DNA of 64,000 nt from Streptomyces sp. NBC_01591 (lineage in GTDB: Bacteria; Actinomycetota; Actinomycetes; Streptomycetales; Streptomycetaceae), in assembly GCF_035918155.1 (NCBI RefSeq), contig NZ_CP109327.1, positions 3,720,001 through 3,784,000 of the forward strand, in the 5' to 3' direction. The translations under genes were made by a program, and so were the position numbers. Shown here in pieces: positions 1 to 64,000 of this stretch. The notes beneath the pieces were generated by a model. That model did no database searches. It was not told where the DNA came from and saw only the letters and a program-made list of their open reading frames with translations. Every line of letters starts with the position of its first letter. Within the stretch, counting starts at the first letter, position 1.

Positions 1-2709
1 GGCGTTCGTGCCGAAGGACCAGTCGAGCAGTTCACCGTTGACCCACTTGTCCGTCTGATCGGTGTAGTGCGCGCTGAACGCATGCCCGGAGGCGCCGGTG
101 AGGTTGATCCAGCGGGACTTGTCCCAGTCCCCCACGTTGACCACCATCCGCATCGACGGGACCCAGACGACCTCGTAGCCGCCCGCCGCGTTCCAGCCGG
201 TGGCGTTCACCGCGGCCTCCCCGCCGCCGAGGTTCCACGGGCCGCGGTTGAGGGCCCGCTGGAGCAGACCGGGGCCCTCGGTGCCGAGGGTCTGGTTCTT
301 CAGGGTCAGCTGGTGCAGCCGGCCCCAGCTCCAGGTGGTGATGTCCTTGCCGAGCTTGGCGGTCAGCTCCCAGCGGGCGTCCTCCATGGCGCGGGCGAAG
401 AGCTGGTCACGGTTCTCGATCGGCTCGTCCCGGCCGCTCTTCGGCGCCTTCCACCAGTCGCTGTTCTGGTCGTCCATCAGGTCGGCGACCACCTTGTACC
501 AGCGGTCACCGCCGTCGGGCTGGGCGGAGTCCGCGTCCCGCCGGCCGCACTCGCGCACCAGCCTGTCCTGCTCGTCGACCGGACCCGAACCGTCGGCCCG
601 GGGCACGTTGAGGCACTCGCCCTTGACCCGCAGCTCCTTGGGCAGCTTGTTACCGAAGGCCAGCTTGAGAATGTTGCGCCAGACCGCGTTGAAGTACGCG
701 GCCGCGGCCGAGTCGGACTCCTGGGTGTAGTCCCAGCCCTCCAGGAGCTTCTGCGCCTCGCGGACGCTCTTGTCCGAGACATTGATCTTCATCAGCTCGG
801 GCACCAGCAGCGCGGCGATCTCGCTGGTGTTGTCCATCTGCATCTTCTGCATGTCTTCGGTCGAGATCTTCCCGCCGCCCTTGATCTTCGACTGGATGAG
901 GTCGTCGATCCGCTGGCTGCGGCTGCCGTAGCCCCAGTCCTTGGTCAGCAGGTGCGGGTACTTCTCCTCGTCGATGACCGCCTGGTTGGCAGTGACGATG
1001 TAGCCGCGCTTCGGGTTGTACTCGTAGGGCAGTTCGTCGAACGGGATCGGCTCCTTCTCCCAGCCGTACTTCGAGGACCAGCCGGGGCTGGGCATCGTCC
1101 CGTCGCCGTCGAGGCGGACCGGGATCTTCCCGGGCGCCTGGTAGCCGATGTTGCCGTCGGTGTCGGCGTAGATGAGGTTCTGCGACGGGACCTCGAAGTG
1201 CTCGGCCGCCGCCTGGAAGGTCTTGAAGTCCTTGGCCCGGTTCAGCTCGAAGACGGCGTCCATGGACTTGCCGGGCTCCAGCGCGGTCCACTTCAGGGCG
1301 ACCGCGTAGCCGTCGGCCCGGTCCGGGGCCGAGTTGGTGACGGGAGCCTTCTGGCCGACCGTCTCCAGTTCGCTGCTGCGGTCGGAGACCAGCGGGCCGT
1401 TGTTCGTCTCGCGGACGGTGATCGTCCGGTCCTTGCCGCCCGCGACCTTGATGGTCTCCTCACGGGTGGTGAAGGGCTTGACCTTGCCGTCGTACAGGTA
1501 GCCGTCGCCGGAGACCTTCTCCAGGAAGAGGTCGGTGACGTCCGCGCCGAGGTTGGTGAAGCCCCAGGCGATGTCCTGGTTGTGACCGATTATCACGCCG
1601 GGCATGCCCGAGAAGGTGTAGCCCGCGGTGTCGTACTGGCACTTCGCCGTGATCTCGCGGCAGTGCAGGCCCATCTGGTACCAGAGCGAGGGCAGCTGCG
1701 GCGCCAGATGCGGGTCGTTGGCGAGCAGCGGCTTGCCGGTCGTCGTGTAGTCGCCGGAGACCACCCAGGAGTTGGACCCGATGCCGTTGCCGTTCGGGCC
1801 GAGCAGCGCCGGGATCTGGTCGAGGGTGTCGGAGAGCGAGGAGAGCTGGGTGTTCAGGCCCTCGGTGGCGCCCTGCGCGGTGTTCGAGCCGATGTTGTCG
1901 GACGGGGTCGCGTCCGGGTCGAACTTCCCGGTGACCGAGGAGATCGCACCCTGGTCGACGATCGGCCGGTGCTTGTCGTACGGGTACGCCGGGTAGAGGT
2001 CCTCGATCTGCTTCGCGTCGAGCCTGCTGGTCATCAGCGAGCGGTCGATCTCGTCCTGCATGTTGCCGCGCAGGTCCCAGGCCATGGCCTTGAGCCAGGC
2101 GACCGAGTCGACCGGGGTCCACTCGGTCGGCTTGTAGTCGTTGGTGAAGCCGAGGGCCGCGTACTCGACGGAGATGTCCTTGCCGTCGCGCCCCTTGAGG
2201 TAGGCGTTCACGCCGTCCGCGTACGCCTGGAGGTTCTTCTTGGTGTCCTCGGACAGGACATTGTCGTACTCCTCCTGCGCGACCTTGCGCCAGCCCAGCG
2301 TGCGCAAAAAGGAGTCCGTCTCGACCTGTCCGGAGCCGAACATCTCGGAGAGCCGGCCGGCCGTCATGTGACGGCGGACGTCCATCTCCCAGAAGCGGTC
2401 CTGCGCCTGGACGAAGCCCTGGGCGCGGAAGAGGTCGGCATCGGAGTCCGCGTACAGCTGCGGGATTCCGTAACTGTCGCGTTTGACGTCGACGCTGCCG
2501 TCGAGGCCGTCGAGCTTCGTCGACCCGGTCGTCTGCGGGTACGAGGCGCGCACGGTGGATACGGACCAGAACGTCCCGTAACCGATACCCGCGACAAGCG
2601 CCAGCACCAGAACGATCACGATCAGGCGGGCACGTCGCCCCTTCTTCCTGCCGGTCTTCGCACCGGCGGAACCGGTGGAGGCGGAAGAGGCGGTTTCGTT
2701 GGCGGGCAT
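1..2709 (-). CDS. Penicillin acylase family protein (C-terminus outside window)
   Basis: This is an Ntn-hydrolase of the penicillin/acyl-homoserine-lactone acylase family, which cleaves amide bonds in acylated substrates; the substrate cannot be told. The minus-strand frame is open for 903 codons down to base 1, so the C-terminus is missing. The N-terminus is polar and basic (residues 1-27), then has one hydrophobic segment (about 28-48), so it is a signal anchor or signal peptide for an extracytoplasmic enzyme. The autoprocessing site is visible as Gly311-Ser312-Asn313-Ser314-Trp315; in the family Ser312 becomes the N-terminal nucleophile of the beta chain. The ATG at 2709 has an AAGGA ribosome site close upstream. 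It is transcribed divergently from the antiporter gene. Confidence 0.93.
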   Translation of the reverse strand, partial: MPANETASSASTGSAGAKTGRKKGRRARLIVIVLVLALVAGIGYGTFWSVSTVRASYPQTTGSTKLDGLDGSVDVKRDSYGIPQLYADSDADLFRAQGFVQAQDRFWEMDVRRHMTAGRLSEMFGSGQVETDSFLRTLGWRKVAQEEYDNVLSEDTKKNLQAYADGVNAYLKGRDGKDISVEYAALGFTNDYKPTEWTPVDSVAWLKAMAWDLRGNMQDEIDRSLMTSRLDAKQIEDLYPAYPYDKHRPIVDQGAISSVTGKFDPDATPSDNIGSNTAQGATEGLNTQLSSLSDTLDQIPALLGPNGNGIGSNSWVVSGDYTTTGKPLLANDPHLAPQLPSLWYQMGLHCREITAKCQYDTAGYTFSGMPGVIIGHNQDIAWGFTNLGADVTDLFLEKVSGDGYLYDGKVKPFTTREETIKVAGGKDRTITVRETNNGPLVSDRSSELETVGQKAPVTNSAPDRADGYAVALKWTALEPGKSMDAVFELNRAKDFKTFQAAAEHFEVPSQNLIYADTDGNIGYQAPGKIPVRLDGDGTMPSPGWSSKYGWEKEPIPFDELPYEYNPKRGYIVTANQAVIDEEKYPHLLTKDWGYGSRSQRIDDLIQSKIKGGGKISTEDMQKMQMDNTSEIAALLVPELMKINVSDKSVREAQKLLEGWDYTQESDSAAAAYFNAVWRNILKLAFGNKLPKELRVKGECLNVPRADGSGPVDEQDRLVRECGRRDADSAQPDGGDRWYKVVADLMDDQNSDWWKAPKSGRDEPIENRDQLFARAMEDARWELTAKLGKDITTWSWGRLHQLTLKNQTLGTEGPGLLQRALNRGPWNLGGGEAAVNATGWNAAGGYEVVWVPSMRMVVNVGDWDKSRWINLTGASGHAFSAHYTDQTDKWVNGELLDWSFGTNA

Positions 2710-2946
2710 CGCTGTCCTTCGAGGGGCAGGTGGTCCTGGGAGTGCAGGAGCAACCATAGGCGCAGCGCCGGGACGGCTCTGACGCGGTATCGGGATGGTT
2801 CGAATTGCGTAGCGATCGCACGAACACTCGAGGGCATCAAGAAAACGTTAAAGATTAGGTAAGGTAACGAAGTACCGGCCGCCAATGGCCGATGCCGAGG
2901 GTCGATCCGGTCGACTCGGCAGGCGTACGCAGGGAAGGAACGGCCA

Positions 2947-4590
2947 CTGTCTGTCCACACGCTCAACGAACTCCTGCTCGTCTGCTCACTCGTACTGCTC
3001 GTCGCGGTGGCGGCGGTGCGCATCTCGTCCCGCAGCGGGCTCCCCAGCCTGCTCCTGTACCTCGGCATCGGGATCGCCATAGGGCAGGACGGCATCTTCG
3101 ACGTCAAGTTCGACAATGCGGAACTGACCCAGGTCATCGGCTATGCCGCACTGGTCGTGATCCTCGCCGAGGGTGGCCTCGGCACGAAGTGGAAAGAGAT
3201 CAAACCGGCGCTGCCCGCCGCGGTCATGCTCTCGCTGGTCGGCGTCGCGGTGAGCGTGGGCGTCACGGCGGCCGGGGCGCACTACCTGGTCGGCCTGGAC
3301 TGGCGGCAGTCGCTGATCATCGGCGCGGTCGTCTCGTCGACGGACGCCGCCGCGGTCTTCTCCGTGCTGCGCAAGGTGCCGCTGCCCGCCCGGGTCACCG
3401 GTGTGCTGGAGGCCGAGTCCGGCTTCAACGACGCCCCTGTGGTGATCCTGGTGGTCGCCTTCTCGACCAAGGGGCCGGTGGACAGCTGGTACGTACTGGT
3501 CGGCGAGATAGCGCTGGAGCTCGCGATCGGCGCGGCCATGGGTATCGCCGTAGGCTGGCTCGGCTCGTACGGGCTGCGCCATGTGGCGCTGCCCGCGTCC
3601 GGCCTCTATCCGATCGCCGTGATGGCGATCGCGGTGTCCGCGTACGCGGCGGGCGCCCTGGTCCACGGCAGTGGCTTCCTCGCCGTCTATCTGGCCGCGA
3701 TGATCCTCGGCAACGCCAAGCTGCCGCACTGGCCCGCCACCCGCGGCTTCGCCGACGGGCTCGGCTGGCTGGCCCAGATCGGCATGTTCGTGCTGCTCGG
3801 TCTCCTGGTCACGCCGCACGATCTGCTCGACGACTTCTGGCCCGCGATCATCGTGGGACTGGTACTGACCGTGGTGGCGCGTCCGCTGGAGGTCTTCATC
3901 TCGCTGGCGCCGTTCCGGCTGCCCTGGCAGGAGAAGGCGCTCATGTCCTGGGCGGGCCTGCGCGGCGCCGTGCCCATCATCCTGGCGACCATTCCGATGG
4001 TCGCCGGGGTCGAGGGCTCCACTCGCATCTTCAACATCGTCTTCGTCCTCGTCGTCGTCTACACCCTCATCCAGGGGCCGACCCTGCCCTGGCTGGCGAG
4101 GGCCCTGAAGATCTCCGACGATCCGGCCGAGGCCGCCGACCTGGGCATCGAGTCGGCGCCGCTGGAGCGGCTGCGCGGCCATCTGCTGTCGGTGGCGATC
4201 CCCGGCCGGTCGAAGATGCACGGTGTGGAGGTCGGGGAGCTGCGACTGCCCGCCGGGGCCGCCGTCACCCTCGTCGTGCGGGACGGCAAGAGCTTCGTAC
4301 CGGCGCCCTCGACCGTGCTGCGGCGCGGCGACGAGCTGCTGGTGGTCGCCACCGATCCGGTGCGCGACGCGGCGGAGGAACGGCTGCACGCGGTCGGCGA
4401 GGGCGGCAAGCTCGCGGGCTGGCTGGGGGCCGGCGGCAGAAGCGGCAACGGTGGCAGTGGGGGCAGCAGCGGTGGCGAGAGCCTCGCGGGGCCCCATGCG
4501 GCACACGATGTGGTGCACGACGTGGCACATGCGCTGAAGGCCGTGAAGAAGCTGGGCAAGACCGGCGGACCGAAAAAGACGCGCCACTGA
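2947..4590 (+). CDS. NhaP2/CvrA-type K+/H+ antiporter with RCK_C domain
   Basis: A CPA1-type cation/proton antiporter of the inner membrane, probably a potassium/proton exchanger. About twelve hydrophobic segments fill residues 1-400, including the conserved core around ILAEGGLGTKW and ESGFNDAP. A C-terminal RCK_C (TrkA-C) regulatory domain follows at about 417-485, then a Gly/Ser-rich tail and a basic end. The start is unusual. The first GTG in frame (3007) would cut into TM1, whereas CTG at 2947 follows GGAAGG at a 7-nt spacing and gives an N-terminus (SVHTLNELLLVCSLVLL) that completes TM1. I therefore chose CTG. Function is assigned from family features; the ion is inferred. Confidence 0.92.
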   Translation: MSVHTLNELLLVCSLVLLVAVAAVRISSRSGLPSLLLYLGIGIAIGQDGIFDVKFDNAELTQVIGYAALVVILAEGGLGTKWKEIKPALPAAVMLSLVGVAVSVGVTAAGAHYLVGLDWRQSLIIGAVVSSTDAAAVFSVLRKVPLPARVTGVLEAESGFNDAPVVILVVAFSTKGPVDSWYVLVGEIALELAIGAAMGIAVGWLGSYGLRHVALPASGLYPIAVMAIAVSAYAAGALVHGSGFLAVYLAAMILGNAKLPHWPATRGFADGLGWLAQIGMFVLLGLLVTPHDLLDDFWPAIIVGLVLTVVARPLEVFISLAPFRLPWQEKALMSWAGLRGAVPIILATIPMVAGVEGSTRIFNIVFVLVVVYTLIQGPTLPWLARALKISDDPAEAADLGIESAPLERLRGHLLSVAIPGRSKMHGVEVGELRLPAGAAVTLVVRDGKSFVPAPSTVLRRGDELLVVATDPVRDAAEERLHAVGEGGKLAGWLGAGGRSGNGGSGGSSGGESLAGPHAAHDVVHDVAHALKAVKKLGKTGGPKKTRH

Positions 4591-4746
4591 GAGCGCGGGC
4601 CTCGGCGGGTCCTGGCGGGCGGTTTCCAGGGGCCTCGGCGGGCCTCAAGGGCGCACCTTGCCGGAACTTCCGATCCGAGGCGTCGGTGGAGTCCTTGCGC
4701 ACATTCACAGGTGCACAAGGGCCTCTGCCTGTATCGTGAAGGGAAC

Positions 4747-4774
4747 CGGTCGACCCCTGTGACGGGGTCGACCG
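4747..4774. terminator. Perfect 11-bp hairpin after the antiporter gene
   Basis: The arms CGGTCGACCCC and GGGGTCGACCG flank a 6-nt loop (TGTGAC). It lies 157 bp after the antiporter stop and 246 bp before the MFS start. No T tract follows, which is common for Streptomyces terminators. It could equally be a regulatory hairpin. Confidence 0.5.
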
Positions 4775-4813
4775 ACCCGATCGACCCGATCGACCCGATC
4801 GACCCGATCGACC
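4773..4813. repeat. 9-nt tandem repeat (CGACCCGAT), four copies
   Basis: Four exact head-to-tail copies of CGACCCGAT, followed by a partial fifth, begin directly at the right arm of the preceding hairpin. The unit repeats part of that arm (CGACC). The tract is intergenic, upstream of the MFS gene. No function is evident. Confidence 0.85.
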
Positions 4814-5020
4814 AACCTGAACGACCAACTCTGCCTGACGCAGAGCTGGCGCGACCGTATGGCGGTCGTGGCGTCCTCCGCCTCTGCTGAGCGCCCGGCA
4901 TCTACCGCAGTTCCGCGCGAAGAGGACAGCTCTCGGCAGCACCCGCACGAACGAGCCCGCACCATCCGTGCGGGCCGTCCCGCGGGAGCTCGGCCACCAG
5001 GCGGCAGAAAGGCATGGACC

Positions 5021-6304
5021 GTGGCGTCCACGGTCACCGACCGCCCCGGTTACGGGCAGTTGCTGCGCACCCCGGGTGCGTGGACTTTTCTCCTTCCGGG
5101 CTTCGCCGCACGGCAGCCCTTCGCGATGCTGACCATCGGCATCGTGCTCCTGGTCCAGCACACCACCGGCTCGTACGGCAGCGCGGGCGCCGTCGCCGCC
5201 GTGACCGGTGTAGCCATGGCCCTGTTCGCCCCGCAGACCGGCAAGCTCGCCGACCACTTCGGCCAGCGCGCCGTGCTGCTGCCCGGCGTCCTCGTGCACG
5301 CGGCGTCCGTCTCGGCGCTGACGGTGCTGGCGCTGGCGGACGCGCCCCTGTGGGCGCTGTTCGTGGCGGCGGTGCCTACGGGTGCGTCCGTTCCGCAGGT
5401 CGGGCCGATGGTGCGGGCCCGCTGGGCGGCCGTGCTCGGTGCGACACCGGACCGCGAGGCCTCGCCGCTGCTGTCCACCGCGGCCGCCTTCGAATCAGTG
5501 ACGGACGAGTTCACCTTCGTCATCGGCCCGGTGCTCGCCACCGCGCTGTGCACGGGGGTGCACCCGGCGGCCGGTCTGATCACGGAGGCCGCGCTGACCC
5601 TGGTCGGCGGGCTGCTCTTCGCCGCGCAGCGCCGTACCCAGCCCGCGGTGCGCAACGCCGCGTCCGGCACCTCCCAGCGGCACGCCTCCGCCCTCTCCGT
5701 GCCCGGTGTGCGGGTGCTCGCGGTGGCCTTCCTCGGGATCGGCGCGGTCTTCGGCGGCATGCAGGTCTCGCTGACCGCGTTCGCCGAGGAGATCGGCCGC
5801 CCGGGAGCCAACGGCCTGCTGTACGGCGTCTTCGCGGCCGGCAACATGCTCGCCGGGATCGCCTGCGGCGCCATCGCCTGGAAGAGCGGGCCGCGGCGTC
5901 GGCTGATCGTCGGGTACGCGGCACTCACCCTGACCGCGTCCGGGCTGTGGGCGGTGCACTCGGTGCCACTGCTGGCCGGGCTCGGACTTCTGGTCGGGCT
6001 CTCCATCGCCCCGGCCCTGATCAGCGGCTACACACTGGTCGAGGCTCTGGTGCCGGGGTCCGCCCGGACCGAGGCGTTCACCTGGCTGACGGGCTCGGTC
6101 GCGCTCGGCCAGGCGGCGGCGGTGACGGTCGCCGGGCGGCTCGCGGACGCCCACGGGGCCAGCACCGGATTCGTGGTGCCGCTCGTGGGGACCGTACTTG
6201 CGCTGATCACCCTGGTGGGACTGCGTTCGAGGCTCGCGCCCGCCGCCCCGGGACGGACCGTGGCACGTGGTGTCGGTCACCGGAAGCCGGTCACGGTGGA
6301 CTGA
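5021..6304 (+). CDS. MFS transporter (12-TM, sugar/drug efflux type)
   Basis: A major facilitator superfamily permease of about 427 aa with some twelve hydrophobic segments. After TM2 there is an MFS loop-like motif (GKLADHFGQRAVLLPG). The substrate is unknown. The frame is open from 4859, but residues before the GTG at 5021 are polar and repetitive. The GTG follows an AGAAAGG ribosome site and gives a sensible cytoplasmic N-terminus just before TM1 (TPGAWTFLLPGFAARQ), so I start there. The gene stands alone between the repeat-bearing intergenic region and the FmdB gene. Confidence 0.88.
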   Translation: MASTVTDRPGYGQLLRTPGAWTFLLPGFAARQPFAMLTIGIVLLVQHTTGSYGSAGAVAAVTGVAMALFAPQTGKLADHFGQRAVLLPGVLVHAASVSALTVLALADAPLWALFVAAVPTGASVPQVGPMVRARWAAVLGATPDREASPLLSTAAAFESVTDEFTFVIGPVLATALCTGVHPAAGLITEAALTLVGGLLFAAQRRTQPAVRNAASGTSQRHASALSVPGVRVLAVAFLGIGAVFGGMQVSLTAFAEEIGRPGANGLLYGVFAAGNMLAGIACGAIAWKSGPRRRLIVGYAALTLTASGLWAVHSVPLLAGLGLLVGLSIAPALISGYTLVEALVPGSARTEAFTWLTGSVALGQAAAVTVAGRLADAHGASTGFVVPLVGTVLALITLVGLRSRLAPAAPGRTVARGVGHRKPVTVD

Positions 6305-6370
6305 TGCTGCGGAATACGTCAGTATGGAGCGTCGTTAGCACTCATTGAGTCAGAGTGCCAGGAGGAGCAA

Positions 6371-6733
6371 GTGCCGACCTATCAGTACCAGTGCACCGAA
6401 TGTGGCGAGGGCCTCGAGGCGGTGCAGAAGTTCACCGATGACGCCCTCACCGTGTGCCCGAGCTGCGAAGGACGCCTGAAGAAGGTGTTCTCGGCGGTCG
6501 GCATCGTCTTCAAGGGTTCCGGTTTCTACCGGAACGACAGCCGTGGCTCGTCGTCGAGCAGCACGCCGGCTTCGTCCTCGGCGAAGGCGTCCGGTTCCGC
6601 TTCGTCCGATTCCTCGCCGTCTTCGGCGTCGACGGGATCCGACTCGAAGTCGTCCGTGTCGTCCGCTTCCTCTTCTTCTTCGGCGTCCTCGTCGTCCTCC
6701 TCGTCCTCGACGAGCGGCACGTCGGCCGCCTGA
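6371..6733 (+). CDS. FmdB family zinc-ribbon protein
   Basis: A small regulatory-type zinc-ribbon protein (120 aa). The ribbon is at residues 1-40, with Cys8/Cys11 and Cys29/Cys32 as the probable zinc ligands, followed by the typical KGSGFYRND segment. The remaining 65 residues are almost only Ser, Ala and Gly with a few Asp/Lys, so they are disordered. The start is GTG after a strong AGGAGG at a 5-nt spacing. A strong intrinsic terminator follows at once, so the gene is monocistronic. FmdB proteins were named from formamidase clusters, but their molecular role is unclear. Confidence 0.93.
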   Translation: MPTYQYQCTECGEGLEAVQKFTDDALTVCPSCEGRLKKVFSAVGIVFKGSGFYRNDSRGSSSSSTPASSSAKASGSASSDSSPSSASTGSDSKSSVSSASSSSSASSSSSSSSTSGTSAA

Positions 6734-6763
6734 GCCGAACCGCACTTCCACAGCGCACTTCCA

Positions 6764-6807
6764 CCGGGAGCCCCGCCGATCCGTACGGCGGGGCTCCCGG
6801 CGTTTTT
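6764..6807 (+). terminator. Intrinsic terminator after the FmdB gene
   Basis: Fifteen-base arms, CCGGGAGCCCCGCCG and CGGCGGGGCTCCCGG, flank a 7-nt loop, and a TTTTT run follows two bases later. It separates the FmdB gene from the MTA phosphorylase gene 22 bp further on. Confidence 0.92.
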
Positions 6808-6828
6808 CCGCGCCGCTAATGTGATCGC

Positions 6829-7662
6829 ATGGTGAACGCAGAGATCGGTGTCATCGGCGGCTCGGGCTTGTACTCCTTCCTGGAGGACGTCACGGAGGTG
6901 CGCGTGGACACCCCGTACGGACGGCCGAGCGACTCCCTCTTCCTCGGCGAGGTCGGCGGCCGCCGGGTCGCCTTCCTCCCCCGCCACGGACGCGGCCACC
7001 ATCTGCCGCCGCACCGCATCAACTACCGGGCCAACATGTGGGCGCTGCGCTCCGTCGGTGTACGTCAGGTGCTCGGCCCGTGCGCGGTGGGCGGCCTGCG
7101 TCCGGAGTACGGGCCAGGCACCCTGCTCGTGCCCGACCAGCTGGTGGACCGCACGAAGGCCCGGACGCAGACGTACTACGACGGGGAGACCCGGGCCGAC
7201 GGGGCGGAGCCGAACGTCCTGCATCTGGGCTTCGCCGATCCGTACTGCCCCGAGGGGCGCAGGGCGGCGCTGGCTGCGGCTCGGGCGAAGAGCTGGGAAC
7301 CGGTGGACGGCGGGACGCTGGTGGTCGTCGAGGGGCCGCGCTTCTCGACCCGGGCGGAGTCGCGCTGGCATGCGGCGATGGGCTGGTCGGTGGTCGGGAT
7401 GACCGGTCACCCGGAGGCCGTCCTCGCCCGCGAACTGGGCCTCTGCTACACGACGATGACCCTGGTGACGGACCTGGACGCGGGCGCGGAGGCCGGCGAG
7501 GGCGTCTCGCACGGGGATGTACTGAAGGTGTTCTCGGCCAACGTGGACCGGCTGCGGGCGGTGCTGTTCGACGTGGTGGCCGCCCTGCCCACGGAGGCGG
7601 ACCGGGACTGCCCGTGCCCGCATGCGCTGGACGGGCTCAAGCCGGGGATCGAGCTGCCTTAG
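6829..7662 (+). CDS. mtnP: S-methyl-5'-thioadenosine phosphorylase
   Basis: A cytosolic enzyme of the methionine salvage pathway that phosphorolyses methylthioadenosine (from polyamine or ACP-linked SAM reactions) to adenine and methylthioribose-1-phosphate. At 277 aa it has the usual family length. The N-terminal phosphate-binding loop GVIGGSGLYSF and the NYRANMWALRS block are both present, and the later segment EGPRFSTRAES with GMTGHPEAVLARELG matches the purine/MTA phosphorylase-2 family. The ATG at 6829 is close behind the terminator of the previous gene. The alternative is a broader purine nucleoside phosphorylase; residues deciding substrate range were not checked. Confidence 0.93.
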   Translation: MVNAEIGVIGGSGLYSFLEDVTEVRVDTPYGRPSDSLFLGEVGGRRVAFLPRHGRGHHLPPHRINYRANMWALRSVGVRQVLGPCAVGGLRPEYGPGTLLVPDQLVDRTKARTQTYYDGETRADGAEPNVLHLGFADPYCPEGRRAALAAARAKSWEPVDGGTLVVVEGPRFSTRAESRWHAAMGWSVVGMTGHPEAVLARELGLCYTTMTLVTDLDAGAEAGEGVSHGDVLKVFSANVDRLRAVLFDVVAALPTEADRDCPCPHALDGLKPGIELP

Positions 7663-7730
7663 CGGGTAGGTGAGGGACGGCCGCAGGCGAGGTGGGCGTG
7701 GGTCGGTTGCGGCGTGAGTGGGTGACGGAG

Positions 7731-7757
7731 TTGTCCACAACTCCGGGGCTCTCCACA
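7731..7757 (+). promoter_or_regulatory. Two DnaA-box-like sites
   Basis: TTGTCCACA at 7731-7739 is the preferred Streptomyces DnaA box and forms the right part of a small palindrome (GGAGTTGTCCACAACTCC). CTCTCCACA at 7749-7757 fits the degenerate box (Y-Y-V-TCCACA). Both have the same orientation, 18 nt apart, upstream of the SAF-domain gene. There is no cluster of further boxes, so it is not an origin. Confidence 0.5.
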
Positions 7758-7796
7758 GGCTTCGGCGGAAATCTCGCGGACGGTGGATCGTGAGGG

Positions 7797-8510
7797 GTGT
7801 TCGTCCGAAACTCCTCATGGCAGGTGGTGTCGACCATGTTTCCGTCGTCCGCGTCGTCCGCGTTGTCCGGGTCGCCCGTGTCATCCGCGTTGTCCGGGTC
7901 GCCTGCGACTTCCCCGTCGTCCGTGTCATCCCCGTCGTTCTCGCCGTTGCCGTTGCCGTCTCCGTCAGCAGCGCCCCCGGTCTGTGGGGTACCCGCGTTC
8001 GGACCGTTGCGGGTGCGTGGAGGTGGTGGGCACCGGCTGCGGCGGGCGTTGTGGCTGCAGCGCCGTGCCCTCGCGGCCGGGCTGGCCGTGACGGCTGCCG
8101 CGCTCGCCGCCACGGGGCTGGGCGGTGACGGCGCGGGCGCGGGCGGCGACGCCGCGTACGGGGTGGGGGCCGGGGGGACAGCCGGGGCGGCGCCGGAGCG
8201 GGCGCGGCGACCGGCTCGGTTGATGTCCGCGGCGCCGGTCCGGATCGCGGATGCGGGGACGGTGCGCTTATTGCGGCCGGGTGACCACGTAGACGTGATC
8301 GCTGCCGGGGAGACCGGGACCGGATCCGGTTCCGGGGTCCGGGTGCTGGCGAAAGGCGCACGGGTGGCGGAGGTGCCGCAGGCCACGACAGAGGGTTCCG
8401 AGGGCTCCGCGGAGGACGGTGCACTGATCGTGCTGTCGGTCCCCCGGGACACGGCCACCGCACTGGCCGGCGCGAGTATCTCGTCCCAACTGGCGGTGTC
8501 CCTGTGCTGA
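7797..8510 (+). CDS. SAF-domain protein of RcpC/CpaB type
   Basis: A 237-aa protein probably belonging to the CpaB/RcpC pilus-assembly-like group. Residues 1-60 are a Ser/Pro/Ala-rich tract with internal repeats (SSALSGSP twice). One hydrophobic segment at about 86-105 (ALAAGLAVTAAALAATGLG) anchors it. The rest is extracytoplasmic, with a SAF-like start (VRIADAGTVRLLRPGDHVDV) and a terminal beta region (IVLSVPRDTATALAGAS). A TTA leucine codon lies at 8268-8270, so translation should depend on the bldA tRNA. The start is uncertain: GTG 7797 after GAGGGG, or ATG 7839. Confidence 0.78.
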   Translation: MFVRNSSWQVVSTMFPSSASSALSGSPVSSALSGSPATSPSSVSSPSFSPLPLPSPSAAPPVCGVPAFGPLRVRGGGGHRLRRALWLQRRALAAGLAVTAAALAATGLGGDGAGAGGDAAYGVGAGGTAGAAPERARRPARLMSAAPVRIADAGTVRLLRPGDHVDVIAAGETGTGSGSGVRVLAKGARVAEVPQATTEGSEGSAEDGALIVLSVPRDTATALAGASISSQLAVSLC

Positions 8511-8633
8511 TGCGTACTGATGACCGGTCAAGTCACCTTGCCAAACCCGCAGATTGGGTGGATTCGACGCGTACTGCCGTAAGTTGCGGAGGGGTTTGCT
8601 CCGCCTACGGCACACGCGAAGGAACGCTCACCT

Positions 8634-9146
8634 GTGAGCGAGAAGAAGGTCAGTCTGCTGGAAGGGTTCAAAGCCTTCCTGATGCGCGGCAATGTGATCG
8701 ATCTGGCGGTCGCCGTCGTCATCGGCGCCGCGTTCACCCAGATCGTGAACTCGATCGTCAAGGGAGTCATCAACCCGCTGGTCGGTGCGTTCGGCACCAA
8801 GGACCTGGAGGGCTACAGCTCCTGCCTCAAGGGCCCGTGCATCACGGACCCGAAGAGGGGCGAGACGACCGAGGGCATCCGGATCCTGTGGGGTTCGGTG
8901 CTCAGCGCCACCCTCAGCTTTCTGATCACGGCCGCCGTCGTCTACTTCCTGATGGTCCTGCCCATGGCCAAGTACCTCGCCAAGCGGGCGGCCATGCAGG
9001 CCGCGAAGGAAGGCGTGCAGGAGACGCTGGAGGTGAGCGAGCTGGAGGTGCTGAAGGAGATCCGCGACGCCCTCGTCTCGCAGCGCGGCGGCGGCTCGAC
9101 GGGCGAGACTCCCGGCCAGACCCCCGGCCGGGGTCACGACGAGTAG
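8634..9146 (+). CDS. mscL: Large-conductance mechanosensitive channel
   Basis: The inner-membrane channel that opens under membrane tension and releases solutes on osmotic downshock. The N-terminal amphipathic segment and TM1 are diagnostic (LLEGFKAFLMRGNVIDLAVA, VIGAAFTQIVNSIVKGVI). A periplasmic loop at about 50-80 holds two cysteines (CLKGPC), TM2 is at about 90-112 (LSFLITAAVVYFLMVLP), and a charged helical C-terminus ends in a Gly/Thr tail. The length of 170 aa is slightly above the usual 130-150 because of loop and tail. The start is GTG. The two loop cysteines, four residues apart, may form a disulfide (inference). Confidence 0.97.
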   Translation: MSEKKVSLLEGFKAFLMRGNVIDLAVAVVIGAAFTQIVNSIVKGVINPLVGAFGTKDLEGYSSCLKGPCITDPKRGETTEGIRILWGSVLSATLSFLITAAVVYFLMVLPMAKYLAKRAAMQAAKEGVQETLEVSELEVLKEIRDALVSQRGGGSTGETPGQTPGRGHDE

Positions 9147-9204
9147 CGCGACACACAGCGCAAGAACCGGCAGCAACGCCGCCGGACCACCACGGAGCGG
9201 GGAA

Positions 9205-9414
9205 TCAGATGTGGTGGGGCGGCTTCTCGTCGAGGAAGCGCGCCAAATCGGCGGCGCTGCCACCGGCCGGGGCCCGCTCGCCCCACCCTCGGTCCGTATC
9301 GTCCGCGGACTGCTGGTCCAGCGGATCGTCGAAGATCAGAGCCGGTTTCGGTTTCGGCCGGTCCGGCTGGGAGGGCTTCGAATCGCGCGGGCCGGGGGCA
9401 GGGGCGGTGCTCAT
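9205..9414 (-). CDS. Small conserved hypothetical protein
   Basis: A 69-aa protein with a Pro/Lys-rich N-terminal half and an acidic, better conserved-looking C-terminal half (FDDPLDQQSADDTDRGWGE, then DLARFLDEKPPHH). The type is familiar from Streptomyces genomes, but no function is known to me. There is no signal peptide or membrane segment. It lies 21 bp after the molybdo-Rieske operon on the same strand and could be its last gene. Confidence 0.75.
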   Translation of the reverse strand: MSTAPAPGPRDSKPSQPDRPKPKPALIFDDPLDQQSADDTDRGWGERAPAGGSAADLARFLDEKPPHHI

Positions 9415-9435
9415 ACATCAAGGGTACGGCGGTGG

Positions 9436-9834
9436 TCAGCGATCCTTCGGGTCGATCAGCCACAGTCCGAGGACGACGAGGAACGACAGACAGAGGAAGC
9501 CGGCGCCCCACCAGGCCGTGCCGCCGGTGTTGCCCTCCATCCAGGCGTCGATGATGACGGTCAGGCCCCAGAGCTGTCCGATGACCACCGTCATGGCGAG
9601 AACCAGCCGGGCCGTCAGTTTCGAGGTCCGCTCGGGCTCCTGGTCGGTGCCGGCCCCCGGACCGGGGCCGGTGTGGCGGACTCGGGGGTCGCCGTAACCG
9701 CTGGTGGCGCGGATCTGCGGGTAACGCTCGTGGACGGGCCGGTTGAGTTCGGGGCGAGCACTTCCCGGGTGGTACTCCGGGTACCCCGGGTACTCCGAGG
9801 GCTCCTGGTTGCGGGGCTGCCGGGCGTCGCTCAT
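9436..9834 (-). CDS. Small two-TM protein, last coupled gene of the molybdo-Rieske operon
   Basis: A 132-aa protein with about 70 polar, Pro/Tyr/Arg-rich residues, then two hydrophobic helices (about 79-101, LVLAMTVVIGQLWGLTVII, and 108-128, GFLCLSFLVVLGLWLI). Its ATG overlaps the TGA of the Rieske gene in the sequence ATGA, so the two are translationally coupled. It is probably a membrane accessory subunit or anchor of the complex encoded upstream (inference). I do not recognise the family. Confidence 0.85.
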   Translation of the reverse strand: MSDARQPRNQEPSEYPGYPEYHPGSARPELNRPVHERYPQIRATSGYGDPRVRHTGPGPGAGTDQEPERTSKLTARLVLAMTVVIGQLWGLTVIIDAWMEGNTGGTAWWGAGFLCLSFLVVLGLWLIDPKDR

Positions 9835-10505
9835 GTCCGCCCGCCAGGGGTCTCGGCCTCGGGTGCCTCCGCGCCGCCGCCCTTGACGGCGGGACAGCCG
9901 ATACGGGAGGCGAGGTCCGGGCGGTCCTCGCTGAGCTGACGGCACAGGCCGCGCTCGATGCTCTCGCCCGAGCGGGTCGTGCCGATCGCCCAGATACTGC
10001 CGTCGGCCTGTTCGGTGAGGACCACCTTGGGCAGCGCACGGGGCGGTGGCCCGGCGGTGACCTCACCGGTGCGGGCGTCGAAGACCCCCTCATGACAGGG
10101 GCAGTACAGCTCGCCCTCGGAACCGCGGTCCTTGCGCCAGAGCACGGCACAGGCGAGATGGGTGCAGATCGCGGAGTAACCGACGAGGTTGCCGTCGTCC
10201 AGCCGGACAGCGACCGCCTTGTCCTCTTCGTCCGGGTAGTGGAAGGCGAGGGACTCGCCGGGAAGGAGCTGGGCGGCGATCCTCTTCGGCGGGGGTGTCC
10301 TGGCATCGTCGGGGTCGCCGTGGCGCGGCAGGATTCCGCCCGCCACGCCCAGGCTGCCGATGGCGAGTCCGCCGGAGACGGTCGCCACGATCCGGAGGTA
10401 GTCGCGTCGGGTGGTCAGGGAGTCGGCGGCGATCCGGTCGTGCAGGGCTTCGCGCGGATCGCCGGAGAGCGGCTGGTCGGAGGGTGACTGGTCGGTGACG
10501 CTCAT
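9831..10505 (-). CDS. Rieske [2Fe-2S] protein with Tat-like signal
   Basis: A 224-aa iron-sulfur protein. Residues 32-57 combine a twin arginine (TTRRDYLRI) with a hydrophobic stretch, so it is probably exported folded by Tat or anchored on the outside. The Rieske ligands are visible as Cys114-Thr-His116 and Cys135-x-x-His138, with Cys119 and Cys137 in place for the loop disulfide. The tail is Glu/Pro/Gly-rich. It overlaps the upstream ferredoxin gene by 4 nt (ATGA). In this operon it most likely passes electrons between the quinone or membrane subunit and the molybdenum subunit; the direction is unknown. A cytochrome bc1 Rieske is unlikely because no bc1 genes are adjacent. Confidence 0.93.
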   Translation of the reverse strand: MSVTDQSPSDQPLSGDPREALHDRIAADSLTTRRDYLRIVATVSGGLAIGSLGVAGGILPRHGDPDDARTPPPKRIAAQLLPGESLAFHYPDEEDKAVAVRLDDGNLVGYSAICTHLACAVLWRKDRGSEGELYCPCHEGVFDARTGEVTAGPPPRALPKVVLTEQADGSIWAIGTTRSGESIERGLCRQLSEDRPDLASRIGCPAVKGGGAEAPEAETPGGRT

Positions 10506-11104
10506 CGGCGGACGTCCTTCCCGTTGATCTCGACGACGGGAAGGCCGCCCGGCACCGGCCACTGCACCCTGTCGGCGGGAACGACCATGGCCACGCCGGT
10601 GCGTACCTCGCTCCGGCCGAAGGTGAAGGTGTCGGCGACCTGGACGCCGGGGCGCTCGGCCTGGAGCTCCTCGACGGTCCCGTAGAACAGCGCTCCGGTC
10701 GGGCAGACGGTCGCGCACATGGGGGCGAGGCCGTAGGCGGTGCGGTCGTAGCAGAGGTTGCATTTCATCTGCAGCTTCGCCTGAAGGTCGATCTTCGGGA
10801 CGCCGAAGGGGCAGGCGTTGACGCAGTTGGCACAACCGATGCAGCGGGTGGTGTCGGCCTGCTGCACCACACCGTCGGCGGTCACCAGGATGGCGTCGGC
10901 GGGACACACCTCGGCGCACGGGGCGACCGGGTCCTCGCAGTGCATGCAGACCGTGGGAAGGGAGGCCACCGACTGGCCCTCGTCGGTGTAGTCGAGGTGG
11001 ATCATCGACTTGCCCCGGTGCGAGTCGCATTCCCGACAGGCCGAGACGCAGGCCTGGCATCCGATGCAGCGCCCCGGGTCGATGAAGATCGTTCTGCCCA
11101 TCAT
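10502..11104 (-). CDS. 4x[4Fe-4S] ferredoxin-type electron-transfer subunit
   Basis: A 200-aa protein of the DmsB/NrfC/HybA-like group. Four cysteine clusters are visible: CIGCQACVSAC; CMHCEDPVAPC with CAEVCP; CIGCANCVNAC; and CNLCYDRTAYGLAPMCATVC. Together they are enough for four [4Fe-4S] clusters. It is the wire between the molybdopterin subunit encoded 7 bp upstream and the Rieske gene that overlaps its 3' end. There are two adjacent ATG starts (11104, 11101) behind GAGAGGAG; the first is annotated. No signal peptide is seen, so it is cytoplasmic unless carried out with a Tat partner. Confidence 0.94.
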   Translation of the reverse strand: MMGRTIFIDPGRCIGCQACVSACRECDSHRGKSMIHLDYTDEGQSVASLPTVCMHCEDPVAPCAEVCPADAILVTADGVVQQADTTRCIGCANCVNACPFGVPKIDLQAKLQMKCNLCYDRTAYGLAPMCATVCPTGALFYGTVEELQAERPGVQVADTFTFGRSEVRTGVAMVVPADRVQWPVPGGLPVVEINGKDVRR

Positions 11105-11111
11105 GCGGCGA

Positions 11112-13436
11112 TCAGCTCCTCTCCGAGGTGCCGCGCCCCTGGGGAGCCGTGGGCGGCAGCGGGTCGGTACGGGAGACCTGGGTCTCCGGGTAGGCGACAT
11201 GGCCGGGTGCGACGGGAGGTGCGGGGACCTCGTCGATCTTCTCGGCGTGCTCGATACGGCAGGCGCACACCTTGTACTCGGGGATCTTGGAGCGGGGGTC
11301 GAGGGCATCGATGGTGAGGGCGTTGGCCGCGGTGGGGACGGGCCAGTGGTACGGGATGAAGACGGTGTCGGGGCGGATCGCCTCGGTGACCAGTGCGGGG
11401 AAGACCTCGCTGCCGCGCCGGGTGACGACGCGGACCGGTTCGCCGTTGCGGAAGCCGTGGGAGGGATGGAGCTCGGCCCAGGGACGCGGGGTCTGTTCCA
11501 CGAGGGCGCCCAGACGGCGGGTCTGGTTGCCGGAGAGGAAGTGGGCGACGGTGCGCCCGGTGGTGAGCGACATGGGGTGCTCGTCGTCGTACGGATCCAT
11601 CGGCGGGTGCCATTCGACGACCTGTAGATGGATCTTGCCATCCGGGTGGTAGGTCCGGCCGTCCTCGAAGAGCCGAGGGGTGCCGGGGTGGTCGGTGGAG
11701 GGGCAGGGCCAGGCGATTCCGCCGGTCTCCTCCAGCCGCTCGTAGGTGATGCCGTAGTAGTCGTTGACGGTGCCGGCGGAGGCGGTCCGCAGTTCGTCGA
11801 AGACTGCGCGGGAGTCGGCGAAGGCGAACTTGTCGCCCGTGCCGAGGCGCCGGGCAAGTTCGCACATCACCCAGGTGTCGGTCCGTACGCCGGGCGGCGG
11901 GTCCTGTGCCTTGTTGTGCTTGACCACCCGGGCCTCGGCGTTGGCCATCACCCCTTCGTCCTCGGCCCAGGTGGTGACAGGGAAGACGACATGAGCGTTG
12001 GCAACGGTCTCGGAAAGGAAGAAGTCGAATTGAGCGTGGAACTCTGTGGCGTCGTAACCCTCCTTGACCACTCTGTAGTTGGGCAGGGAGACGAAGGGGT
12101 TGTTGCAGATGCCGATCAGGCCGCGGATCTCGCGGCGCTGCATCTGCCAGACCATTTCCATCATCGAGGTGCCCGCGGGCGGGAGTTCGGATTCCTCGAT
12201 GCCCCAGATCTCGCAGATCTGCCTGCGGTGCTCCTCGTTCATGATCGAGCGGCCGCCGGGCAGGAGGTCGGACTTCTGCCCGTGCTCACGGCCGCCCTGC
12301 CCGTTGCCCTGGCCGGTGATGGTGCCGTAGCCGGCGCCGGGTTTGCCGATGTGGCCGGTGGCGGTGCAGAGGTTGATCACAGTGAGGCAGTTCTCGACGC
12401 CCTGCGAGTGGTGCTCGATGCCCCGGGCGTGCCAGGCCATGGCCTTGGGCGCGCGGGCGAAGGCGCGGGCGACCTGGACGATCTGTTCGGCGGGGATGCC
12501 GCAGATCTCGGCGGCCCTGGACGGCGGGTACTCGGCGGCCTTGGCCTTCACCTCCTCCCAGCCGGTGGCGTGGGCGGCGAGATAGGCCTCGTCGGTCAGC
12601 CCCTCCTCGATGACCACGTTCAGCACGGAGTTGAAGAAGGCCGAATCGGTGCCGGGCTTGAGGGCGACGTGGATGTCAGCGGTCCGCGCGATGGCCGTCT
12701 CGCGCGGGTCGACGACGATCAGGCTCGCGCCGCGGTCCCGGGCTCCCCACACGTACTGGGTCATCACGGGGAAGCACTCGCCGACGTTGGAGCCCGCGAT
12801 CAGCAGGCAGTCAGTGAGCAGGATGTCGGAGAAGGGGTTGCCGGCCCGGTCGATGCCGAAGGCGAGTTTATTGGCGCCCGCAGCACTGACCATGCAGAGC
12901 CGGCCGTTGTAGTCGACGTGCCGGGATTTGAGGGCGACCCGGGCGAATTTGCCGACCAGATAGGTCTTTTCGGAGAAGAGGCTGGCGCCGCCGAGGAGCC
13001 CGAAGGCGTCGTTCCCGTAGCTCTGCTGGATGCGTTTGATCTCGGCGACGGTGAAGTCGAGCGCCTCGTCCCAGGAGACCTCGCGGAAGTCCTCGTCACG
13101 GGAGCGGCGCATCAGCGGGGCGGTGAGCCGGTCGGGGTGGTTGACCTGCTGGTACGCGTTGATTCCCTTGGGGCACAGCCGCATCCGGTTGATGTCGTGG
13201 TTGCGGGGTTCGACGCCGAAGACCTTGCCGCCACGGTCGACGCGCAGATACATCCCGCACTGCACCCCGCAGAAGCAGCAGTGGGTGGGGACGAGCGTCT
13301 CGCCGTTCTGGTCGGCGTGCCACCGGTCGGCGGGGATACCGCCCGCGTCCCGGAAGGCGCGGGTCCCGGGCGGGGCGAGCGAGGGGTCGAGAGGGACGGC
13401 CGTACGGGGGTCGGCCGCACGCGGATCCGCGGTCAC
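11112..13436 (-). CDS. Molybdopterin-dependent oxidoreductase, catalytic subunit (NapA/NasA/FdhF-like)
   Basis: A 774-aa catalytic subunit of the DMSO-reductase superfamily holding bis-MGD molybdenum and one [4Fe-4S] cluster. Cluster ligands are Cys53, Cys56, Cys60 and Cys88 (CCFCGVQC, RLCPKG). The likely Mo ligand is Cys181 in NGRLCMVSA, a context seen in periplasmic/assimilatory nitrate reductases and formate dehydrogenases; selenocysteine is absent. The C-terminal dinucleotide-binding domain starts near 620 (LTTGRTVAHFLSGNQTRR). The start is GTG in the overlap GTGA with the membrane subunit's stop. No Tat signal is seen, so the active site is probably cytoplasmic. The substrate (nitrate, formate or other) cannot be decided here. 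Confidence 0.95.
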   Translation of the reverse strand: MTADPRAADPRTAVPLDPSLAPPGTRAFRDAGGIPADRWHADQNGETLVPTHCCFCGVQCGMYLRVDRGGKVFGVEPRNHDINRMRLCPKGINAYQQVNHPDRLTAPLMRRSRDEDFREVSWDEALDFTVAEIKRIQQSYGNDAFGLLGGASLFSEKTYLVGKFARVALKSRHVDYNGRLCMVSAAGANKLAFGIDRAGNPFSDILLTDCLLIAGSNVGECFPVMTQYVWGARDRGASLIVVDPRETAIARTADIHVALKPGTDSAFFNSVLNVVIEEGLTDEAYLAAHATGWEEVKAKAAEYPPSRAAEICGIPAEQIVQVARAFARAPKAMAWHARGIEHHSQGVENCLTVINLCTATGHIGKPGAGYGTITGQGNGQGGREHGQKSDLLPGGRSIMNEEHRRQICEIWGIEESELPPAGTSMMEMVWQMQRREIRGLIGICNNPFVSLPNYRVVKEGYDATEFHAQFDFFLSETVANAHVVFPVTTWAEDEGVMANAEARVVKHNKAQDPPPGVRTDTWVMCELARRLGTGDKFAFADSRAVFDELRTASAGTVNDYYGITYERLEETGGIAWPCPSTDHPGTPRLFEDGRTYHPDGKIHLQVVEWHPPMDPYDDEHPMSLTTGRTVAHFLSGNQTRRLGALVEQTPRPWAELHPSHGFRNGEPVRVVTRRGSEVFPALVTEAIRPDTVFIPYHWPVPTAANALTIDALDPRSKIPEYKVCACRIEHAEKIDEVPAPPVAPGHVAYPETQVSRTDPLPPTAPQGRGTSERS

Positions 13437-14683
13437 TTGAAGCCCTTCTTCACGTGGGAGAGATAGGCACTGCCACGCAGCACCCGCTTGCAGCGCGGGC
13501 AGTATTCGGCCCACTCGTCGAAGTCCAGGCTGAGGTCGCGCATGGTGCCGCGGAGGTTCTCGACATAGGGCCCGGTGTCGATGGGCTCCTCGCAGCGACG
13601 GCAGCCGAAGACCTCCCGGTCCTGGCGGGCGGTGTATTTGAACAGCTGCATGCCGACCGCGGCCGGGCGCTGGACGATGTGGAAGAACTTCCCGAACGGG
13701 ATGTAGATGAGGGTGAACACCACCGACACCATGTGGAGGACCGCCAGGAATTCGTATCCGCCGCCGTGCAGGAAGATCGACGAGAAGGTGAGCAGCAGGC
13801 CGGTCACGGAAATGACGATGAGAGCGATCAGCGGGACCAGGTCGTAGGCGAAGCGCTGGCCGGTGATGGCGCCACGGTCCTTCATCCGGCGCCACAGGAA
13901 GTACGAGGCGCCGGGGATGACGAGCACGGCGGCGATGTCCAGGCCGTGGAACATCAGCCAGCCCAGGAAGTCCAGGGAGTCGAATCCGATGATCTTGAAG
14001 CCCCAGATACGCATCTCGTAGCCGGGACCCGAGCCGCTGCCGGAGGTGAAGGTGAACCAGCCCCAGGTCAGCGGGAAGGTGATCAGGGCGGCGAGGACGC
14101 AGCCCCAGAAGATCAGCTGATGGGCGGCCCAGCGGGCGTGCGAGCGGGCGCCGAGGAATTTCTGGAAGCCCAGATACGTGGCGATCATCCGGGGCAGCGC
14201 GGTGGGGGACTTGCGGAAGTTGGCCACCGAGAAGAAGCTCCGCCACCCCTGCTTGAAGAGCCGCCGGGCGCCGGGCGCGGAGACCCAGACCGTGTAGCGG
14301 TAGGCGACGCCGAAGGCGAGAAAGACGGTGGCGACGGCGTACGGAAGAAGGGCGGAGTCGAAGTTCTCCAGCAGCCGGCTGCCGAACACGATCGCGAGGA
14401 TCAGGAGGGCGGAGACGATGACACCGGCCGCGGTCGCGGTGGCGGTGACAGAGCGGGGCCCGGCGGTCCCGGGGCCAGAGGTCCGGGGACCGGGGCCCGT
14501 CGTCCCGGAGCCGGTCGTCCCGGAGCCCGTCGTCCCGGAGTCGGTCGTCCCGGAGTCGGTCGTCCCGGGGCCCGTCGTCCCCGGGTCGGCGGGCGGTGGG
14601 GTGCCGGGTGCTCCGGTGGAGCCGGGGCGTGCACCGGGGGCGGGCTGCGCGGCTGCGGCGGAGGCTTCTGGCGGCTCGGTCAC
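13433..14683 (-). CDS. NarI/DsrM-like membrane subunit, first gene of the molybdo-Rieske operon
   Basis: A 416-aa integral membrane protein. Residues 1-75 are a Pro/Gly/Thr repeat tract (units such as SGTTG). Six hydrophobic helices follow, and several histidines sit in or at helices (AAHQLIF, LMFHGLD, VLHMVS, KFFHIV), as in the b-type haem subunits NarI and DsrM/HdrE. The C-terminal cytoplasmic part has two CxxC pairs (CRRC and CPRC) that look like a zinc ribbon or FeS site. GTG at 14683 is the first good start before the helices; its ribosome site is weak. It probably exchanges electrons with menaquinone for the complex (inference from family and operon). Confidence 0.88.
   Translation of the reverse strand: MTEPPEASAAAAQPAPGARPGSTGAPGTPPPADPGTTGPGTTDSGTTDSGTTGSGTTGSGTTGPGPRTSGPGTAGPRSVTATATAAGVIVSALLILAIVFGSRLLENFDSALLPYAVATVFLAFGVAYRYTVWVSAPGARRLFKQGWRSFFSVANFRKSPTALPRMIATYLGFQKFLGARSHARWAAHQLIFWGCVLAALITFPLTWGWFTFTSGSGSGPGYEMRIWGFKIIGFDSLDFLGWLMFHGLDIAAVLVIPGASYFLWRRMKDRGAITGQRFAYDLVPLIALIVISVTGLLLTFSSIFLHGGGYEFLAVLHMVSVVFTLIYIPFGKFFHIVQRPAAVGMQLFKYTARQDREVFGCRRCEEPIDTGPYVENLRGTMRDLSLDFDEWAEYCPRCKRVLRGSAYLSHVKKGFK
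14470..14592 (-). repeat. 15-nt tandem repeat encoding a Thr/Gly-rich N-terminus
   Basis: Imperfect 15-nt units of the type GTCGTCCCGGAGCCG (plus strand) run in tandem inside the 5' end of the membrane-subunit gene. They encode units such as TTGSG and TTDSG. The period keeps the frame, so unit number can change length without frameshift. Confidence 0.8.
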
Positions 14684-14807
14684 CCCGTCACCGTAGGGTC
14701 GTACGTGATGGTTGGTCCTGTTATACGGCTCGGCTGGGTGAGCCCGATCGCCCATCCGGGGCATGCCCCGTTCGGCGTGATCGACACCGTCTGGTGTGCT
14801 GGCTCCC

Positions 14808-15965
14808 ATGCCCGTAATGACGGCTCGCAGCCGCACCGAGAAACATCGCGCGTCGACCCCGCTGGAACTCTTCTTCGACCTCTGCTTCGTCGTTGCCGTG
14901 GCCCAGGCGGGCGCGCGGCTGGTACATGCCGTCGCCGAAGGCCACGCCCTCACCGGAATCGGCAGCTACGCAGCCGTCTTCTTCGCGATCTGGTGGGCCT
15001 GGGTCAACTTCAGCTGGTTCGCCTCGGCCTACGACACCGACGACCCGCTGTACCGCGCCGTCACGCTCGTCCAGATCACCGGTGTGCTCATCCTCGCCGC
15101 CGGAGTGCCGCGCGCCTTCGACGCGGGCGACTGGACGATCGTCGTCATCGGTTACGTGGTGATGCGGCTCGCGCTGACCAGCCAGTGGCTGCGCGCCGCG
15201 CACTGCACCCAGGGCGGGGAGCGGCGCGTCGCGCGGCGGTACGCCGTCGGGATCACGGTGGTGCAGCTGGGCTGGATCGCCATGCTGCTGCTGCCCGCCG
15301 ACTCGGGCGGAGTCCGTACCGCCGTCTTCGTCGTGCTCGCGCTCGCGGAGATGTCCGTTCCTGCGATCGCCGAGCGCGACCGCTCGACGAGCTGGCATCC
15401 GCACCACATCAGTGAGCGCTACGGGTTGTTCACGATCATCGTGCTGGGCGAGACGATCGCGGCGGCCACGGTCGCGGTCCAGGAGGCGGTGGACGAGCAC
15501 CACGCGTTCGGTGAACTGCTACCGATCGCCGCGGGCGGGCTGCTGATCGTCTTCTCCGCCTGGTGGATCTATTTCGCTGTGCCGATCCATGACTACCTGC
15601 GCGGCAGCAGGGAAGCGTTCATCTGGGGATACGGACACTTCCTGATCTTCGGTTCCGCGGCCGCCATCGGTGCGGGCATCGAGGTGGCGGTGGAGCAGGC
15701 CGTGGGCAAGGCCCATGTCTCGGACACGGTGGCCGCCGCTGCGGTGACCATTCCCTCCGCGCTCTTCCTACTGACGGTGTGGGCGCTGCACACCCGCCAC
15801 TTCAAGCGCGACCTCGCGGAGCAACTGCCCCTCCCCGTGGCCGCGCTGGCCATCCTGGCCTGTACGTTCGCCGGCGGGTGGGCGGTGTTCGCGGCCGGTC
15901 TGGTGGCCGCGGCGGCCGTGGCCGTGGGAGTGCTGCTGTCCCGGCGGCCCGCCGTGGCCGGGTGA
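14808..15965 (+). CDS. Low temperature requirement protein A (LtrA) family membrane protein
   Basis: A polytopic membrane protein of about 385 aa with roughly ten hydrophobic segments. The LtrA signature is at the N-terminus (STPLELFFDLCFVVAVAQ) and again as ERYGLFTIIVLGETI in the middle. The family is named from a Listeria cold-growth locus, but its transport or signalling role is not established. Possible starts are GTG 14796, ATG 14808 and ATG 14817; no convincing ribosome site separates them. It is divergent from the molybdo-Rieske operon, with about 124 bp between the starts. Confidence 0.9.
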   Translation: MPVMTARSRTEKHRASTPLELFFDLCFVVAVAQAGARLVHAVAEGHALTGIGSYAAVFFAIWWAWVNFSWFASAYDTDDPLYRAVTLVQITGVLILAAGVPRAFDAGDWTIVVIGYVVMRLALTSQWLRAAHCTQGGERRVARRYAVGITVVQLGWIAMLLLPADSGGVRTAVFVVLALAEMSVPAIAERDRSTSWHPHHISERYGLFTIIVLGETIAAATVAVQEAVDEHHAFGELLPIAAGGLLIVFSAWWIYFAVPIHDYLRGSREAFIWGYGHFLIFGSAAAIGAGIEVAVEQAVGKAHVSDTVAAAAVTIPSALFLLTVWALHTRHFKRDLAEQLPLPVAALAILACTFAGGWAVFAAGLVAAAAVAVGVLLSRRPAVAG

Positions 15966-16010
15966 GCGCGACGGACGGCCGGTGACGGCTCACGCAGTGA
16001 GGAGCACACA

Positions 16011-17189
16011 GTGACGGAAGAACCCCGGAAGCCGACGGGCCCCTCCGCCCCGCCGAACACCGCCGGGCCGAATGACGCCGAGCCGAACGACTCCGGGCCG
16101 CTCGACGCGCTGACCGATGTCGCGGGGCTGCGCGTCGGCCACGCGCAGGTGCCGGGCGAGGGCGCGCTGAGCGGCACCACTGTCGTCCTCGCCCCCGAGG
16201 GCGGTGCGATCGCGGCCGTCGACGTACGCGGTGGCGGTCCCGGCACCCGGGAGACGGACGCGCTCGATCCGTGCAATCTGGTGCAGCGCGTCGATGCCGT
16301 CGTCCTGACGGGCGGCAGCGCCTACGGACTGGACGCGGCGTCCGGCGTGATGGCCTGGCTGGAGGAGCAGGGGCGCGGGGTGCGGGTCGGCCCCGATCCG
16401 GCGCAGGTGGTGCCGGTGGTCCCCGCCGCCTGCGTCTTCGACCTGGGGCGGGGCGGTGACTGGCGGGCCCGCCCCGACGCCGCGACGGGTCGTGCGGCGG
16501 TGGAGGACGCGGCGGCCGCGGAGCCAGGGGCACCGGTGGCCGAGGGGAGCGTGGGCGCCGGTACGGGCGCGGTCGCCGGGCAGCTCAAGGGCGGCGTGGG
16601 CACGGCGAGCATGCGGCTGCCTTCCGGGATCACGGTCGGCGCGCTCGTCGTGGTGAACGCGGCGGGCTCGGTGGTCGATCCGCGTACCGGGGTGCTGTAC
16701 GGGGAGTACGGCGCCGCCGAACCGCCGGTGCACCCGGTGCCCGAGACCCTCCGCGCGGCGGAGCGGCGGCTCGCCGAGGCGTGGGACGCGAACGCACGGC
16801 CCCCGCTCAACACCACGCTCGCCGTCGTCGCCACGGACGCCGACCTCACCCGGGCCCAGGCGCAGAAGCTCGCGGGTACGGCGCACGACGGACTGGCGCG
16901 CGCCGTCCGCCCCGTACATCTGCTCACCGACGGGGACACCGTTTTCGCGCTGGCCACCGGCGCCCGGCCGCTGGATCCGCAGAATCCGATCGCGCTCAAC
17001 GAGCTGCTGGCGGCCGGTGCGGACGTGCTCGCGCGTGCCATCGTGAAGGCCGTTCGGGCAGCTCGGAGCGTGGACGGCCGCCCCGGCGGTGGCTGCTACC
17101 CCGCGTACAGCGAGCTCTACGGCATACGGCCGCGCCCCTCACGGCCGTCGGCGGGCAGCGGCCCGGAGCCCGACTCGCCCCCCGGGTAA
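16011..17189 (+). CDS. P1 family peptidase (DmpA/NylC-like, self-processing)
   Basis: A 392-aa cytosolic Ntn-type hydrolase of the S58/P1 family, which includes the aminopeptidase DmpA and the nylon-oligomer hydrolase NylC. Visible family blocks are GGGPGTRETDALDP, VVLTGGSAYGLDA, GSVGAGTGAVAGQLKGG and LNTTLAVVATDA. By analogy with NylC the chain should self-cleave between Asn267 and Thr268, leaving Thr268 as nucleophile. Residues 1-30 are a Pro/Asn/Glu-rich extension. The GTG start follows GAGGAG at a 6-nt spacing. The physiological substrate is unknown. It sits 45 bp after LtrA and may be co-transcribed. Confidence 0.92.
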   Translation: MTEEPRKPTGPSAPPNTAGPNDAEPNDSGPLDALTDVAGLRVGHAQVPGEGALSGTTVVLAPEGGAIAAVDVRGGGPGTRETDALDPCNLVQRVDAVVLTGGSAYGLDAASGVMAWLEEQGRGVRVGPDPAQVVPVVPAACVFDLGRGGDWRARPDAATGRAAVEDAAAAEPGAPVAEGSVGAGTGAVAGQLKGGVGTASMRLPSGITVGALVVVNAAGSVVDPRTGVLYGEYGAAEPPVHPVPETLRAAERRLAEAWDANARPPLNTTLAVVATDADLTRAQAQKLAGTAHDGLARAVRPVHLLTDGDTVFALATGARPLDPQNPIALNELLAAGADVLARAIVKAVRAARSVDGRPGGGCYPAYSELYGIRPRPSRPSAGSGPEPDSPPG

Positions 17190-17322
17190 GGAAGTTGGAC
17201 GAACCATCAGGAACCATCTGCGTGCGCCATACGTTTTCCTGAACCCCGGTCACGATGTCGGACCCAGGGACTACGTTATGCACGCAGCAAGTAACACGCG
17301 GCAACGGCCTGGAGACAGCACC

Positions 17323-18093
17323 TTGAGCGATCCGTACGAGACAACCGAGCAGCACCTCGAGCGACTCCTGCGACGGGCACTCAACTCTTTCGACCTGCCC
17401 GACAACACGGTCGAGAGACTCGGTACCGCGCTCGCCCACAGCAGTTCCCTGCACTCCTCGCACCACAGTTCCGTACTCCACCGCGAGACCTACCGGCACA
17501 CGTATCTGCTGTCCGACGGCACCGCGCTCTCCCTGTGGGAGCTGGTGCACGGAGGTCCGCGGAGCGCGACGGACCCGCGGACCCGTACGGAGCCCGACCT
17601 CAGGCACCACGAGCTCTACGACGACGAGGCCGACGCCCATGTCGCCGCCGCCAGGCTGACCGGAAGTTTCGGTGAGGTCCCGGTGTTCGGTGACGACGGG
17701 CCGCAGGCCGACCTGGAGATACTCACGGTCCTGATGGCGGCTCCCCCGGCCCCGCTGCCCCGGATGTACGCCCCGGACAACTCCGCCGACCACGCCCGGC
17801 GCGTCCTGCGCCGCGCGGAGAACGGCGACGGTCCCGGCGAGGAGACCGCCCGGCTGCTGCGTGCCGCCTTCGCCCACCACATCACCCAGGTCTTCGGCCG
17901 ACAGTGCCGGGTGGACGGGCGGAACGCCGGATTCACCCTGTACGAGCACGCCTTCCTGCTCCTCGACGGCAGCGAGACGAGCCTGTGGGAGGTCGAGCAC
18001 ACGGCCACGCCGGACGGCCGCCACATGTGCGAGGTGTACGGCGACGAGGACACCGCACGCGGGGCCATGGAGAGTCGTACGCGCATCTGCTGA
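17323..18093 (+). CDS. DUF6227 family protein
   Basis: A 256-aa protein of a family I know only from Streptomyces and relatives; its function is unknown. It contains two similar halves, each with a YxHxxLLxDGSxxSLWEVEH-type block (RHTYLLSDGTALSLWELVH near 60-80; HAFLLLDGSETSLWEVEH near 205-225), so it looks like an internal duplication. No membrane segment is seen. I chose TTG at 17323 because GGAG lies 8 nt upstream and it gives SDPYETTEQHL directly; ATG at 17278 in the same frame is the alternative. Confidence 0.85.
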   Translation: MSDPYETTEQHLERLLRRALNSFDLPDNTVERLGTALAHSSSLHSSHHSSVLHRETYRHTYLLSDGTALSLWELVHGGPRSATDPRTRTEPDLRHHELYDDEADAHVAAARLTGSFGEVPVFGDDGPQADLEILTVLMAAPPAPLPRMYAPDNSADHARRVLRRAENGDGPGEETARLLRAAFAHHITQVFGRQCRVDGRNAGFTLYEHAFLLLDGSETSLWEVEHTATPDGRHMCEVYGDEDTARGAMESRTRIC

Positions 18094-18139
18094 CCCCGGG
18101 GCCGGAGCCGGCACAGGAACGCACGCGGACGCGGACGCA

Positions 18140-18173
18140 CAGGTGCCCGCACCCCCAGGGGTGCGGGCACCTG
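18140..18173. terminator. Bidirectional terminator between convergent genes
   Basis: A perfect inverted repeat of CAGGTGCCCGCACCCC lies between the DUF6227 stop (18093) and the stop of the minus-strand MFS gene (18196), so it can serve both. Confidence 0.85.
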
Positions 18174-18195
18174 TGTTCCTCCCGACGGAGGTCGA

Positions 18196-19779
18196 TCAGG
18201 ACGTCAGAGCAGGCTCCTTGGCGACCTCGGAGCCGCCGGCCGTGCCCTCGGCACCCGCCGTGCTCCCGACGCCCGCCGCGTCCACGGCCTCGTCGCCGCC
18301 CTCCGCGTGCTGCCGCGGCCGCGCGGGCAGCGCGAACATCACCAGGAAGATCACCGCGAGCACCCCGGCCACCCACCACAGCGAGTCACGGAATGCCTCC
18401 GCGAACGCCGGGCCCACCTGCGGCGGCGCCAGCCGGTCGCTGATCGAGCCGAAGAAGACGACCGCGACCAGCCCGAGTCCGAGCGCATTGCCCATCTGCT
18501 GCACGGTGTTGATCAGCCCGGAGGCCGACCCGGAGTGCTCCTTCGGCACCTCGGAGAGCACCATGTCCGTCAGCGGCGCCACGATCAGGCCCATGCCGAG
18601 GCCCATGACCACCAGCGGCAGGATCATCTGCCAGGACGTGATGCCCATGCCGTAGCGGTCGGACTCCCAGATGTAGATCAGCAGTCCGGCGATCATCAGC
18701 AGCGCACCGGCCTGGAGAACCTTGCGGCCGAACCGGGGCACCAGCTTCTGTACGGAGATCCCGGCGGCGAGCGACACGGCGACCGAGAACGGCACACCGG
18801 TCGTGCCGGCCCGCAGCGCGCTCCAGCCGAGGCCCATCTGCATGTAGAGCGTCCAGACCAGGAAGAAGATGCCGAGCCCGATACCGAAGGTCAGCTGCAC
18901 CGCGATGCCCGCCGCGAAGCTCTTGACCCGGAACAGCGACAGCTCGACCAGCGGCGAGCCGTCCTTCCGTGCCTTCGCCCGCTCGAACAGCACCAGGACC
19001 AGGAACACCAGCAGGCTGCCGGCCATCGATACGTGGCCCCACAGCGGCCAGCCCAGCTCGCGCCCACGGGTCAGCGGGTAGATCAGCATCAGCATCCCCA
19101 GCGTCACCAGGGCGACGCCGACCATGTCGAGCCGGAGCGCCTTCGGGGCCTTGGACTCGGTGATGAACTTCCGGCCGAGGAGCAGGCCCGCGATGCCGAC
19201 CGGCAGGTTGATCAGGAAGATCGGCCGCCATTCGAGACCGGCGATGTTCCACTCGGTGAGCAGCGCGCCCAGCAGCGGTCCCGAGACGGCGCCGAGGCCG
19301 ACGATCGCGCCGAAGAGGCCGAAGACCTTGCCGCGCTCGTGCGCCGGGAAGGTGGCGTGCACGATCGACAGCACCTGCGGAACCATCAGCGCGGCGGTGC
19401 CGCCCTGCAGGATGCGGGAGGCGACCAGCATCTCCGGGTTCACGGCGAAGCCGCAGAGCGCGGAGGCCACGGTGAAGCCGCCGATACCGATGAGGAACAG
19501 CCGCTTGCGGCCGTAGATGTCGCCCAGCCGGCCGCCGGTGATCAGACCGGCCGCGAAGGCCAGGGCATAGCCGGCGGTGATCCACTGGATCGAGCTGAAC
19601 GAGGCGCCGGTGTCCTCCTGGATGCTCGGGATGGCGATGTTGACGATCGTGACGTCGACCAGGTCCATGAAGGCCGCGGTCATGACGATGGCGAGCGCGA
19701 ACCAGCGTCGCCGGTCCGACGGGTCCGAGGACACCGTGGGCCCGGCTGCCGTGGACGACAGAGGTGCGGAAGAAGTCAT
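18196..19779 (-). CDS. MFS transporter, DHA2 (14-TM) family
   Basis: A drug/proton antiporter-type permease of 527 aa. DHA2 hallmarks include motif A after TM2 (GRLGDIYGRKRLFLIG), motif D1 in TM1 (MDLVDVTIVNIAIPSI) and a motif C-like GAVSGPLLGA in TM5. Fourteen hydrophobic helices end near residue 490, followed by a Gly/Ala/Glu tail. It likely exports toxic compounds; the substrate is unknown. It is divergent from a WYL regulator, with a perfect inverted repeat between them, so it is probably controlled by that regulator. Confidence 0.92.
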   Translation of the reverse strand: MTSSAPLSSTAAGPTVSSDPSDRRRWFALAIVMTAAFMDLVDVTIVNIAIPSIQEDTGASFSSIQWITAGYALAFAAGLITGGRLGDIYGRKRLFLIGIGGFTVASALCGFAVNPEMLVASRILQGGTAALMVPQVLSIVHATFPAHERGKVFGLFGAIVGLGAVSGPLLGALLTEWNIAGLEWRPIFLINLPVGIAGLLLGRKFITESKAPKALRLDMVGVALVTLGMLMLIYPLTRGRELGWPLWGHVSMAGSLLVFLVLVLFERAKARKDGSPLVELSLFRVKSFAAGIAVQLTFGIGLGIFFLVWTLYMQMGLGWSALRAGTTGVPFSVAVSLAAGISVQKLVPRFGRKVLQAGALLMIAGLLIYIWESDRYGMGITSWQMILPLVVMGLGMGLIVAPLTDMVLSEVPKEHSGSASGLINTVQQMGNALGLGLVAVVFFGSISDRLAPPQVGPAFAEAFRDSLWWVAGVLAVIFLVMFALPARPRQHAEGGDEAVDAAGVGSTAGAEGTAGGSEVAKEPALTS

Positions 19780-19798
19780 ATGAAGAAACTAAACATTC

Positions 19799-19821
19799 AT
19801 TAGGTCGGTCCATGACCTAAT
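19799..19821. promoter_or_regulatory. Perfect inverted repeat between the MFS and WYL-regulator genes
   Basis: ATTAGGTC, a 7-nt spacer, then GACCTAAT. It lies 20 bp from the MFS start and about 80 bp from the regulator start, in AT-rich DNA. It is a good candidate operator for the divergent regulator (inference). Confidence 0.65.
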
Positions 19822-19902
19822 AGGTGAGCATCCTGGTGAGACGGCGGCCACCCCGGCGGAAGGCCGGGACCATATCCGACAACCCGGCAGAAGGCTGAGC
19901 TC

Positions 19903-20865
19903 ATGACCGACACCCCGGCACGACTGCTGAATCTGTTGTCGCTCCTCCAGACGCCCCGCGAGTGGCCGGGCAGCGAACTCGCCGAGCGGCTCGATGTCAG
20001 TCCGCGCACCATCCGCCGCGACATCGACCGGCTCCGCGAGCTCGGCTATCCGGTCGAGGCCTCGCGCGGGTCCGTCGGCGGCTACCGGCTCGTCGCGGGC
20101 ACCGCGATGCCGCCGCTGCTCCTCGACGACGAGGAGGCGGTGGCCATCGCGGTGGGCCTGCGGGCGGGGGCCGGGCACGCCATCGAGGGGGTCGACGAGG
20201 CGTCCGTGCGGGCGCTGGCGAAGCTGGAGCAGGTGCTGCCGTCGCGGCTGCGGCACCGGGTCTCGACGCTGCAGAACGCGACGATGCCGCTGACCCGGGG
20301 CGACGGCTCGACCATCGACCCGAGGACGCTGACCGTGATGGCGTCGGCGATCACCGGGCAGGAGCGGCTGCGGTTCGCGTACCGCGCGGGCGACGGCGCC
20401 GAGACGAAGCGGGAGGCCGAGCCGTACCGGCTGGTGAGCACGGGGTGGCGCTGGTATCTCGTCGCGTACGACCTGGGGCGCGAGGACTGGCGTACGTTCC
20501 GGGTCGACCGGGTGAGCGAGCCGTTCGCGACCGGGGCCCGGTTCGCCCCGCGCGAGCTGCCCACGGGTGACGCGGCGGCGTTCCTCGCCGGTTCCATCAC
20601 CCGGCGGCAGCCGGAACTGGCGGTCGACGTGAGCTTCGCGGCCCCGGCGGATTTCGTGTCCGCGCGGCTGCCGGCCTCGATCGGCCCGTTGGAGCGGACC
20701 GGCGAGAACAGTTGCCGACTGCGGGCGGTGCTCGCGGACTCGCTGGAGTGGGTGGCGCTCCGGCTGGCGCTGGTGGACTGCGACTTCACCGCGCACGAGC
20801 CGCCGCAGCTGGTGGACTACCTGGGCGATCTGGGCACCCGCCTGACCCGCGCGGCGGCCCACTGA
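19903..20865 (+). CDS. HTH/WYL-domain transcriptional regulator
   Basis: A 320-aa DNA-binding regulator. Residues 5-60 are a DeoR/HTH_11-type winged helix (LLSLLQTPREWPGSELAERL, VSPRTIRRDIDRLRELGYP). A WYL domain spans about 140-215 (LRFAYR, EPYRLVSTGWRWYLVAYD, FRVDRV), and a WCX-like C-terminal region follows. WYL domains in such proteins sense small ligands or nucleic acids. It is divergent from a DHA2 exporter and probably represses it through the inverted repeat between them. ATG at 19903. Confidence 0.92.
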   Translation: MTDTPARLLNLLSLLQTPREWPGSELAERLDVSPRTIRRDIDRLRELGYPVEASRGSVGGYRLVAGTAMPPLLLDDEEAVAIAVGLRAGAGHAIEGVDEASVRALAKLEQVLPSRLRHRVSTLQNATMPLTRGDGSTIDPRTLTVMASAITGQERLRFAYRAGDGAETKREAEPYRLVSTGWRWYLVAYDLGREDWRTFRVDRVSEPFATGARFAPRELPTGDAAAFLAGSITRRQPELAVDVSFAAPADFVSARLPASIGPLERTGENSCRLRAVLADSLEWVALRLALVDCDFTAHEPPQLVDYLGDLGTRLTRAAAH

Positions 20866-20958
20866 CCCCCGGGTCGGACCCGCCATGGAACAGGCCACCG
20901 AGCACAGGGCCTCCAGGCACGGAGCCACCGGGCGCAGGACCGCCGGGCCACAAAAGAA

Positions 20959-20997
20959 TGAGCCCCGGCGCCAGGGGGGGGTGGGCGCCGGGACTCA
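20959..20997. terminator. Terminator hairpin between WYL regulator and hrdD
   Basis: TGAGCCCCGGCGCC pairs with GGCGCCGGGACTCA with one mismatch around an 11-nt G-rich loop. It lies between the convergent ends of the regulator gene (20865) and hrdD (21049). Confidence 0.75.
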
Positions 20998-21048
20998 GTT
21001 CAGGGGGTCACGCGAAGCGACCTATTTCGGAGGTTACTGGACGAAGGC

Positions 21049-22047
21049 TCACGCCGCAGCGTCAAAACCCGTGTCGTGGGCCATTCGCTTCAGTTCCAGC
21101 AGTGCGTGCTTCTCGATCTGCCGGATCCGCTCACGGGTGAGCCCGTGCTGCTTGCCGACCTCGGTGAGGGTCCGCTCACGGCCGTCCTCGATGCCGTACC
21201 TCATACGGATGATGGAGGCAGTGCGGTTGTCGAGCTTGCCGATCAGGTCCTCGAGCTCCTCGCTGCGCAGCAGCGTCATCACCGACTGCTCGGGCGACAC
21301 CGCGGAGGTGTCCTCCAGCAGATCGCCGAACTGGGTCTCGCCCTCGTCGTCCACGGACATGTTGAGGCTGACCGGGTCGCGGGCCCAGTCCAGCACGTCG
21401 CCCACGCGCTCCGGTGTGGAGTCCAGCTCCGCCGCTATCTCCGTGTGCTCCGGCTCGCGACCGTGTTCACGGTTGAACTCGCGCTGCACCCGGCGGATCC
21501 GGCCGAGCTCCTCCACCAGGTGGACGGGGAGACGGATCGTACGGGACTGGTCGGCTATGGAACGGGTGATGGCCTGACGGATCCACCACGTCGCGTACGT
21601 GGAGAACTTGAAGCCCTTGGCGTAGTCGAACTTCTCGACCGCGCGCACCAGGCCCGCGTTGCCCTCCTGGATCAGGTCGAGCAGGGGCAGCCCGGCCCGC
21701 GGATAGCGGCGGGCGACGGCAACGACGAGCCGGAGGTTGGAGCGGATGAATATGTCCTTGGCGCGCTCGCCCTCGGCGACCAGCGCCTCCAGCTCCTCGC
21801 GCGTGGCCCCGCCGGCCTCGCTGTCCACCGCGCCGTCGAGTATCTGCCGGGCGTAGACGCCCGTCTCGACGATCTGCGACAGCTCGACCTCCTTGGCGGC
21901 GTCGAGCAGTGGCGTACGCGCGATCTCGTCCAGGTACATGCCGACCAGGTCGCGATCGGCGATCTCTCCGCCCGCGGCGCGAACACTGCTTGCCCGGCTG
22001 GTCCCACCGGTGGTGGACGAACGACGGGCGACGGCACGGGTTGCCAT
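21049..22047 (-). CDS. hrdD: RNA polymerase sigma factor HrdD (group 2 sigma-70)
   Basis: A non-essential principal-like sigma factor of 332 aa. Region 1.2 begins near 30 (DLVGMYLDEIARTPLLD). Region 2 is nearly identical to primary sigmas (FIRSNLRLVVAVARRYP, GLPLLDLIQEGNAGLVRAVE, KFSTYATWWIRQAITRSI). Region 4.2 is TLTEVGKQHGLTRERIRQIE, and the C-terminus is DTGFDAAA. The short, region-1.1-less N-terminus (MATRAVARRSSTTGG) matches what I recall of HrdD rather than HrdA, HrdB or HrdC. The ATG has AAGGGAG upstream. In other Streptomyces hrdD is transcribed by stress or ECF sigma factors; no such promoter was confirmed here. Confidence 0.92.
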   Translation of the reverse strand: MATRAVARRSSTTGGTSRASSVRAAGGEIADRDLVGMYLDEIARTPLLDAAKEVELSQIVETGVYARQILDGAVDSEAGGATREELEALVAEGERAKDIFIRSNLRLVVAVARRYPRAGLPLLDLIQEGNAGLVRAVEKFDYAKGFKFSTYATWWIRQAITRSIADQSRTIRLPVHLVEELGRIRRVQREFNREHGREPEHTEIAAELDSTPERVGDVLDWARDPVSLNMSVDDEGETQFGDLLEDTSAVSPEQSVMTLLRSEELEDLIGKLDNRTASIIRMRYGIEDGRERTLTEVGKQHGLTRERIRQIEKHALLELKRMAHDTGFDAAA

Positions 22048-22195
22048 GCGTGCTCCCTTGCTGAGTAGGTCGCGACACCCTTCCGGGTGCCCTGCATCCG
22101 ATGGAAACAACGACTGGAATCCGGACAGAATTCCCACGCCTGGCATTCATTTTCGCGATCATGCAGTACCCTGTGCCGCCGCGAGGGGAGGGCGC

Positions 22196-22735
22196 ATGCC
22201 GGAGAGTCGGACAGAAGTGCAGGTCAGGCGGGGCGTCGAGGGTGATTTGGTGGCGCTCACGGACATCTACAACCATTACGTGCGTGAGACTGCGCTCACA
22301 TTCGACACGACCCCCTTCACCCCCGAACAGCGGCTGCCGTGGTTGCGTTCCCACCCTGAAGACGGCCCGCACCGTCTCCTGGTTGCTCAGGATGTCCGGG
22401 TTGTCGGCCCCGCTTCGATCCTGGGATACGCCACCAGCAGCGCTTTCCGTCCCAAGGCGGCGTACGCAACCTCGGTCGAGGTGAGCGTGTACTGCGCCCC
22501 TTGGGCCACTGGTCGCGGCGTCGGCACGCTTCTCTACACGGCCCTGTTCGAGGCGCTCGCCGACGAGGACCTGCACCGCGCGTACGCGGGCATCACCCAG
22601 CCCAACGACGCCTCCGTCCGGCTGCACGAGCGCTTCGGTTTCCGCCATGTCGGTACGTACACCGAGGTGGGCCGGAAGTTCGGCACGTACTGGGACGTGG
22701 CCTGGTACGAGAAGCGACTCGGGCCACAGCCCTAG
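22196..22735 (+). CDS. GNAT family N-acetyltransferase (Pat/YncA-like)
   Basis: A 179-aa acetyl-CoA-dependent N-acetyltransferase. The start VQVRRGVEGDLVALTDIYNHYV and the motif A region (ATGRGVGTLLYTALFEAL) with motif B AGITQPNDASVRLHERFGF match the phosphinothricin/methionine-derivative acetyltransferase subgroup, so a small amine or amino-acid substrate is likely. The ATG at 22196 has GAGGGGAGGG directly upstream. It is divergent from hrdD. Confidence 0.9.
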   Translation: MPESRTEVQVRRGVEGDLVALTDIYNHYVRETALTFDTTPFTPEQRLPWLRSHPEDGPHRLLVAQDVRVVGPASILGYATSSAFRPKAAYATSVEVSVYCAPWATGRGVGTLLYTALFEALADEDLHRAYAGITQPNDASVRLHERFGFRHVGTYTEVGRKFGTYWDVAWYEKRLGPQP

Positions 22736-22807
22736 GCCCCCGGCCGGTCCCGGTCCGGGTCCGCGGCCCGATACGCCCCGCCGGCCCCGCACCTAGCGTG
22801 CTTCGGT

Positions 22808-23911
22808 ATGGACGACACGAGGAACACGGGCAGCGCGAGGAACACAGGCAGCGCGACGGGCAGGGACGGCGCGGCGAGCGCGGATGAGACCACCGGCGCG
22901 GACGACACCACCGGCACGCTCGACGAGGCACTGGAGCGCCTCCACGCCTCGGGCCCCGAACGCAACGGCTGGCTGAGCAATCACGGCCCGATGGCCGTCG
23001 AGGCGCTGGTCCGGCACGGTCAGGCACCGGCCGTCCACCGCTGGCTCGACCACTACGGCCGCAAGCTGGAGGACATGCCGGACACCGCGACCCGGGTGAC
23101 GGCGGAGAACTGGCGCGAGGCCCTCGGCGACCCGCGCCGGATCGCGGACTGGACGCTGTACTTCGAGCGGGAGACCGCCGAGCGCCCCTGGCGGGATGTC
23201 CTCACCGAGTGGTGGCCGCGCCTGCTCCCCGGCATCGCGGCGGGCGCCACCCACCCCGTGATCCGGGTCGGCCACTCCGTGCGCACCCTGCTCACCGGCG
23301 AGGCGACCGCGCCCCGGATCACCGAACTCGCCCACGGCCTCGGCTACTGGGCCGCCCGCCACCAGTCGCTGCCCCCGCTGGCCCCTCTCGCGCCCGCGCC
23401 CACCGCCGCGGCCGCGCTGGCCGCCGTACCGCCGGTACCCGAGCAGAGCGGCGGCATCCGGGACCGGCTGGCGCAGCTCACCGCGTTCCCGGTGTGGCCG
23501 CAGCGGTTCACCGACGACCCGGACGAGGCGCGGGCCCGGCTGGCGGAGCTGGTGCGGGCCGCGACTCATCGGTTCGCCACCCATGGGCACGGCGAACCGA
23601 TCATGCTGGTGCACGCCGCGACCGCGCCCAATGCCGTGCTGCGCACCCTGCCCGCGCTCCCCCGCGCGCTGTGGGTGCCGAGCCTGGGGGCCGCGTGGGC
23701 GGCGAGCGCCGCGGTCACCGCCGCGTACAGCCCGGCCGAGGCCGCCCCGTACACACCGGTGACCGCGTCCGCCGACGAGCTGTTCGCGCGGGCGGCGGCG
23801 CACGGCGACGATCACACGATCAAGTTCACGGACACCGCGCTGGACGTCGGCGACGCGACGGCCCTCGCCGCCGCGCTCCGCTCGATCGAACTGAACCCGC
23901 CGGCCCTGTGA
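22808..23911 (+). CDS. Questin oxidase family protein
   Basis: A 367-aa protein of the questin-oxidase-like (Baeyer-Villiger type) family, named from a fungal anthraquinone ring-cleaving enzyme. After a Thr/Gly/Ala-rich start (1-38), the family pattern LDEALERL, GPERNGWLSNHGPMAVEALV and LDHYGRKLEDMP is clear. Histidines around ATHPVIRVGHSVR and HAATAPNAVLRTLP suggest metal or active-site positions. The compound oxidised in Streptomyces is unknown. ATG at 22808, 72 bp after the GNAT gene and possibly in one transcript. Confidence 0.82.
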   Translation: MDDTRNTGSARNTGSATGRDGAASADETTGADDTTGTLDEALERLHASGPERNGWLSNHGPMAVEALVRHGQAPAVHRWLDHYGRKLEDMPDTATRVTAENWREALGDPRRIADWTLYFERETAERPWRDVLTEWWPRLLPGIAAGATHPVIRVGHSVRTLLTGEATAPRITELAHGLGYWAARHQSLPPLAPLAPAPTAAAALAAVPPVPEQSGGIRDRLAQLTAFPVWPQRFTDDPDEARARLAELVRAATHRFATHGHGEPIMLVHAATAPNAVLRTLPALPRALWVPSLGAAWAASAAVTAAYSPAEAAPYTPVTASADELFARAAAHGDDHTIKFTDTALDVGDATALAAALRSIELNPPAL

Positions 23912-23935
23912 CCGACGCCGGAACGGGGACCGGGC

Positions 23936-24718
23936 TCAGCCGAACTGCACCGACCGCTTCGCGAGCCCCATCCAGAACCCGTCGATGACGCTGCGGCCCC
24001 GGTCCAGCTCGCCCTCCGAGGCGCCGAGCGTCACGAAGAGCGGCGCGAAGTGCTCGGTGCGCGGGTGGGCCAGCCGGCCGGCCGGGGACTTGTGCTCGAA
24101 GTCCAGCAGCGCGTCGATGTCCTGCGCCTGGAGCGCCCGGTTCCCCCAGTCGTCGAACTCCGCCGACCAGCCGGGGGTGCCGCCGCCCACATGCCGCAGG
24201 GCGGCCAGGTTGTGGGTGAAGAAGCCGCTGCCGACGATCAGGACGCCCTCGTCGCGCAGCGGCGCGAGCTTGCGCCCGATGTCCATGAGCTTCTGCGGGT
24301 CCAGCGTCGGCATGGAGATCTGGAGTACGGGGATGTCGGCGCCCGGGAACATCTCCACGAGCGGGACGTAGGCCCCGTGGTCGAGCCCGCGGTCCGGGAT
24401 GTCCTGGACCGGCGTACCGGCGCCGCGCAGCAGCTTGCGTACGTTCTCCGCCAGCGCCGGGGCGCCCGGGGCGGCGTACTGCACCTGGTAGTAGTGCTCG
24501 GGGAAGCCCCAGAAGTCGTAGACGAGCGGGACCGTCTCCGTGGCCCCGAGGGCCAGCGGGGCCTCCTCCCAGTGCGCGGAGACCATCAGGATGGCGCGGG
24601 GGCGGGGCAGCCCTGCGGACCAGGCGGCCAGTTCGCCGGGCCAGACCGGGTCGTCGGCCAGCGGCGGGGCGCCGTGGGAGAGGTAGAGGGCGGGCATGCG
24701 CTCCGCGGTGACTGTCAT
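23936..24718 (-). CDS. DODA-type extradiol ring-cleavage dioxygenase
   Basis: A 260-aa class III (LigB-superfamily) dioxygenase similar to 4,5-DOPA extradiol dioxygenase YgiD. The family blocks are ALYLSHGAPPL, ILMVSAHWEE, GLDHGAYVPL and LIVGSGFFTHNL, in which histidines and a glutamate bind the catalytic zinc or iron. It opens a catechol ring next to the hydroxyls; the substrate here is unknown. The ATG at 24718 has GGGGAG five bases upstream, better than the in-frame ATG 12 bp earlier. It is divergent from a MarR gene that probably regulates it. Confidence 0.93.
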   Translation of the reverse strand: MTVTAERMPALYLSHGAPPLADDPVWPGELAAWSAGLPRPRAILMVSAHWEEAPLALGATETVPLVYDFWGFPEHYYQVQYAAPGAPALAENVRKLLRGAGTPVQDIPDRGLDHGAYVPLVEMFPGADIPVLQISMPTLDPQKLMDIGRKLAPLRDEGVLIVGSGFFTHNLAALRHVGGGTPGWSAEFDDWGNRALQAQDIDALLDFEHKSPAGRLAHPRTEHFAPLFVTLGASEGELDRGRSVIDGFWMGLAKRSVQFG

Positions 24719-24789
24719 GGCACTCCCCATCCGCTGCTGATCCGGGTAAGTCTTCTACAGGCGTCTTTTTGAGAAGGAAGGATTCTTTA

Positions 24790-24845
24790 ATCTTCAAGCT
24801 TCCCTTCTCCGGAGACCTTAGCTCTATCTAGTTCAACTTTCAAGA
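24790..24845. promoter_or_regulatory. AT-rich divergent promoter region with TTCAA direct repeat
   Basis: Between the dioxygenase and MarR starts, unusually AT-rich DNA holds TTCAACTTTCAA at 24832-24843, and the word CTTCAAG occurs at 24792. MarR proteins often bind TTGAA/TTCAA arrays, so this is a plausible operator; no perfect palindrome is present. Confidence 0.45.
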
Positions 24846-24857
24846 AAAGGTCGTACA

Positions 24858-25370
24858 GTGGAGTACATGACCACGGCATCCACCGGTGAGCCGCGCTGGC
24901 TCTCCGACGAAGAGCAGAGCGTCTGGCGCGCGTACCTCCACGCCACCACGCTCATGGAGGACCACCTGGACCGCCAGTTGCAGCGCGACGCCGGCATGCC
25001 GCACATCTATTACGGTCTGCTCGTCCAGCTCTCCCAGGCCCCCCGCCGCCAGAAGCGGATGACGGAACTGGCCAAGGACGCCAAGATCACCCGCTCGCGG
25101 CTCTCGCACGCCGTCGCGCGGCTGGAGAAGAGCGGGTGGGTGCGCCGCGAGGACTGCCCGTCCGACAAGCGCGGCCAGAACGCGGTCCTCACCGACGACG
25201 GCTTCGAGATGCTGCGCCGGTCCGCGCCGGGCCATGTCGACGCCGTACGCCAGGCGATGTTCGACCGGCTCACGCCCGAGCAGGTGCGCTCGCTGGGCGA
25301 GATCATGCAGGTCGTCGCCACCGGACTACAGCCGGAGGGCACGGACGCGGACCTGCCCTGGCTGCGCTGA
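24858..25370 (+). CDS. MarR family transcriptional regulator
   Basis: A 170-aa winged-helix regulator. The dimerisation helices are at the N-terminus (WRAYLHATTLMEDHLDRQL). The recognition region is MTELAKDAKITRSRLSHAVARLEKSGWV, followed by the wing REDCPSDKRGQNAVLTDDG, a standard MarR signature. GTG at 24858 has AAAAGG at a 7-nt spacing; ATG three codons later is the alternative. It is probably a ligand-responsive repressor of the divergent ring-cleavage dioxygenase and of itself. There is no redox-type cysteine, so an OhrR-like peroxide mechanism is unlikely. Confidence 0.93.
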   Translation: MEYMTTASTGEPRWLSDEEQSVWRAYLHATTLMEDHLDRQLQRDAGMPHIYYGLLVQLSQAPRRQKRMTELAKDAKITRSRLSHAVARLEKSGWVRREDCPSDKRGQNAVLTDDGFEMLRRSAPGHVDAVRQAMFDRLTPEQVRSLGEIMQVVATGLQPEGTDADLPWLR

Positions 25371-25391
25371 GCCGCACACCTGCCGACACGA

Positions 25392-25430
25392 CTGTGCCCC
25401 GGTTTCCGCCGAACGGAAACCGGGGCACAG
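25392..25430. terminator. Bidirectional terminator
   Basis: A perfect 17-bp stem (CTGTGCCCCGGTTTCCG and its complement) with a CCGAA loop lies between the convergent MarR and MFS genes. Confidence 0.92.
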
Positions 25431-25456
25431 CTGCGTCACACGTCACGCGTCGGCGC

Positions 25457-26989
25457 TCAGTGGGCGACGACCGGGACCTTGAACTCGTCCTCGACACCGT
25501 CGGCGTCACCCGAACCGGAGCCTCCGGTCGCCGGGCCCGCCGAAGGACGCCCGGCGTTGATGAAGGTCACCGCGATCGCGGAGGCCACCACCAGGATGCC
25601 GACGGCCCACCAGATCGCGCCGGTGAAGCCGTGCACCATCGACTGGAGCTTCAGCAGCTCCGGGTTCCTGGCGCCGAGTGCGGCATGCGAGGCGGTGTAC
25701 GCCGTCGCGGCCGACGCGGCGATGGTGTTCAGCAGCGCCGTACCGATCGCACCGCCCACCTGCTGCGAGGTGTTGACCATCGCGGACGCGACACCCGAGT
25801 CCCTGGGCTCGACACCGTGCGTGGCCAGCGACATGGCCGGCATGAACGCCGTACCCATGCCCAGACCCAGCAGCAGCTGCGCGGGCAGGATGAGCCCGAC
25901 GTAGGAGGAGCCGATCTCCAGCTGCGTCAGCAGCAGCATGCCGACGGCGGCGGTCAGGAAGCCGGGACCCATGAGCTTGCGCGCCGGGACCCGGGTCATC
26001 AGCCGGGCACCGATCTGCGTCGACCCCGTGATCATGCCCGCGATCATCGGGAGGAAGGCGAAGCCGGTCCTGATCGGCGAGTAGCCCTTCACGACCTGCA
26101 GGTAGTACGTCAGGAAGAGGAACAGCCCGAACATCGCGATGATGGCCAGACCCAGCGAGAGGTAGACACCACCGCGGTTGCGGTCCAGCAGGACGCGCAG
26201 CGGCAGCAGCGGCGACTTGACCCGGGCCTCGGTCAGGACGAAGGAGAGCAGCAGCACACCGGACGCGACGAACATGCCGATGGTCAGCTCGTCCGACCAG
26301 CCCGCGGACTCGGCGCGGGTGAACCCGTACACCAGCGAGACCAGACCCAGCGCGGACAGGACGACACCCGGGACGTCGAGCGACGAGCGGTTGCGGCTGC
26401 CGGCCGGCTCACGGATCACGAAGTACGCGCCCGCGGCCGCGATGATGGCGAACGGGATGTTGACGAAGAACGTCCAGCGCCAGTTCAGCACCTGGGTCAG
26501 GAAGCCGCCGAGGATCAGACCGACGGCGCCGCCGCCACCGGCGATCGCACCGTAGATGCCGAACGCCTTGGCGCGCTCCTTGGCATCGGTGAACATCACG
26601 GCGAGCAGCGACAGAGCCGCCGGGGCGAGCAACGCGCCGAAGACGCCCTGGAGCGCGCGGGAGCCGAAGAGCATGCCCTGGTTCTGCGCCGCGCCACCGA
26701 GCGCGGAGGCCAGCGCGAAGCCGATCAGGCCGACGACAAAGGTCCGCTTACGGCCCCAGAGGTCCGCGATCCGGCCGCCGAAGAGGAGCAGCCCGCCGAA
26801 GGCGAGGGCGTACGCCGTGATGACCCACTGCTTGTTGGCATCGGAAATACCCAGGGCCGTCTGGGCGTGCGGCAGCGCGATGTTCACGATCGTGGCATCG
26901 AGAACGACCATCAGCTGCGCGAGGGCGATGAACGCCAGCGCTTTCCAGCGACTGGGGTCCGGGAGTGGGAGATCGGCTGTTTTTGACAT
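25457..26989 (-). CDS. MFS transporter, DHA2 (14-TM) family
   Basis: A drug/proton antiporter-type permease of about 510 aa. TM1 carries VVLDATIVNIALPHAQ, motif A is GGRIADLWGRKRTFVVG, and TM5 has GGGGAVGLILGGFL. Fourteen helices are followed by a short acidic tail. The start ATG at 26989 lies 8 nt after AGGTGG; GTG at 27001 is also in frame. The TetR gene lies upstream on the same strand, separated by a 15-nt tandem repeat tract, and is the likely regulator. It probably exports a toxic or antibiotic-like compound (inference). Confidence 0.92.
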   Translation of the reverse strand: MSKTADLPLPDPSRWKALAFIALAQLMVVLDATIVNIALPHAQTALGISDANKQWVITAYALAFGGLLLFGGRIADLWGRKRTFVVGLIGFALASALGGAAQNQGMLFGSRALQGVFGALLAPAALSLLAVMFTDAKERAKAFGIYGAIAGGGGAVGLILGGFLTQVLNWRWTFFVNIPFAIIAAAGAYFVIREPAGSRNRSSLDVPGVVLSALGLVSLVYGFTRAESAGWSDELTIGMFVASGVLLLSFVLTEARVKSPLLPLRVLLDRNRGGVYLSLGLAIIAMFGLFLFLTYYLQVVKGYSPIRTGFAFLPMIAGMITGSTQIGARLMTRVPARKLMGPGFLTAAVGMLLLTQLEIGSSYVGLILPAQLLLGLGMGTAFMPAMSLATHGVEPRDSGVASAMVNTSQQVGGAIGTALLNTIAASAATAYTASHAALGARNPELLKLQSMVHGFTGAIWWAVGILVVASAIAVTFINAGRPSAGPATGGSGSGDADGVEDEFKVPVVAH

Positions 26990-27021
26990 GGGGGTATCCA
27001 CCTAAGGACGCGCATGCACGC

Positions 27022-27120
27022 GAGGAGTCGTGAACCGAGGAGTCGTGAACCGAGATGTCGGTGAAAGGGCGGGCGGTGAACGGGCGGACAGTGAAAGGGC
27101 GGACGGTGAAAGGGATGGTC
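27022..27120. repeat. 15-nt tandem repeat array in the 5' region of the MFS gene
   Basis: Two exact copies of GAGGAGTCGTGAACC (27022-27051), one degenerate unit, then four related 15-mers of type GTGAAAGGGCGGACG (27061-27120) keep a strict 15-nt period. It lies between the TetR stop and the MFS start, so it can affect transcript leader length or folding. In one minus-strand frame it encodes a pentapeptide-like repeat (PFTVR). Confidence 0.85.
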
Positions 27121-27173
27121 AAGGCGTGGCGGGCGCGCCACCGGGCCCCTGGTTCAGGAGCCCGGCGCGAATG

Positions 27174-27836
27174 TCATGGCCGACGCCGCAGATCCTCCAA
27201 GGTCGCCGCCGTTCCCGGCAATTCGGACCGGGCCGGAGCCTCCAGTCCGTCCAGGAACAGCTGTAGATGACGGTGGGTGAACCGGTCGATGTCCAGGCAG
27301 CCGATGCCGGGCAGCGGCCGGGTGAGCTGGGAGAGGGCGACGAGTACGTCACCGACGGCGATGTCGGTACGCAGCCGCCCCGCGGACATGGCGCGCGACA
27401 CGAGCCCCTCGACTGCCTCTTCGAGGCGTCGGCGCTCGGCGAGCAATTCGGGATGGTCCTTGTCGAAGCCGCCGGACAGCATCGGGCACAACGCCCCGAT
27501 CCGCTCGTCGGCCGCCGCGTGCACGAAGCGGCTGAGGGCGGCGAAGGGATCGGCTTCTTCGGCCGCTGCCTCCTGTGCACGTTCGGTGGTCCGGGAGGTG
27601 ACCGCGAGCACGACCTCGTGCGTCAGCGCGGCCCGGTCGGGGAAGTTCCGGTAGAGCGTGGCATTGCCGACACCGGCGCGCCTGGCGACCTCGTCGAGCG
27701 GCACATCGGGCCCGAACTCGACGAACATCTCGCGCGCGGCCGTCACGATCCGCTCCCGGTTGCGCAGCGCATCGGCCCGCGGACGGGGCGCCCGGGGCTG
27801 CGTCGCTCCGGTAGCGGTGCGGCTGACGGTGTCCAC
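27174..27836 (-). CDS. TetR family transcriptional regulator
   Basis: A 220-aa regulator (with the GTG start at 27836). The TetR HTH is at about 20-65 (RERIVTAAREMFVEFGPDVPLDEVARRAGV, GNATLYRNFPDRAALTHEV). The C-terminal ligand domain resembles the SbtR/TetR_C_33 type (GALCPMLSGGFDKDHPELL). GTG 27836 has GGGAG at 9 nt; an ATG at 27923 after AAGGGG would add 29 low-complexity residues. It precedes the DHA2 exporter on the same strand and most likely represses it. Confidence 0.92.
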   Translation of the reverse strand: MDTVSRTATGATQPRAPRPRADALRNRERIVTAAREMFVEFGPDVPLDEVARRAGVGNATLYRNFPDRAALTHEVVLAVTSRTTERAQEAAAEEADPFAALSRFVHAAADERIGALCPMLSGGFDKDHPELLAERRRLEEAVEGLVSRAMSAGRLRTDIAVGDVLVALSQLTRPLPGIGCLDIDRFTHRHLQLFLDGLEAPARSELPGTAATLEDLRRRP

Positions 27837-28165
27837 GACGGCTGTCTCCCTTTCCACTTCCACTACGACCGCAAGGGCCTTCGACCGCGAGGGCCGCCGA
27901 CCGCAAGGGTCTTCGTTCTCCATGGTGACCCCTTGGCGCCCCCTTCCCGTAACCGGGGACCGCCTCCCCGTTTCGCGGGGACACGGATGCAAACGGGGAA
28001 AGGCTCCCCGGTTATTTCCCCACACCATGTGACCCGAGTCACATATCTGGACCGGAGAACCAGCCGAACGGCGCACCCAACGAGCGGCACCGCACCACCC
28101 GCAAGAGGCTGATCCGCAGAGCGCAGTCGGGGTCGGCCGACTGCCGCGGACCCCGAGGCGCCTGT
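27837..28165. other. Intergenic region between TetR and M6 protease genes
   Basis: About 330 bp between divergent genes. It holds the optional TetR N-terminus (to 27923), G/C-rich small inverted repeats around 27950-28015 (CCCCG/CGGGG words), and the CRP-like palindrome at 28027-28044. No further gene is visible. Confidence 0.7.
28027..28044. promoter_or_regulatory. CRP-type palindrome
   Basis: ATGTGAC-CCGA-GTCACAT. The core TGTGA-N6-TCACA equals the classical CRP half-sites and also fits the Streptomyces CRP pattern GTG-N6-G-N-CAC. It lies 122 bp before the M6 protease start and about 190 bp before the TetR start. Confidence 0.6.
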
Positions 28166-29443
28166 ATGCAAAAGCCCCGCCACCGGATACGCAACCACCG
28201 CCACCCGATCGCTCTCGCCTCCGCAACAGCCCTGGTCATCGCCGCAATGGCCACGGCCAGCAGCACTCTTCCGATAGCCGGCCGGGCTTCGGCCGGCCCG
28301 GTGGCCACCGCCCGTTCCGCAGGCATAGCCCCGTGCCGGATACCGGCGACCATGGGCGTACAGATGTCCGAAGGCATGCCGACACCGGAGGGCTACGCCC
28401 GCTCCACGGGCAGGGTCCGCGCCCTCAACCTGATGATCGATTTCCCGGACGCACCGGGCGCCGGCCAGGCAATGGACCGGTACGCAGAATTCTTCCCGCA
28501 GACCACCGACTGGTTCCGGACCGGATCGTACGGACGGCTCACATACGTCCCCGACGCCCCCCTGAAGTCCTGGCTGCGGATGCCACTGCCGTTCTCGGAG
28601 TACGGGATGGACCGCGGCTCACCGTACGAACCGGGCTACCGCCACCTCGTCGAGGACATCGTCACCGCCGCCGATCCGAAGGTGGACTTCGCTGCGTACG
28701 ACCTGGTCAACGTCCTGGTCACCCCGAACGCCGGCCCCTCGGCCCTGGACACCGTCCTGTCCGTGACCTTCTCCGGCAACGACGACGCCCCGCGGGCGGA
28801 CGGCGTCCCGCTCGCCAACACGTCCTTCATCTACAGCCGCCAGGACGACGGCTCGGGATCGTTCAAACAGACCGGATACCGCGTCCTGCCGCACGAGAAC
28901 GGCCATGTCTTCGGCCTCCCCGACCTCTACACGATGGAGGGCGGCGGCTCGGTCGGGCACTGGGACATCATGTCCGAGGACTGGGGGGCCGACAACGACC
29001 TGCTGGGCTGGCACAAGTGGAAGCTCGGCTGGCTGGACAACAGCCAGATCAGCTGCGCCGCGCGGTCCGGCAGCAGCGAGCACGTACTCGGACCGCTGGC
29101 CACCCGGGGCGGCACCAAGCTGGCATTCATACCGCTGAGCAGCGAGTCCGGCTACGCGGTGGAGGTGCGGACCAAGGCCGGCAACGACCATGCGGTCTGC
29201 AAGCCGGGCGTACTGATCTACAAGGTGAGCTCAGACATCGACACCGGACAGGGCCCGGTGTCCGTCGCGGACAGCACCAAGGGCAGCACCGGCTGCACCC
29301 GGCTGCCCAATGTGCACACCGAACTGTCCGACGCCCCCTTCCAGCCCGGCAAGACCTTCACCGACCGGACCAACGGGATACGCATAACCGTGGTCGACAA
29401 GGACAAGAAGGGAAACTACCGAGTCCGCATAACCCGCCCGTGA
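28166..29443 (+). CDS. Secreted M6 family metalloprotease
   Basis: A 425-aa extracellular zinc protease. A Sec-type signal is visible (basic start MQKPRHRIRNHRH, hydrophobic 15-32, Ala-rich exit near 43). The catalytic motif is HENGHVFGLPDLY, i.e. HExxH with the third ligand in the GLPD context, near residue 245-257, followed by a met-turn-like DIMS in GHWDIMSEDW. The C-terminal region is a beta-rich domain (GNYRVRITRP end). M6 proteases such as immune inhibitor A degrade host or matrix proteins; in a soil saprophyte a nutritional role is more likely. Transcription may be under CRP control. Confidence 0.92.
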   Translation: MQKPRHRIRNHRHPIALASATALVIAAMATASSTLPIAGRASAGPVATARSAGIAPCRIPATMGVQMSEGMPTPEGYARSTGRVRALNLMIDFPDAPGAGQAMDRYAEFFPQTTDWFRTGSYGRLTYVPDAPLKSWLRMPLPFSEYGMDRGSPYEPGYRHLVEDIVTAADPKVDFAAYDLVNVLVTPNAGPSALDTVLSVTFSGNDDAPRADGVPLANTSFIYSRQDDGSGSFKQTGYRVLPHENGHVFGLPDLYTMEGGGSVGHWDIMSEDWGADNDLLGWHKWKLGWLDNSQISCAARSGSSEHVLGPLATRGGTKLAFIPLSSESGYAVEVRTKAGNDHAVCKPGVLIYKVSSDIDTGQGPVSVADSTKGSTGCTRLPNVHTELSDAPFQPGKTFTDRTNGIRITVVDKDKKGNYRVRITRP

Positions 29444-29567
29444 CGACACGGCCTCCCATGACGACATGGCTGCCCTTGACGACGTGCCCCGCCCTCGCCG
29501 ACACGCCCCGCCCCCTGGCACCGCCCCCGACCGCACCGCTCATTCACCTTCATTCACCTCATTCGCC

Positions 29568-31310
29568 TCACTCGCCCCGGAGCTCCGCCTCGACGGGCCC
29601 GCGCAGCTCGCGCTTGAGGATCTTCCCGGTCGGATTCCGGGGCAACGGCTCGTCCCGTACGAGCACATGGGCCGGAACCTTGAACGCGGCCAGGCGGCGC
29701 CCGACATGCGCCCTCAGCTCCTCGACGGTGGCGGTGGCACCGGCCCGCAGCCGCACGACCGCGGCGACCTCCTCGCCCAGGACCGGGTGCGCCACCCCCA
29801 GCACCGCCGCGTCCTCGACGTCCGGGTGGTCGTGCAACACGGCCTCGACCTCGACGCAGTACACGTTCTCCCCGCCGCGGATCACCATGTCCTTGATCCG
29901 GTCGACGACGCTGACCCGCCCCTCCCGCACCACGGCGAGATCACCGGTCCGGAGCCACCCGTCGGTGAACGCCCGAGCGGTCGCCGCCTCGTCGCGCCAG
30001 TAGCCGCGGACCAGGGACTGGCCGCGCAGCCACAGCTCCCCGACCTCGCCCTCGGGCAGCGTCTCGCCCGCGGGCCCGGCGATCCGCACCTCGGTGGTGG
30101 GGGTCGGACGGCCGACGCTGCCCGGGTGGAGCCGGTACTCGGCACCGAAGTTCGCCAGGACACCACCGCTGGTCTCGGTGAGGCCGTAGCCGTTGCGGGG
30201 TTCGACGCGGTCGCCGTGCCGGGCGGTCAGCCGGGCGACCAGATCGGGCGGTGCGGCGGCCCCGCCGGTGTTCAGCATCTGCAGGCTCTCCAGGCCGTCG
30301 CCCGCCTGCTCGGCCGCGGCGAGCAGCTGGAGCGCGGTCGCCGGGACACCGGCGTAGTGGGTGACGCCGTGCTCACGGATCAGCCGCAACGCCTCCTCGG
30401 CGTCCCACTTCCGCATCAGGACGATGGTGCCGCCCGCCGCCATCGCCGCGTAGAAGCCGGTGAACGCGGCGACATGGAAGAACGGGAACGTCAGCAGCGA
30501 CACCGGGGCGGGCCCCTGCCCCGGGATGATCCCGCGGCCGAGCGCGGAGGCGGCCGCGTGGAACCGCGGGTTGAGCACCGCCCCCACCTGGGCGAGATGG
30601 GTGGCGACCGCGCCCTTGGGCCGGCCGGTGGTGCCGGAGGTATAGATGATCGTCGCGTCGTCCTCGGGCCGGATCTCGACCTCGGGGGGCGCGGCGAGCG
30701 GATCGGGTGCGGGCAGGTCCTCGTACCGCTCGACACCGTCCGGGACCGTCTTCTCCCCGTGGAAAACGACCACGCGCGCCCCGTTCTCCGCCGCCCACCC
30801 GGCGACCCTGGGCAGCCGCTCGCCGTCCACCAGGAGCACCCGCGGCCCGGAGTCGTCCAGCGCGTAGGCGAACTCGTCCTCGGTCCACCATGCGTTGAGC
30901 GGTACGGCGACCAGACCGGCCAGCTGCGCCGCCCAGAAGGCGATCTGCCACTCGGGGTGGTTGCGCATCGCGATGACGGCCCGGTCACCCCGGCGGAGCC
31001 CGTACGCCCCGGTCATCCGGCATGCCAGCGCGGACGCGGCGGCGAAGAACTCGGCGTACGAGTAGCTGCGCTCCCCCGAGATCAGGAAGGGCCGGTCCCC
31101 GAAGGCCCAGGTGGTCTCCACGAACTCCCGGAGCGTCCTGGGCCCGTCCGCGTACACGAGCGATCCGGCGTGCACCCCGTCCTCCACCCGCACCACGGCG
31201 AACGGGGCTCCCGGCCCGGTCAGTGCGGCTTCGATACGCCTGGCGGCCTCCGCAGCAGCCGCGACGGCCTCCGGGTCGGGGGCGGCGGGGATCGGGTCGG
31301 TGTGCGGCAC
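29568..31310 (-). CDS. Acyl-CoA synthetase (class I adenylate-forming enzyme)
   Basis: A 580-aa ANL-superfamily ligase that activates a carboxylic acid to acyl-AMP and then acyl-CoA. The P-loop-like A3 motif YTSGTTGRPKGAV is near 235, YGLTETSGG near 365, the hinge GWLRTGDLAVVREGRV near 455, and the catalytic C-terminal lysine motif is PRNPTGKILKREL. The length fits long-chain or branched acyl-CoA synthetases; no PCP or other domain is fused. The GTG start has GAGAGG upstream. An AAGCGCTT palindrome in the promoter hints at TetR/FadR-type control by fatty-acid or CoA ligands. Confidence 0.93.
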   Translation of the reverse strand: MPHTDPIPAAPDPEAVAAAAEAARRIEAALTGPGAPFAVVRVEDGVHAGSLVYADGPRTLREFVETTWAFGDRPFLISGERSYSYAEFFAAASALACRMTGAYGLRRGDRAVIAMRNHPEWQIAFWAAQLAGLVAVPLNAWWTEDEFAYALDDSGPRVLLVDGERLPRVAGWAAENGARVVVFHGEKTVPDGVERYEDLPAPDPLAAPPEVEIRPEDDATIIYTSGTTGRPKGAVATHLAQVGAVLNPRFHAAASALGRGIIPGQGPAPVSLLTFPFFHVAAFTGFYAAMAAGGTIVLMRKWDAEEALRLIREHGVTHYAGVPATALQLLAAAEQAGDGLESLQMLNTGGAAAPPDLVARLTARHGDRVEPRNGYGLTETSGGVLANFGAEYRLHPGSVGRPTPTTEVRIAGPAGETLPEGEVGELWLRGQSLVRGYWRDEAATARAFTDGWLRTGDLAVVREGRVSVVDRIKDMVIRGGENVYCVEVEAVLHDHPDVEDAAVLGVAHPVLGEEVAAVVRLRAGATATVEELRAHVGRRLAAFKVPAHVLVRDEPLPRNPTGKILKRELRGPVEAELRGE

Positions 31311-31330
31311 GAACGACCTCTCTCAGCGTC

Positions 31331-31342
31331 TAAGCGCTTGCT
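31331..31342. promoter_or_regulatory. Palindromic TAAGCGCTTGCT element upstream of the acyl-CoA synthetase
   Basis: On the gene's strand this reads AGCAAGCGCTTA, a near match to actinobacterial TetR operators of the AnCAAGnnCTTGnT type (KstR2-like). It is 21 bp from the GTG start. The regulator is not encoded nearby. Confidence 0.45.
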
Positions 31343-31412
31343 CAGTACATTCGCGACGCTATGCCCGCACCCGCCCCCCGTCAAGACACCCGCAGGCCCC
31401 CCGTCGGTCACC

Positions 31413-32000
31413 TCAGCGCGCGGCCGGAGAACCGGCCCGCGCGGCGGCGACAAGGTCCTCCAAGCGGCCTTCACCAAGCGCCCCGGACACCGTCGCGGCG
31501 ATCCGGCCACGCGCGTCCACGACGAGGGTGACGGGCAACCCCTGAGTGGTCAGCAGCCCCTTGGGCAGCGCGAAGAGCTGCTTCCCGCCGGGGTCGAGGA
31601 TGCTGGGGTAGGGCATGTGGAACTCACGGGCGAAGGCACGTGCCGCATTGGCGGAGCCGTCCCGGTTCACCCCCAGGACAACGACGCCCTGGTCCTTCAT
31701 CTTCCGGTGGTAGTCCACCAGGACCGGGGTTTCCTTACGACAGGGCTCACACCAGGAGGCCCACGCGTTGACCACGACGGTCTTCCCCGCGTAGTCGGAG
31801 AGACGGACCGGCCTCCCGTCGGCATCGATTCCGGTGAAGTCCGGCGCAGCGGGACGGTGCGCGCTCTCTATCGTCAGCGTGCCGCCCTTGCCGCGGTGGT
31901 AGCCCGCGGGAGTACCCGGACTGCCTCCGATCATGATCGCGCCAATGAGGGCGACGGCGCAGGCAACGGCGGCCAGGAAGGGAACATAGGGGCGTTTCAT
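31413..32000 (-). CDS. TlpA family thiol-disulfide reductase
   Basis: A 195-aa membrane-anchored thioredoxin-fold protein acting outside the membrane. The N-terminal anchor is at about 6-26 (VPFLAAVACAVALIGAIMIGG). The domain starts with APDFTGIDADGRPVRLSDYAGK, and the active site is WASWCEPCRKE (Cys-x-x-Cys near 84-87). TlpA/ResA-type proteins reduce disulfides in apo-cytochrome c or copper centres; no cytochrome maturation genes are adjacent, so the partner is unknown. The ATG has GAAGGA upstream. Confidence 0.94.
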   Translation of the reverse strand: MKRPYVPFLAAVACAVALIGAIMIGGSPGTPAGYHRGKGGTLTIESAHRPAAPDFTGIDADGRPVRLSDYAGKTVVVNAWASWCEPCRKETPVLVDYHRKMKDQGVVVLGVNRDGSANAARAFAREFHMPYPSILDPGGKQLFALPKGLLTTQGLPVTLVVDARGRIAATVSGALGEGRLEDLVAAARAGSPAAR

Positions 32001-32447
32001 GGGGGGTCCTTCGGGGGCGGCGGCGGTCAGGCGCCACCCGATGTCCGGGCCGGGGAATTCCGAACCCGCGGCACGCCCTCACACCCCGGTCGCCCGTGTA
32101 GCGACGCCCGGCATCCCGAGGAAGATCAGGATCCGCGGTGCGGTGCGGTGCGGACGCGACATGCGGGCATACGGAAACACCCCCGTGCATGTTGAACAAC
32201 GGTTCTTGCTGGTCAGTCAGAACGGTACGCCCACCCCCAACTGCCCCCACGAACAGCCCCCTTACGGACACTCCCCCACGCCCACCTCCCCAATGCACGC
32301 CACCTGCCCAAAGGCCGACCACCCAGCCCGACACAATGCGATACGCCCTCGCGAAGGGCACCAGGATCCACGCCGAGCAAGCGCACGACCGGTCGCGATC
32401 AATGGGGGGCGCCCTTCGCAAGCCCTATCCGCTAGGCTGTCAGCGCC
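32001..32447. other. Intergenic region upstream of tRNA-Arg
   Basis: About 450 bp without a credible gene; short open frames here have no coding bias or ribosome site. It must contain the tRNA promoter, but I could not assign boxes with confidence. Confidence 0.6.
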
Positions 32448-32520
32448 GCCTTCGTAGCTCAGGGGATAGAGCACCGCTCTCCTAAAGCGGGTGTCGCAGG
32501 TTCGAATCCTGCCGGGGGCA
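32448..32520 (+). tRNA. tRNA-Arg (anticodon CCT)
   Basis: A 73-nt cloverleaf. The acceptor GCCTTCG pairs with CGGGGGC including G-T pairs. The anticodon stem CCGCT/AGCGG encloses loop CTCCTAA with anticodon CCT, and the T-arm is GCAGGTTCGAATCCTGC. The gene ends in A with no encoded CCA. It reads AGG codons. Its 3' end is the attachment site of the island that follows. Confidence 0.96.
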
Positions 32521-32522
32521 CA
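32479..32522 (+). other. Attachment site copy 1 (attL, within tRNA-Arg)
   Basis: The 44 bp running from the anticodon loop to two bases past the tRNA end (CTCCTAAAGCGGGTGTCGCA onwards). It recurs exactly at 51995-52038, with one mismatch at 54005-54048 and with about three mismatches at 35882-35925. Confidence 0.93.
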
Positions 32523-32567
32523 ACGCGTTACCGCTCTGACCTGGGGTTTCTCCCCCAGGGAGGGGCT

Positions 32568-32863
32568 CTACTCGGCCTCGGACTCCTCGTCCGGGGCCGT
32601 TTGCGTGAGCGGTGCGTGAGCGGACGGGGAAGCGCCTTCCCCAATCCGCCCCCACGGATCAGCACCGTCCGGCACGGAGACGTCGGCCTCTGCAGGCTCG
32701 GCGCCCACCCCGGGCCGGGCATCCTCGGCGGTGGTGCGCGCTCGCGGCACGAGCCGCGCTGCGGCCTCCGCGATCGCCAGATCCGCCTCGGGGAGCAGGC
32801 TCGTGTACGTGTCCGACGTGATGGTGATCGAGGAGTGGCCGAGCATCTCCTGGATGTCCTTCG
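32568..32863 (-). pseudogene. Tyrosine integrase C-terminal remnant
   Basis: The last 98 or so codons of an integrase nearly the same as the intact one of segment E2: DIQEMLGHSSITITSDTYTSL with the catalytic Tyr, then a longer variable tail, then HAPLTQTAPDEESEAE. Similarity to the E2 integrase stops abruptly after KDIQEM (about 32863), where unrelated sequence begins. The gene therefore lost its first 80 percent and is dead. Confidence 0.9.
32603..32624 (+). repeat. 22-nt putative integrase arm site, E1 left
   Basis: Consensus GCGTGAGCGRTG followed by YRTGARCGGA. It occurs once near each end of E1 and E2 in the same orientation (32603, 35743, 36006, 51858), 80-130 bp from the att cores. Confidence 0.7.
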
Positions 32864-33055
32864 CAATCGAGCCGCAACATGCCGACTTCGCGCTGTCGGC
32901 CTCCGGAACCTTCCTCGCCCACCCCCGCCAGCTCACCGTGGCCACGGTCTTCGCACTCTCCGCCCGTCGCTGGAAGACGCCTACAGCACGGAACCGGCGG
33001 CCTCCCGCCTGCGCGATCAGAAAGGTCCCGCTGCTCTGGCCCTGCTCGCCGCGAC

Positions 33056-33475
33056 CCGCCCTGCTACAAACCCGGCCACCAGTCCAGGCTGATCTACCGG
33101 CCTCGCCGGGATGACGGCCGGCGTGACGGGCGCAAGAGCTTCTCCTGGCGCGACTATCGGGACCTGCTGACCGCAGCCCACCAGCAACTCAACGGCCCGA
33201 TCGTGCTCATCTGGGACAACCTCAACGTGCACAAGGCCCCCAGCCTGCGGCGGTTCGCCCAGCCCCGGGACTGGTTGACCGTCTACTATGCGCCGCCCTA
33301 TGCACCCGACCTCAACCCCGTCGAAGGGATCTAGTCACTCCTGCGACGCGGCTGGCTCTCCAACGTCGCCTTCAGCACCCCCGACGTCCGGCGCGGCCCA
33401 CGGCACATCCAGTACCGCAGCCGCCTCATAGACGGCTGCCCCACCGAGACCTGCCTGACCATCCGACCCACCTGA
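33056..33475 (+). pseudogene. IS630 family transposase remnant
   Basis: The C-terminal half of a DDE transposase. Catalytic-region landmarks are SRLIYRPRRDDGRRDGRKSF, IVLIWDNLNVHKA (second Asp) and YAPPYAPDLNPVEGI (the Glu region). Then a TAG at 33332-33334 stands where a Trp codon (TGG) is expected. The frame continues after the stop as SLLRRGWLSNVAFSTP to IDGCPTETCLTIRPT and ends at TGA 33473. The 5' half and the terminal inverted repeats are missing. It sits at the breakpoint of the E1 integrase and may have caused that deletion. Confidence 0.88.
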
Positions 33476-33572
33476 GCAACGACACGACGTCACGAGTTCA
33501 ACCTCAGTTGACAGCCCGCGTGTGCGAATTGGTCGGAGAAGCACGAGGAAGTCCCGGTGCCCATGCCCATAC

Positions 33573-35480
33573 CTACGACGAGGCCGTAGCTGTGTGACGA
33601 GTCCGCCAGTAGCTGGCGGCGTCCTGGCCTCCCTGCATCGCAGTGAACTCGTCCGACTGTTGCCTGAGTGCGGCATCGGGCGCCGTGCCCTGAACGTAGG
33701 ACTCGAGACCGCGGTTGAGCGCGCTGCGGCCCAGGAACTCGGCGTACTCGTGCACGGACGCGACAATCGGAAAGCTGGCGGGATTCCCGTGCACCAAGGC
33801 GTTGCGAACACGGTTCCGTCTGGCCTTCAACACGGCACCCTCGGCGGTGTAGTTCGCGATTAGGGCGCTGTACTCGGCATGGCCGCTCACGCTGCCGAAC
33901 ATTCGCCTGATCCAGGCGCGCTCGGACTCGATGCGGCACAGCGAGAGGAGATCACCGCAGCGGTCGGCGACGAAAAGAATCCACGGGCGCGACGGTTTGT
34001 CCGCGAGCCATTCTCGGGTCAGTTCGCTGCGGAGTGCACTCTGGTTCCCACCGCCGAGCAGGCACATACCAACGGCTTGCTGCACGTCGGTAAGCCACCG
34101 AATGTGTGGCCAGCGCTCGCCGAGGAGGTTGAACAGGTCGTTGGGGGCGAGCGCAGCGTGTGCTGCGACGTGTTGCACCACACGGTCCGCGAGGGGAATC
34201 ACGCTGCTGATATCTGCTTCGGACGGCTTGTGCATCGCCATGGCGCGGCTGAACGGGTGGTCGGCGGCGGTCTGCACCTCGAGTGCGGCCGCGAGGAACC
34301 GGGGAAGTTCCTCGCGGGCCAGCGCCGAGGCGATGCGCGGCCCATGCTTCTTGATCGCGTCCGCGGTAATGCTTTCACCGTAACGATCATCGGGGAAGCC
34401 TGCCTGGCGTTGGGAGACAAGCCAGCTGAGAGGGCCAGCCTTGCCGGAACGCAGGACCCCGTACTGAGCGAGGTGCGGGCGGACCCCACCGGAGTTGTGG
34501 ATCGAGACGTTGAGGATCGTGTTCACCACATGAACGGCACGCTCCAACGCACCAGATACCGTGGTTTTGCCGAGGTCGACGCGCACCAGGAAGTCGACGT
34601 CGGACTCCTCGTCGACCATCTTCGCGACCTCAAAGATGCCACCGTGCTGCACCAGCTCCCAGAGCTCCGCCTTGTGCTCGAAGTCTTGGCGCTCGGGCAT
34701 GGCGTTGGGAACCGCCCAGTGGGCATTGATGAAGGACACCCGCCCGGCGGAGAGGTGCATGAAAGCCTCGCCCTGGTAGCCGAGCCACACCACGATCGGC
34801 TCGACCTGGGCCGGAGTGCCGATGTGGGTTCGGGCGTTCGTGATCCGTTCCGGCAGCGGCACGTTCTTCTGGCCGATGGGGACGTCGTTGGGGTCACGAC
34901 CGAATCCGACTATCGAGACCAGATCGCGGAAGATCCCCTCTGCACTGAGGCCGCGCCTGCGCAGCTGATCGAAGAGCAGTTCGGCGATCTGACGGTATTC
35001 CCGGCCCTCCAGGGTGCGGTCCTGAGCGGTGGCCACAAGGTCATCCCAGCTGGTGCGGACAGCTTCGTCTGCCTCGAGCGCTTCGAGGAGGTCCTTCGCA
35101 GTCCCGATGACGTTGGTCCAGGAGGCGCCGGTGCGGGTACCCGGCGCCTGCTTCAAGGTCTCCGCAGGGCTTCCAGTGAGCTGTGAGAAGGCGGTTTGGA
35201 ATCGCTCGAGCGGTGTGGCGATGCGCGCTCGGAGCGAGGTTCCGAGCGCGCGGATGGACTCGTCGAGGTCGAGCTGGAGCGACCTTCGGTTAGCGGAGTT
35301 CTTCCAGGCATCGACGCCGCTGGCAAGCTCCACCCACTGCAGGACTTCCTCCACGAGCACGGTGAGCGGTACGACGGTACTGACGCCGTGGCGGCGATCA
35401 AGCGATGAGACGAGGGACTTCAGCCAGTCCGGATCGTCGGCGGACCAGTGGTCGCTGACGTTGTAATCGATCATCACCAT
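33573..35480 (-). CDS. Large protein with putative C-terminal HEPN RNase motif (possible PIN-like N-terminus)
   Basis: A 635-aa protein of no family I recognise; it is the only intact gene of E1. Near the C-terminus RVRNALVHGNPAS contains Arg559-Asn-(x)3-His564, the R-N-x3-H form of the HEPN RNase motif seen in many abortive-infection proteins. The N-terminus MVMIDYNVSDHW, then STVVPLTVLVEEVLQWVE, resembles the first Asp and a core strand/helix of PIN nucleases, but the other acidic residues were not located. There is no signal peptide or TM. The start is ATG 35480; an ATG two codons on is possible. A standalone anti-phage or toxin role is inference from motif and location. Confidence 0.72.
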   Translation of the reverse strand: MVMIDYNVSDHWSADDPDWLKSLVSSLDRRHGVSTVVPLTVLVEEVLQWVELASGVDAWKNSANRRSLQLDLDESIRALGTSLRARIATPLERFQTAFSQLTGSPAETLKQAPGTRTGASWTNVIGTAKDLLEALEADEAVRTSWDDLVATAQDRTLEGREYRQIAELLFDQLRRRGLSAEGIFRDLVSIVGFGRDPNDVPIGQKNVPLPERITNARTHIGTPAQVEPIVVWLGYQGEAFMHLSAGRVSFINAHWAVPNAMPERQDFEHKAELWELVQHGGIFEVAKMVDEESDVDFLVRVDLGKTTVSGALERAVHVVNTILNVSIHNSGGVRPHLAQYGVLRSGKAGPLSWLVSQRQAGFPDDRYGESITADAIKKHGPRIASALAREELPRFLAAALEVQTAADHPFSRAMAMHKPSEADISSVIPLADRVVQHVAAHAALAPNDLFNLLGERWPHIRWLTDVQQAVGMCLLGGGNQSALRSELTREWLADKPSRPWILFVADRCGDLLSLCRIESERAWIRRMFGSVSGHAEYSALIANYTAEGAVLKARRNRVRNALVHGNPASFPIVASVHEYAEFLGRSALNRGLESYVQGTAPDAALRQQSDEFTAMQGGQDAASYWRTRHTATASS

Positions 35481-35881
35481 GGGCCGCCCGCCTCTCGTGC
35501 AAGCCTCGCAGCCAGCCGGATGGGCTGCTTCGTCATGTCCTCGTGAGGATACGGGGGCACGCTCGGCCGTAAACGAAGGGCCAAGGCATCTCCTCCCGGA
35601 TGGCACGCATCGTCCCGGCCGCAGAGTATGGGGAGACCGGCGGCCTACTGTTAGAGCGGCGGCGTCGCTCCTGCGGGCCCGGGCGTCGGACAGACAACTC
35701 CCCCTCGACCGCGCCCGTACAGGGCGCCCCCACTCCTGACATGCGTGAGCGATGTGTGAACGGACAGCCCAGCACCAGGTGTCACGAGCAGGACCGAGTA
35801 CGTAGCCGCATGGCGCTGACCTGGCCGAGGACAGCACCACGCGGCAGGTTCGGGCACTCCCCGGCAAGGATTCGATCCCAC
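35481..35881. other. Right arm of E1, non-coding
   Basis: About 400 bp with no credible gene. From 35743 to 35881 it is homologous to the right arm of E2 (51858-51994): shared words are the 22-nt arm site, GGCGCTGACCTGG-like, and CGGCAAGGA with TCGATCCCAC next to the att core. Confidence 0.75.
35743..35764 (+). repeat. 22-nt putative integrase arm site, E1 right
   Basis: GCGTGAGCGATG followed by TGTGAACGGA, the E1 right-end copy of the arm repeat. Confidence 0.65.
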
Positions 35882-35925
35882 CTCATAGAGCGGGTTTCGC
35901 AGGTTCGAATCCTGCCGGGGGCACA
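35882..35925 (+). other. Attachment site copy 2 (E1/E2 junction)
   Basis: CTCATAGAGCGGGTTTCGCA and the rest of the tRNA 3' end, with about three differences from the tRNA copy, all in the first 17 bases. Because of these changes it could not form a normal anticodon stem; it is a recombination scar, not a tRNA gene. Confidence 0.9.
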
Positions 35926-35970
35926 AGGCGTTACCGCTCTGTACTGCGATTTCTCCCCCAGGGAGGGGTT

Positions 35971-37560
35971 TTAATCGGCCTCGAACTCCTCGTCCGGGGC
36001 CGTTTGCGTGAGCGGTGCATGAGCAGACAAGGAGTTGATCTCCCGCATTTTCCTCAATGGATCAGCACCATCCAGCACGGGTTCCGCGCTGGCAGCCTCC
36101 GCGATCGCCAGATCCGCCTCGGGGAGCAGGCTCGTGTACGTGTCCGACGTGATGGTGATCGAGGAGTGGCCGAGCATCTCCTGGATGTCCTTCAGGCCGG
36201 CACCGGCCGCGTGAGCCAGGGTCGCCGCGCCGTGGCGGAGGTCGTGGAGCCGGACCGGCGGGAGGCCGATCTCCTCGTACAGCTCGATGAATCGTCGTGT
36301 GACGTTGGCGGGGTGGAGAAGTTCTCCGTTCTCCCGGGTGAAGACCCTTCCGGTCTCCGCCCAAGCGCTCCCCCACTTCTCGCGGTCCTTGTCCTGGTGG
36401 GCGCGGTGCTGCTTGAGGGCCTGGACCGTGTCGGAGTCGAGAGCGAATGTGCGCGCACCTGCGTCTGTCTTGGGGTCGTCCTCGTACACCTCCCAGCCGT
36501 TCACCACCAGTTGCTTGGCGACGGTGAGGAGGCCGGCGCTCAGGTTGGTGTCGGTCCACCTCTGACCGCATGCCTCACCTCGCCGTAGCCCACGAAAGGC
36601 GACCAGGTGAAACAGCGCGTACAACCGGTCCTCGGCTACATGGTCGAGGAAGAGGCCGGTGTGTTCCGGCGTCCAGACCATCACCGGCGAGGGCTTCTCT
36701 CCGGTGCGCCTCCAGTGGAGGATGCGCTCCTCGGTCCACACGAGCGCCTTGGGACGCCTGCCGGCCTCCAACTCGACGTGGGAGGCGGGGTTGAAGGTGA
36801 TCAGCTGTTGAGCGATCGCGGCGTTCAACGCAGCCCGCAGTGTGGAGCGAACGCGTTGGCGCGTCGCCGGACCGACGATCCGGCGATAGGGATCCATCTC
36901 AGCGATGGCCGCTTTCATCGCCTTACGGCGGGCGCGCGGCTCGCGCCCCTTCCAGGGGATCTGTGCGAGATCCTCGACCGCTTTGCGCCGTGCGGCGTTT
37001 CCCTCGGCGATCTCGACGTTGGCCTCGGCTATGGCCTCGAACATCTCCGACAGATGGGTGACCCGAAGGCGGTCGAGTCGTAGGTGTCCGATGCGCGGCT
37101 GGAGATGGACACGAATGTTGCTCTCGTCGCGGCTGATCGCGCTCTGCCGCCCCTTCTTGCCCGCCAGCCAGATATCCAGCCAGTCGCCGACCGTGAGGCG
37201 GCTGGTGAGGTCCAAGCCGTGGCTCAGCCGCCGACGGGTCGACTCGATGTCCGGTAGCGGGGCCTTCTCGTCCCCCACCTTCTCCAGCAACTCGGCGATC
37301 TGATCCAGACCTTCGGAGTCGTCGGCGTCGGCAAGGCCGAGGAGCGCGCGTATGTGGTCGAGGTCGGCTTGTGCGGCTTTGAGACTCTCGTAGCCGGCAC
37401 GGCTGAACGAGCGGCGGGTTCCGTCGGCACGGAGCGGGAGTTCCTGGCGTACGGAGTAGGAGCCGTGCTTGCGGCCGGCGAGCCTGGGGCACTTCTTGCC
37501 GAGCGGTTTGCCGGTCCTAGGGTCGCGGCAGTAGCAGCGGCGGTGGGTGGAGCCCTTCAA
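35971..37560 (-). CDS. int: Tyrosine site-specific integrase
   Basis: A 529-aa phage/ICE-type integrase that recombines the element with the tRNA-Arg 3' end. An N-terminal cysteine patch (CYCRDPRTGKPLGKKC) is followed by an arm-binding region, a SAM-like core-binding domain near 122-260, and a catalytic domain with Arg326 (FRGLRRGE), His439 and Arg442 (LHDLRHGA), His465 (LGHSS) and Tyr475 (SDTYTSL). All are present, so it should be active. It lies 46 bp from the att core and reads toward it. Its ATG overlaps the TGA of the XRE gene (ATGA), so regulator and integrase are coupled. Confidence 0.96.
   Translation of the reverse strand: MKGSTHRRCYCRDPRTGKPLGKKCPRLAGRKHGSYSVRQELPLRADGTRRSFSRAGYESLKAAQADLDHIRALLGLADADDSEGLDQIAELLEKVGDEKAPLPDIESTRRRLSHGLDLTSRLTVGDWLDIWLAGKKGRQSAISRDESNIRVHLQPRIGHLRLDRLRVTHLSEMFEAIAEANVEIAEGNAARRKAVEDLAQIPWKGREPRARRKAMKAAIAEMDPYRRIVGPATRQRVRSTLRAALNAAIAQQLITFNPASHVELEAGRRPKALVWTEERILHWRRTGEKPSPVMVWTPEHTGLFLDHVAEDRLYALFHLVAFRGLRRGEACGQRWTDTNLSAGLLTVAKQLVVNGWEVYEDDPKTDAGARTFALDSDTVQALKQHRAHQDKDREKWGSAWAETGRVFTRENGELLHPANVTRRFIELYEEIGLPPVRLHDLRHGAATLAHAAGAGLKDIQEMLGHSSITITSDTYTSLLPEADLAIAEAASAEPVLDGADPLRKMREINSLSAHAPLTQTAPDEEFEAD
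36006..36027 (+). repeat. 22-nt putative integrase arm site, E2 left
   Basis: GCGTGAGCGGTG followed by CATGAGCAGA, inside the 3' end of the integrase gene. Confidence 0.65.
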
Positions 37561-38135
37561 GGGCGTTCCTCCTGGGTGGTCTCAGGGGCCCATTCGGGCG
37601 GGTCTACGTCGTGAAGTGCGGGTGGGAGGTCGGGTGGGGTGGCTCCGTCTTCGCGGAGCTCGCGACGGAGGTAGCGGAGCTTGTACTTGGCGGAGATGGC
37701 CTGGTCGGCGTACGCGCTCTGCTTGCGTTCGGCCTCTTCCTGCTGGGCGCGGCTCGTTGCCGTCTTGGCCGCGAACCGTGCCTGCTCTTCCTCGTCGAGC
37801 GCGGCCAGTGCGGTGCGCACGAGACTGGTGTGGGCTTCGAAATCGGGCACGAGGCCCGGGTCATAACCGAGCACTTCCTCTTCGCCGGTGAAGCGCCGCA
37901 GGGCGTCCCATGTCGGCACGAGGCCCTGAAAGGGGAGTTCCTGCGTCCGGTCGACGTAACCGACCGGGAAGATCAGGCAGGCCGGGTATGTCTCCAACGC
38001 GGCGGCCAAGACGATGACGTCCACCAGCGGGAGGCCGGCCCGACGACCCGACTCCATGTTGGCGATCACGTTGCGGGGGATGGGGTGCCCGAGCTCCTCG
38101 CAACGATCGGCCAGATCCTGCGCGCTCCACCCCAT
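37557..38135 (-). CDS. XRE-type HTH regulator coupled to the integrase
   Basis: A 192-aa protein. An HTH_3-like domain occupies residues 1-50 (WSAQDLADRC, IPRNVIANMESGRRAGLPLVDVIVLAAAL). The rest is helical and charged, with a coiled-coil-like part (EEEQARFAAKTATSRAQQEEAERKQ cut short here). The annotated ATG starts almost inside the HTH; the frame continues upstream (EDGEKLQE) but is interrupted by the relaxase fragment on the other strand, so the original N-terminus may have been lost. It probably controls integrase expression and element mobility. Confidence 0.85.
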   Translation of the reverse strand: MGWSAQDLADRCEELGHPIPRNVIANMESGRRAGLPLVDVIVLAAALETYPACLIFPVGYVDRTQELPFQGLVPTWDALRRFTGEEEVLGYDPGLVPDFEAHTSLVRTALAALDEEEQARFAAKTATSRAQQEEAERKQSAYADQAISAKYKLRYLRRELREDGATPPDLPPALHDVDPPEWAPETTQEERP

Positions 38136-38159
38136 CTCCTGGAGTTTTTCACCGTCCTC

Positions 38160-39146
38160 GGCGGTTCCGGGGTACTCGTGGAGATCCAGCGCTTCCCCTC
38201 AGGCGACATCCGCGGGTACAAGATCGCCCTCGACGGCGACACCAACAAGGACGGCCAACCCGTTTGGTTCGCCGGATCCACTCTCGCCCCTGACCTCTCC
38301 TATCCCAAGATCAGCGAGCGCCTGACACCTGAGGAAGCGCCCTCGGCGATATCGCCCCAACCCGACGCCTGGCGACGACTCGCCCAGACCACGGACCGCG
38401 TGCCCGATCTGCTCGCATGCAGCGATGACAGGACCGGGCAGGCGCACATCGCGGCCCTCGCCGAAACCCTCGACGCACTGCCCCTGCGCGCTCCGGCTGA
38501 TCTGCGCCCCCAGCTCATGCGGGCAGCCACCGCGTTCGAGCACGCCAGCCGATCACGCATTCGCGCCCACCATCAACAAGCCCGCGCCACCCGGAACGCC
38601 GTCAAGGCGATCCTGCGTGAACCCGCTCCCAAGGACGGGGCGGCCCTCGCAATCCTTCTCGACGCCCTTGTCCTGGCCGTCATCGCTGCACGCCACTGGC
38701 ACCAGACCCACCACCACGATCAACAGGCCGAAGCCGCACGACAGGCAGCCGAGCACCTCCGTGCCGCACACCAGGCGGCCACAGTCCAGCCGATTGCTGT
38801 GATTCACCAGCGGGGCCGCCACCTCGCCCTCTTTCTGCAGGAACAACAGGCCGCAGTCGCCCGCCAGGCCCTGCCAGACCTGGCCGAGCGGATCCTTGCC
38901 GAACCCGGCTGGCCCGCCCTCGCGGCCACACTCGTCGCCACGAAGAAGGCCGGACACGATCCAGCCGCTCTCCTCACTCAGGCTGCCCGGCACCACGAAC
39001 TGGACACAGCCACCAGCTACAGCGAGGCCCTCGCCTGGCGCCTGATCCGCCTCGCCGACCTCCCGCAGCACACCCACCCCATTGCGACCGAGACACCGCC
39101 CCCGGCCCGAGCCGTCCGCCCCACTCAACAGCGCCGTACACGCTGA
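38160..39146 (+). pseudogene. Relaxase/mobilisation protein, C-terminal fragment
   Basis: About 328 codons matching the C-terminal part of Streptomyces mobilisation relaxases: GYKIALDGDTNKDGQPVWFAG, LAPDLSYPKI, then a long Ala-rich helical domain (RRLAQTTDRVPDLLAC to PTQQRRTR). The N-terminal nicking domain with its catalytic Tyr and His triad is absent, and no start codon or ribosome site precedes the homologous part. Its 5' edge abuts the start of the XRE gene on the opposite strand, so a deletion joined the two. It shows that the parent element was mobilisable. Confidence 0.75.
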
Positions 39147-39280
39147 GCCTCCGCACGCCCAAGAGAATCCCGACGGACTCAGCCCCCACGCCCGCGCGCT
39201 CATCACCTACCTGACCGCGCGGGCACGACACCGTGATGCCACCGAGGCCCGCATGCGCAGCGCTGGCCCCGGTGGCATGC

Positions 39281-39733
39281 TCACGTTTCGTCTCTCAGGC
39301 CGTAGCAACACCTGAGAGAGTTTCCGTCACCGAGGGCACCTCGGAGAACGTGGGCGATCTCCTCGGGCTTGAGATCGATGCCGTCGATCCCCTCCACGGT
39401 CAGCGGGACCTCCTCCAGTGCGTATTCGCCCCGGCCCTGGGCACTGAACTCCGGCCCGGTGCGGTCATCGAAGGACCAGGTCGCAATGCGGGTGAGGTAG
39501 AACAGCTGACGCTCGTCGTCGGACTCCATCGTGTGCAGGAGGCGGACGATGTCCGCCTTCCCTGCGATCTCCTCGTGGATCTCCCGGTGAAGGGCAGCCT
39601 CCCGGGATTCGTCTTCGGCTTCGACACCTCCACCGGGAAGCACCCAGTACACGGGAACTCCGGGCTTGGTGCGGCGGATGACCAGCATCGTGTCGTGCTC
39701 GGTGACGAGGACGGCGCGGACTCGTTCGATCAT
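39281..39733 (-). CDS. Nudix hydrolase
   Basis: A 150-aa enzyme that hydrolyses a nucleoside diphosphate linked to another group. The Nudix box is complete at about residues 34-57: GGGVEAEDE, SREAALHREIHEEIAG. The substrate is not predictable from the box. It is the last gene of the 44.1-39.3 kb operon, 30 bp after the SDR. The C-terminal region (GIDLKPEEIAHVLR) resembles Streptomyces Nudix proteins found next to such operons. Confidence 0.92.
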   Translation of the reverse strand: MIERVRAVLVTEHDTMLVIRRTKPGVPVYWVLPGGGVEAEDESREAALHREIHEEIAGKADIVRLLHTMESDDERQLFYLTRIATWSFDDRTGPEFSAQGRGEYALEEVPLTVEGIDGIDLKPEEIAHVLRGALGDGNSLRCCYGLRDET

Positions 39734-39763
39734 TCGGTTCTGTCTCCTTGCTTGTTGACGGTC

Positions 39764-40555
39764 TCAGTGCAGCAGCCAGCCGCCATCGACGTGGACTGAT
39801 TGCCCAGTGATGAACGATGCGGAGGGCCCGACGAGGAACGCCACGAGCGCCGCGACATCTTCGGGCCGCCCCCGGCGGGGAACACACTGGCGCTTGATCT
39901 GGTCCTCCGGGCTGGCGCGATGGCGGGCGGGGATCGCGGTCTCGGCCTCGACCTGGATGGCGCCGGGCAGGACCGTGTTGACGCAGACTCCGTACGGGCC
40001 CAGTTCGCGGGCGAGGGATCGGGTGAGGCCCAGGAGTCCGGCCTTCGCGGTGCTGTACGCGACGAGGTTGGTCCGGCCAGCGCGGGCGTTGACGCTGCCG
40101 ATGTTCACGATGCGACCCCAGCACCGTTCGACCATGCCGGGGGTCACCGCGTGGCAGGCGCGGTAGTGCGCGGTGAGGTTCACGTCGAGGGAGTAGTTCC
40201 AGGCGGCCTCGTCGGTGTCCTGCCACGGGACGCGTGGGTAGGCCCCGGCGTTGTTCACGAGGATGTCGATCGGGCCGGCCTCCGCACGGACCCGGTCGGT
40301 CATCGTCTGGACGGCGTCAGGGTCGGTCAGGTCGGCGTCGATGGCCACGCCAGGACTTCCGCCGCGGTCGAAGGTGGCGAGGAGTGCCCGTGCCTCCCTC
40401 TCCTGACCGAGGTGGTTGATGGCCACGGTGGCTCCTGACGTGGAGAGTGCGCGGCCGATCTCGGCACCAATGCCGGTGGCGCCGCCGGTGACGAGGGCAG
40501 TCCGGCCTTGCAGCGGCCGGGCTTGGAGATGGGTCTTAAGCAGGGGCAGGGACAT
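39764..40555 (-). CDS. Short-chain dehydrogenase/reductase
   Basis: A 263-aa classical SDR, cytosolic, NAD(P)-dependent. Visible are the cofactor motif [12 protein letters not shown] in [10 protein letters not shown], catalytic Ser in [13 protein letters not shown] (Tyr and Lys) and the PG motif VLPGAIQVE. It overlaps the 3' end of the phosphotransferase gene by 20 nt, so they are co-translated. It probably oxidises or reduces an alcohol/ketone in the small molecule handled by the operon. It resembles 3-oxoacyl-ACP reductase FabG, but no fatty-acid genes are near. Confidence 0.93.
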
Positions 40556-41654
40556 TGCGGCTCCGTTCGCCGGGGTCGGAATGAAGGACCGGTGCGGTGG
40601 AGAGGAAGACGTCGAGCTCAGTGCCGGGGTGCTGGCTCTCGGCGAGCTTGACCAGGACGAGCAGCAGGTCGTGGCCGGTCAGCCGGGCGGCGGGAATGAC
40701 GCCGAGGATGCGCAGGGCGAAGAAGGCACGGAGTTCATCCATACCGATGCCGCCATGGCCGCAGAGGCCGTGCAAGGCTCCCGCGATGGCGGCGTGGCGG
40801 CCGGGGCCTGTGTTCCAGGTGTAGTGGATGTCGATGTGCCCTGTGGTGGCGTCCAGTTCCAGGTGGTCGATGCGAGGGCGGGTGTGGGAGGGCAGGGCCA
40901 AGCGAAGGGTGCGTGCGTACACGTCGGGCTGGTAACGAGGGACGAGCCAGCCGCCCAGGGCCATCAGGTACCAGAGCAGGTTCGCGGCTTCGCCCGCGAT
41001 GGTGTTGCGACCGGCGAACTCGAAGTCGAGCCAGCACAGTGGGTCGGCGATGTTGGGCTCGGTGGGGTCGCCCTGCGTCAGCCCGGTTGGCCAGCGCCGG
41101 TCGGGGCTCAAGGTGTGGCGGACGCTGTCGATGGTTGCGGCGACGTTCAGCGTGAGCGGTCGGCCGTTGGCAGTGACCGTGTAGCCGGCCAGCTCCTGGG
41201 CGGTGAGGGTAACGTCGGAGTGGGGCAGGGTGATCGGCAGGTCCCGTCGCAGGTACCAGCGGTCGAGCCGGCCGCCGGGCCGGATCCGGTCGAGGTAAAG
41301 GTCCGGCACACACCTGGCGAGCGGAACCACCTTTCCGGTCTCGTCGGCCGGTGCCCGCAGGTTGTGGCAGACGCCGTCCACAAGGCGGGCCAGGCGGGGG
41401 AGCGCGGACGGATCGCGGTCAGCCAAGGCGATCACGTCGCCGAGCAGCAGCTCGCATCGTCCACTGGCGAAGACATCCTCGTACGCCAGCAGATGGCGGC
41501 CCGGCAACGCCGGACGCCCCCGCAGGGCCGGAACCCGGATCCGGGAGACAAGCTGCGACCAGCCCTGAACTTCGGCTTCGGCAGCCTCCCGGGTCGCGAC
41601 TTCCTTGTGGAAGGCGACCGCGGTCGAGGCCCTCAGCCGGCCACTCGCGCTCAC
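40536..41654 (-). CDS. APH-like phosphotransferase
   Basis: A 372-aa protein with an aminoglycoside-phosphotransferase/choline-kinase fold signature. The catalytic loop is QGDPTEPN at 194-201 (Asp196 as base; the usual His is Gln), and the metal site is WLDFEFAG at 208-215 (Asp210). An N-terminal lysine in [14 protein letters not shown] fits the ATP-binding strand. The GTG start overlaps the stop of the upstream fusion gene (GTGA). It likely phosphorylates a hydroxyl on a sugar or nucleoside-like compound rather than an antibiotic; this is inference from the operon. Confidence 0.85.
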
Positions 41655-43558
41655 CTCGCTTCTCCGGGAAGGGTGGCCAGCCAGCTGCGCAGGACGACCA
41701 ACGCCAGATCCTCTGCGGCAGACCGCTCGGTGCGGGCCGCCGCGACCATGCTCGTGTCCTGGCGGCCCGCCTCTACAAGTGCCTGCAGGGCGTCGCTGTC
41801 GGAGGGGCACTCGATCCCGCTGTACCGCAGCTGGATCTTCGCCAGGAGCGCGGTGACCTTGTAGAGGCCGCGGAGGTCAGGCGCACCCTTCAGGAGCTGG
41901 CGCCGGATCTCGACGGCAGCCTGGATCCCGTCACGCAGGCTCACGTCAACGTCGGTGGCCGCGTCCGGGGCAGGCAGAGCCAGCCCCGGAGCACACCACA
42001 GGGGGACGAGGCCGCCGCTGCCGATGAGCGCGAGGATGTGCAGGAGTCTGGAGGTGACGGCTCCGGCTCGGCACTCGGCACGGGTCAGCACGGTCAGTCC
42101 GAGCTTGACTCCGCCGAGTTCGGCTTCCAGGTCGGCCAGGACGCGGCGCATCCCTTCCAGGGACTCGGCGTCGGCAACGACGAACACGTCGAGGTCGCTC
42201 CAGCCGTGCTGGTACTTGCCCCGGGCGCCGCTGCCAGTGACGGCCAGGAGGTCGATCAGGGGCTGCGGTCCGGTCAGGCGATCGAGGAGTGTGGAGAGGT
42301 AGGACTCCAGGTGTACCGGCAGGCCCAGGGCGTTGACCGGCATGGTGCTCGGCTGGTGCTCGGGCCACTGGCGGGTCAGGACCAGGTGGTCCAGTCGGCG
42401 TTCCAGCGCCAAGCGGGGCCCGTCGTTACTGATGACCTCCTGGGCGATGGAGGCGATCTTGTCGGCACCCCTGGCGCTCTTGACGCGGTCACGGTCGGCG
42501 ACGTCCTGGGCGCCTGCAGTCCCGCGCTGTGCGCGAACTGGTGCGGAGGTGTCCAGGTAGGTGATGGTGAGCTGAGGGCCAAGCATCCTGGCGAGCTCGG
42601 CCGCCGAGTCGAAATCGTGCAGCGACTCGATGCTGACGCAGTCGACGAAGTGGTGAGCCTGGCAGTACCGATCGAGGCCGTCCACGATCAGTTCGGCCTG
42701 GACGACCGGGGCCACCCGGTACGGGTCCGCGATGCCCGCACGGTCGGCGGCGTCCTCGATCAGATAGCCAATCTTGAGGCGGGCGTGCCCATGGTGGGTT
42801 CTCAAGTACTCGCTGGCGGTGCTCTTGCCGCTCTCCGACATCCCGCCGAGTGCGATGACGTGCACACCTGCCATTGCCCTGACGGGAATGGCGGGGTGCA
42901 GTGGCGCCAGGAGACGGCGGACCTCGTCCTGGATGGTTACGGTCGATCGGTCGCCGATGCCGATCACCATGGCGAAGCGGCCGTCCGCGACGAGCCGGTT
43001 GATCTGAGCGTGGAGGTGGCGCTGGTAGGCCGCGTAGATGTCCGTGACAGTGGCCTCGTGGGACAGGCTCCGGCGGGTACCTTCCTCGGCGTCCTCACAG
43101 TGCAGGAGCAGGAGGGCGCGTTCGTCTCGTTCGGCTGCCCGGAGAGCAGACTCGTACGGCGCCAGGAGGGAGCGAGCACGGTCGGCGGCCCGCCAGGCAT
43201 CCAGGTTCTCCCGTACGGCGACGGTGGCCGCGACGGACGCCTCCAGCATCGGGATCCCGCGGTCCAGAAACCGCACGGGCGCGGAGTACGGATGCCGGGA
43301 GCGCTCCAGGTAGGAATGGGCGAGAACATCGGCGACCTCCTCGGCCGGCCCCGTCTCGAACCACCAGCGGCCCATGCCGTCGGTCTTGATGGCCGCCCAG
43401 CGCCGGTCGTAGTGGTCAAGGGGGCCTGCCGAGGTGGCGGCAGAGCCCATACGACGGGCGAGAATTCCGATCTGTTTGGTCTTGCCGGTGTTGTCGGGAC
43501 CGCTGAACGCGACCGACACGGGGAGGGGCTGCGTATCGCTGCTGAGCTGGCTGATCAT
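41651..43558 (-). CDS. Kinase-kinase-nucleotidyltransferase fusion protein
   Basis: A 635-aa three-part protein. Residues 15-210 form a thymidylate-kinase-like P-loop domain (Walker A GPDNTGKT at 20-27; FLDRGIPMLEAS in a TMPK-like position). Residues 232-400 form a second P-loop kinase, dephospho-CoA/uridine-kinase-like (GGMSESGKST at 238-247). Residues 415-560 form a pol-beta-type nucleotidyltransferase (GSGARG at 442-447, Asp455 and Asp457 in SDLDVF). The helical C-terminus resembles KNTase/HEPN-like partners. It is the core gene of the operon. A multistep salvage or activation enzyme for a nucleotide-like compound is a reasonable guess; the substrate is unknown. Confidence 0.85.
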   Translation of the reverse strand: MISQLSSDTQPLPVSVAFSGPDNTGKTKQIGILARRMGSAATSAGPLDHYDRRWAAIKTDGMGRWWFETGPAEEVADVLAHSYLERSRHPYSAPVRFLDRGIPMLEASVAATVAVRENLDAWRAADRARSLLAPYESALRAAERDERALLLLHCEDAEEGTRRSLSHEATVTDIYAAYQRHLHAQINRLVADGRFAMVIGIGDRSTVTIQDEVRRLLAPLHPAIPVRAMAGVHVIALGGMSESGKSTASEYLRTHHGHARLKIGYLIEDAADRAGIADPYRVAPVVQAELIVDGLDRYCQAHHFVDCVSIESLHDFDSAAELARMLGPQLTITYLDTSAPVRAQRGTAGAQDVADRDRVKSARGADKIASIAQEVISNDGPRLALERRLDHLVLTRQWPEHQPSTMPVNALGLPVHLESYLSTLLDRLTGPQPLIDLLAVTGSGARGKYQHGWSDLDVFVVADAESLEGMRRVLADLEAELGGVKLGLTVLTRAECRAGAVTSRLLHILALIGSGGLVPLWCAPGLALPAPDAATDVDVSLRDGIQAAVEIRRQLLKGAPDLRGLYKVTALLAKIQLRYSGIECPSDSDALQALVEAGRQDTSMVAAARTERSAAEDLALVVLRSWLATLPGEAR

Positions 43559-43616
43559 CGGCTTCCCTTCGCAGGGTGGTGCAGAGCAGGTCGGGCATGG
43601 CGGGACCGCGGTTGTC

Positions 43617-43802
43617 CTATCCGGCGGCGTCGTCCGGGCCTGGGTCGTCGACGTTGAGCGAGGGATGCGCCAGGAAGTCCTGATCAGCCAAGTACTCGCC
43701 CTGAACGAGCGCGCCGATCACGGCGAGTCCTGCAGCTGTGCCGAGCGCCCACACCCAGGTCAGGGCAGTTCCGAGCGGATCGGATAACGCGGGCCGGATC
43801 AC
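43617..43802 (-). CDS. Small single-TM protein
   Basis: A 61-aa protein with one hydrophobic helix (ALTWVWALGTAAGLAVIGALV, about 13-33) and an acidic tail ending DDPGPDDAAG. The GTG start overlaps the upstream gene's TGA (GTGA), which supports a real, coupled gene. Family not recognised. Confidence 0.7.
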   Translation of the reverse strand: MIRPALSDPLGTALTWVWALGTAAGLAVIGALVQGEYLADQDFLAHPSLNVDDPGPDDAAG

Positions 43803-44128
43803 GTGGCCGCTGCTTCCTGGGCCTTCGCGCGCAGGGCGACGGCCCGCTCCAGCTGGGCGCTCAGCAGGAGGACTCTGCCCGGGTCCATTTCGAGGGTCGT
43901 GGTGGTCTTCGTACCGTCGAGGAAGCAGACCTCGATCGGCAGGGCCGCGTGCCCGGTCCGTCGGTCGTAGCGGGGGTCCTTGTCCAGGAGTGCGAGGCCG
44001 CAGACGATCGGGGTCGTCTGCCGGGAGTCACGTCCGGCCACCTTGTGGGGTGCCGGATGCTGCGTTGTCTCGTCCGCCGTCGAGGGCGGGGTCGTGCGGC
44101 TGCGGGGGTCGTGGTCGGTCGTCGTCAC
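43799..44128 (-). CDS. Hypothetical protein, first gene of the E2 metabolic operon
   Basis: A 109-aa protein. About 45 polar residues are followed by a compact domain (TTPIVCGLALLDKDP, IEVCFLDGTKTTTTLEMDPGRVLLLSAQLERAVALRAKA) ending in a helix. GTG at 44128 has GAGAGG at 7 nt; a GTG 15 bp earlier lacks one. A 24-bp perfect palindrome lies 33 bp upstream. The C-terminal part resembles small Streptomyces proteins found next to XRE regulators, but I know no function. Confidence 0.72.
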   Translation of the reverse strand: MTTTDHDPRSRTTPPSTADETTQHPAPHKVAGRDSRQTTPIVCGLALLDKDPRYDRRTGHAALPIEVCFLDGTKTTTTLEMDPGRVLLLSAQLERAVALRAKAQEAAAT

Positions 44129-44160
44129 CGGTGTTCCTCTCACGCGTCCGGGCAGGCACC

Positions 44161-44184
44161 AACAGGCCCTGATCAGGGCCTGTT
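44161..44184. promoter_or_regulatory. Perfect 24-bp palindrome in the divergent promoter region
   Basis: AACAGGCCCTGA and its exact complement TCAGGGCCTGTT with no spacer. It lies 33 bp from the start of the minus-strand operon and 119 bp from the XRE-TPR regulator. It is a strong operator candidate. Confidence 0.7.
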
Positions 44185-44302
44185 CGAGCCAATCGGAGAT
44201 CCAAGGGGTGATGTTCAGTCAACGACGATCCGCGGTCCCGGGGCAGGGCCCAGGATGTAGTCCTGCGTAATCCCGCGTAATCCAGGTGGGGAGGGTGACG
44301 GG

Positions 44303-45622
44303 GTGCCGAAGAACCCGGCTGTCGCGGAGCTGATCAAGCAGGCGTGCCAAGAACGGGGCTGGGGGCCGTCGGAGTTGGCACGCGCGCTCGGTCTGGCGGA
44401 GAGCGGCGACCCGCGGCGTCTGCAGCGCCAGCACGCCCGGCGCTGGATCGAGGGGGAGCGAACCCCCGACCATTGGTGGCCCTACATCGCCCAGGTGTTG
44501 GGACTAGACCCGGAAGCGATCAACCTTCCAGAGATCGCGCCGGCGGCACTCCACGCCGATACCGTGGCATCAGTCCTCCAGCTGGGAAGGAACGACGTGG
44601 ACCGCCGGAACTTCATCCTCGCCTCCAGCGGATACGCCCTGTCTGCCCTCGGCCTGCCCGACATGGACAGCATCACCCGCCGGACCACAACCGTCTCCCC
44701 AGGGGCCGTTCGCGTCGGCAGGGGCGAGGTGGCAGCCGTGCGCCACATGGTGAAGGCCCTCGGCGACTCGGCGTCCGAACTCGGCGGCGGCCACGCGCGC
44801 CATCTGGCCGTCCGCTACCTGACCCAGGACGTTGCTCCCTGGCTGGAGGGCCGCTTCACCGAAGCCACCGGGCGCGAGCTGTTCGCCGCGACCTCCCAGC
44901 TGGTCCACCTCGCCGGCTGGATGGCCCAGGACGAAGGCGACACCCTCGAACTGCGCGGGCTCGCTCAGGGCTACTACGCCCACTCCTTCCGCCTGGCCGC
45001 CGAGGCCGGCGACGCGGAGCTGTCCGCCACCGCCCTGCGGGGGCTCGCTGTCCAGTGCGTCGACCTGGGCTACCGAGCCGAGGCCGTCCAGCTCGGCGAA
45101 GCCTGCGTGGAGTACGGCCGCCACCTGGACAACCCGCGAGCCGTCGCCTACTACGAAGCCACCCTCGCCAACGCCGCCGCCCAGGACGACGACCGCCACA
45201 TGGCGACCAAGCACCTCGCCATGTCCGAGACCGCCATCGGCAGACCTGCCACCGCAGGCAGCGATTCCTGGGCGGCCCATTACTCCCCCGGCCGCTGGGC
45301 CCACGAATCCGGCATGATCCTCTCCCGCCTCGGCGACCTCGACGCCGCCGAAGAACACCTCCACCTCGCCCTCGACATCCACGGCCTCGACCGCCGCCGC
45401 ACCCGCGCCATCGTCCTCGCCGACCTCGGCGGCGTACGCCTGCGCCAAGGAGACGTCGACGGCGCCATGGCCACCTGGCGCGAATTCCTCGACTGCGCCG
45501 ACGGCATCCGCTCGATCAAGGTCCAGGCCGCACTGCGGGACATGCGCGTACGCCTGCGCCGGTACAGCGGAGTTCCTGAGGCGCAGGAACTCCGTGAACG
45601 AGCAGCTCGCGTCACTGCCTGA
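44303..45622 (+). CDS. XRE-family regulator with TPR domain
   Basis: A 439-aa regulator of a kind common in Streptomyces. An HTH occupies residues 5-65 (VAELIKQACQERGWGPSELARALG, with an insert and RRWIEGERTPDHWWPYIAQVLG). A linker with a hydrophobic patch follows (ILASSGYALSALGLP). Then come tetratricopeptide-like repeats to about 430, with helix pairs such as LAQGYYAHSFRLAAEAGDAE and LGDLDAAEEHLHLALDIHG. TPR-type regulators bind small peptides or other ligands. It is divergent from the fusion/APH/SDR/Nudix operon and probably controls it. The GTG start is close to the promoter. Confidence 0.9.
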   Translation: MPKNPAVAELIKQACQERGWGPSELARALGLAESGDPRRLQRQHARRWIEGERTPDHWWPYIAQVLGLDPEAINLPEIAPAALHADTVASVLQLGRNDVDRRNFILASSGYALSALGLPDMDSITRRTTTVSPGAVRVGRGEVAAVRHMVKALGDSASELGGGHARHLAVRYLTQDVAPWLEGRFTEATGRELFAATSQLVHLAGWMAQDEGDTLELRGLAQGYYAHSFRLAAEAGDAELSATALRGLAVQCVDLGYRAEAVQLGEACVEYGRHLDNPRAVAYYEATLANAAAQDDDRHMATKHLAMSETAIGRPATAGSDSWAAHYSPGRWAHESGMILSRLGDLDAAEEHLHLALDIHGLDRRRTRAIVLADLGGVRLRQGDVDGAMATWREFLDCADGIRSIKVQAALRDMRVRLRRYSGVPEAQELRERAARVTA

Positions 45623-45706
45623 TTAGCGAGGGCCAACGAAGCACTCGTCAGCGGCTCAACGACGGGGCGTCAGACCTCGTGTGCCCGGCCTTCAAGCGCT
45701 GGGGGT

Positions 45707-46063
45707 CTACGCCTTCGTGAAGGCATCCTCGACCTGACCGATCCGGTCAGTCCACCAGTGCAGTAGCGCTTCGTCAGCGGTGAACAGCTCATCGCAGGAG
45801 AAGTCACCGCGGTCGCAGTGGAACTTCAGCTGCCAGAAGTCCGTCATCCGCTTCCGCCACAGCCGGCGTACGCCATCCGCCAGCGTCGACGCGTCCAGCG
45901 AGACCACGGAACGGTAGCCGCGCATGAACTCCGACACCCGAGCGAGGTCGAACACCCTGTCTATGCCGTGGACCAACCTGCCCCGGCTACTCGTTGGGCC
46001 GCCCGAATGCCACCGAGCGAGGAAAGGGAAGCCCGTTGAAGAAGCGACTGCCACCCGTCGCAC
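45707..46063 (-). CDS. Hypothetical protein
   Basis: A 118-aa frame on the minus strand; the part from Met at 45925 (MRGYRSVVS, LRRLWRKR-like basic stretch, then WQLKFHCDRGDFSCDELF) looks more protein-like than the first 45 residues. It may be a 72-aa gene or a remnant. No family recognised and no ribosome site that settles the start. It is convergent with the XRE-TPR gene. Confidence 0.4.
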   Translation of the reverse strand: MRRVAVASSTGFPFLARWHSGGPTSSRGRLVHGIDRVFDLARVSEFMRGYRSVVSLDASTLADGVRRLWRKRMTDFWQLKFHCDRGDFSCDELFTADEALLHWWTDRIGQVEDAFTKA

Positions 46064-46120
46064 TGCGCTATGCCATTCACTCGGCCTTGCCCGAGTGGCG
46101 CCACCTGCTCAGCAGGAGCA

Positions 46121-46612
46121 TTAGATTGGAGGCTCCGTCATAATCTTTTGGGCCTGCGTAATGAAGTCCGATTGCGCGTCCAGGAAAGATTCGAAGGCAA
46201 GATCAATCTGCCGCTGCTCTTCCGACCTATGCAGGAAGAGGTGGACCATCCGATAGATATCGCTTAATAGAGACGTTGTTGCCCTAGCAACCTCCTCAGG
46301 GCCACAAAGTCGAATTCTGGTCAGCCGAGACTCGCCTCGCAACGGAATCGGCTCTACCTGAGATCTCAGCAGCTCGAATTCCTCAGGCGAAAGTGACGAT
46401 GCGGGCTCAGAGGGCAGGTGTTCCAGGGGTTCCAGCAGCTCCATAAACGACAGATATGCATCTCGTCGCTCGGCCCTGAGCTGGCGCGCATGCTCAATCC
46501 GCCCGTGGTCCCGAGCCTGCCGCCGAGTGCCCACATAGGTCAGCCAGGAAGCTCCCAGCGTCCCGACAACTGCGATGCCCGCCCCGCACAAGGCCGCTAC
46601 TGCTTGGTCCAT
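46121..46612 (-). CDS. Membrane-anchored hypothetical protein
   Basis: A 163-aa protein with one N-terminal transmembrane helix (AVAALCGAGIAVVGTLGASWLTYVG, about 4-28). A basic stop-transfer and a long helical cytoplasmic part follow (RIEHARQLRAERRDAYLSFMELLEPLEHL). The pattern is common in small actinobacterial proteins of unknown role. The ATG at 46612 follows AGGATGGG. Base composition is less GC-rich than the core genome. Confidence 0.75.
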   Translation of the reverse strand: MDQAVAALCGAGIAVVGTLGASWLTYVGTRRQARDHGRIEHARQLRAERRDAYLSFMELLEPLEHLPSEPASSLSPEEFELLRSQVEPIPLRGESRLTRIRLCGPEEVARATTSLLSDIYRMVHLFLHRSEEQRQIDLAFESFLDAQSDFITQAQKIMTEPPI

Positions 46613-47096
46613 ACGACCCATCCTGGACCACTCGCTGCTCCGAGACATGCAAACCAGGCTCACAGCAGACGGTGACCGCTGATCCCACTCCCCGATACGG
46701 CGCTCCACGCCCGCCCCCCAACCCGGCGGAAGACTTGCACACATGAGCGCGCTATCGCATGACGCGACGAGCCGCACGCCACACCTACGGTTGACCTGGC
46801 CGCCGGGAACAAAAGATCCACGCCTTCTCCAGGTGCGGTGGTGCGAGGACACGGGACAGGGCCAGCCACCGTGCTGTTCGAACGCCAGTTGCTGACTACC
46901 TATGGACTTCCAGTCCAATCAAGGCTTTCCAACCGCCGCCCAAGAGCTCGCAGCGAGCCCCGTGTCGTCGGCAAGCCCGAGCCCTCCCCTTCCTGACACC
47001 AACCTGACAACTGCATCCAAATGAGGCAACAGGCGCTGCAATCCAGACACTTCCACCTTTCGAAGCCTTAATCCTGGCGCGATTTGAGCCTATCTA
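46613..47096. other. Gene-poor region before the four-gene operon
   Basis: Nearly 500 bp, relatively AT-rich toward its right end, with only short unconvincing open frames on both strands. I see no RNA gene or repeat. Confidence 0.6.
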
Positions 47097-47120
47097 CACA
47101 GTAATCATTCGCATACTGTG
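47097..47120. promoter_or_regulatory. Inverted repeat upstream of the four-gene operon
   Basis: CACAGTA, ten bases, then TACTGTG, in AT-rich DNA 82 bp before the first start codon. It is a candidate operator or promoter element. Confidence 0.5.
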
Positions 47121-47201
47121 AGTCACGTTTTTGGCTTGGCCCGGCGCTGCACGATCCCGTGCTGCGTCAGCATGTGTTGAAGAAGGGGGAGGGGACACAC
47201 C

Positions 47202-47723
47202 ATGGATCCGTTGGCGTTTCCGGTACTTGCCGGAGCAGTGCTTACCGAGGCCGTCAAGTTCCTGTTCGATCGGGCGAGTGCCGTACTCGACAGGCGCGCC
47301 GGCCGTGTCCCAGTCGAAGAGCCGGAGCGCGTGGCGGGACTGCCAGACACGCTCCAGGTGCGAGCCGCTGAACTAACGGACGCACGTATGGAGCGCATCA
47401 GTCAGGCTCAAGGTGCAGTCCGGGTCTACCTCTCGCGCCCGGATCTTCTCCAGGGTGATGACGAGGGGCTTCGCGAGCTCCTCGGCCAGTTGCGGCGGGA
47501 CCTTGAAGAAGCCTACGGCCGCGGCCTCCCGTTCGGAGATGAGCAGCGCCCCCGCCTAGGTGCGGAAGTCTCCCAGCACGCCGACGAAATCTCAGGTCAG
47601 CAGGTGGGCATCCGTGCGCAGGGCCTGACAGATAAGGGCCGTGCCCGGGTGGTGCAAACCGCCAAGACCATTACGGAGTCGGGCGAACAGGTCGGGCTGC
47701 AATTCGACGGACCGATCGGCTGA
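47202..47723 (+). CDS. Hypothetical protein, gene 1 of the unknown E2 operon
   Basis: A 173-aa protein. The N-terminus is weakly hydrophobic and helical (FPVLAGAVLTEAVKFLFDRASAVLD), with an Arg/Glu-rich middle and a charged C-terminus (GRARVVQTAKTITESGEQ). The first segment could be an amphipathic membrane-associated helix. The ATG is preceded by GGGGAGGGG. The stop is 14 bp before gene 2. I do not recognise the family; the helical N-terminus followed by VPVEEPERV recalls small adaptor proteins in actinobacterial gene pairs with NTPases (weak inference). Confidence 0.78.
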   Translation: MDPLAFPVLAGAVLTEAVKFLFDRASAVLDRRAGRVPVEEPERVAGLPDTLQVRAAELTDARMERISQAQGAVRVYLSRPDLLQGDDEGLRELLGQLRRDLEEAYGRGLPFGDEQRPRLGAEVSQHADEISGQQVGIRAQGLTDKGRARVVQTAKTITESGEQVGLQFDGPIG

Positions 47724-47737
47724 GGTCCACAACACAC

Positions 47738-50635
47738 ATGAGCTTCGAAAATGACAACACTCAGCCGGACACACGAAGGTCCGATGCGCACGGACGCTTC
47801 GATGGCCAGCCGCCTCCACCCGTTGCAACCGGTGAGTGGCCCACTCCGCGACCAAGCGACCCGACGAAAAGTTCCGTGGAGTTTCGGGAGGATTCCGAGG
47901 CAGAATCATTGGCTGATGCAAACGGTGACATGCTCTCAGGCGACGAACCCACTGAACGGGCACCTGACGCGCCCCCACGCCCGCCTGACTCGATCCCATC
48001 GGCCAACGACAGGGCAGCCTTACTCCTGGGCACTCTACCGCACGACAACCAACATGGGGATGCCGCTTCGGCGCCTGGCGACTCCACAAAAGAGGCGGGG
48101 GCACCACTGGCCCCGGCCTTACCAAATGCGGAGCGGGAGGGCGCCGACACCGAAGAGTTGCAACCACAACCTGCCTACGAGGATCGCGTTCATCCACGCG
48201 ATGAGCACCTAGCAGCAACGACAGACTGGGGCCCTGGATACACGCGCTCAGCAGGCACCGCTCGATCACAGAGCGTCCCATCGACCATCGAGTCTGCGAT
48301 CCATGCTTCACCGAGCGATTCGTCCGACCTGCATGCCCCTGCCCGGCGTGACACGCCTCCCGCATCCGCCAGGCCGCTGGCCACCACCACGGATGCCGCC
48401 TCCCAGCGGCAGACGCCAGCCCCAGCTGCAGTAGAAGCTTTCCACCAGGCAGCGCTCTTGCAGCGGGCCTTGATCAACAATGGCGAGATGATCGCCGTGA
48501 AGAATGTCTTCGAGCAGACGCTCGATACTCACGCGTCGATTTCGGCCGGATACCTTGACGTCATCCGTGAGGTATATGCCGAGCTGCACGCAAACGATCA
48601 CGTCACAGGAACCGAACGAAGCACCTTCAACGACGGCTACTCGCTGCTCGAACTACCAGGGTCCGTGCTGGTCCTCAATCGGCCACCTAACACCAGCCGC
48701 AACATCACTGCCTACGCCCTCATGGCCCGTCTTATTGAGAACGGGCTCATCAAGGAAGTCTGGCCGCTCTCGTTCGGAAGCGCTTCAATCTTCCCTGCCA
48801 AGCGCCTCCCTCGCGAACAACACCGTGGTTACGTACTCGAACTGCCGGCCGACGAGGACGGTTTTGAGGTCCACGACTCGTTCGGAGCGAACCTTAAGGA
48901 CGTCCAGGAACACCTCGGCCCGCGCCACTCTCGACTCGTTGTCATCACTACGCCCGACCAGTGGCGCCGCATCGGACGCGGCGCTCCACATGGAGTAACT
49001 CCTGACCTAGGCCAGGCACGGCCTGCCGACATTGCGGAGCGATGGCTGCGCGCAGAGGAGCCCTCTTTCCCGATTGCTCTTTGGCTCAGGCGCCTAAAGA
49101 TGAAAGCTCTCCTGGAGGGGCAAAGCCCGACCGAGGTTCTGCGCATCGTGGGTCTCATGCGAGAGGCTCGGCGGTCCGCCTTGCGGACCATTGCCAACGC
49201 CTCAGCCGGCCTCGATGAATTGCAGCGTCGCCGGGCCGAAGCCGCGGCCGACGCAGACGAGGCGATCGACAAGCAAGTGGCCGAGGTCGCAGCCGCTCGG
49301 AACAACTGGGAGGACGACCTCCATACATGGCACGAAAGGCCAGAGCGAACCAGTTTCCAGCGTAACTTTCTGGTTACCGCTGCCGTGCTACGCGGAGCTC
49401 CTGTCGGCCACATCTATGCCAAGGCCGCTGACCTCAGCAAGCTACTTGAAGGCCACGATGTCGAGGTCACGGGCCAGCAGGCACCCGGCGTCATCGCCAT
49501 GACCAGGGCCATCCGCGCAGACCGCACACGAGAAGGCGTACTTACCTTCCAGCGTCCGAACTGGGACGACGCCGCTCTGGAGTACTTCTGGACCGACCGT
49601 CCGCTCGCCCGGGTTCCCTTCCTGCAGTGGCTAGCACAGGCACCCCTGGACGAGCCGAAGGTGGCCATGGAAAGCGTCGGTCTGGACGATCGACGGGCTC
49701 TAGCCGAGAGAGTCGGTGATTTTGCTGTCCGCTGGGCGGTCCGCCACCGCCGCCAAGAACCCCTGGAGGAGTTGGTCAAGGCATGGCATAAGCATTCCAA
49801 AAAAGGGCTGTGGCCCCTTGCCACAGCCCTCCTAGACGACGCAGCCGTTCACCCCGCTAGCGCTCCATACATCAACACAATGCTGCTGTCTTGGGCTAGC
49901 CGCAAAACAGACGTTGCTCTGCCGTTGGCAGTCGTGTCTGTCTGTGCCGGCAAGTTCGGGCGAATCCACACCGGAAAGGCGCTGCGGCGCCTGCGGCACG
50001 CCGCGGAGTCGGAGCATCCTGAGGTTGCAGATGCACTCCGAGAGGCCGTGCGCACTCTCTGGGCAGACGTTTCCGTGCGGCCGCTCCTCTTCAAAGACAT
50101 CGTCGACTGGTGCGGGAACGCCAAGGTAAGAGAAACCGTCGGCCGCCAGACGTTCGCCGCACTAGCGACAACCGCCGGAAGCGAGAACCTCGACATTCCG
50201 CTGATCCTCGACAATTCTAGCGATGGAGATGAGGAGGAATTTCGCCCGTCGCCAGAAGGGTTGATTCAAGGGTGGCGGGCCCTACTGAGAGAAGGCCCCG
50301 GGCCCACCGGCACAAGGGAAGTGGATAGGGCGGTCTTCCTTTGGCTGGATGCCGCCTTGCGGCACCGCCCTCTGAGACATCTCATCCTTCACTCTCTTCG
50401 AAAGGCCGTTGACGTACGAGGCACCGAGGAGGGGCGGGTTCTGCGCGAGACACTACGCGCTTGTGCGCACGGCTGGGTGCAAGGCGAAGACCGCCCCTTC
50501 TCGGAGGAAAGGGAGTCACTGCGGCAGGATCTGGGCGCCCTCCTCGACGAGGATCTGTATGCCGCCGTGCAAGAGCAGGAGGGGGGCGGCCCCATTGATG
50601 AGGGCGCCACCATCAAGAGGGCCGACACCAAGTGA
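47738..50635 (+). CDS. Large protein with degenerate P-loop-like domain, gene 2 of the unknown E2 operon
   Basis: A 965-aa protein of no known family to me. Residues 1-235 are disordered, rich in Pro, Asp, Ser and Thr. Around 305-400 an alpha/beta pattern resembles a STAND/AAA core: SVLVLNRPPNTSRNITAYALM stands where GxxGxGKT would be expected, but the Lys/Thr are missing, and RLVVITTPDQW resembles a later strand. Residues 460-540 are a charged helical region, and 560-950 are helical repeats (ALAERVGDFAVRWAVRHRR, LPLAVVSVCAGKFGRI). TTA codons at 48020 and 48119 make it bldA-dependent or recently acquired. Its stop overlaps gene 3 (GTGA). Confidence 0.8.
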   Translation: MSFENDNTQPDTRRSDAHGRFDGQPPPPVATGEWPTPRPSDPTKSSVEFREDSEAESLADANGDMLSGDEPTERAPDAPPRPPDSIPSANDRAALLLGTLPHDNQHGDAASAPGDSTKEAGAPLAPALPNAEREGADTEELQPQPAYEDRVHPRDEHLAATTDWGPGYTRSAGTARSQSVPSTIESAIHASPSDSSDLHAPARRDTPPASARPLATTTDAASQRQTPAPAAVEAFHQAALLQRALINNGEMIAVKNVFEQTLDTHASISAGYLDVIREVYAELHANDHVTGTERSTFNDGYSLLELPGSVLVLNRPPNTSRNITAYALMARLIENGLIKEVWPLSFGSASIFPAKRLPREQHRGYVLELPADEDGFEVHDSFGANLKDVQEHLGPRHSRLVVITTPDQWRRIGRGAPHGVTPDLGQARPADIAERWLRAEEPSFPIALWLRRLKMKALLEGQSPTEVLRIVGLMREARRSALRTIANASAGLDELQRRRAEAAADADEAIDKQVAEVAAARNNWEDDLHTWHERPERTSFQRNFLVTAAVLRGAPVGHIYAKAADLSKLLEGHDVEVTGQQAPGVIAMTRAIRADRTREGVLTFQRPNWDDAALEYFWTDRPLARVPFLQWLAQAPLDEPKVAMESVGLDDRRALAERVGDFAVRWAVRHRRQEPLEELVKAWHKHSKKGLWPLATALLDDAAVHPASAPYINTMLLSWASRKTDVALPLAVVSVCAGKFGRIHTGKALRRLRHAAESEHPEVADALREAVRTLWADVSVRPLLFKDIVDWCGNAKVRETVGRQTFAALATTAGSENLDIPLILDNSSDGDEEEFRPSPEGLIQGWRALLREGPGPTGTREVDRAVFLWLDAALRHRPLRHLILHSLRKAVDVRGTEEGRVLRETLRACAHGWVQGEDRPFSEERESLRQDLGALLDEDLYAAVQEQEGGGPIDEGATIKRADTK

Positions 50636-51528
50636 GGCGATTCATTCCCTGGCCGCGACGAAACACGGCGACAGAACCACCGCCCCCGCCCCCGCCCCCT
50701 GCGCGGGCCTACACCTTCACTGACCGGCTGACCAGCAGCAATCCAACGCTGCGCTTCATCGCGCAGCTACAGCTGACATGGCGGGCGGAGTCAATAGGTA
50801 CTACTGGCAGCCAGCACGATGCAGCACGCCTCATCCGGGACATCGTGGAAAAGGAAGCATCATCATGCGACGTATTGCGACGTGACGCCGCCGAACAGGA
50901 CATCAATGCCGCCTTGCGGGATCTGCTGCCGCTGACGGGGCATGGGGTCGAGGTGCTGAACAGCCATGTTCGCCTCACTACCGATGAATCAACACAAAAG
51001 GCAGCTCTCTTAGCGGAGCGCATGTGCCAGGGCTACGCCCTCGAAGAAGCTCGCCGACGCCAGGACCAAGAGCGGGAAGAAGCCCGTCTACGCCTGCAGC
51101 GCGAGAGGGAAGAAGCCCAACGGTGCGAGGAACATGCTCGTGCCGAGGACCAGCTTCGCCGCGAGTGCGAGCTAGACGCCTTGGCCCGCAGGCAGGCCCG
51201 AGCACGCGCGGACTTTCTCCGCAGCGAGATCCTCAGCGACCCAGCCTCCGCCCGCCTATACACGCTCATGGAGCAGCACACAGAGCACTGGCCTCGCCTG
51301 GGTGGGCCTCCTGTCGGCACGAGCCTGCCGGACTTGGTACGCGAAGTTCAGCAATGGCAGCCGCAAGCGCAATGGGTCGTCGTGGCCCAATTACTCAACG
51401 ACTTCGTGGTCGGCCTCACGGAGGAGGGTCGCAAGGAATTCCTGACTATTTTAGCAAAGGCTGTCAAGGTACATGGCGATGAAAAAACCGCCAAAGCGCT
51501 CACCCAAGCCGCAGGGGAGCGCAAGTGA
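50632..51528 (+). CDS. Coiled-coil protein, gene 3 of the unknown E2 operon
   Basis: A 298-aa protein. A Pro run at 16-24 precedes a helical domain with SSNPTLRFIAQLQLTWRAES and AARLIRDIVEKEAS. About 135-200 is a strongly charged coiled coil (ARRRQDQEREEARLRLQRER and on), and a C-terminal domain follows with WVVVAQLLNDFVVGLTEEG. The GTG start overlaps gene 2's TGA, and its own TGA overlaps gene 4. Three TTA codons (51010, 51391, 51451). The coiled coil suggests oligomerisation, perhaps with gene 2. Confidence 0.8.
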   Translation: MRRFIPWPRRNTATEPPPPPPPPARAYTFTDRLTSSNPTLRFIAQLQLTWRAESIGTTGSQHDAARLIRDIVEKEASSCDVLRRDAAEQDINAALRDLLPLTGHGVEVLNSHVRLTTDESTQKAALLAERMCQGYALEEARRRQDQEREEARLRLQREREEAQRCEEHARAEDQLRRECELDALARRQARARADFLRSEILSDPASARLYTLMEQHTEHWPRLGGPPVGTSLPDLVREVQQWQPQAQWVVVAQLLNDFVVGLTEEGRKEFLTILAKAVKVHGDEKTAKALTQAAGERK

Positions 51529-51743
51529 AACCAGCCCTGTGGCGTTGGGCCTTGGACCCAACCACAAGCCTTCTAGCTCTACACCTCCGGGCCCAAGCCC
51601 GCGGTCGTATGTCGTATGACGCCGCCTGGCGATTGGCTCGCGTCACCCGCTACCCCGACGAACTGGTCTACCGCCTCCACGGCCACGGCCGGGAAACCAC
51701 GCGCCAGAGCGGACCCGACCTGCCATCTCGGGAGTCGAGATGA
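51525..51743 (+). CDS. Small hypothetical protein, gene 4 of the unknown E2 operon
   Basis: A 72-aa basic protein (WRWALDPTTSLLALHLRAQA, RMSYDAAWRLARVTRYPDE) starting with GTG in the overlap GTGA with gene 3. The coupling is the best evidence that it is real. Part of the sequence reads like a small DNA-binding or adaptor helix pair, but no family is recognised. Confidence 0.6.
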   Translation: MKPALWRWALDPTTSLLALHLRAQARGRMSYDAAWRLARVTRYPDELVYRLHGHGRETTRQSGPDLPSRESR

Positions 51744-51857
51744 CCGTCAATGTTTTGCCCCGCATGGGCCCACGGGGTACTTGGTCGTGGGCGCCCCGTG
51801 CCTGTGAGGGACAGACACGGTCGACTGGTTGCAGTACGCCCCGGTTGAGAGCTCGAC

Positions 51858-51879
51858 GCGTGCGCGATGTGTGAGCGGA
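51858..51879 (+). repeat. 22-nt putative integrase arm site, E2 right
   Basis: GCGTGCGCGATG followed by TGTGAGCGGA, 116 bp before the att core; the matching E1 copy lies 118 bp before its core. Confidence 0.65.
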
Positions 51880-51994
51880 CCGGCCGGCACAGGTCGCCAT
51901 CAGGGGGATGCAGTACGCAAGGGCCACCGTGCTGACCAGGGAAAACAGCAGAGCACGGCAGCGTCGAGCACTACCCGGCAAGGACTCGATCCCA

Positions 51995-52038
51995 CTCCTA
52001 AAGCGGGTGTCGCAGGTTCGAATCCTGCCGGGGGCACA
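51995..52038 (+). other. Attachment site copy 3 (E2/E3 junction)
   Basis: Exact 44-bp duplicate of the tRNA-Arg 3' end (32479-32522). It lacks the 5' half of the tRNA, so it is an att site only. Confidence 0.93.
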
Positions 52039-52043
52039 GCGCT

Positions 52044-52084
52044 AAGGGCCAGTTCGGAGGCTTGATCCTCTCGAACTGGCCCTT
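52044..52084. terminator. Hairpin downstream of the E3 integrase remnant
   Basis: AAGGGCCAGTTCG pairs exactly with CGAACTGGCCCTT; an inner GAGG/CCTC extends the stem. It is placed to end minus-strand integrase transcription before the att core. Confidence 0.7.
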
Positions 52085-52117
52085 TCGCGTGATCACGTCC
52101 CTGCCACGCACGTGCCA

Positions 52118-52630
52118 CTACGTCCCGACACCTTCCTGCAGCTTGCGGACCACCGCCCCCAGCCGGTCAGCGATCGCGCGACCCCGGTCGGCGGTCATGT
52201 GTCGACAGATCAGTGCGGAACGGGCGACGTTGTGCCCCATGCGCGTCATCAGCTCACGCGTGCTCGCCCCGGCAGCGGCCAAGGTGTTTCCTGTGTGCCG
52301 CAGATCATGGAAGTGGACATCGGCAGCGATGCCCGCATCCTGCGCACCTTGATCCAGTCGCCCCGGAAGTTGCTGCGCCGCGGCTGTCCGCCCTGGGGGC
52401 CGAGGAAGACGTGGCCGTCACAGCCTGCCCCCGCGTAGCACCTGGCCACGCCAGGCCCGGACGCGGGACGTGATGACGTCGGCCAGAGATCCCGAACCGA
52501 ACGTCGGCCTGATGTGTGGCCGGATCACCGCCTCGTTTCGTTCCCTGCTTCAGCCGGCCGGCTTGCGGTCCCGAAGCCACGCATCGGCGTACTCGGTAAA
52601 GAACGGATCTCTTGTTCGGGTCTTCCCACC
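52118..52630 (-). pseudogene. Tyrosine integrase, frameshifted, second lineage
   Basis: Pieces of one integrase appear in three minus-strand frames: N-terminal FFTEYADAWLRDRKPAG (about 52560-52610), a middle ADVITSRVRAWRGQVLRG, then RRSNFRGDWIK, and a C-terminal stretch DVHFHDLRHTGNTLAAAG, ELMTRMGHNVARSALI to the TAG at 52118. At least two frameshifts and an internal deletion separate them. The position of the catalytic Tyr reads Cys (ALICRHMT; TGT for TAT). The gene is inactive. It belongs to the common Streptomyces integrase group with HDLRHTGNTLAA and is unlike the E2 enzyme. Confidence 0.88.
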
Positions 52631-52638
52631 GACCCTTG

Positions 52639-53502
52639 TCAGCCTGTGCAGTTCGGGACGGGGATGTCGCTGCCGACGCAGTTGGTGGGCTGGTTGCCCC
52701 TGACCCGGGATGAGTCCAGGGTGACGATGCCGCTGGTGTTGAGGACACCGCCGGGGGCTGTGACGGCCGCGTTCGAGTTGACGTTGCTGGACGTGATGGT
52801 CGTCGTGCCGCCTCCGACGTTGGCGACGCCTCCGGCCCGCTGGGCATTGTTCTCGTTGATGTTGGTGCGCAAGATCTGCAGGGTGCCGTCGTTGGCCACA
52901 CCGCCTCCGACGCCACTGACGGCCGTGTTGCCGATGATGCGGCTGTTGCGAATGGTCATGTTTCCGTCGTTGGCGACGCCGCCGCCGTTCACGTTGGCGG
53001 TGTTGCGCATGATGGAGGTTCCTTCGATCAGGGTGGTGGTCCCCGATCCACCGCCGATTCCGCCGGAGAAGTTGGCGTGGTTGTCGCGGATGGCGCTGTC
53101 GGTCACGGTCAGCATGCCGCGGTTCGCGATGCCGCCGCCGAAGTCGGGCGCGTCGCCGTTGGTGATGGTGGCGTCGGTGATCGTGAGGTTGCCGGTGGGG
53201 CTGACGGAGAGAATGCCGAAGCTGGCCGTGGACGAGCGAGTGAGGGTGCTGTGCCTGGCCATGATGACGATCTCGCTGGTGATGTCCGGCAGGGGCACAG
53301 AGAGCGCGTAGGTGCAGCCCGGCGCCAGCACCAGGTTTCCGCCTCCTGAGAAGTTGGCGGTGGTGATGGCGTTGGACAGGGCACTCTCACTGCACTGGAC
53401 GTTCGTCTGTGCCAATGCGGGAGTGGCGGTGGCTACGACCGCCGCGATGGCTCCGACACACATTGCCTGCGCGATGAGCGCCGACGACTTACGGGTGAAC
53501 AT
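52639..53502 (-). CDS. Secreted beta-helix-like repeat protein
   Basis: A 287-aa protein with a Sec signal peptide (MFTRKSSALIAQAMCVGAIA, cleavage probable after ATPALA near 31). After a CSESALSNAITTANF start typical of such proteins, the chain is made of rungs of the type TxxSxIxxNxAxxxGGGVAN (for example TITDATITNG, GGGIANRGMLTVTDSAIRDN), rich in Asn, Gly, Thr and Ile. This predicts a right-handed parallel beta-helix, as in pectate lyase-like or polymorphic membrane proteins. Four cysteines, two near each end, may form two disulfides. The function is unknown; adhesion or polysaccharide binding is possible. It is the only intact gene in E3. Confidence 0.82.
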   Translation of the reverse strand: MFTRKSSALIAQAMCVGAIAAVVATATPALAQTNVQCSESALSNAITTANFSGGGNLVLAPGCTYALSVPLPDITSEIVIMARHSTLTRSSTASFGILSVSPTGNLTITDATITNGDAPDFGGGIANRGMLTVTDSAIRDNHANFSGGIGGGSGTTTLIEGTSIMRNTANVNGGGVANDGNMTIRNSRIIGNTAVSGVGGGVANDGTLQILRTNINENNAQRAGGVANVGGGTTTITSSNVNSNAAVTAPGGVLNTSGIVTLDSSRVRGNQPTNCVGSDIPVPNCTG

Positions 53503-54004
53503 GAGCAGGTGGCTCCTTCAGAAGTCCCGGATCCGCAAGGTGCTCCCGGCACCCAAGTCGGCGACGCCGCATTTCGGGGGGAGCGGGTTGAATGTGCCCT
53601 CGTCAACACGCGGAAGTTGCCGACTCGAAGGGTGATCCGCCCGGACGGTGTAGCCGTTTCCGTCCGATGGCCGAGAGGGAGCATCCGGGACTCAGCCGGA
53701 GCAGCCGCAGCCTGGGTTCCGTCACCGCCGCACTGCGTCCGCCCGACGATTGCGCTACAGCAGCGAAGTACAGCAGCCACAGCGACCGGCCACGACCGCC
53801 AGCCACTCCGAGGGACCGCGTTGTGGCCTCCATGCCCCCGCCCGGCTGACCGATCTCTCCAGAGCTACGGAACAGAAGTTCCCGTGCCACAACCTCGCCA
53901 GATCGGGCGGGGACTCACGGGGAACTTCGGCTGCCGGCGGAGGCCACAGTCAGCAGCGCCGAGGGCGGTATCCCGCAGGTCGGACCTCGACTCGCCCCAC
54001 CTCG
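53503..54004. other. Gene-free right part of E3
   Basis: About 500 bp with frames that lack coding bias or a ribosome site. It should contain the promoter of the beta-helix gene at its left and the arm of the lost element at its right. Confidence 0.6.
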
Positions 54005-54048
54005 CTCCTAAAGCGGGTGTCGCAGGTTCGAATCCTGCCGGGGCCACA
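54005..54048 (+). other. Attachment site copy 4 (right boundary of the island)
   Basis: The tRNA 3' sequence with one change near its end (GGGGCCACA instead of GGGGGCACA). It marks the outer right end of the integrated block. Confidence 0.9.
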
Positions 54049-54062
54049 AGCGAAGCAGCAGG

Positions 54063-54104
54063 CCAGAAGGTGCTGCCGCCCCAGCGGGCGGCAGCGCCTT
54101 CTGG
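54063..54104 (+). terminator. Hairpin just right of the island; possible displaced tRNA-Arg terminator
   Basis: CCAGAAGGTGCTGCCGCCC pairs with GGGCGGCAGCGCCTTCTGG with one G-T pair around CAGC. It lies 15 bp past the last att copy, the position expected for the tRNA-Arg terminator before any element inserted. It also sits at the 3' side of the minus-strand response regulator gene. Confidence 0.7.
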
Positions 54105-54167
54105 TCGCGCAGCACCCATGAGGTGCGTGGCTCATGGCTCCGGTGAGGGTCGTCCGTTTTGTGGGCG

Positions 54168-54854
54168 CTACACCCCGCGCCGGATGTCGCCCATGAGCCC
54201 GGTCTCGTAGGCGACGATCACGAGCTGGGCGCGGTCGCGGGCGTGGAGTTTGGTGAGCAGGCGGCCGATGTGGGTCTTGACCGTGGCCACGCTCAGGTGG
54301 AGGTGTTCCGCGATCTCCGTGTTGGACAGGCCGCGGGCGATCAGGCCGAGTACCTCCAGCTCGCGGTTGGTGACCGTGTCCAGCGAGCGGCTCGGTAGTC
54401 GTGTCGGCTCCGGGCGGCGGACGAACTCCGCGATCAGGCGTCGGGTCACCGAAGGGGCGAGCAGTGCCTCGCCCGCGGCGACGACGCCGATGGCGGCGAG
54501 GACATCGGCCGGCGGGGTGTCCTTCAGCAGGAAGCCCGCGGCGCCGGCGCGCAGGGCGGCGTAGACGTACTCGTCCAGGTCGAAGGTGGTGAGGATGAGG
54601 ACGCGGACGCCGGACAGGGTCGGGTCCGCACCGATCTGTCGGGTCGCCTCGATGCCGTCCAGTTCGGGCATGCGTACGTCCATCAGCACGACGTCGGGCC
54701 GCTCGCCGCGGGTGAGTTCGACGGCCTCCGCTCCGTCCGCGGCCTCGCCCACGGCGGTCATGCCGGGCGTGTGGTCGACGAGGGCGCGGAAGCTGCCGCG
54801 CACCATGGCCTGGTCGTCGGCGATCAGCACCCGGACCTGGGGCTCGTCAGTCAT
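54168..54854 (-). CDS. NarL/FixJ family response regulator
   Basis: A 228-aa two-component response regulator. The receiver domain (1-125) has acidic pocket ADDQ near 12, phosphoacceptor Asp in VVLMDVRMPELDG near 59, and Lys in LLKDTPP near 109. The C-terminal LuxR-type HTH is at about 160-215 (LTNRELEVLGLIARGLSNTEIAEHL-like, VATVKTHIGRLLTKLH). It probably binds DNA as a dimer when phosphorylated by the kinase encoded just upstream. The ATG has GGGAAG upstream, and the genes are 5 bp apart. Because the kinase is frameshifted, the signal input may be changed. Confidence 0.94.
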   Translation of the reverse strand: MTDEPQVRVLIADDQAMVRGSFRALVDHTPGMTAVGEAADGAEAVELTRGERPDVVLMDVRMPELDGIEATRQIGADPTLSGVRVLILTTFDLDEYVYAALRAGAAGFLLKDTPPADVLAAIGVVAAGEALLAPSVTRRLIAEFVRRPEPTRLPSRSLDTVTNRELEVLGLIARGLSNTEIAEHLHLSVATVKTHIGRLLTKLHARDRAQLVIVAYETGLMGDIRRGV

Positions 54855-54859
54855 GCTGG

Positions 54860-56010
54860 TTACTTCCCTTCGGCGGGCAGCCGGACGGACACCGCGAAGC
54901 CGCCCTCCTGTCGGGGCCCGGCCTCGAAGCTGCCGCCGTACATCATCGCCCGCTCCCGCATCCCCAGGAGGCCGTGTCCGCCCGGTAGTTGGCGGCCGGC
55001 CCGTGGGCGTCCGGGTGATGGTCCCTCGTCCTGTATGTCGATGCGGATCTCGTGCGCGTCCGCCTCGACCGTGACACGGCAGTGGGTCGGGGCGGCGTGC
55101 CGGACAGCGTTGGTGAGGGCCTCCTGGACGATCCGGTAGATGGTCAGCCGGGTCCCCTCGGCCAGGCCCTGCGTGCCGTGCACCGTCAAGTCGACTTCGA
55201 CCCCTGCCCGGTTCGCCTCGGCGGCGAGCGAGTCGAGGCGGTCGAGGTCCGGTACGGGTCCCAGGGGTGCGCCTTCGGTGCGCAGCACGCCGAGCGTGCG
55301 CCGCATCTCGGCCAGCGCGGAACGGCTCGTCTCCTCGATGACCTTGAGTGCGGCCCGCGCCTCCTGCGGGTCGTCGTCCGCCACATGGCCGGCGACGCCC
55401 GCCTTTACGGCGATCAGGCTGAGGTTGTGCGAGACGATGTCGTGCAGTTCGCGGGCGATCCGCAGGCGTTCCTCGTCCAGTGCGCGCTCCGCCCGACGCC
55501 GCTCCTCCCGCCCGGCCTCGGCCCGGCGACCGCGCACGGTGAACCCCACACCCCAGGACCCGACGATCACCGCCAGTACCATCCCGGCCACTCCCACGGC
55601 ACCCCGCCAGTCCTCGGCGGGAGTGACCACCGCCTCGCCGAGGTAGACGGCGCCGCACGCCACCGGCAGCGTCGCCGCGAGTGCGGGTACGGACCGGCGG
55701 GCGGGCTCGGCCAGTGCGACGAGGTAGACCGCCAGACCGGCGGCGATGTACGGCTCGCGGGGGATGTCCAGGAGCGACGCCGTGGCCAGCGCCGCAAGCA
55801 CGGTGCCCAGGACCGCGAGCGGCCGGCGTGGAAGCGGGCCCGCAGCAACGCGCCGGCCAGCATCAGCAGAGGGCCGAGCACCATGGCGGTGCCACCCACC
55901 CAACGTCCTGGGAAGCCGGTGTCCGCCGGCCGCTCCACGGGCAGCGCGCCACGCAGTCGGGCACCGATCGTCGTGGCCGGGGTGGCCATGGATCTCGTCG
56001 GGTTCGTCAT
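54860..56010 (-). pseudogene. DesK/NarX-type sensor histidine kinase, frameshifted
   Basis: The N-terminal part (ATG 56010, MTNPTRSMATPATT to GALLRARF) and the C-terminal part (RRPLAVLGTVLAALATASLL to the stop) are in different frames; the join is near 55832 and is repaired by adding one C after the Phe codon (RF-PRRPLAV). The intact remainder has several TM helices, HisKA_3 (LRIARELHDIVSHNLSLIAV, phospho-His in ELHDIV) and HATPase_c (EALTNAVRHAAP, GHGLLGMRERA). It is either a true pseudogene, a sequencing error, or expressed from an internal GTG near 55803 as a shorter kinase. Confidence 0.85.
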
Positions 56011-56235
56011 GCCTACGACGATGCCTTCGCCGTAACCGCCGGGCGTCGGACCGAGAGCTGAATTGCGGGGTCAGACCTGGGTACGACCCGTCGGGTGGGG
56101 TGGTTCCTTCCGGCGCCGTCAGGAGAGTTGTACGAGAGTTGGCCGACCGCCTCGCGTCGCTCAGGCGGGCCGTCCTCGACCCGGGAACCCGGGCCGCGTC
56201 GCCCGCCCGCACGCCGCCTTCGTAGAGTCAGCGCA

Positions 56236-57735
56236 ATGAACCCGGACCACACTCCCGACACCGACGAACTGCTGCGCGGCACGTACGCCCGGCTGCTGCC
56301 CGCCGACTCGATCACCCCTGAGATCGCCGGCTCCCTGCGCTACGCGCGCCTCGTGGCCGACGGCCTCGTCTTCGCCTACGCCCTCGACCGGCCCACCGAC
56401 GTACGGATCCTCACCGACCCGGACGTGGAGCGCGTCGGCCTGGAGAAGCTGGGGCAGGCGGCGTACGAGAACCTGATGCGCGTACCCGTCACACACGAGG
56501 AGGTCCCCTTCGAGGGGACGGTCCTGCACTCCTTCTACGGTGACTCGCACTTCGTCGGCAGCCAGGCCCTGTTCCTGTCCGCCGCGGTCCGGCAGGTCAC
56601 CGGCGAGTCGCTTCCGCACGCCGGTGCCCTTGTCGTCATGCCGAGCCGCCACAACCTGGTGTACCACCCGATCGCCGACGGCACGGTGGTCGACGCCGTC
56701 AACGGCCTCGCCTCCTACGCGCTGGGCGCCTTCGAGGACGGACCGGGCGCGCTGTCCCCGCGGCTCTACTGGTGGCACCGCGGCGGCCTGACGTCGCTCA
56801 CGGCCATCGACGAGGACACCCGGTCCTTCTCCATCCAGCCGCCGGCACCCCTGCTCGGCCTGATGAGGGGCCTGGTCCGGCTCGACCGCGCCGGCCGGCT
56901 CGCCACCCGTACCGCCGCCGGTGCGCCCGCTCCCGACCTTGCCGAACTCACCCGCACCACGGCCGAGTCGATAGCGGGGCTCTCCCAGGACCCGGCCGCC
57001 GGCCTGGCGGACGCCTTCGCCTCCGCCGTCGCCCACGCCCTCGCCCACTGCGCCGGCGATCCCAGGGCGGCGCAGATCGACACGTGGGACGCCTGGGCCA
57101 CCGCCGTACAGCTCGGCTCCGCCCTGTTCACCGGTGCGCGGCCGCAGGAATGCCGACTGGGCGAGGACCGCGTCCGGCAGCTGCCGGCCACGCCCGCCGC
57201 ACCGCCCGCGGACGCCCGTGCCTGGCTCGACGCCCTCTACCTGGCGATCGTGTGCCGGGAGGGGGACCGGATCCGGCGACTGTGCCAGGTGCCGCTGGAG
57301 ACGCTGCGGCAGGACGACTCCGTCGACGCGTACGTGTTGTGCTGGATCGACACCCTGCAGACCTACTTCTCCGAACGCGACTCCATGGACGGGGTCGTGG
57401 AGAAGCTGGTCGCCACCATGAAGACGTCCGGGCCCGACGAGGTGACCCACGCGCCGATGGAGTTCGTGAACGGGATCGACTACCAGCCGGTCGCGCTCTT
57501 CCACCGTCTCGTCTCACAGGACCACGACGCCTTCGCCGAGACACTCGCCGAAGCACTCGCCGAACACGGCGCCCACTGGGGCGAGTCGGCGGCGCCGCGC
57601 GCCCAAGTGGCCCTGGGGCCACTGGCGATGGCGAGTCTCGCCTTCGACTACGGGTTCCCCATCGCCCCGGACCGGCCGCACCTGCCCCTGTACCTGCTCA
57701 ACCGCGAACGGATCGAGGAGATCCCCGGCGCCTGA
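56236..57735 (+). CDS. Immunity 49 (Imm49) family protein
   Basis: A 499-aa protein. The C-terminal half (about 290-495) fits the Imm49 family, seen as predicted immunity proteins in polymorphic toxin loci: DARAWLDALYLAIVCREGDRIRRLC, YFSERDSMDGVVEKLV and LPLYLLNRERIEE. The N-terminal half (1-280) is a separate domain of unknown role (LVVMPSRHNLVYHPIADG). No toxin gene is next to it, so in Streptomyces such stand-alone copies may protect against neighbours' toxins or do something else. ATG 56236 lacks a strong ribosome site; the frame is open upstream but low in protein character. Confidence 0.82.
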   Translation: MNPDHTPDTDELLRGTYARLLPADSITPEIAGSLRYARLVADGLVFAYALDRPTDVRILTDPDVERVGLEKLGQAAYENLMRVPVTHEEVPFEGTVLHSFYGDSHFVGSQALFLSAAVRQVTGESLPHAGALVVMPSRHNLVYHPIADGTVVDAVNGLASYALGAFEDGPGALSPRLYWWHRGGLTSLTAIDEDTRSFSIQPPAPLLGLMRGLVRLDRAGRLATRTAAGAPAPDLAELTRTTAESIAGLSQDPAAGLADAFASAVAHALAHCAGDPRAAQIDTWDAWATAVQLGSALFTGARPQECRLGEDRVRQLPATPAAPPADARAWLDALYLAIVCREGDRIRRLCQVPLETLRQDDSVDAYVLCWIDTLQTYFSERDSMDGVVEKLVATMKTSGPDEVTHAPMEFVNGIDYQPVALFHRLVSQDHDAFAETLAEALAEHGAHWGESAAPRAQVALGPLAMASLAFDYGFPIAPDRPHLPLYLLNRERIEEIPGA

Positions 57736-57930
57736 CGCCGGCCCTCGCCCGGCCAGGTCCGGCGCTGAGCCGTCGGCTCACCCGGGCCTCCCGGTGCCAC
57801 GACCGGGTGTACGCCGTACGGGGGAACGGCGGCCCGGCCGTGCGCGGGCCGACGCACCCCGAAGGCCGGAGGGACTTGGCTGGCCTCGACCGCGTGGCAC
57901 ACGAGCAGCGGCAGCAAGGGGGGCGCCGGT

Positions 57931-58791
57931 ATGGCGTTCAGGGCACGGCTGGAGCAACTGCGCGCCCGTGTCGAGCAGCACTTCCCCGTCGTGAGCGAAC
58001 TGACGAACCGGTTGCTGTCCACGAACCTCCTGGACGCGGGGACCCGGCTCGCTGCCCAGGCGTTCCTGGCCTCCGTGCCCCTGCTGTTCGCGATCGCCGC
58101 CTTCACGCCGCTCAGCGTCCGCGACCAGCTGCGGGAGTCCCTGCGCGCCATGTTCGGCCTGAACGGCCAGGCGAACACGGAACTGGGTCAGGTGCTGGGG
58201 AGCTCCGCCGACAAGAGCCTGCGCGAGACCAGCGGCGTCATCGGCCTGGTGGTGGCACTGGCCTCCGCCACCAGCTTCAGCCGCGCCATGGCCCGGGTCT
58301 GTGAGCGGGCCTGGCGGCTCCCGAGAGCGGGCACGAGAATCACGGCCTGGCGCTGGGTGGTGTGGCTTCTCGTGCTGGTGCTGGTCGTCCTGTTGCAGGG
58401 CCCTGTCCGCAGTGGCTTCGGCGCCGGCGCGTGGCTGGGCGTCCCGTTGCTCTTCCTCGTGAGCACGGGTGTGTGGCTGTGGACGCAGCACCTGCTGCTG
58501 GCCGGCCGGGTCTCCTGGCTGCCGCTGCTGCCCGGGGCGGTCCTGGCCGCGGCCGCCACCAGCGCCCTCGCCCTGACCGCCCCGCTCTACATGCCCACCG
58601 CGCTCAATCGTGCCCTGCACGAGTACGGTTCCCTCGGCCTGGTCCTCACGCTGCTGTCCTGGCTGATCGCCGTGTGTGCCGCGGTCACCTTCGCGGTGAC
58701 CATCGGCGCCGTGCTGGCGGAAGAACCGCCGCTGAACCGGTTCCTGACGAGGGACCGCAGACGGTTCAGCAGTCGTGGCCGAGGGCTTTGA
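57931..58791 (+). CDS. YihY/virulence factor BrkB family membrane protein
   Basis: A 286-aa inner-membrane protein with about six helices. Family features are FPVVSELTNRLLSTNLLDAGTRLAAQ, AFLASVPLLFAIAAF, the short SFSRAMARVCERAW stretch near 117, and later SWLPLLPGAVLAAAATSAL. The function is unknown; early assignment as RNase BN was an error in E. coli. ATG 57931 is preceded by AAGGGGGG at a 9-nt spacing. Its 3' end overlaps the convergent zinc-ribbon gene by 26 bp. Confidence 0.9.
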   Translation: MAFRARLEQLRARVEQHFPVVSELTNRLLSTNLLDAGTRLAAQAFLASVPLLFAIAAFTPLSVRDQLRESLRAMFGLNGQANTELGQVLGSSADKSLRETSGVIGLVVALASATSFSRAMARVCERAWRLPRAGTRITAWRWVVWLLVLVLVVLLQGPVRSGFGAGAWLGVPLLFLVSTGVWLWTQHLLLAGRVSWLPLLPGAVLAAAATSALALTAPLYMPTALNRALHEYGSLGLVLTLLSWLIAVCAAVTFAVTIGAVLAEEPPLNRFLTRDRRRFSSRGRGL

Positions 58792-59632
58792 GCTTCGCCC
58801 ACTTGGGGTTGGGTACGGTGCGCTCCGCGGTGCGCACCAGTCGTTCGACGCGGTATCCGCCGAACGCCTTGCACCGGTCGCAGTAGAGGACGTAGCTGCC
58901 CACTGCCTTCGTCACGTGGCTCAGGGTCATCTGTCCGCCGCACTGCCCGCACGGCTCGTACGGCCCGGCGGGGGCGTCGGCGTACTCGTGGCGCGGGAGC
59001 TCGCGGGGTTCGCAGAACATGCCGGGCAGGGTGTTGTTCTCGATGGCGGCGCGGGGCAGGCCGCCCAGGCCCAGGAAGTTGCCGAGGGCTTCGTACACGA
59101 GCTCGTAGGAGGGGGCGTGCGGGGGGATGTCGCCGTCCTCGTCCTCCTCGGGTACCTCGTCGGCGTCCCAGCCGAGCTCGGCCAGGGCCTTGTTCAGGAG
59201 GTCGGGGCTTGAGCCGTTGAACCCACCGTCGAAGAAGCCCCAGAGGTGCTGCTCGTCGTCCATGAAGTCGATCTGGGCCGGATCCATACCGGTGTAGACG
59301 GCGCTCAGGGTGCGGATGCCGTGCGAGGGATGGCGCCCGAAGGGGCTCTCCGGACCGGTGCGGCCGAACTCCCAGTACGCGGTGCAGGGCAGCAGCACGA
59401 ACGACCAGCCGTTCCCCGCGTCCCCGATGCGGCCGATGTCGGGGACGGACTGGTCCCACGGGGGCGCGCTCCGCTCGATCGCCGCGATGGTGTCCGCGTC
59501 CAGCACCGGCGCCCCTTCGGGGGATCCGAGCCGCACCGCCAGTTCCTCGGCCGGTATGCCTTCCGCGAGGGTGAGGTGGTAGCCCTCGAGACCGCGGCGG
59601 AGCCAGGCGAGCCCATCTCTGTGTTCGATCAT
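58766..59632 (-). CDS. Hypothetical protein with C-terminal zinc ribbon
   Basis: A 288-aa protein. An SMI1/KNR4-like impression is given by residues 40-140 (DIGRIGDAGNGWSFVLLPCTAYW, MDDEQHLWGFFDGGFNG), but I do not claim the family. The C-terminus has two CxxC pairs (CGQCGGQ and CDRCKAF near 230-260), so it probably binds zinc. There is an acidic stretch at about 160-172. The start is ATG 59632; a longer upstream frame has poor coding character. Confidence 0.75.
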   Translation of the reverse strand: MIEHRDGLAWLRRGLEGYHLTLAEGIPAEELAVRLGSPEGAPVLDADTIAAIERSAPPWDQSVPDIGRIGDAGNGWSFVLLPCTAYWEFGRTGPESPFGRHPSHGIRTLSAVYTGMDPAQIDFMDDEQHLWGFFDGGFNGSSPDLLNKALAELGWDADEVPEEDEDGDIPPHAPSYELVYEALGNFLGLGGLPRAAIENNTLPGMFCEPRELPRHEYADAPAGPYEPCGQCGGQMTLSHVTKAVGSYVLYCDRCKAFGGYRVERLVRTAERTVPNPKWAKLKALGHDC

Positions 59633-59708
59633 GCACGCGAGCCTAGACGCGGGCACCGACACATCCGCCCGGACGATGCCCCGCCCCGTGCGCCCGTACG
59701 ACGCGGTA

Positions 59709-60299
59709 TCACCGGCCGGCACCGCTCCCCGGAGCGACTGTCCCGCGCGCCGTCAGGTCGCCCACGGAGTCCGCGTAGTAGGCCGACTCGGCCAGGTGGA
59801 AGGCGAGTTGGCGGAAGGTCCATCCCGTTCCGGCCGACCGGTCGAGCTCGTCGGGCGTCAGGGCGTCCAGGCGGTTCGTCCAGATCCTGGCCAGGCGGGT
59901 GAGCCGGCTGCGTGCCTCGTCGAGGTCGGCTCCGGTGAACGGGGCGAGGTCGGCCGCGGTGGTGGTCGCCGAGGCGTGCCAGTGGTCGGGCCGGGTCTCC
60001 TCGCCGACGAGTCGGGCCTCCATCTCGGCGAGATGGTCGACCATGTGGTCGGCGACGCGGCGGATCGCCTTGTGCGGGGTGTAGAGCCGGTCACCGGCGG
60101 GGACGGGGCGGCCGTCCCAGGCGGTCCAGGTCGCGGCGAGGGCCAGGACGTGGTCGACCATGGCCGTCACGATCTGCGCGGGGTCGCGGTCGTCGGTCGC
60201 CGGGGCCTCGTCGGGAGTGTTGGGGTTGTCGGGGGTGTTGGGGTTGTCGGGGGTGCCGAGGCTGCCAGGGGCGCCGAGCGCATGCTTCGTTTCCGTCAT
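59709..60299 (-). CDS. DinB-like / mycothiol-dependent-type four-helix protein
   Basis: A 196-aa protein of the DinB/YfiT superfamily. Metal-binding histidines are probably in ADHMVDHLAEME, in the middle of the chain, and in FRQLAFHLAES near 170. Such proteins act as thiol-dependent (mycothiol in actinomycetes) transferases or detoxifying enzymes; the exact reaction is unknown. The N-terminus has a short repeat (PDNPNT twice) encoded by an 18-nt duplication. ATG 60299. Confidence 0.85.
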   Translation of the reverse strand: MTETKHALGAPGSLGTPDNPNTPDNPNTPDEAPATDDRDPAQIVTAMVDHVLALAATWTAWDGRPVPAGDRLYTPHKAIRRVADHMVDHLAEMEARLVGEETRPDHWHASATTTAADLAPFTGADLDEARSRLTRLARIWTNRLDALTPDELDRSAGTGWTFRQLAFHLAESAYYADSVGDLTARGTVAPGSGAGR

Positions 60300-60345
60300 G
60301 GCTCGACGCTAGATCCGCGACTCTTCGGCCCCCGCCGAACCGTCG

Positions 60346-62301
60346 TCAGCGCAGTTCCTCCGGGCACGGTGTGCCGGGAGGCAGCTGGTAGGGGGCGGCC
60401 AGCCGGTACACGCCAGGCCGCGGCGCGAGCAGTTCCGTCCACTCGTCGCCGTCCGCGTCCTCCTCGGCCTTGAACAGACAGCCGTTGGTGTTGACGTAGG
60501 TCCGCGGAGTGTTCTCGTCCGTGCGCCGCTTGGACTCCTCGGTCTCCTGCGGCCGCTCGACGCCCTTGCCCTCGGCATCGACCACGGCGAGCCAGCGCGA
60601 GTACGGGACGCGGATCAGGATCCGGCCCGGCGTCTTCACATGGATGGTCAGCTCGCCCGCGCCGGCCTGGTCCACCGAGGCCGGCGGATCGGCCAGCGGC
60701 ACCGGGCTGTCCACCTCGAAGAGCCGCCAGTTGGCGTCGGACCACACCGGCTTCAGGTACGGCAGCCCCTCGTCGACCAGCTTCGCCTCCTGCACCGCGC
60801 CGCTGGAGTCCGGCGTCCCCTTGGGCAGCACCACGTAGCGCACCGCCCAGCGGTCGAGCCACTGGCGGTAGTTGGCGCTGTCCAGGGTGTCGTCGTAGAA
60901 GAGCGGGTTGCGCTCCATGTCCGCCTGCCGGTTCCAGCCCCGGGCCAGATTGACGAACGGCGCGAGTCCGGACGCCTCCCGGTGGCTGCTCGCGGGCACG
61001 ACCTCGACCCTGCCCCGCTCGGCACCGACCTGCTGGAGCTCATTGACCAGCGGGGCCAGCTCACGCGCCCCGGCAGCGGTGGGGGCGGTGCGGACGATGT
61101 CGTCGACGCCCTTGAAGCCGATCCAGAAGTTCAGCCCGGCGAACGCGATGACCAGCGCGTACCAGCGCCGGGAGCGCGGCGTGGTGTACGGCAGCGCGGC
61201 GAGGAGCACCACTCCGGCGAACAGCATCGCCATCCGCGTGATGTTCGAGCCGATCTGCGAGTCGATCACATAGGTCAGCAGCGTCCCGACGCCGTACACG
61301 GCGGCCGCGGTGCGGACCGTCTTCCAGTCGCGAGGTACGAGGACGAAGACGAGGACCGAGAAGATGAACGGCAGCGACAGGGTCCCGATCGACATCGGCT
61401 GCGTACCGGAGAACGGGAACAGCCACGCGGACAGCGCCACCACCGCGACCGGGGCCAGGCCCAGCGCGTACGCGCCGGGGCGCCGCTTGTTCAGGAACAG
61501 CGCGGCGGCGACCACTCCCAGGAACAGTCCGGCCACGGGGCTGCTCGCCGTCGCGAGCCCGGCGAGCGGTGCGGCGACGGCCGCCTTCGCCCACCGCCTA
61601 CGGGGGGCACAGCGACAGCTGCTCCGGTGGAGCCGGTGCTCGCACCGGAGGTGCGGCCAGCAGAACACCGCGGCCGTCGCACCCACCGCGAACATCATGC
61701 CGAGCCCGAACGTCACCCTCCCCGAGAGCGCGTTGCACAAGTACGCGAACGCCCCGGCCAGCGAGCAGGCCAGGGGGTTGCGGACGGCCCGGACCCGGAC
61801 CAGGATCAGCGCGGTCAGCGCCGTCGACACCGTCCCGGCGACCATCATCGTCGTACGCACGCCGAGCACCGACATCACATACGGCGAGACGACGCTGTAC
61901 GAGACGGGGTGCATCCCCCCGTACCAGGCGAGGTTGTACGCCGTACCGGGGTGCCGGCCGACGAATTCCGCCCAGGCGTCCTGGGCCGCGAGGTCGCCGC
62001 CGCTGTTCGCGCCGAAGAAGAACCAGAGCAGGTGCGTGACGGCGGCGGCCGCCGTCGCGATCGTCACCGGATGCCGCAGCAGCCGTTCGGCGCGGGCCTT
62101 GCGCGACGGGTCGGTGCGAGACGGGTCGGTGCGCGACGCGGAGGCGTCCCGGGCTTCCGCTTCCGTCCGGGTCGGCGTGGCCGTCCGCGTACGTCCGCCA
62201 CCGCTGCCGCCACTGCCGACGCCGCTGCCGCCGGTATTGCTGTCCCTCGTGCCTGCGCTGTCGGCCGTCTCACGGCCGGGCCTCGGCTCCGCAGTGGTCA
62301 C
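60346..62301 (-). CDS. Large integral membrane protein, GT-C-like
   Basis: A 651-aa protein. Residues 1-75 are a polar Gly/Ser/Arg/Thr-rich tract. Then come about ten TM helices from 80 to 420 with extracytoplasmic loops (WYGGMHPVSYS). A C-terminal soluble domain of about 220 residues follows (REASGLAPFVNLARGWNRQAD, YRQWLDRWAVRYVVLPKG, ILIRVPYSRWLAVVD). The topology resembles lipid-linked-sugar glycosyltransferases, which supports a wall-polymer role, but the acidic catalytic motif was not assigned. GTG 62301 follows GGGGAG; the frame is open further upstream. Next to a carboxypeptidase gene. Confidence 0.82.
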   Translation of the reverse strand: MTTAEPRPGRETADSAGTRDSNTGGSGVGSGGSGGGRTRTATPTRTEAEARDASASRTDPSRTDPSRKARAERLLRHPVTIATAAAAVTHLLWFFFGANSGGDLAAQDAWAEFVGRHPGTAYNLAWYGGMHPVSYSVVSPYVMSVLGVRTTMMVAGTVSTALTALILVRVRAVRNPLACSLAGAFAYLCNALSGRVTFGLGMMFAVGATAAVFCWPHLRCEHRLHRSSCRCAPRRRWAKAAVAAPLAGLATASSPVAGLFLGVVAAALFLNKRRPGAYALGLAPVAVVALSAWLFPFSGTQPMSIGTLSLPFIFSVLVFVLVPRDWKTVRTAAAVYGVGTLLTYVIDSQIGSNITRMAMLFAGVVLLAALPYTTPRSRRWYALVIAFAGLNFWIGFKGVDDIVRTAPTAAGARELAPLVNELQQVGAERGRVEVVPASSHREASGLAPFVNLARGWNRQADMERNPLFYDDTLDSANYRQWLDRWAVRYVVLPKGTPDSSGAVQEAKLVDEGLPYLKPVWSDANWRLFEVDSPVPLADPPASVDQAGAGELTIHVKTPGRILIRVPYSRWLAVVDAEGKGVERPQETEESKRRTDENTPRTYVNTNGCLFKAEEDADGDEWTELLAPRPGVYRLAAPYQLPPGTPCPEELR

Positions 62302-62420
62302 TACGGCTCTCCCCGTCTCCCCGAATCCGCCTGCCTCGTGCCCCTGCTGCCCCGTGCACCTGTGAGGACGCCGTCCCCGCGTCATCGAGTTGCCTCGGGA
62401 CGCTAACACGTACGCAGTAC

Positions 62421-62452
62421 GGAAGGGGGTGCCGGGATCGGCACCCCCTTCC
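62421..62452. terminator. Hairpin after the carboxypeptidase gene
   Basis: GGAAGGGGGTGCCG and its complement around a GGAT loop, 44 bp past the carboxypeptidase stop on the minus strand. Confidence 0.82.
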
Positions 62453-62495
62453 GTCATCGGGTCGTTCCGGCCATCGGGCCGTTCCCGTCGGCCGG

Positions 62496-64000
62496 TCAGC
62501 CGATCCGGGTCAGCTTGTCCCCGAAGGTCGGCTCGGTCAGATCGCTCTGCAGCGCGACGGCCACCTTCACCTGGCTGGAGCCCTCGCCCACGGTGAGCGT
62601 GCCGACGTGGGTACCGGCCGCCGCCGAGTTCGGGATCACCTTCCCGTCGTCGGTCAGTTCGATCTTGACCGTGAGACCGGCCCAGCCGACCGCCGACACG
62701 TCCTTGGTCGCGACCACGGGGACACTGCCGCCGAAGCCGTCCGAGACGGTGCCGACGACGTCGCCCTTCTTCACGACCTTGGCGCCCTCCAGCAGCGCCT
62801 GCGTCGCGACCATCACTTCCTTGCTGACCGCGTTGACCGTGTCGATGATGGCCGGCTTGTGCTGGCCCAGCACGGCGCCCACGATCAACTGGTCGGTGCC
62901 ACCGACCATCTTGTGGGCGGCGAAGAGGAGGTTCCCGCCGGCCTTGCTGGTGGAGCCGGTCTTGATGCCGAGCGCTCCGTCGTACGGCACGAGGGTGTTG
63001 TAGTTCCGCCAGTTCTTGCCCGACGGGTCGGTCCACGACGGCAGCTTGGTGATCTCCATCAGCGCCGGGATCTCCACCAGCTTCTGACCCAGCTTCACCT
63101 GGTCCTCGGCCGAGCTCACGGTGGTCGCGTTGAGTCCGGACGGATCGGTGTACGTGGTGTTCTTCATGCCGAGCGACTTGGCGGTGTCGTTCATCTTCTT
63201 GACGAACGCTTCCTCGGACCCCGCGTCCCAGCGCGCCAGCAGCCTCGCGATGTTGTTCGCGGACGGGATCATTATGGCCGAGAGGGCCTCCTGCTCGGTG
63301 AGCTTGTCACCGGCCTTCACGGTGTTGAGGGTCGACTCACCCTCCGCGTCCAGCCTGCCGTCCGACTCCGCCTTGGCGTCGATCTCGATGGAAGGCCCCT
63401 TCTCGCCCTTCTTCAGCGGGTGGTCCTTGAGCACGATGTACGCGGTCATCGCCTTGGCCACACTGCCGATCGGCACGGCCTTCTGCTCGCCGAACGAATC
63501 CACCTGGCCCAGGCCGGTCGCAGCCATGTAGCCCTGGCCCTCGCTGGGCCACGGCAGGGACGGCTTGCTGCCCTTGAAGGTGTACGTGTCCTTCGCCGAC
63601 ATCTGGAGCTCGGGCTCCGGGAGCGGGCGCATCATCTGCGCGATCGCAAAGACGATCAGCAGAAGCAGAACCAGTGGGGTCCAGATCTTGACCCTGCGGA
63701 CGGCGGTGCGGACCGGTGTCTCCGGCGGCGGAGGCGTGTTCGTCAGTTCGGCCAGCAGGTCGAGCGGCGGCTTCGGCGGCATCGGCTGCTGCGTGGTCCG
63801 CTCGGCGCCGGACATCGCGGCGGGAGGCGGCGTGCCGGGCCTCGCGGCGGAGGCGGCGGGCACCTCGGGCTTACGGGGCGCGGGCGCCTGCGCCGGTCGT
63901 ACGTCGTCCCCGCGCAGCGGTACGAACTGGCTGGTCCGCTCAGTGGCGGACTCGGGCTTCGATCCCGCCTTCGGCTCGGGCGGGGGAATCTTCAGCGCGG
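62496..64000 (-). CDS. D-alanyl-D-alanine carboxypeptidase, S11 family (5' end outside window)
   Basis: A penicillin-binding protein that trims the terminal D-Ala from peptidoglycan stem peptides. The minus-strand frame is open to the window edge (at least 501 codons), so the start is missing. The visible N-terminus is cytoplasmic and Pro/Glu-rich, with TERTSQFVPLRGDD, a repeat-type segment of Streptomyces Dac proteins. One TM (about IWTPLVLLLLIVFAIAQMM) precedes the extracellular domain. Catalytic motifs are complete: SVAK (SxxK), SANN (SxN) and KTGS (KTG). The C-terminal beta domain is VGTVSDGFGG and on. GTG at 63863 is an internal candidate start only. Confidence 0.94.
   Translation of the reverse strand, partial: ALKIPPPEPKAGSKPESATERTSQFVPLRGDDVRPAQAPAPRKPEVPAASAARPGTPPPAAMSGAERTTQQPMPPKPPLDLLAELTNTPPPPETPVRTAVRRVKIWTPLVLLLLIVFAIAQMMRPLPEPELQMSAKDTYTFKGSKPSLPWPSEGQGYMAATGLGQVDSFGEQKAVPIGSVAKAMTAYIVLKDHPLKKGEKGPSIEIDAKAESDGRLDAEGESTLNTVKAGDKLTEQEALSAIMIPSANNIARLLARWDAGSEEAFVKKMNDTAKSLGMKNTTYTDPSGLNATTVSSAEDQVKLGQKLVEIPALMEITKLPSWTDPSGKNWRNYNTLVPYDGALGIKTGSTSKAGGNLLFAAHKMVGGTDQLIVGAVLGQHKPAIIDTVNAVSKEVMVATQALLEGAKVVKKGDVVGTVSDGFGGSVPVVATKDVSAVGWAGLTVKIELTDDGKVIPNSAAAGTHVGTLTVGEGSSQVKVAVALQSDLTEPTFGDKLTRIG

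What the first reader, a model, noticed from the sequence alone, without database searches (positions are those of the whole stretch)
47202..51743. Four-gene, translationally coupled operon of unrecognised proteins at the island's cargo end
Genes of 173, 965, 298 and 72 aa are separated by 14 bp, GTGA and GTGA overlaps. The 965-aa protein pairs a 235-residue disordered N-terminus with what looks like a P-loop domain lacking the Walker A Lys/Thr, then long helical repeats. The 298-aa protein is a coiled-coil protein and the small proteins have adaptor-like helices. There are at least five TTA codons. An element-borne multigene system with a STAND/AAA-like core and an oligomerising partner, next to an att site, is what new anti-phage systems look like, although no nuclease or other effector domain was identified.
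Basis: partly seen in the sequence, partly recalled or inferred. Interest (0 to 1): 0.85.

Follow-up and report, generated by a model that had tools for sequence, protein, structure and literature searches.

The report
Streptomyces NLR-like module with stomatin-type scaffold
A mobile Streptomyces DNA element carries a four-gene module that looks like a bacterial relative of immune receptor systems: a small candidate killer protein that may attack membranes, a switch-like receptor that seems to share a docking motif with it, and a scaffold protein predicted to be of the ring-forming stomatin type.

Summary
Four genes (A 173, B 965, C 298, D 72 aa) lie in one operon near the attR end of a tRNA-Arg-integrated element, with the spacing, overlaps, degenerate P-loop and five TTA codons described. 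The operon keeps its order but is patchy: 25 of 392 genomes of the genus (a lower bound). B and C form a core that recurs in three operon classes with different upstream partners: A (this one); a TIR protein; or a cyclase-like or small helical protein. In the other two classes the upstream protein's C-terminus and B's N-terminus share a class-specific motif (26 of 28 pairs significant); in one clade the partner changed while the motif stayed. In the window's class the match is weaker and shows only with profiles. A predicted structure of C is an SPFH/band-7 fold plus an 82-residue helix, closest to HflK/C, vault, prohibitin and stomatin. Best reading: an NLR-like, motif-templated suicide or defence module with an SPFH scaffold. 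Its anti-phage role is untested and B's structure prediction did not return. New variant of a known kind (amyloid-signalling NLR pairs), with an added SPFH component that eight literature searches did not surface.

The parts
47202..47723 (+). gene A (173 aa), candidate membrane-targeting effector
   Evidence: ORF; beside B in 29 loci, window included, one fetched twice; no Pfam/NCBIfam hit above cut-off, no PADLOC hit
47211..47267 (+). A residues 4-22, N-terminal hydrophobic segment (KD19 1.75)
   Evidence: the most hydrophobic 19-mer of A is this segment in 27 of 27 class-1 rows, values 1.12-1.87, above 1.6 in 5 of 27
47559..47615 (+). A tail motif copy 1 (residues 120-138)
   Evidence: best hhalign site A vs B head, E 0.11, not significant alone; leave-one-out PSSM
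47640..47702 (+). A tail motif copy 2 (residues 147-167)
   Evidence: seen in the alignment; local alignment to B head (window p 0.47, not significant alone)
47738..50635 (+). gene B (965 aa), NLR/STAND-like receptor with degenerate P-loop
47738..48442 (+). B residues 1-235, low-complexity extension, likely disordered
   Evidence: composition; variable in relatives
48446..48511 (+). B head motif, residues 237-258
48659..48739 (+). degenerate Walker A region (residues 308-334)
   Evidence: Lys in 2 of 55 rows, mostly Arg otherwise
50632..51528 (+). gene C (298 aa), predicted SPFH-fold scaffold with coiled coil
50689..50985 (+). C residues 20-118, predicted SPFH domain
   Evidence: model; Foldseek
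50986..51231 (+). C residues 119-200, single 82-residue helix
   Evidence: model
51525..51743 (+). gene D (72 aa), small arginine-rich protein of unknown role
   Evidence: D-like ORF in 20 of 27 class-1, 8 of 12 class-3, 0 of 16 class-2 rows
51995..52042 (.). attR copy of the tRNA-Arg 3' end (98% identical)
   Evidence: ARAGORN reads a tRNA-Phe at 51972-52035
35882..35929 (.). inner att copy (92%), probable left end of the element proper
32479..32526 (.). outer att copy at the 3' end of tRNA-Arg(CCT) 32448-32521
35971..37560 (-). tyrosine integrase
   Evidence: PF00589 E 1.3e-16

Best explanation
The operon is a mobile, NLR-like signalling module. B is the sensor/switch: a P-loop receptor whose nucleotide site is degenerate and whose C-terminal half probably senses the trigger (inferred). 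On activation B clusters and its N-terminal head motif templates the related motif in A's C-terminal tail; this resembles bacterial amyloid signalling motifs (motif sharing is shown at profile level, templating is inferred). Clustered A then uses its N-terminal hydrophobic segment on the membrane to kill or arrest the cell (inferred by analogy with Bell/HeLo effectors). C is an SPFH-fold, coiled-coil protein expected to form a ring or cage that organises B and A (fold predicted, ring inferred). D is an accessory protein. The likely purpose is defence by suicide against phages or rival elements in a filamentous bacterium (inferred). My confidence by step: A-B coupling motif about 0.7, C SPFH fold about 0.85, membrane effector about 0.5, anti-phage or anti-element role about 0.5.
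For: B-C is the constant core of three operon classes: B vs the TIR-class B hhalign prob 100, E 1.1e-39 over 583 columns; C vs the TIR-class partner prob 92, E 5.5e-7. Upstream partners differ by class: A; TIR (PF13676 in the two scanned; DWxx[RK]E[IL] in 16 of 16); a CRP-type regulator (cNMP_binding + HTH_Crp in the two scanned) with a cyclase-like protein, or a small helical protein. Upstream tail vs B head: p<0.05 in 15 of 16 class-2 and 11 of 12 class-3 pairs, and class-specific (mean local score 48.5/57.2/40.2/33.5 for classes 2/3a/3b/3c on the diagonal, 22.1-28.6 off it); TIR tail vs B head hhalign E 1e-7. In clade 3a the small-protein tails and the cyclase-like tails carry the same motif (12 of 12 comparisons), so the partner changed and the motif stayed. 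Window class: a leave-one-out B-head profile matches A tails at p<0.05 in 10 of 20 loci at <70% identity, 6 of 10 at <45%, 3 of 6 at <35%, against 0 of 16 class-2 and 0 of 12 class-3 non-cognate tails. B tree: each of the five class/motif groups is one side of a branch. C model: the 12 PDB chains at E<=0.001 are all from SPFH-family or vault entries. tRNA gene within about 1.5 kb in 5 of 25 class-1 loci, no pair of loci sharing flank DNA on both sides (no background rate measured).
Against: For the window's own A-B pair single-sequence local alignment is not significant (p 0.47); only 4 of 27 class-1 pairs reach p<0.05, and the class-1 mean (26.0) lies within its non-cognate scores (22.1-27.5). 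Whole-profile hhalign A vs B gives E 0.11. At <35% identity the window's own profile p is 0.114. A control stretch, A's first 65 residues, also gave a weak signal (Fisher p 0.025). The A tails are homologous to one another, so combined p values overstate the evidence. A's hydrophobic segment exceeds the usual transmembrane threshold (1.6, recalled) in only 5 of 27 rows. A shows no detectable homology to the class-3 small helical proteins (hhalign E 0.33). B has no Pfam hit above cut-off and its profile matches a NACHT alignment only insignificantly, at Walker A. C has no Band_7 sequence support; its model rests on four close sequences (mean pLDDT 72, pTM 0.41), and whole-chain TM-scores of the top matches are low (0.23-0.29). 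No trigger, toxicity or phage data exist.
Confidence: 0.5

Rival explanations
1. A membrane-microdomain or protein quality-control complex: C scaffolds a ring as HflK/C or QmcA do, and B and A are regulatory or client-handling partners with no cell-death role.
For: C's closest folds include HflK/C, stomatin, QmcA, prohibitin; B's P-loop is degenerate; no protease or nuclease family was matched in the four proteins.
Against: Patchy, mobile, seldom syntenic distribution; sister operons with TIR proteins and exchanged upstream partners sharing class-specific motifs.
Confidence: 0.2
2. An element-maintenance or transfer-regulation module (entry exclusion, addiction) that serves the integrative element rather than defending against phage.
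For: It lies about 250 bp from attR on an integrase-bearing element; flanks of relatives include integrase, GntR/UTRA, DUF2637 and HTH_17 genes, two members each.
Against: For most relatives no tyrosine integrase was listed nearby (capped list), and many flank genes are ordinary chromosomal ones; the module's make-up resembles immune signalling.
Confidence: 0.2
3. The tail/head motif in the window's class is only compositional similarity between Gly/Gln-rich linkers, and A and B interact by other means.
For: Single-pair alignment not significant for the window (p 0.47); hhalign E 0.11; weak signal also in A's first 65 residues (Fisher p 0.025).
Against: The profile finds nothing in 28 non-cognate tails, in A's middle (Fisher p 0.92) or in C's tail (0.74), against p about 1e-11 for A's tail; the other classes show the same arrangement strongly.
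Confidence: 0.25

Closest known systems
Bacterial amyloid-signalling NLR pairs (BASS motifs with Bell effectors; Dyrka et al. 2020, not read itself; seen through passages of PMC7889193, PMC12261475, PMC8086366)
   Same: Adjacent or overlapping genes, effector C-terminal motif shared with the receptor N-terminus, effectors mainly small helical with a hydrophobic helix and less often TIR or CHAT, filamentous bacteria.
   Different: B has no Pfam NB-ARC/NACHT hit and a degenerate P-loop; a conserved SPFH-fold partner C and small protein D are added; membership in BASS1-10 could not be tested.
RNA vault with TEP1 (TIR-like NADase + NACHT) and MVP (PMC13174449: outline with abstract, and passages)
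   Different: Separate genes, a different TIR family (PF13676), no WD40 or vault RNA looked for; prohibitin, HflK/C and stomatin match C about as well.
iSTAND / MoxR-vWA ternary conflict systems of multicellular bacteria (PMC7159879 passages)
   Same: Inactive STAND proteins, cNMP-cyclase and band-7 domains recur in such systems.
   Different: No MoxR-vWA pair among the operon's proteins or the ten window neighbours scanned.
Thoeris/TIR systems
   Same: Class-2 TIR proteins have weak hits to ThsB (L028, E 1.1e-5) and ThcB4 (L033, E 0.0076).
   Different: The window operon has no TIR hit.

Membership tests
Amyloid-signalling NLR pair (BASS/Bell) | Receptor and effector encoded by adjacent genes | tested here: met
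   A-B adjacent, 14 bp apart in the window; A beside B in 29 loci
Amyloid-signalling NLR pair (BASS/Bell) | Motif shared by effector C-terminus and receptor N-terminus | tested here: inconclusive
   Profile level: 10 of 20 class-1 loci p<0.05, non-cognate controls 0 of 28; single pairs 4 of 27, window p 0.47. In classes 2 and 3: 26 of 28
Amyloid-signalling NLR pair (BASS/Bell) | Motif belongs to BASS1-10 | not testable with these tools
   BASS profiles are not held
Amyloid-signalling NLR pair (BASS/Bell) | Motif forms self-templating amyloid | not testable with these tools
   needs peptides
Amyloid-signalling NLR pair (BASS/Bell) | Effector is a helical bundle with a hydrophobic helix (Bell) | tested here: inconclusive
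   N-terminal hydrophobic segment in 27 of 27 rows, over 1.6 in 5; no homology to class-3 small helical proteins; no Bell model held, no structure of A predicted
NLR / STAND NTPase | NACHT or NB-ARC domain detectable by sequence | tested here: not met
   no Pfam hit above cut-off for B; class-2 homologue L028 has only a sub-threshold nSTAND3 hit, E 9.2e-4
NLR / STAND NTPase | Intact Walker A lysine | tested here: not met
   Arg in the window (RPPNTSRNIT); Lys in 2 of 55 rows
NLR / STAND NTPase | STAND fold with C-terminal repeats | not tested
SPFH/band-7 superfamily (C) | SPFH fold followed by coiled coil | tested here: met
SPFH/band-7 superfamily (C) | Band_7 sequence signature (PF01145) | tested here: not met
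   no Band_7 hit; hhalign vs 16 Band_7 sequences no support
SPFH/band-7 superfamily (C) | N-terminal membrane anchor | tested here: not met
   0 of 38 class-1/3 C proteins in the first ~70 residues; 14 of 16 class-2 homologues have one, 2 could not be anchored
iSTAND MoxR-vWA ternary system | MoxR and vWA genes alongside | tested here: not met
   none among the four proteins or ten neighbouring window proteins scanned with Pfam
Anti-phage defence system | Protection against phage | not testable with these tools
   needs an experiment
Anti-phage defence system | Match to a known defence protein model | tested here: not met
   PADLOC: no hit for A, B, D; C only E 0.016

The most novel reading that the evidence does not exclude
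B-C is the core of an undescribed family of SPFH-scaffolded, NLR-like immune assemblies in Streptomyces. A ring or cage of SPFH protein C concentrates a nucleotide-dead receptor B, and interchangeable effectors (membrane-attacking A, TIR NADase, cyclase-like enzyme) plug in through swappable amyloid-like motifs. The TIR-receptor-SPFH version would be a bacterial counterpart of the eukaryotic vault, whose shell (MVP, SPFH-type shoulder) houses TEP1 (TIR-like + NACHT).
Probability: 0.25. Interest if true: 0.9.

Novelty: new variant of a known kind. Interest (0 to 1): 0.74.

Why it matters
If right, this adds a third, scaffold component to bacterial amyloid-signalling immune pairs and links SPFH rings (stomatin, prohibitin, vault) to NLR-type immunity, which would give the unexplained vault a tractable bacterial comparison. 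It also shows effector exchange through matching short motifs inside one receptor family, and makes motif-specific signalling testable in a genetically tractable host.

Tried and rejected
Band_7 by sequence: hhalign of C alignments against 16 Band_7 sequences gave nothing; the SPFH call rests on the structure model alone. Class III cyclase: the class-3 upstream protein has VDMKGYS/GDG-like stretches (recalled as cyclase-like), but Pfam, NCBIfam, a PDB profile search and hhalign against 16 Guanylate_cyc sequences gave no support, so 'cyclase-like' is only a lead. A vs TIR, A vs class-2 C, A vs class-3 small proteins: no profile match. PDB profile searches with C and A: for C the best hit was a designed helical protein on the coiled coil (E 0.0011), the rest at E 0.14 or worse; for A one hit at E 0.14. 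Viral contigs: none with the B or TIR-class B profiles; phages: no match; plasmids: one distant match in a Streptomyces plasmid. Phylum survey with a broad B profile: 6 of 396 genomes at E<=1e-10, the window's own included (only the top 3 candidates per genome were scored, so a lower bound). Single-pair alignment for the motif in class 1 failed before the profile test. A defence-gene control for the flanks was listed (class-2 list) but not run. Eight literature searches surfaced no paper joining SPFH, an NLR-like receptor and amyloid-type signalling in Streptomyces; the library lacks most subscription papers.

Rows dropped before counts: L017 (B broken by a frame break) and L075 (A cut at the contig end) from the pair, motif, tree and D counts. 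L065 is the same locus as L019 but stayed among the 27 class-1 rows (it was left out of the 25 in the tRNA count). L107, L108 and L112-L116 were not added to the classes. In some searches B heads of some class-2/3 loci (for example L086, L087, L089, L092, L094, L100) were read from the first in-frame start, so residues before the true start may raise some scores. Walker A letters were counted by eye from the list.

Full report
OBSERVATION. The four ORFs are at the stated coordinates with the stated lengths, a 14-bp gap and two 4-base overlaps. No Pfam or NCBIfam family is matched above cut-off, and PADLOC gives nothing but E 0.016 for C. The five TTA codons, lower GC and the missing Walker A Lys are confirmed.

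ELEMENT. A 48-bp sequence from the 3' end of tRNA-Arg(CCT) occurs at 32479-32526, 35882-35929 (92%) and 51995-52042 (98%). A tyrosine integrase (PF00589) lies at 35971-37560. The element proper is therefore probably 35882-52042, beside a 3.4-kb stretch with a second att copy and an apparent integrase remnant (a 102-nt block 99% identical to part of the integrase gene); that this stretch comes from an earlier insertion is inferred. The operon ends about 250 bp before attR.

DISTRIBUTION. The B profile finds a match at E<=1e-20 in 49 of 392 genomes of the window's genus (two candidates scored per genome, so a lower bound). The genus is Streptomyces, inferred because one member's locus (L065) is the S. 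californicus locus L019. By score and by A next to B, 25 of the 392 belong to the window's class; in all 29 loci hold A and B, counting the window, L017-L019 (L018 is Embleya), one locus fetched twice and one genome of another family in the order. Across 396 genomes of the phylum 6 match at E<=1e-10. Ten pairs of class-1 loci share some flanking DNA, none on both sides; five of 25 have a tRNA gene within about 1.5 kb (L023 and L068 are near-copies; no background rate was measured); three loci hold a match to the window's integrase. Of 114 proteins flanking 19 class-1 loci, at least one matches a CBASS cyclase and at least one a type I or IIG methyltransferase model with strong E-values; two each match integrase and IS transposase models, and most of the Pfam families shown have a single member, many of them ordinary chromosomal genes (only the top 25 families of each are shown, and no control was run). 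So mobility is supported and a defence-island link is only suggestive.

A COMMON CORE IN THREE CLASSES. B is homologous to a protein in TIR operons (hhalign E 1.1e-39, 583 columns) and C to that operon's membrane-anchored protein (E 5.5e-7). Class 2 (16 loci) is TIR - B - C with an N-terminal hydrophobic anchor (14 of 16, 2 could not be anchored), with an HTH gene upstream in two of the three loci scanned. Class 3 (12 loci) is a cyclase-like or a small helical protein followed by B - C, with a CRP-type cNMP-binding protein further upstream in the two loci scanned and by appearance in others, and a D-like ORF in 8 of 12. In the B tree each of five class/motif groups is one side of a branch. In the C tree class 2 is one side of a branch, class 1 only weakly so (49/74), and class 3 needs two changes.

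COUPLING MOTIF. Upstream C-termini and B N-termini share a motif that changes with class. In class 2 it is of the form GPVHTGxGxQY, in 3a AxxxGxARVVQVGGD, in 3b and 3c others. The 3a core V-Q-V-G resembles the RHIM core (core motif recalled; a RHIM-BASS3 link is in passages of PMC7889193 and PMC12261475). Pairs are significant against shuffles in 15 of 16 (class 2) and 11 of 12 (class 3). In 3a, proteins of two different kinds carry the same tail (12 of 12 comparisons). The window genome holds a class-3-like paralogue about 69 kb upstream of the operon (L111) with a matching pair (p 0.046). In the window's class the match is weaker: pairwise 4 of 27, window p 0.47. A leave-one-out B-head profile has its best site in A within the tail in 14 of 20 loci, with p<0.05 in 10 of 20, 6 of 10 and 3 of 6 as redundancy is cut to 70%, 45% and 35% identity, and in 0 of 28 non-cognate tails. 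Controls within the locus: A middle Fisher p 0.92, C tail 0.74, A first 65 residues 0.025. Because A tails are related to each other, the combined p values (1e-5 to 1e-12) overstate the evidence.

B. The P-loop is degenerate across the family: Lys in only 2 of 55 rows, mostly Arg otherwise; the Walker B strand keeps one acid. This fits an inactive or altered nucleotide switch (inference). Sequence links to NACHT or nSTAND3 are sub-threshold, and the structure job for B had not returned.

A AND D. A has a conserved hydrophobic N-terminal segment (27 of 27 rows, over 1.6 in 5) and a tail with two motif copies. This is the anatomy described for Bell effectors (PMC7889193 passages), but homology could not be shown and no structure of A was predicted. 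D is found in 20 of 27 class-1 rows, in some upstream of A, and its role is unknown.

MECHANISM AND RIVALS. Best reading: B senses, clusters and templates A through the head/tail motif; A attacks the membrane; C scaffolds. Shown: operon, conservation, motif sharing (strong in sister classes, moderate here), SPFH fold of C by prediction. Inferred: sensing, templating, membrane killing, ring formation, defence. Rivals are an SPFH microdomain or quality-control complex, an element-maintenance module, and a spurious motif in this class.

NOVELTY. Amyloid-signalling NLR pairs, including ones with TIR effectors, are in print (PMC7889193 passages). Eight literature searches did not surface a B-C/SPFH core; most subscription papers are not held. 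I rate it a new variant of a known kind.

Noticed in passing
L084-L087, L089, L091, L099; L112-L114, L116: A cyclase-like protein beside a B-family receptor, often with a CRP-like cNMP-binding regulator upstream, also in the window's own genome (L112); the cyclase assignment is unproven.
   Followed up: partly
L026-L034, L093-L095, L098, L100-L102: TIR - P-loop receptor - membrane-anchored SPFH-like operon in 16 loci, TIR carrying a DWxx[RK]E[IL] stretch in 16 of 16.
   Followed up: partly
L111 (G000:C1:3696061-3697911): A second B-C operon with a small helical partner about 69 kb upstream of the window operon in the same genome.
   Followed up: partly
window:32479-35929: Composite element: extra att copy and apparent integrase remnant (102-nt block 99% identical to part of the intact integrase gene) beside the tRNA-Arg, with a 635-aa ORF without Pfam match at 33573-35480.
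   Followed up: no
window:39281-43558: Run of minus-strand element genes: 635-aa protein with weak AAA_18 and nucleotidyltransferase hits, a 372-aa protein without Pfam match, an SDR enzyme and a NUDIX protein.
   Followed up: no
L017:9305-12180 and L083:8716-10933: B reading frame is broken in these two relatives (decay or sequencing error).
   Followed up: no
G107:C1:141677-143710 and 11981100-11983133: Two copies of B with equal scores near opposite chromosome ends, as in a terminal inverted repeat.
   Followed up: no
window:51972-52035: ARAGORN calls a tRNA-Phe here; it is most likely the attR fragment of tRNA-Arg.
   Followed up: yes
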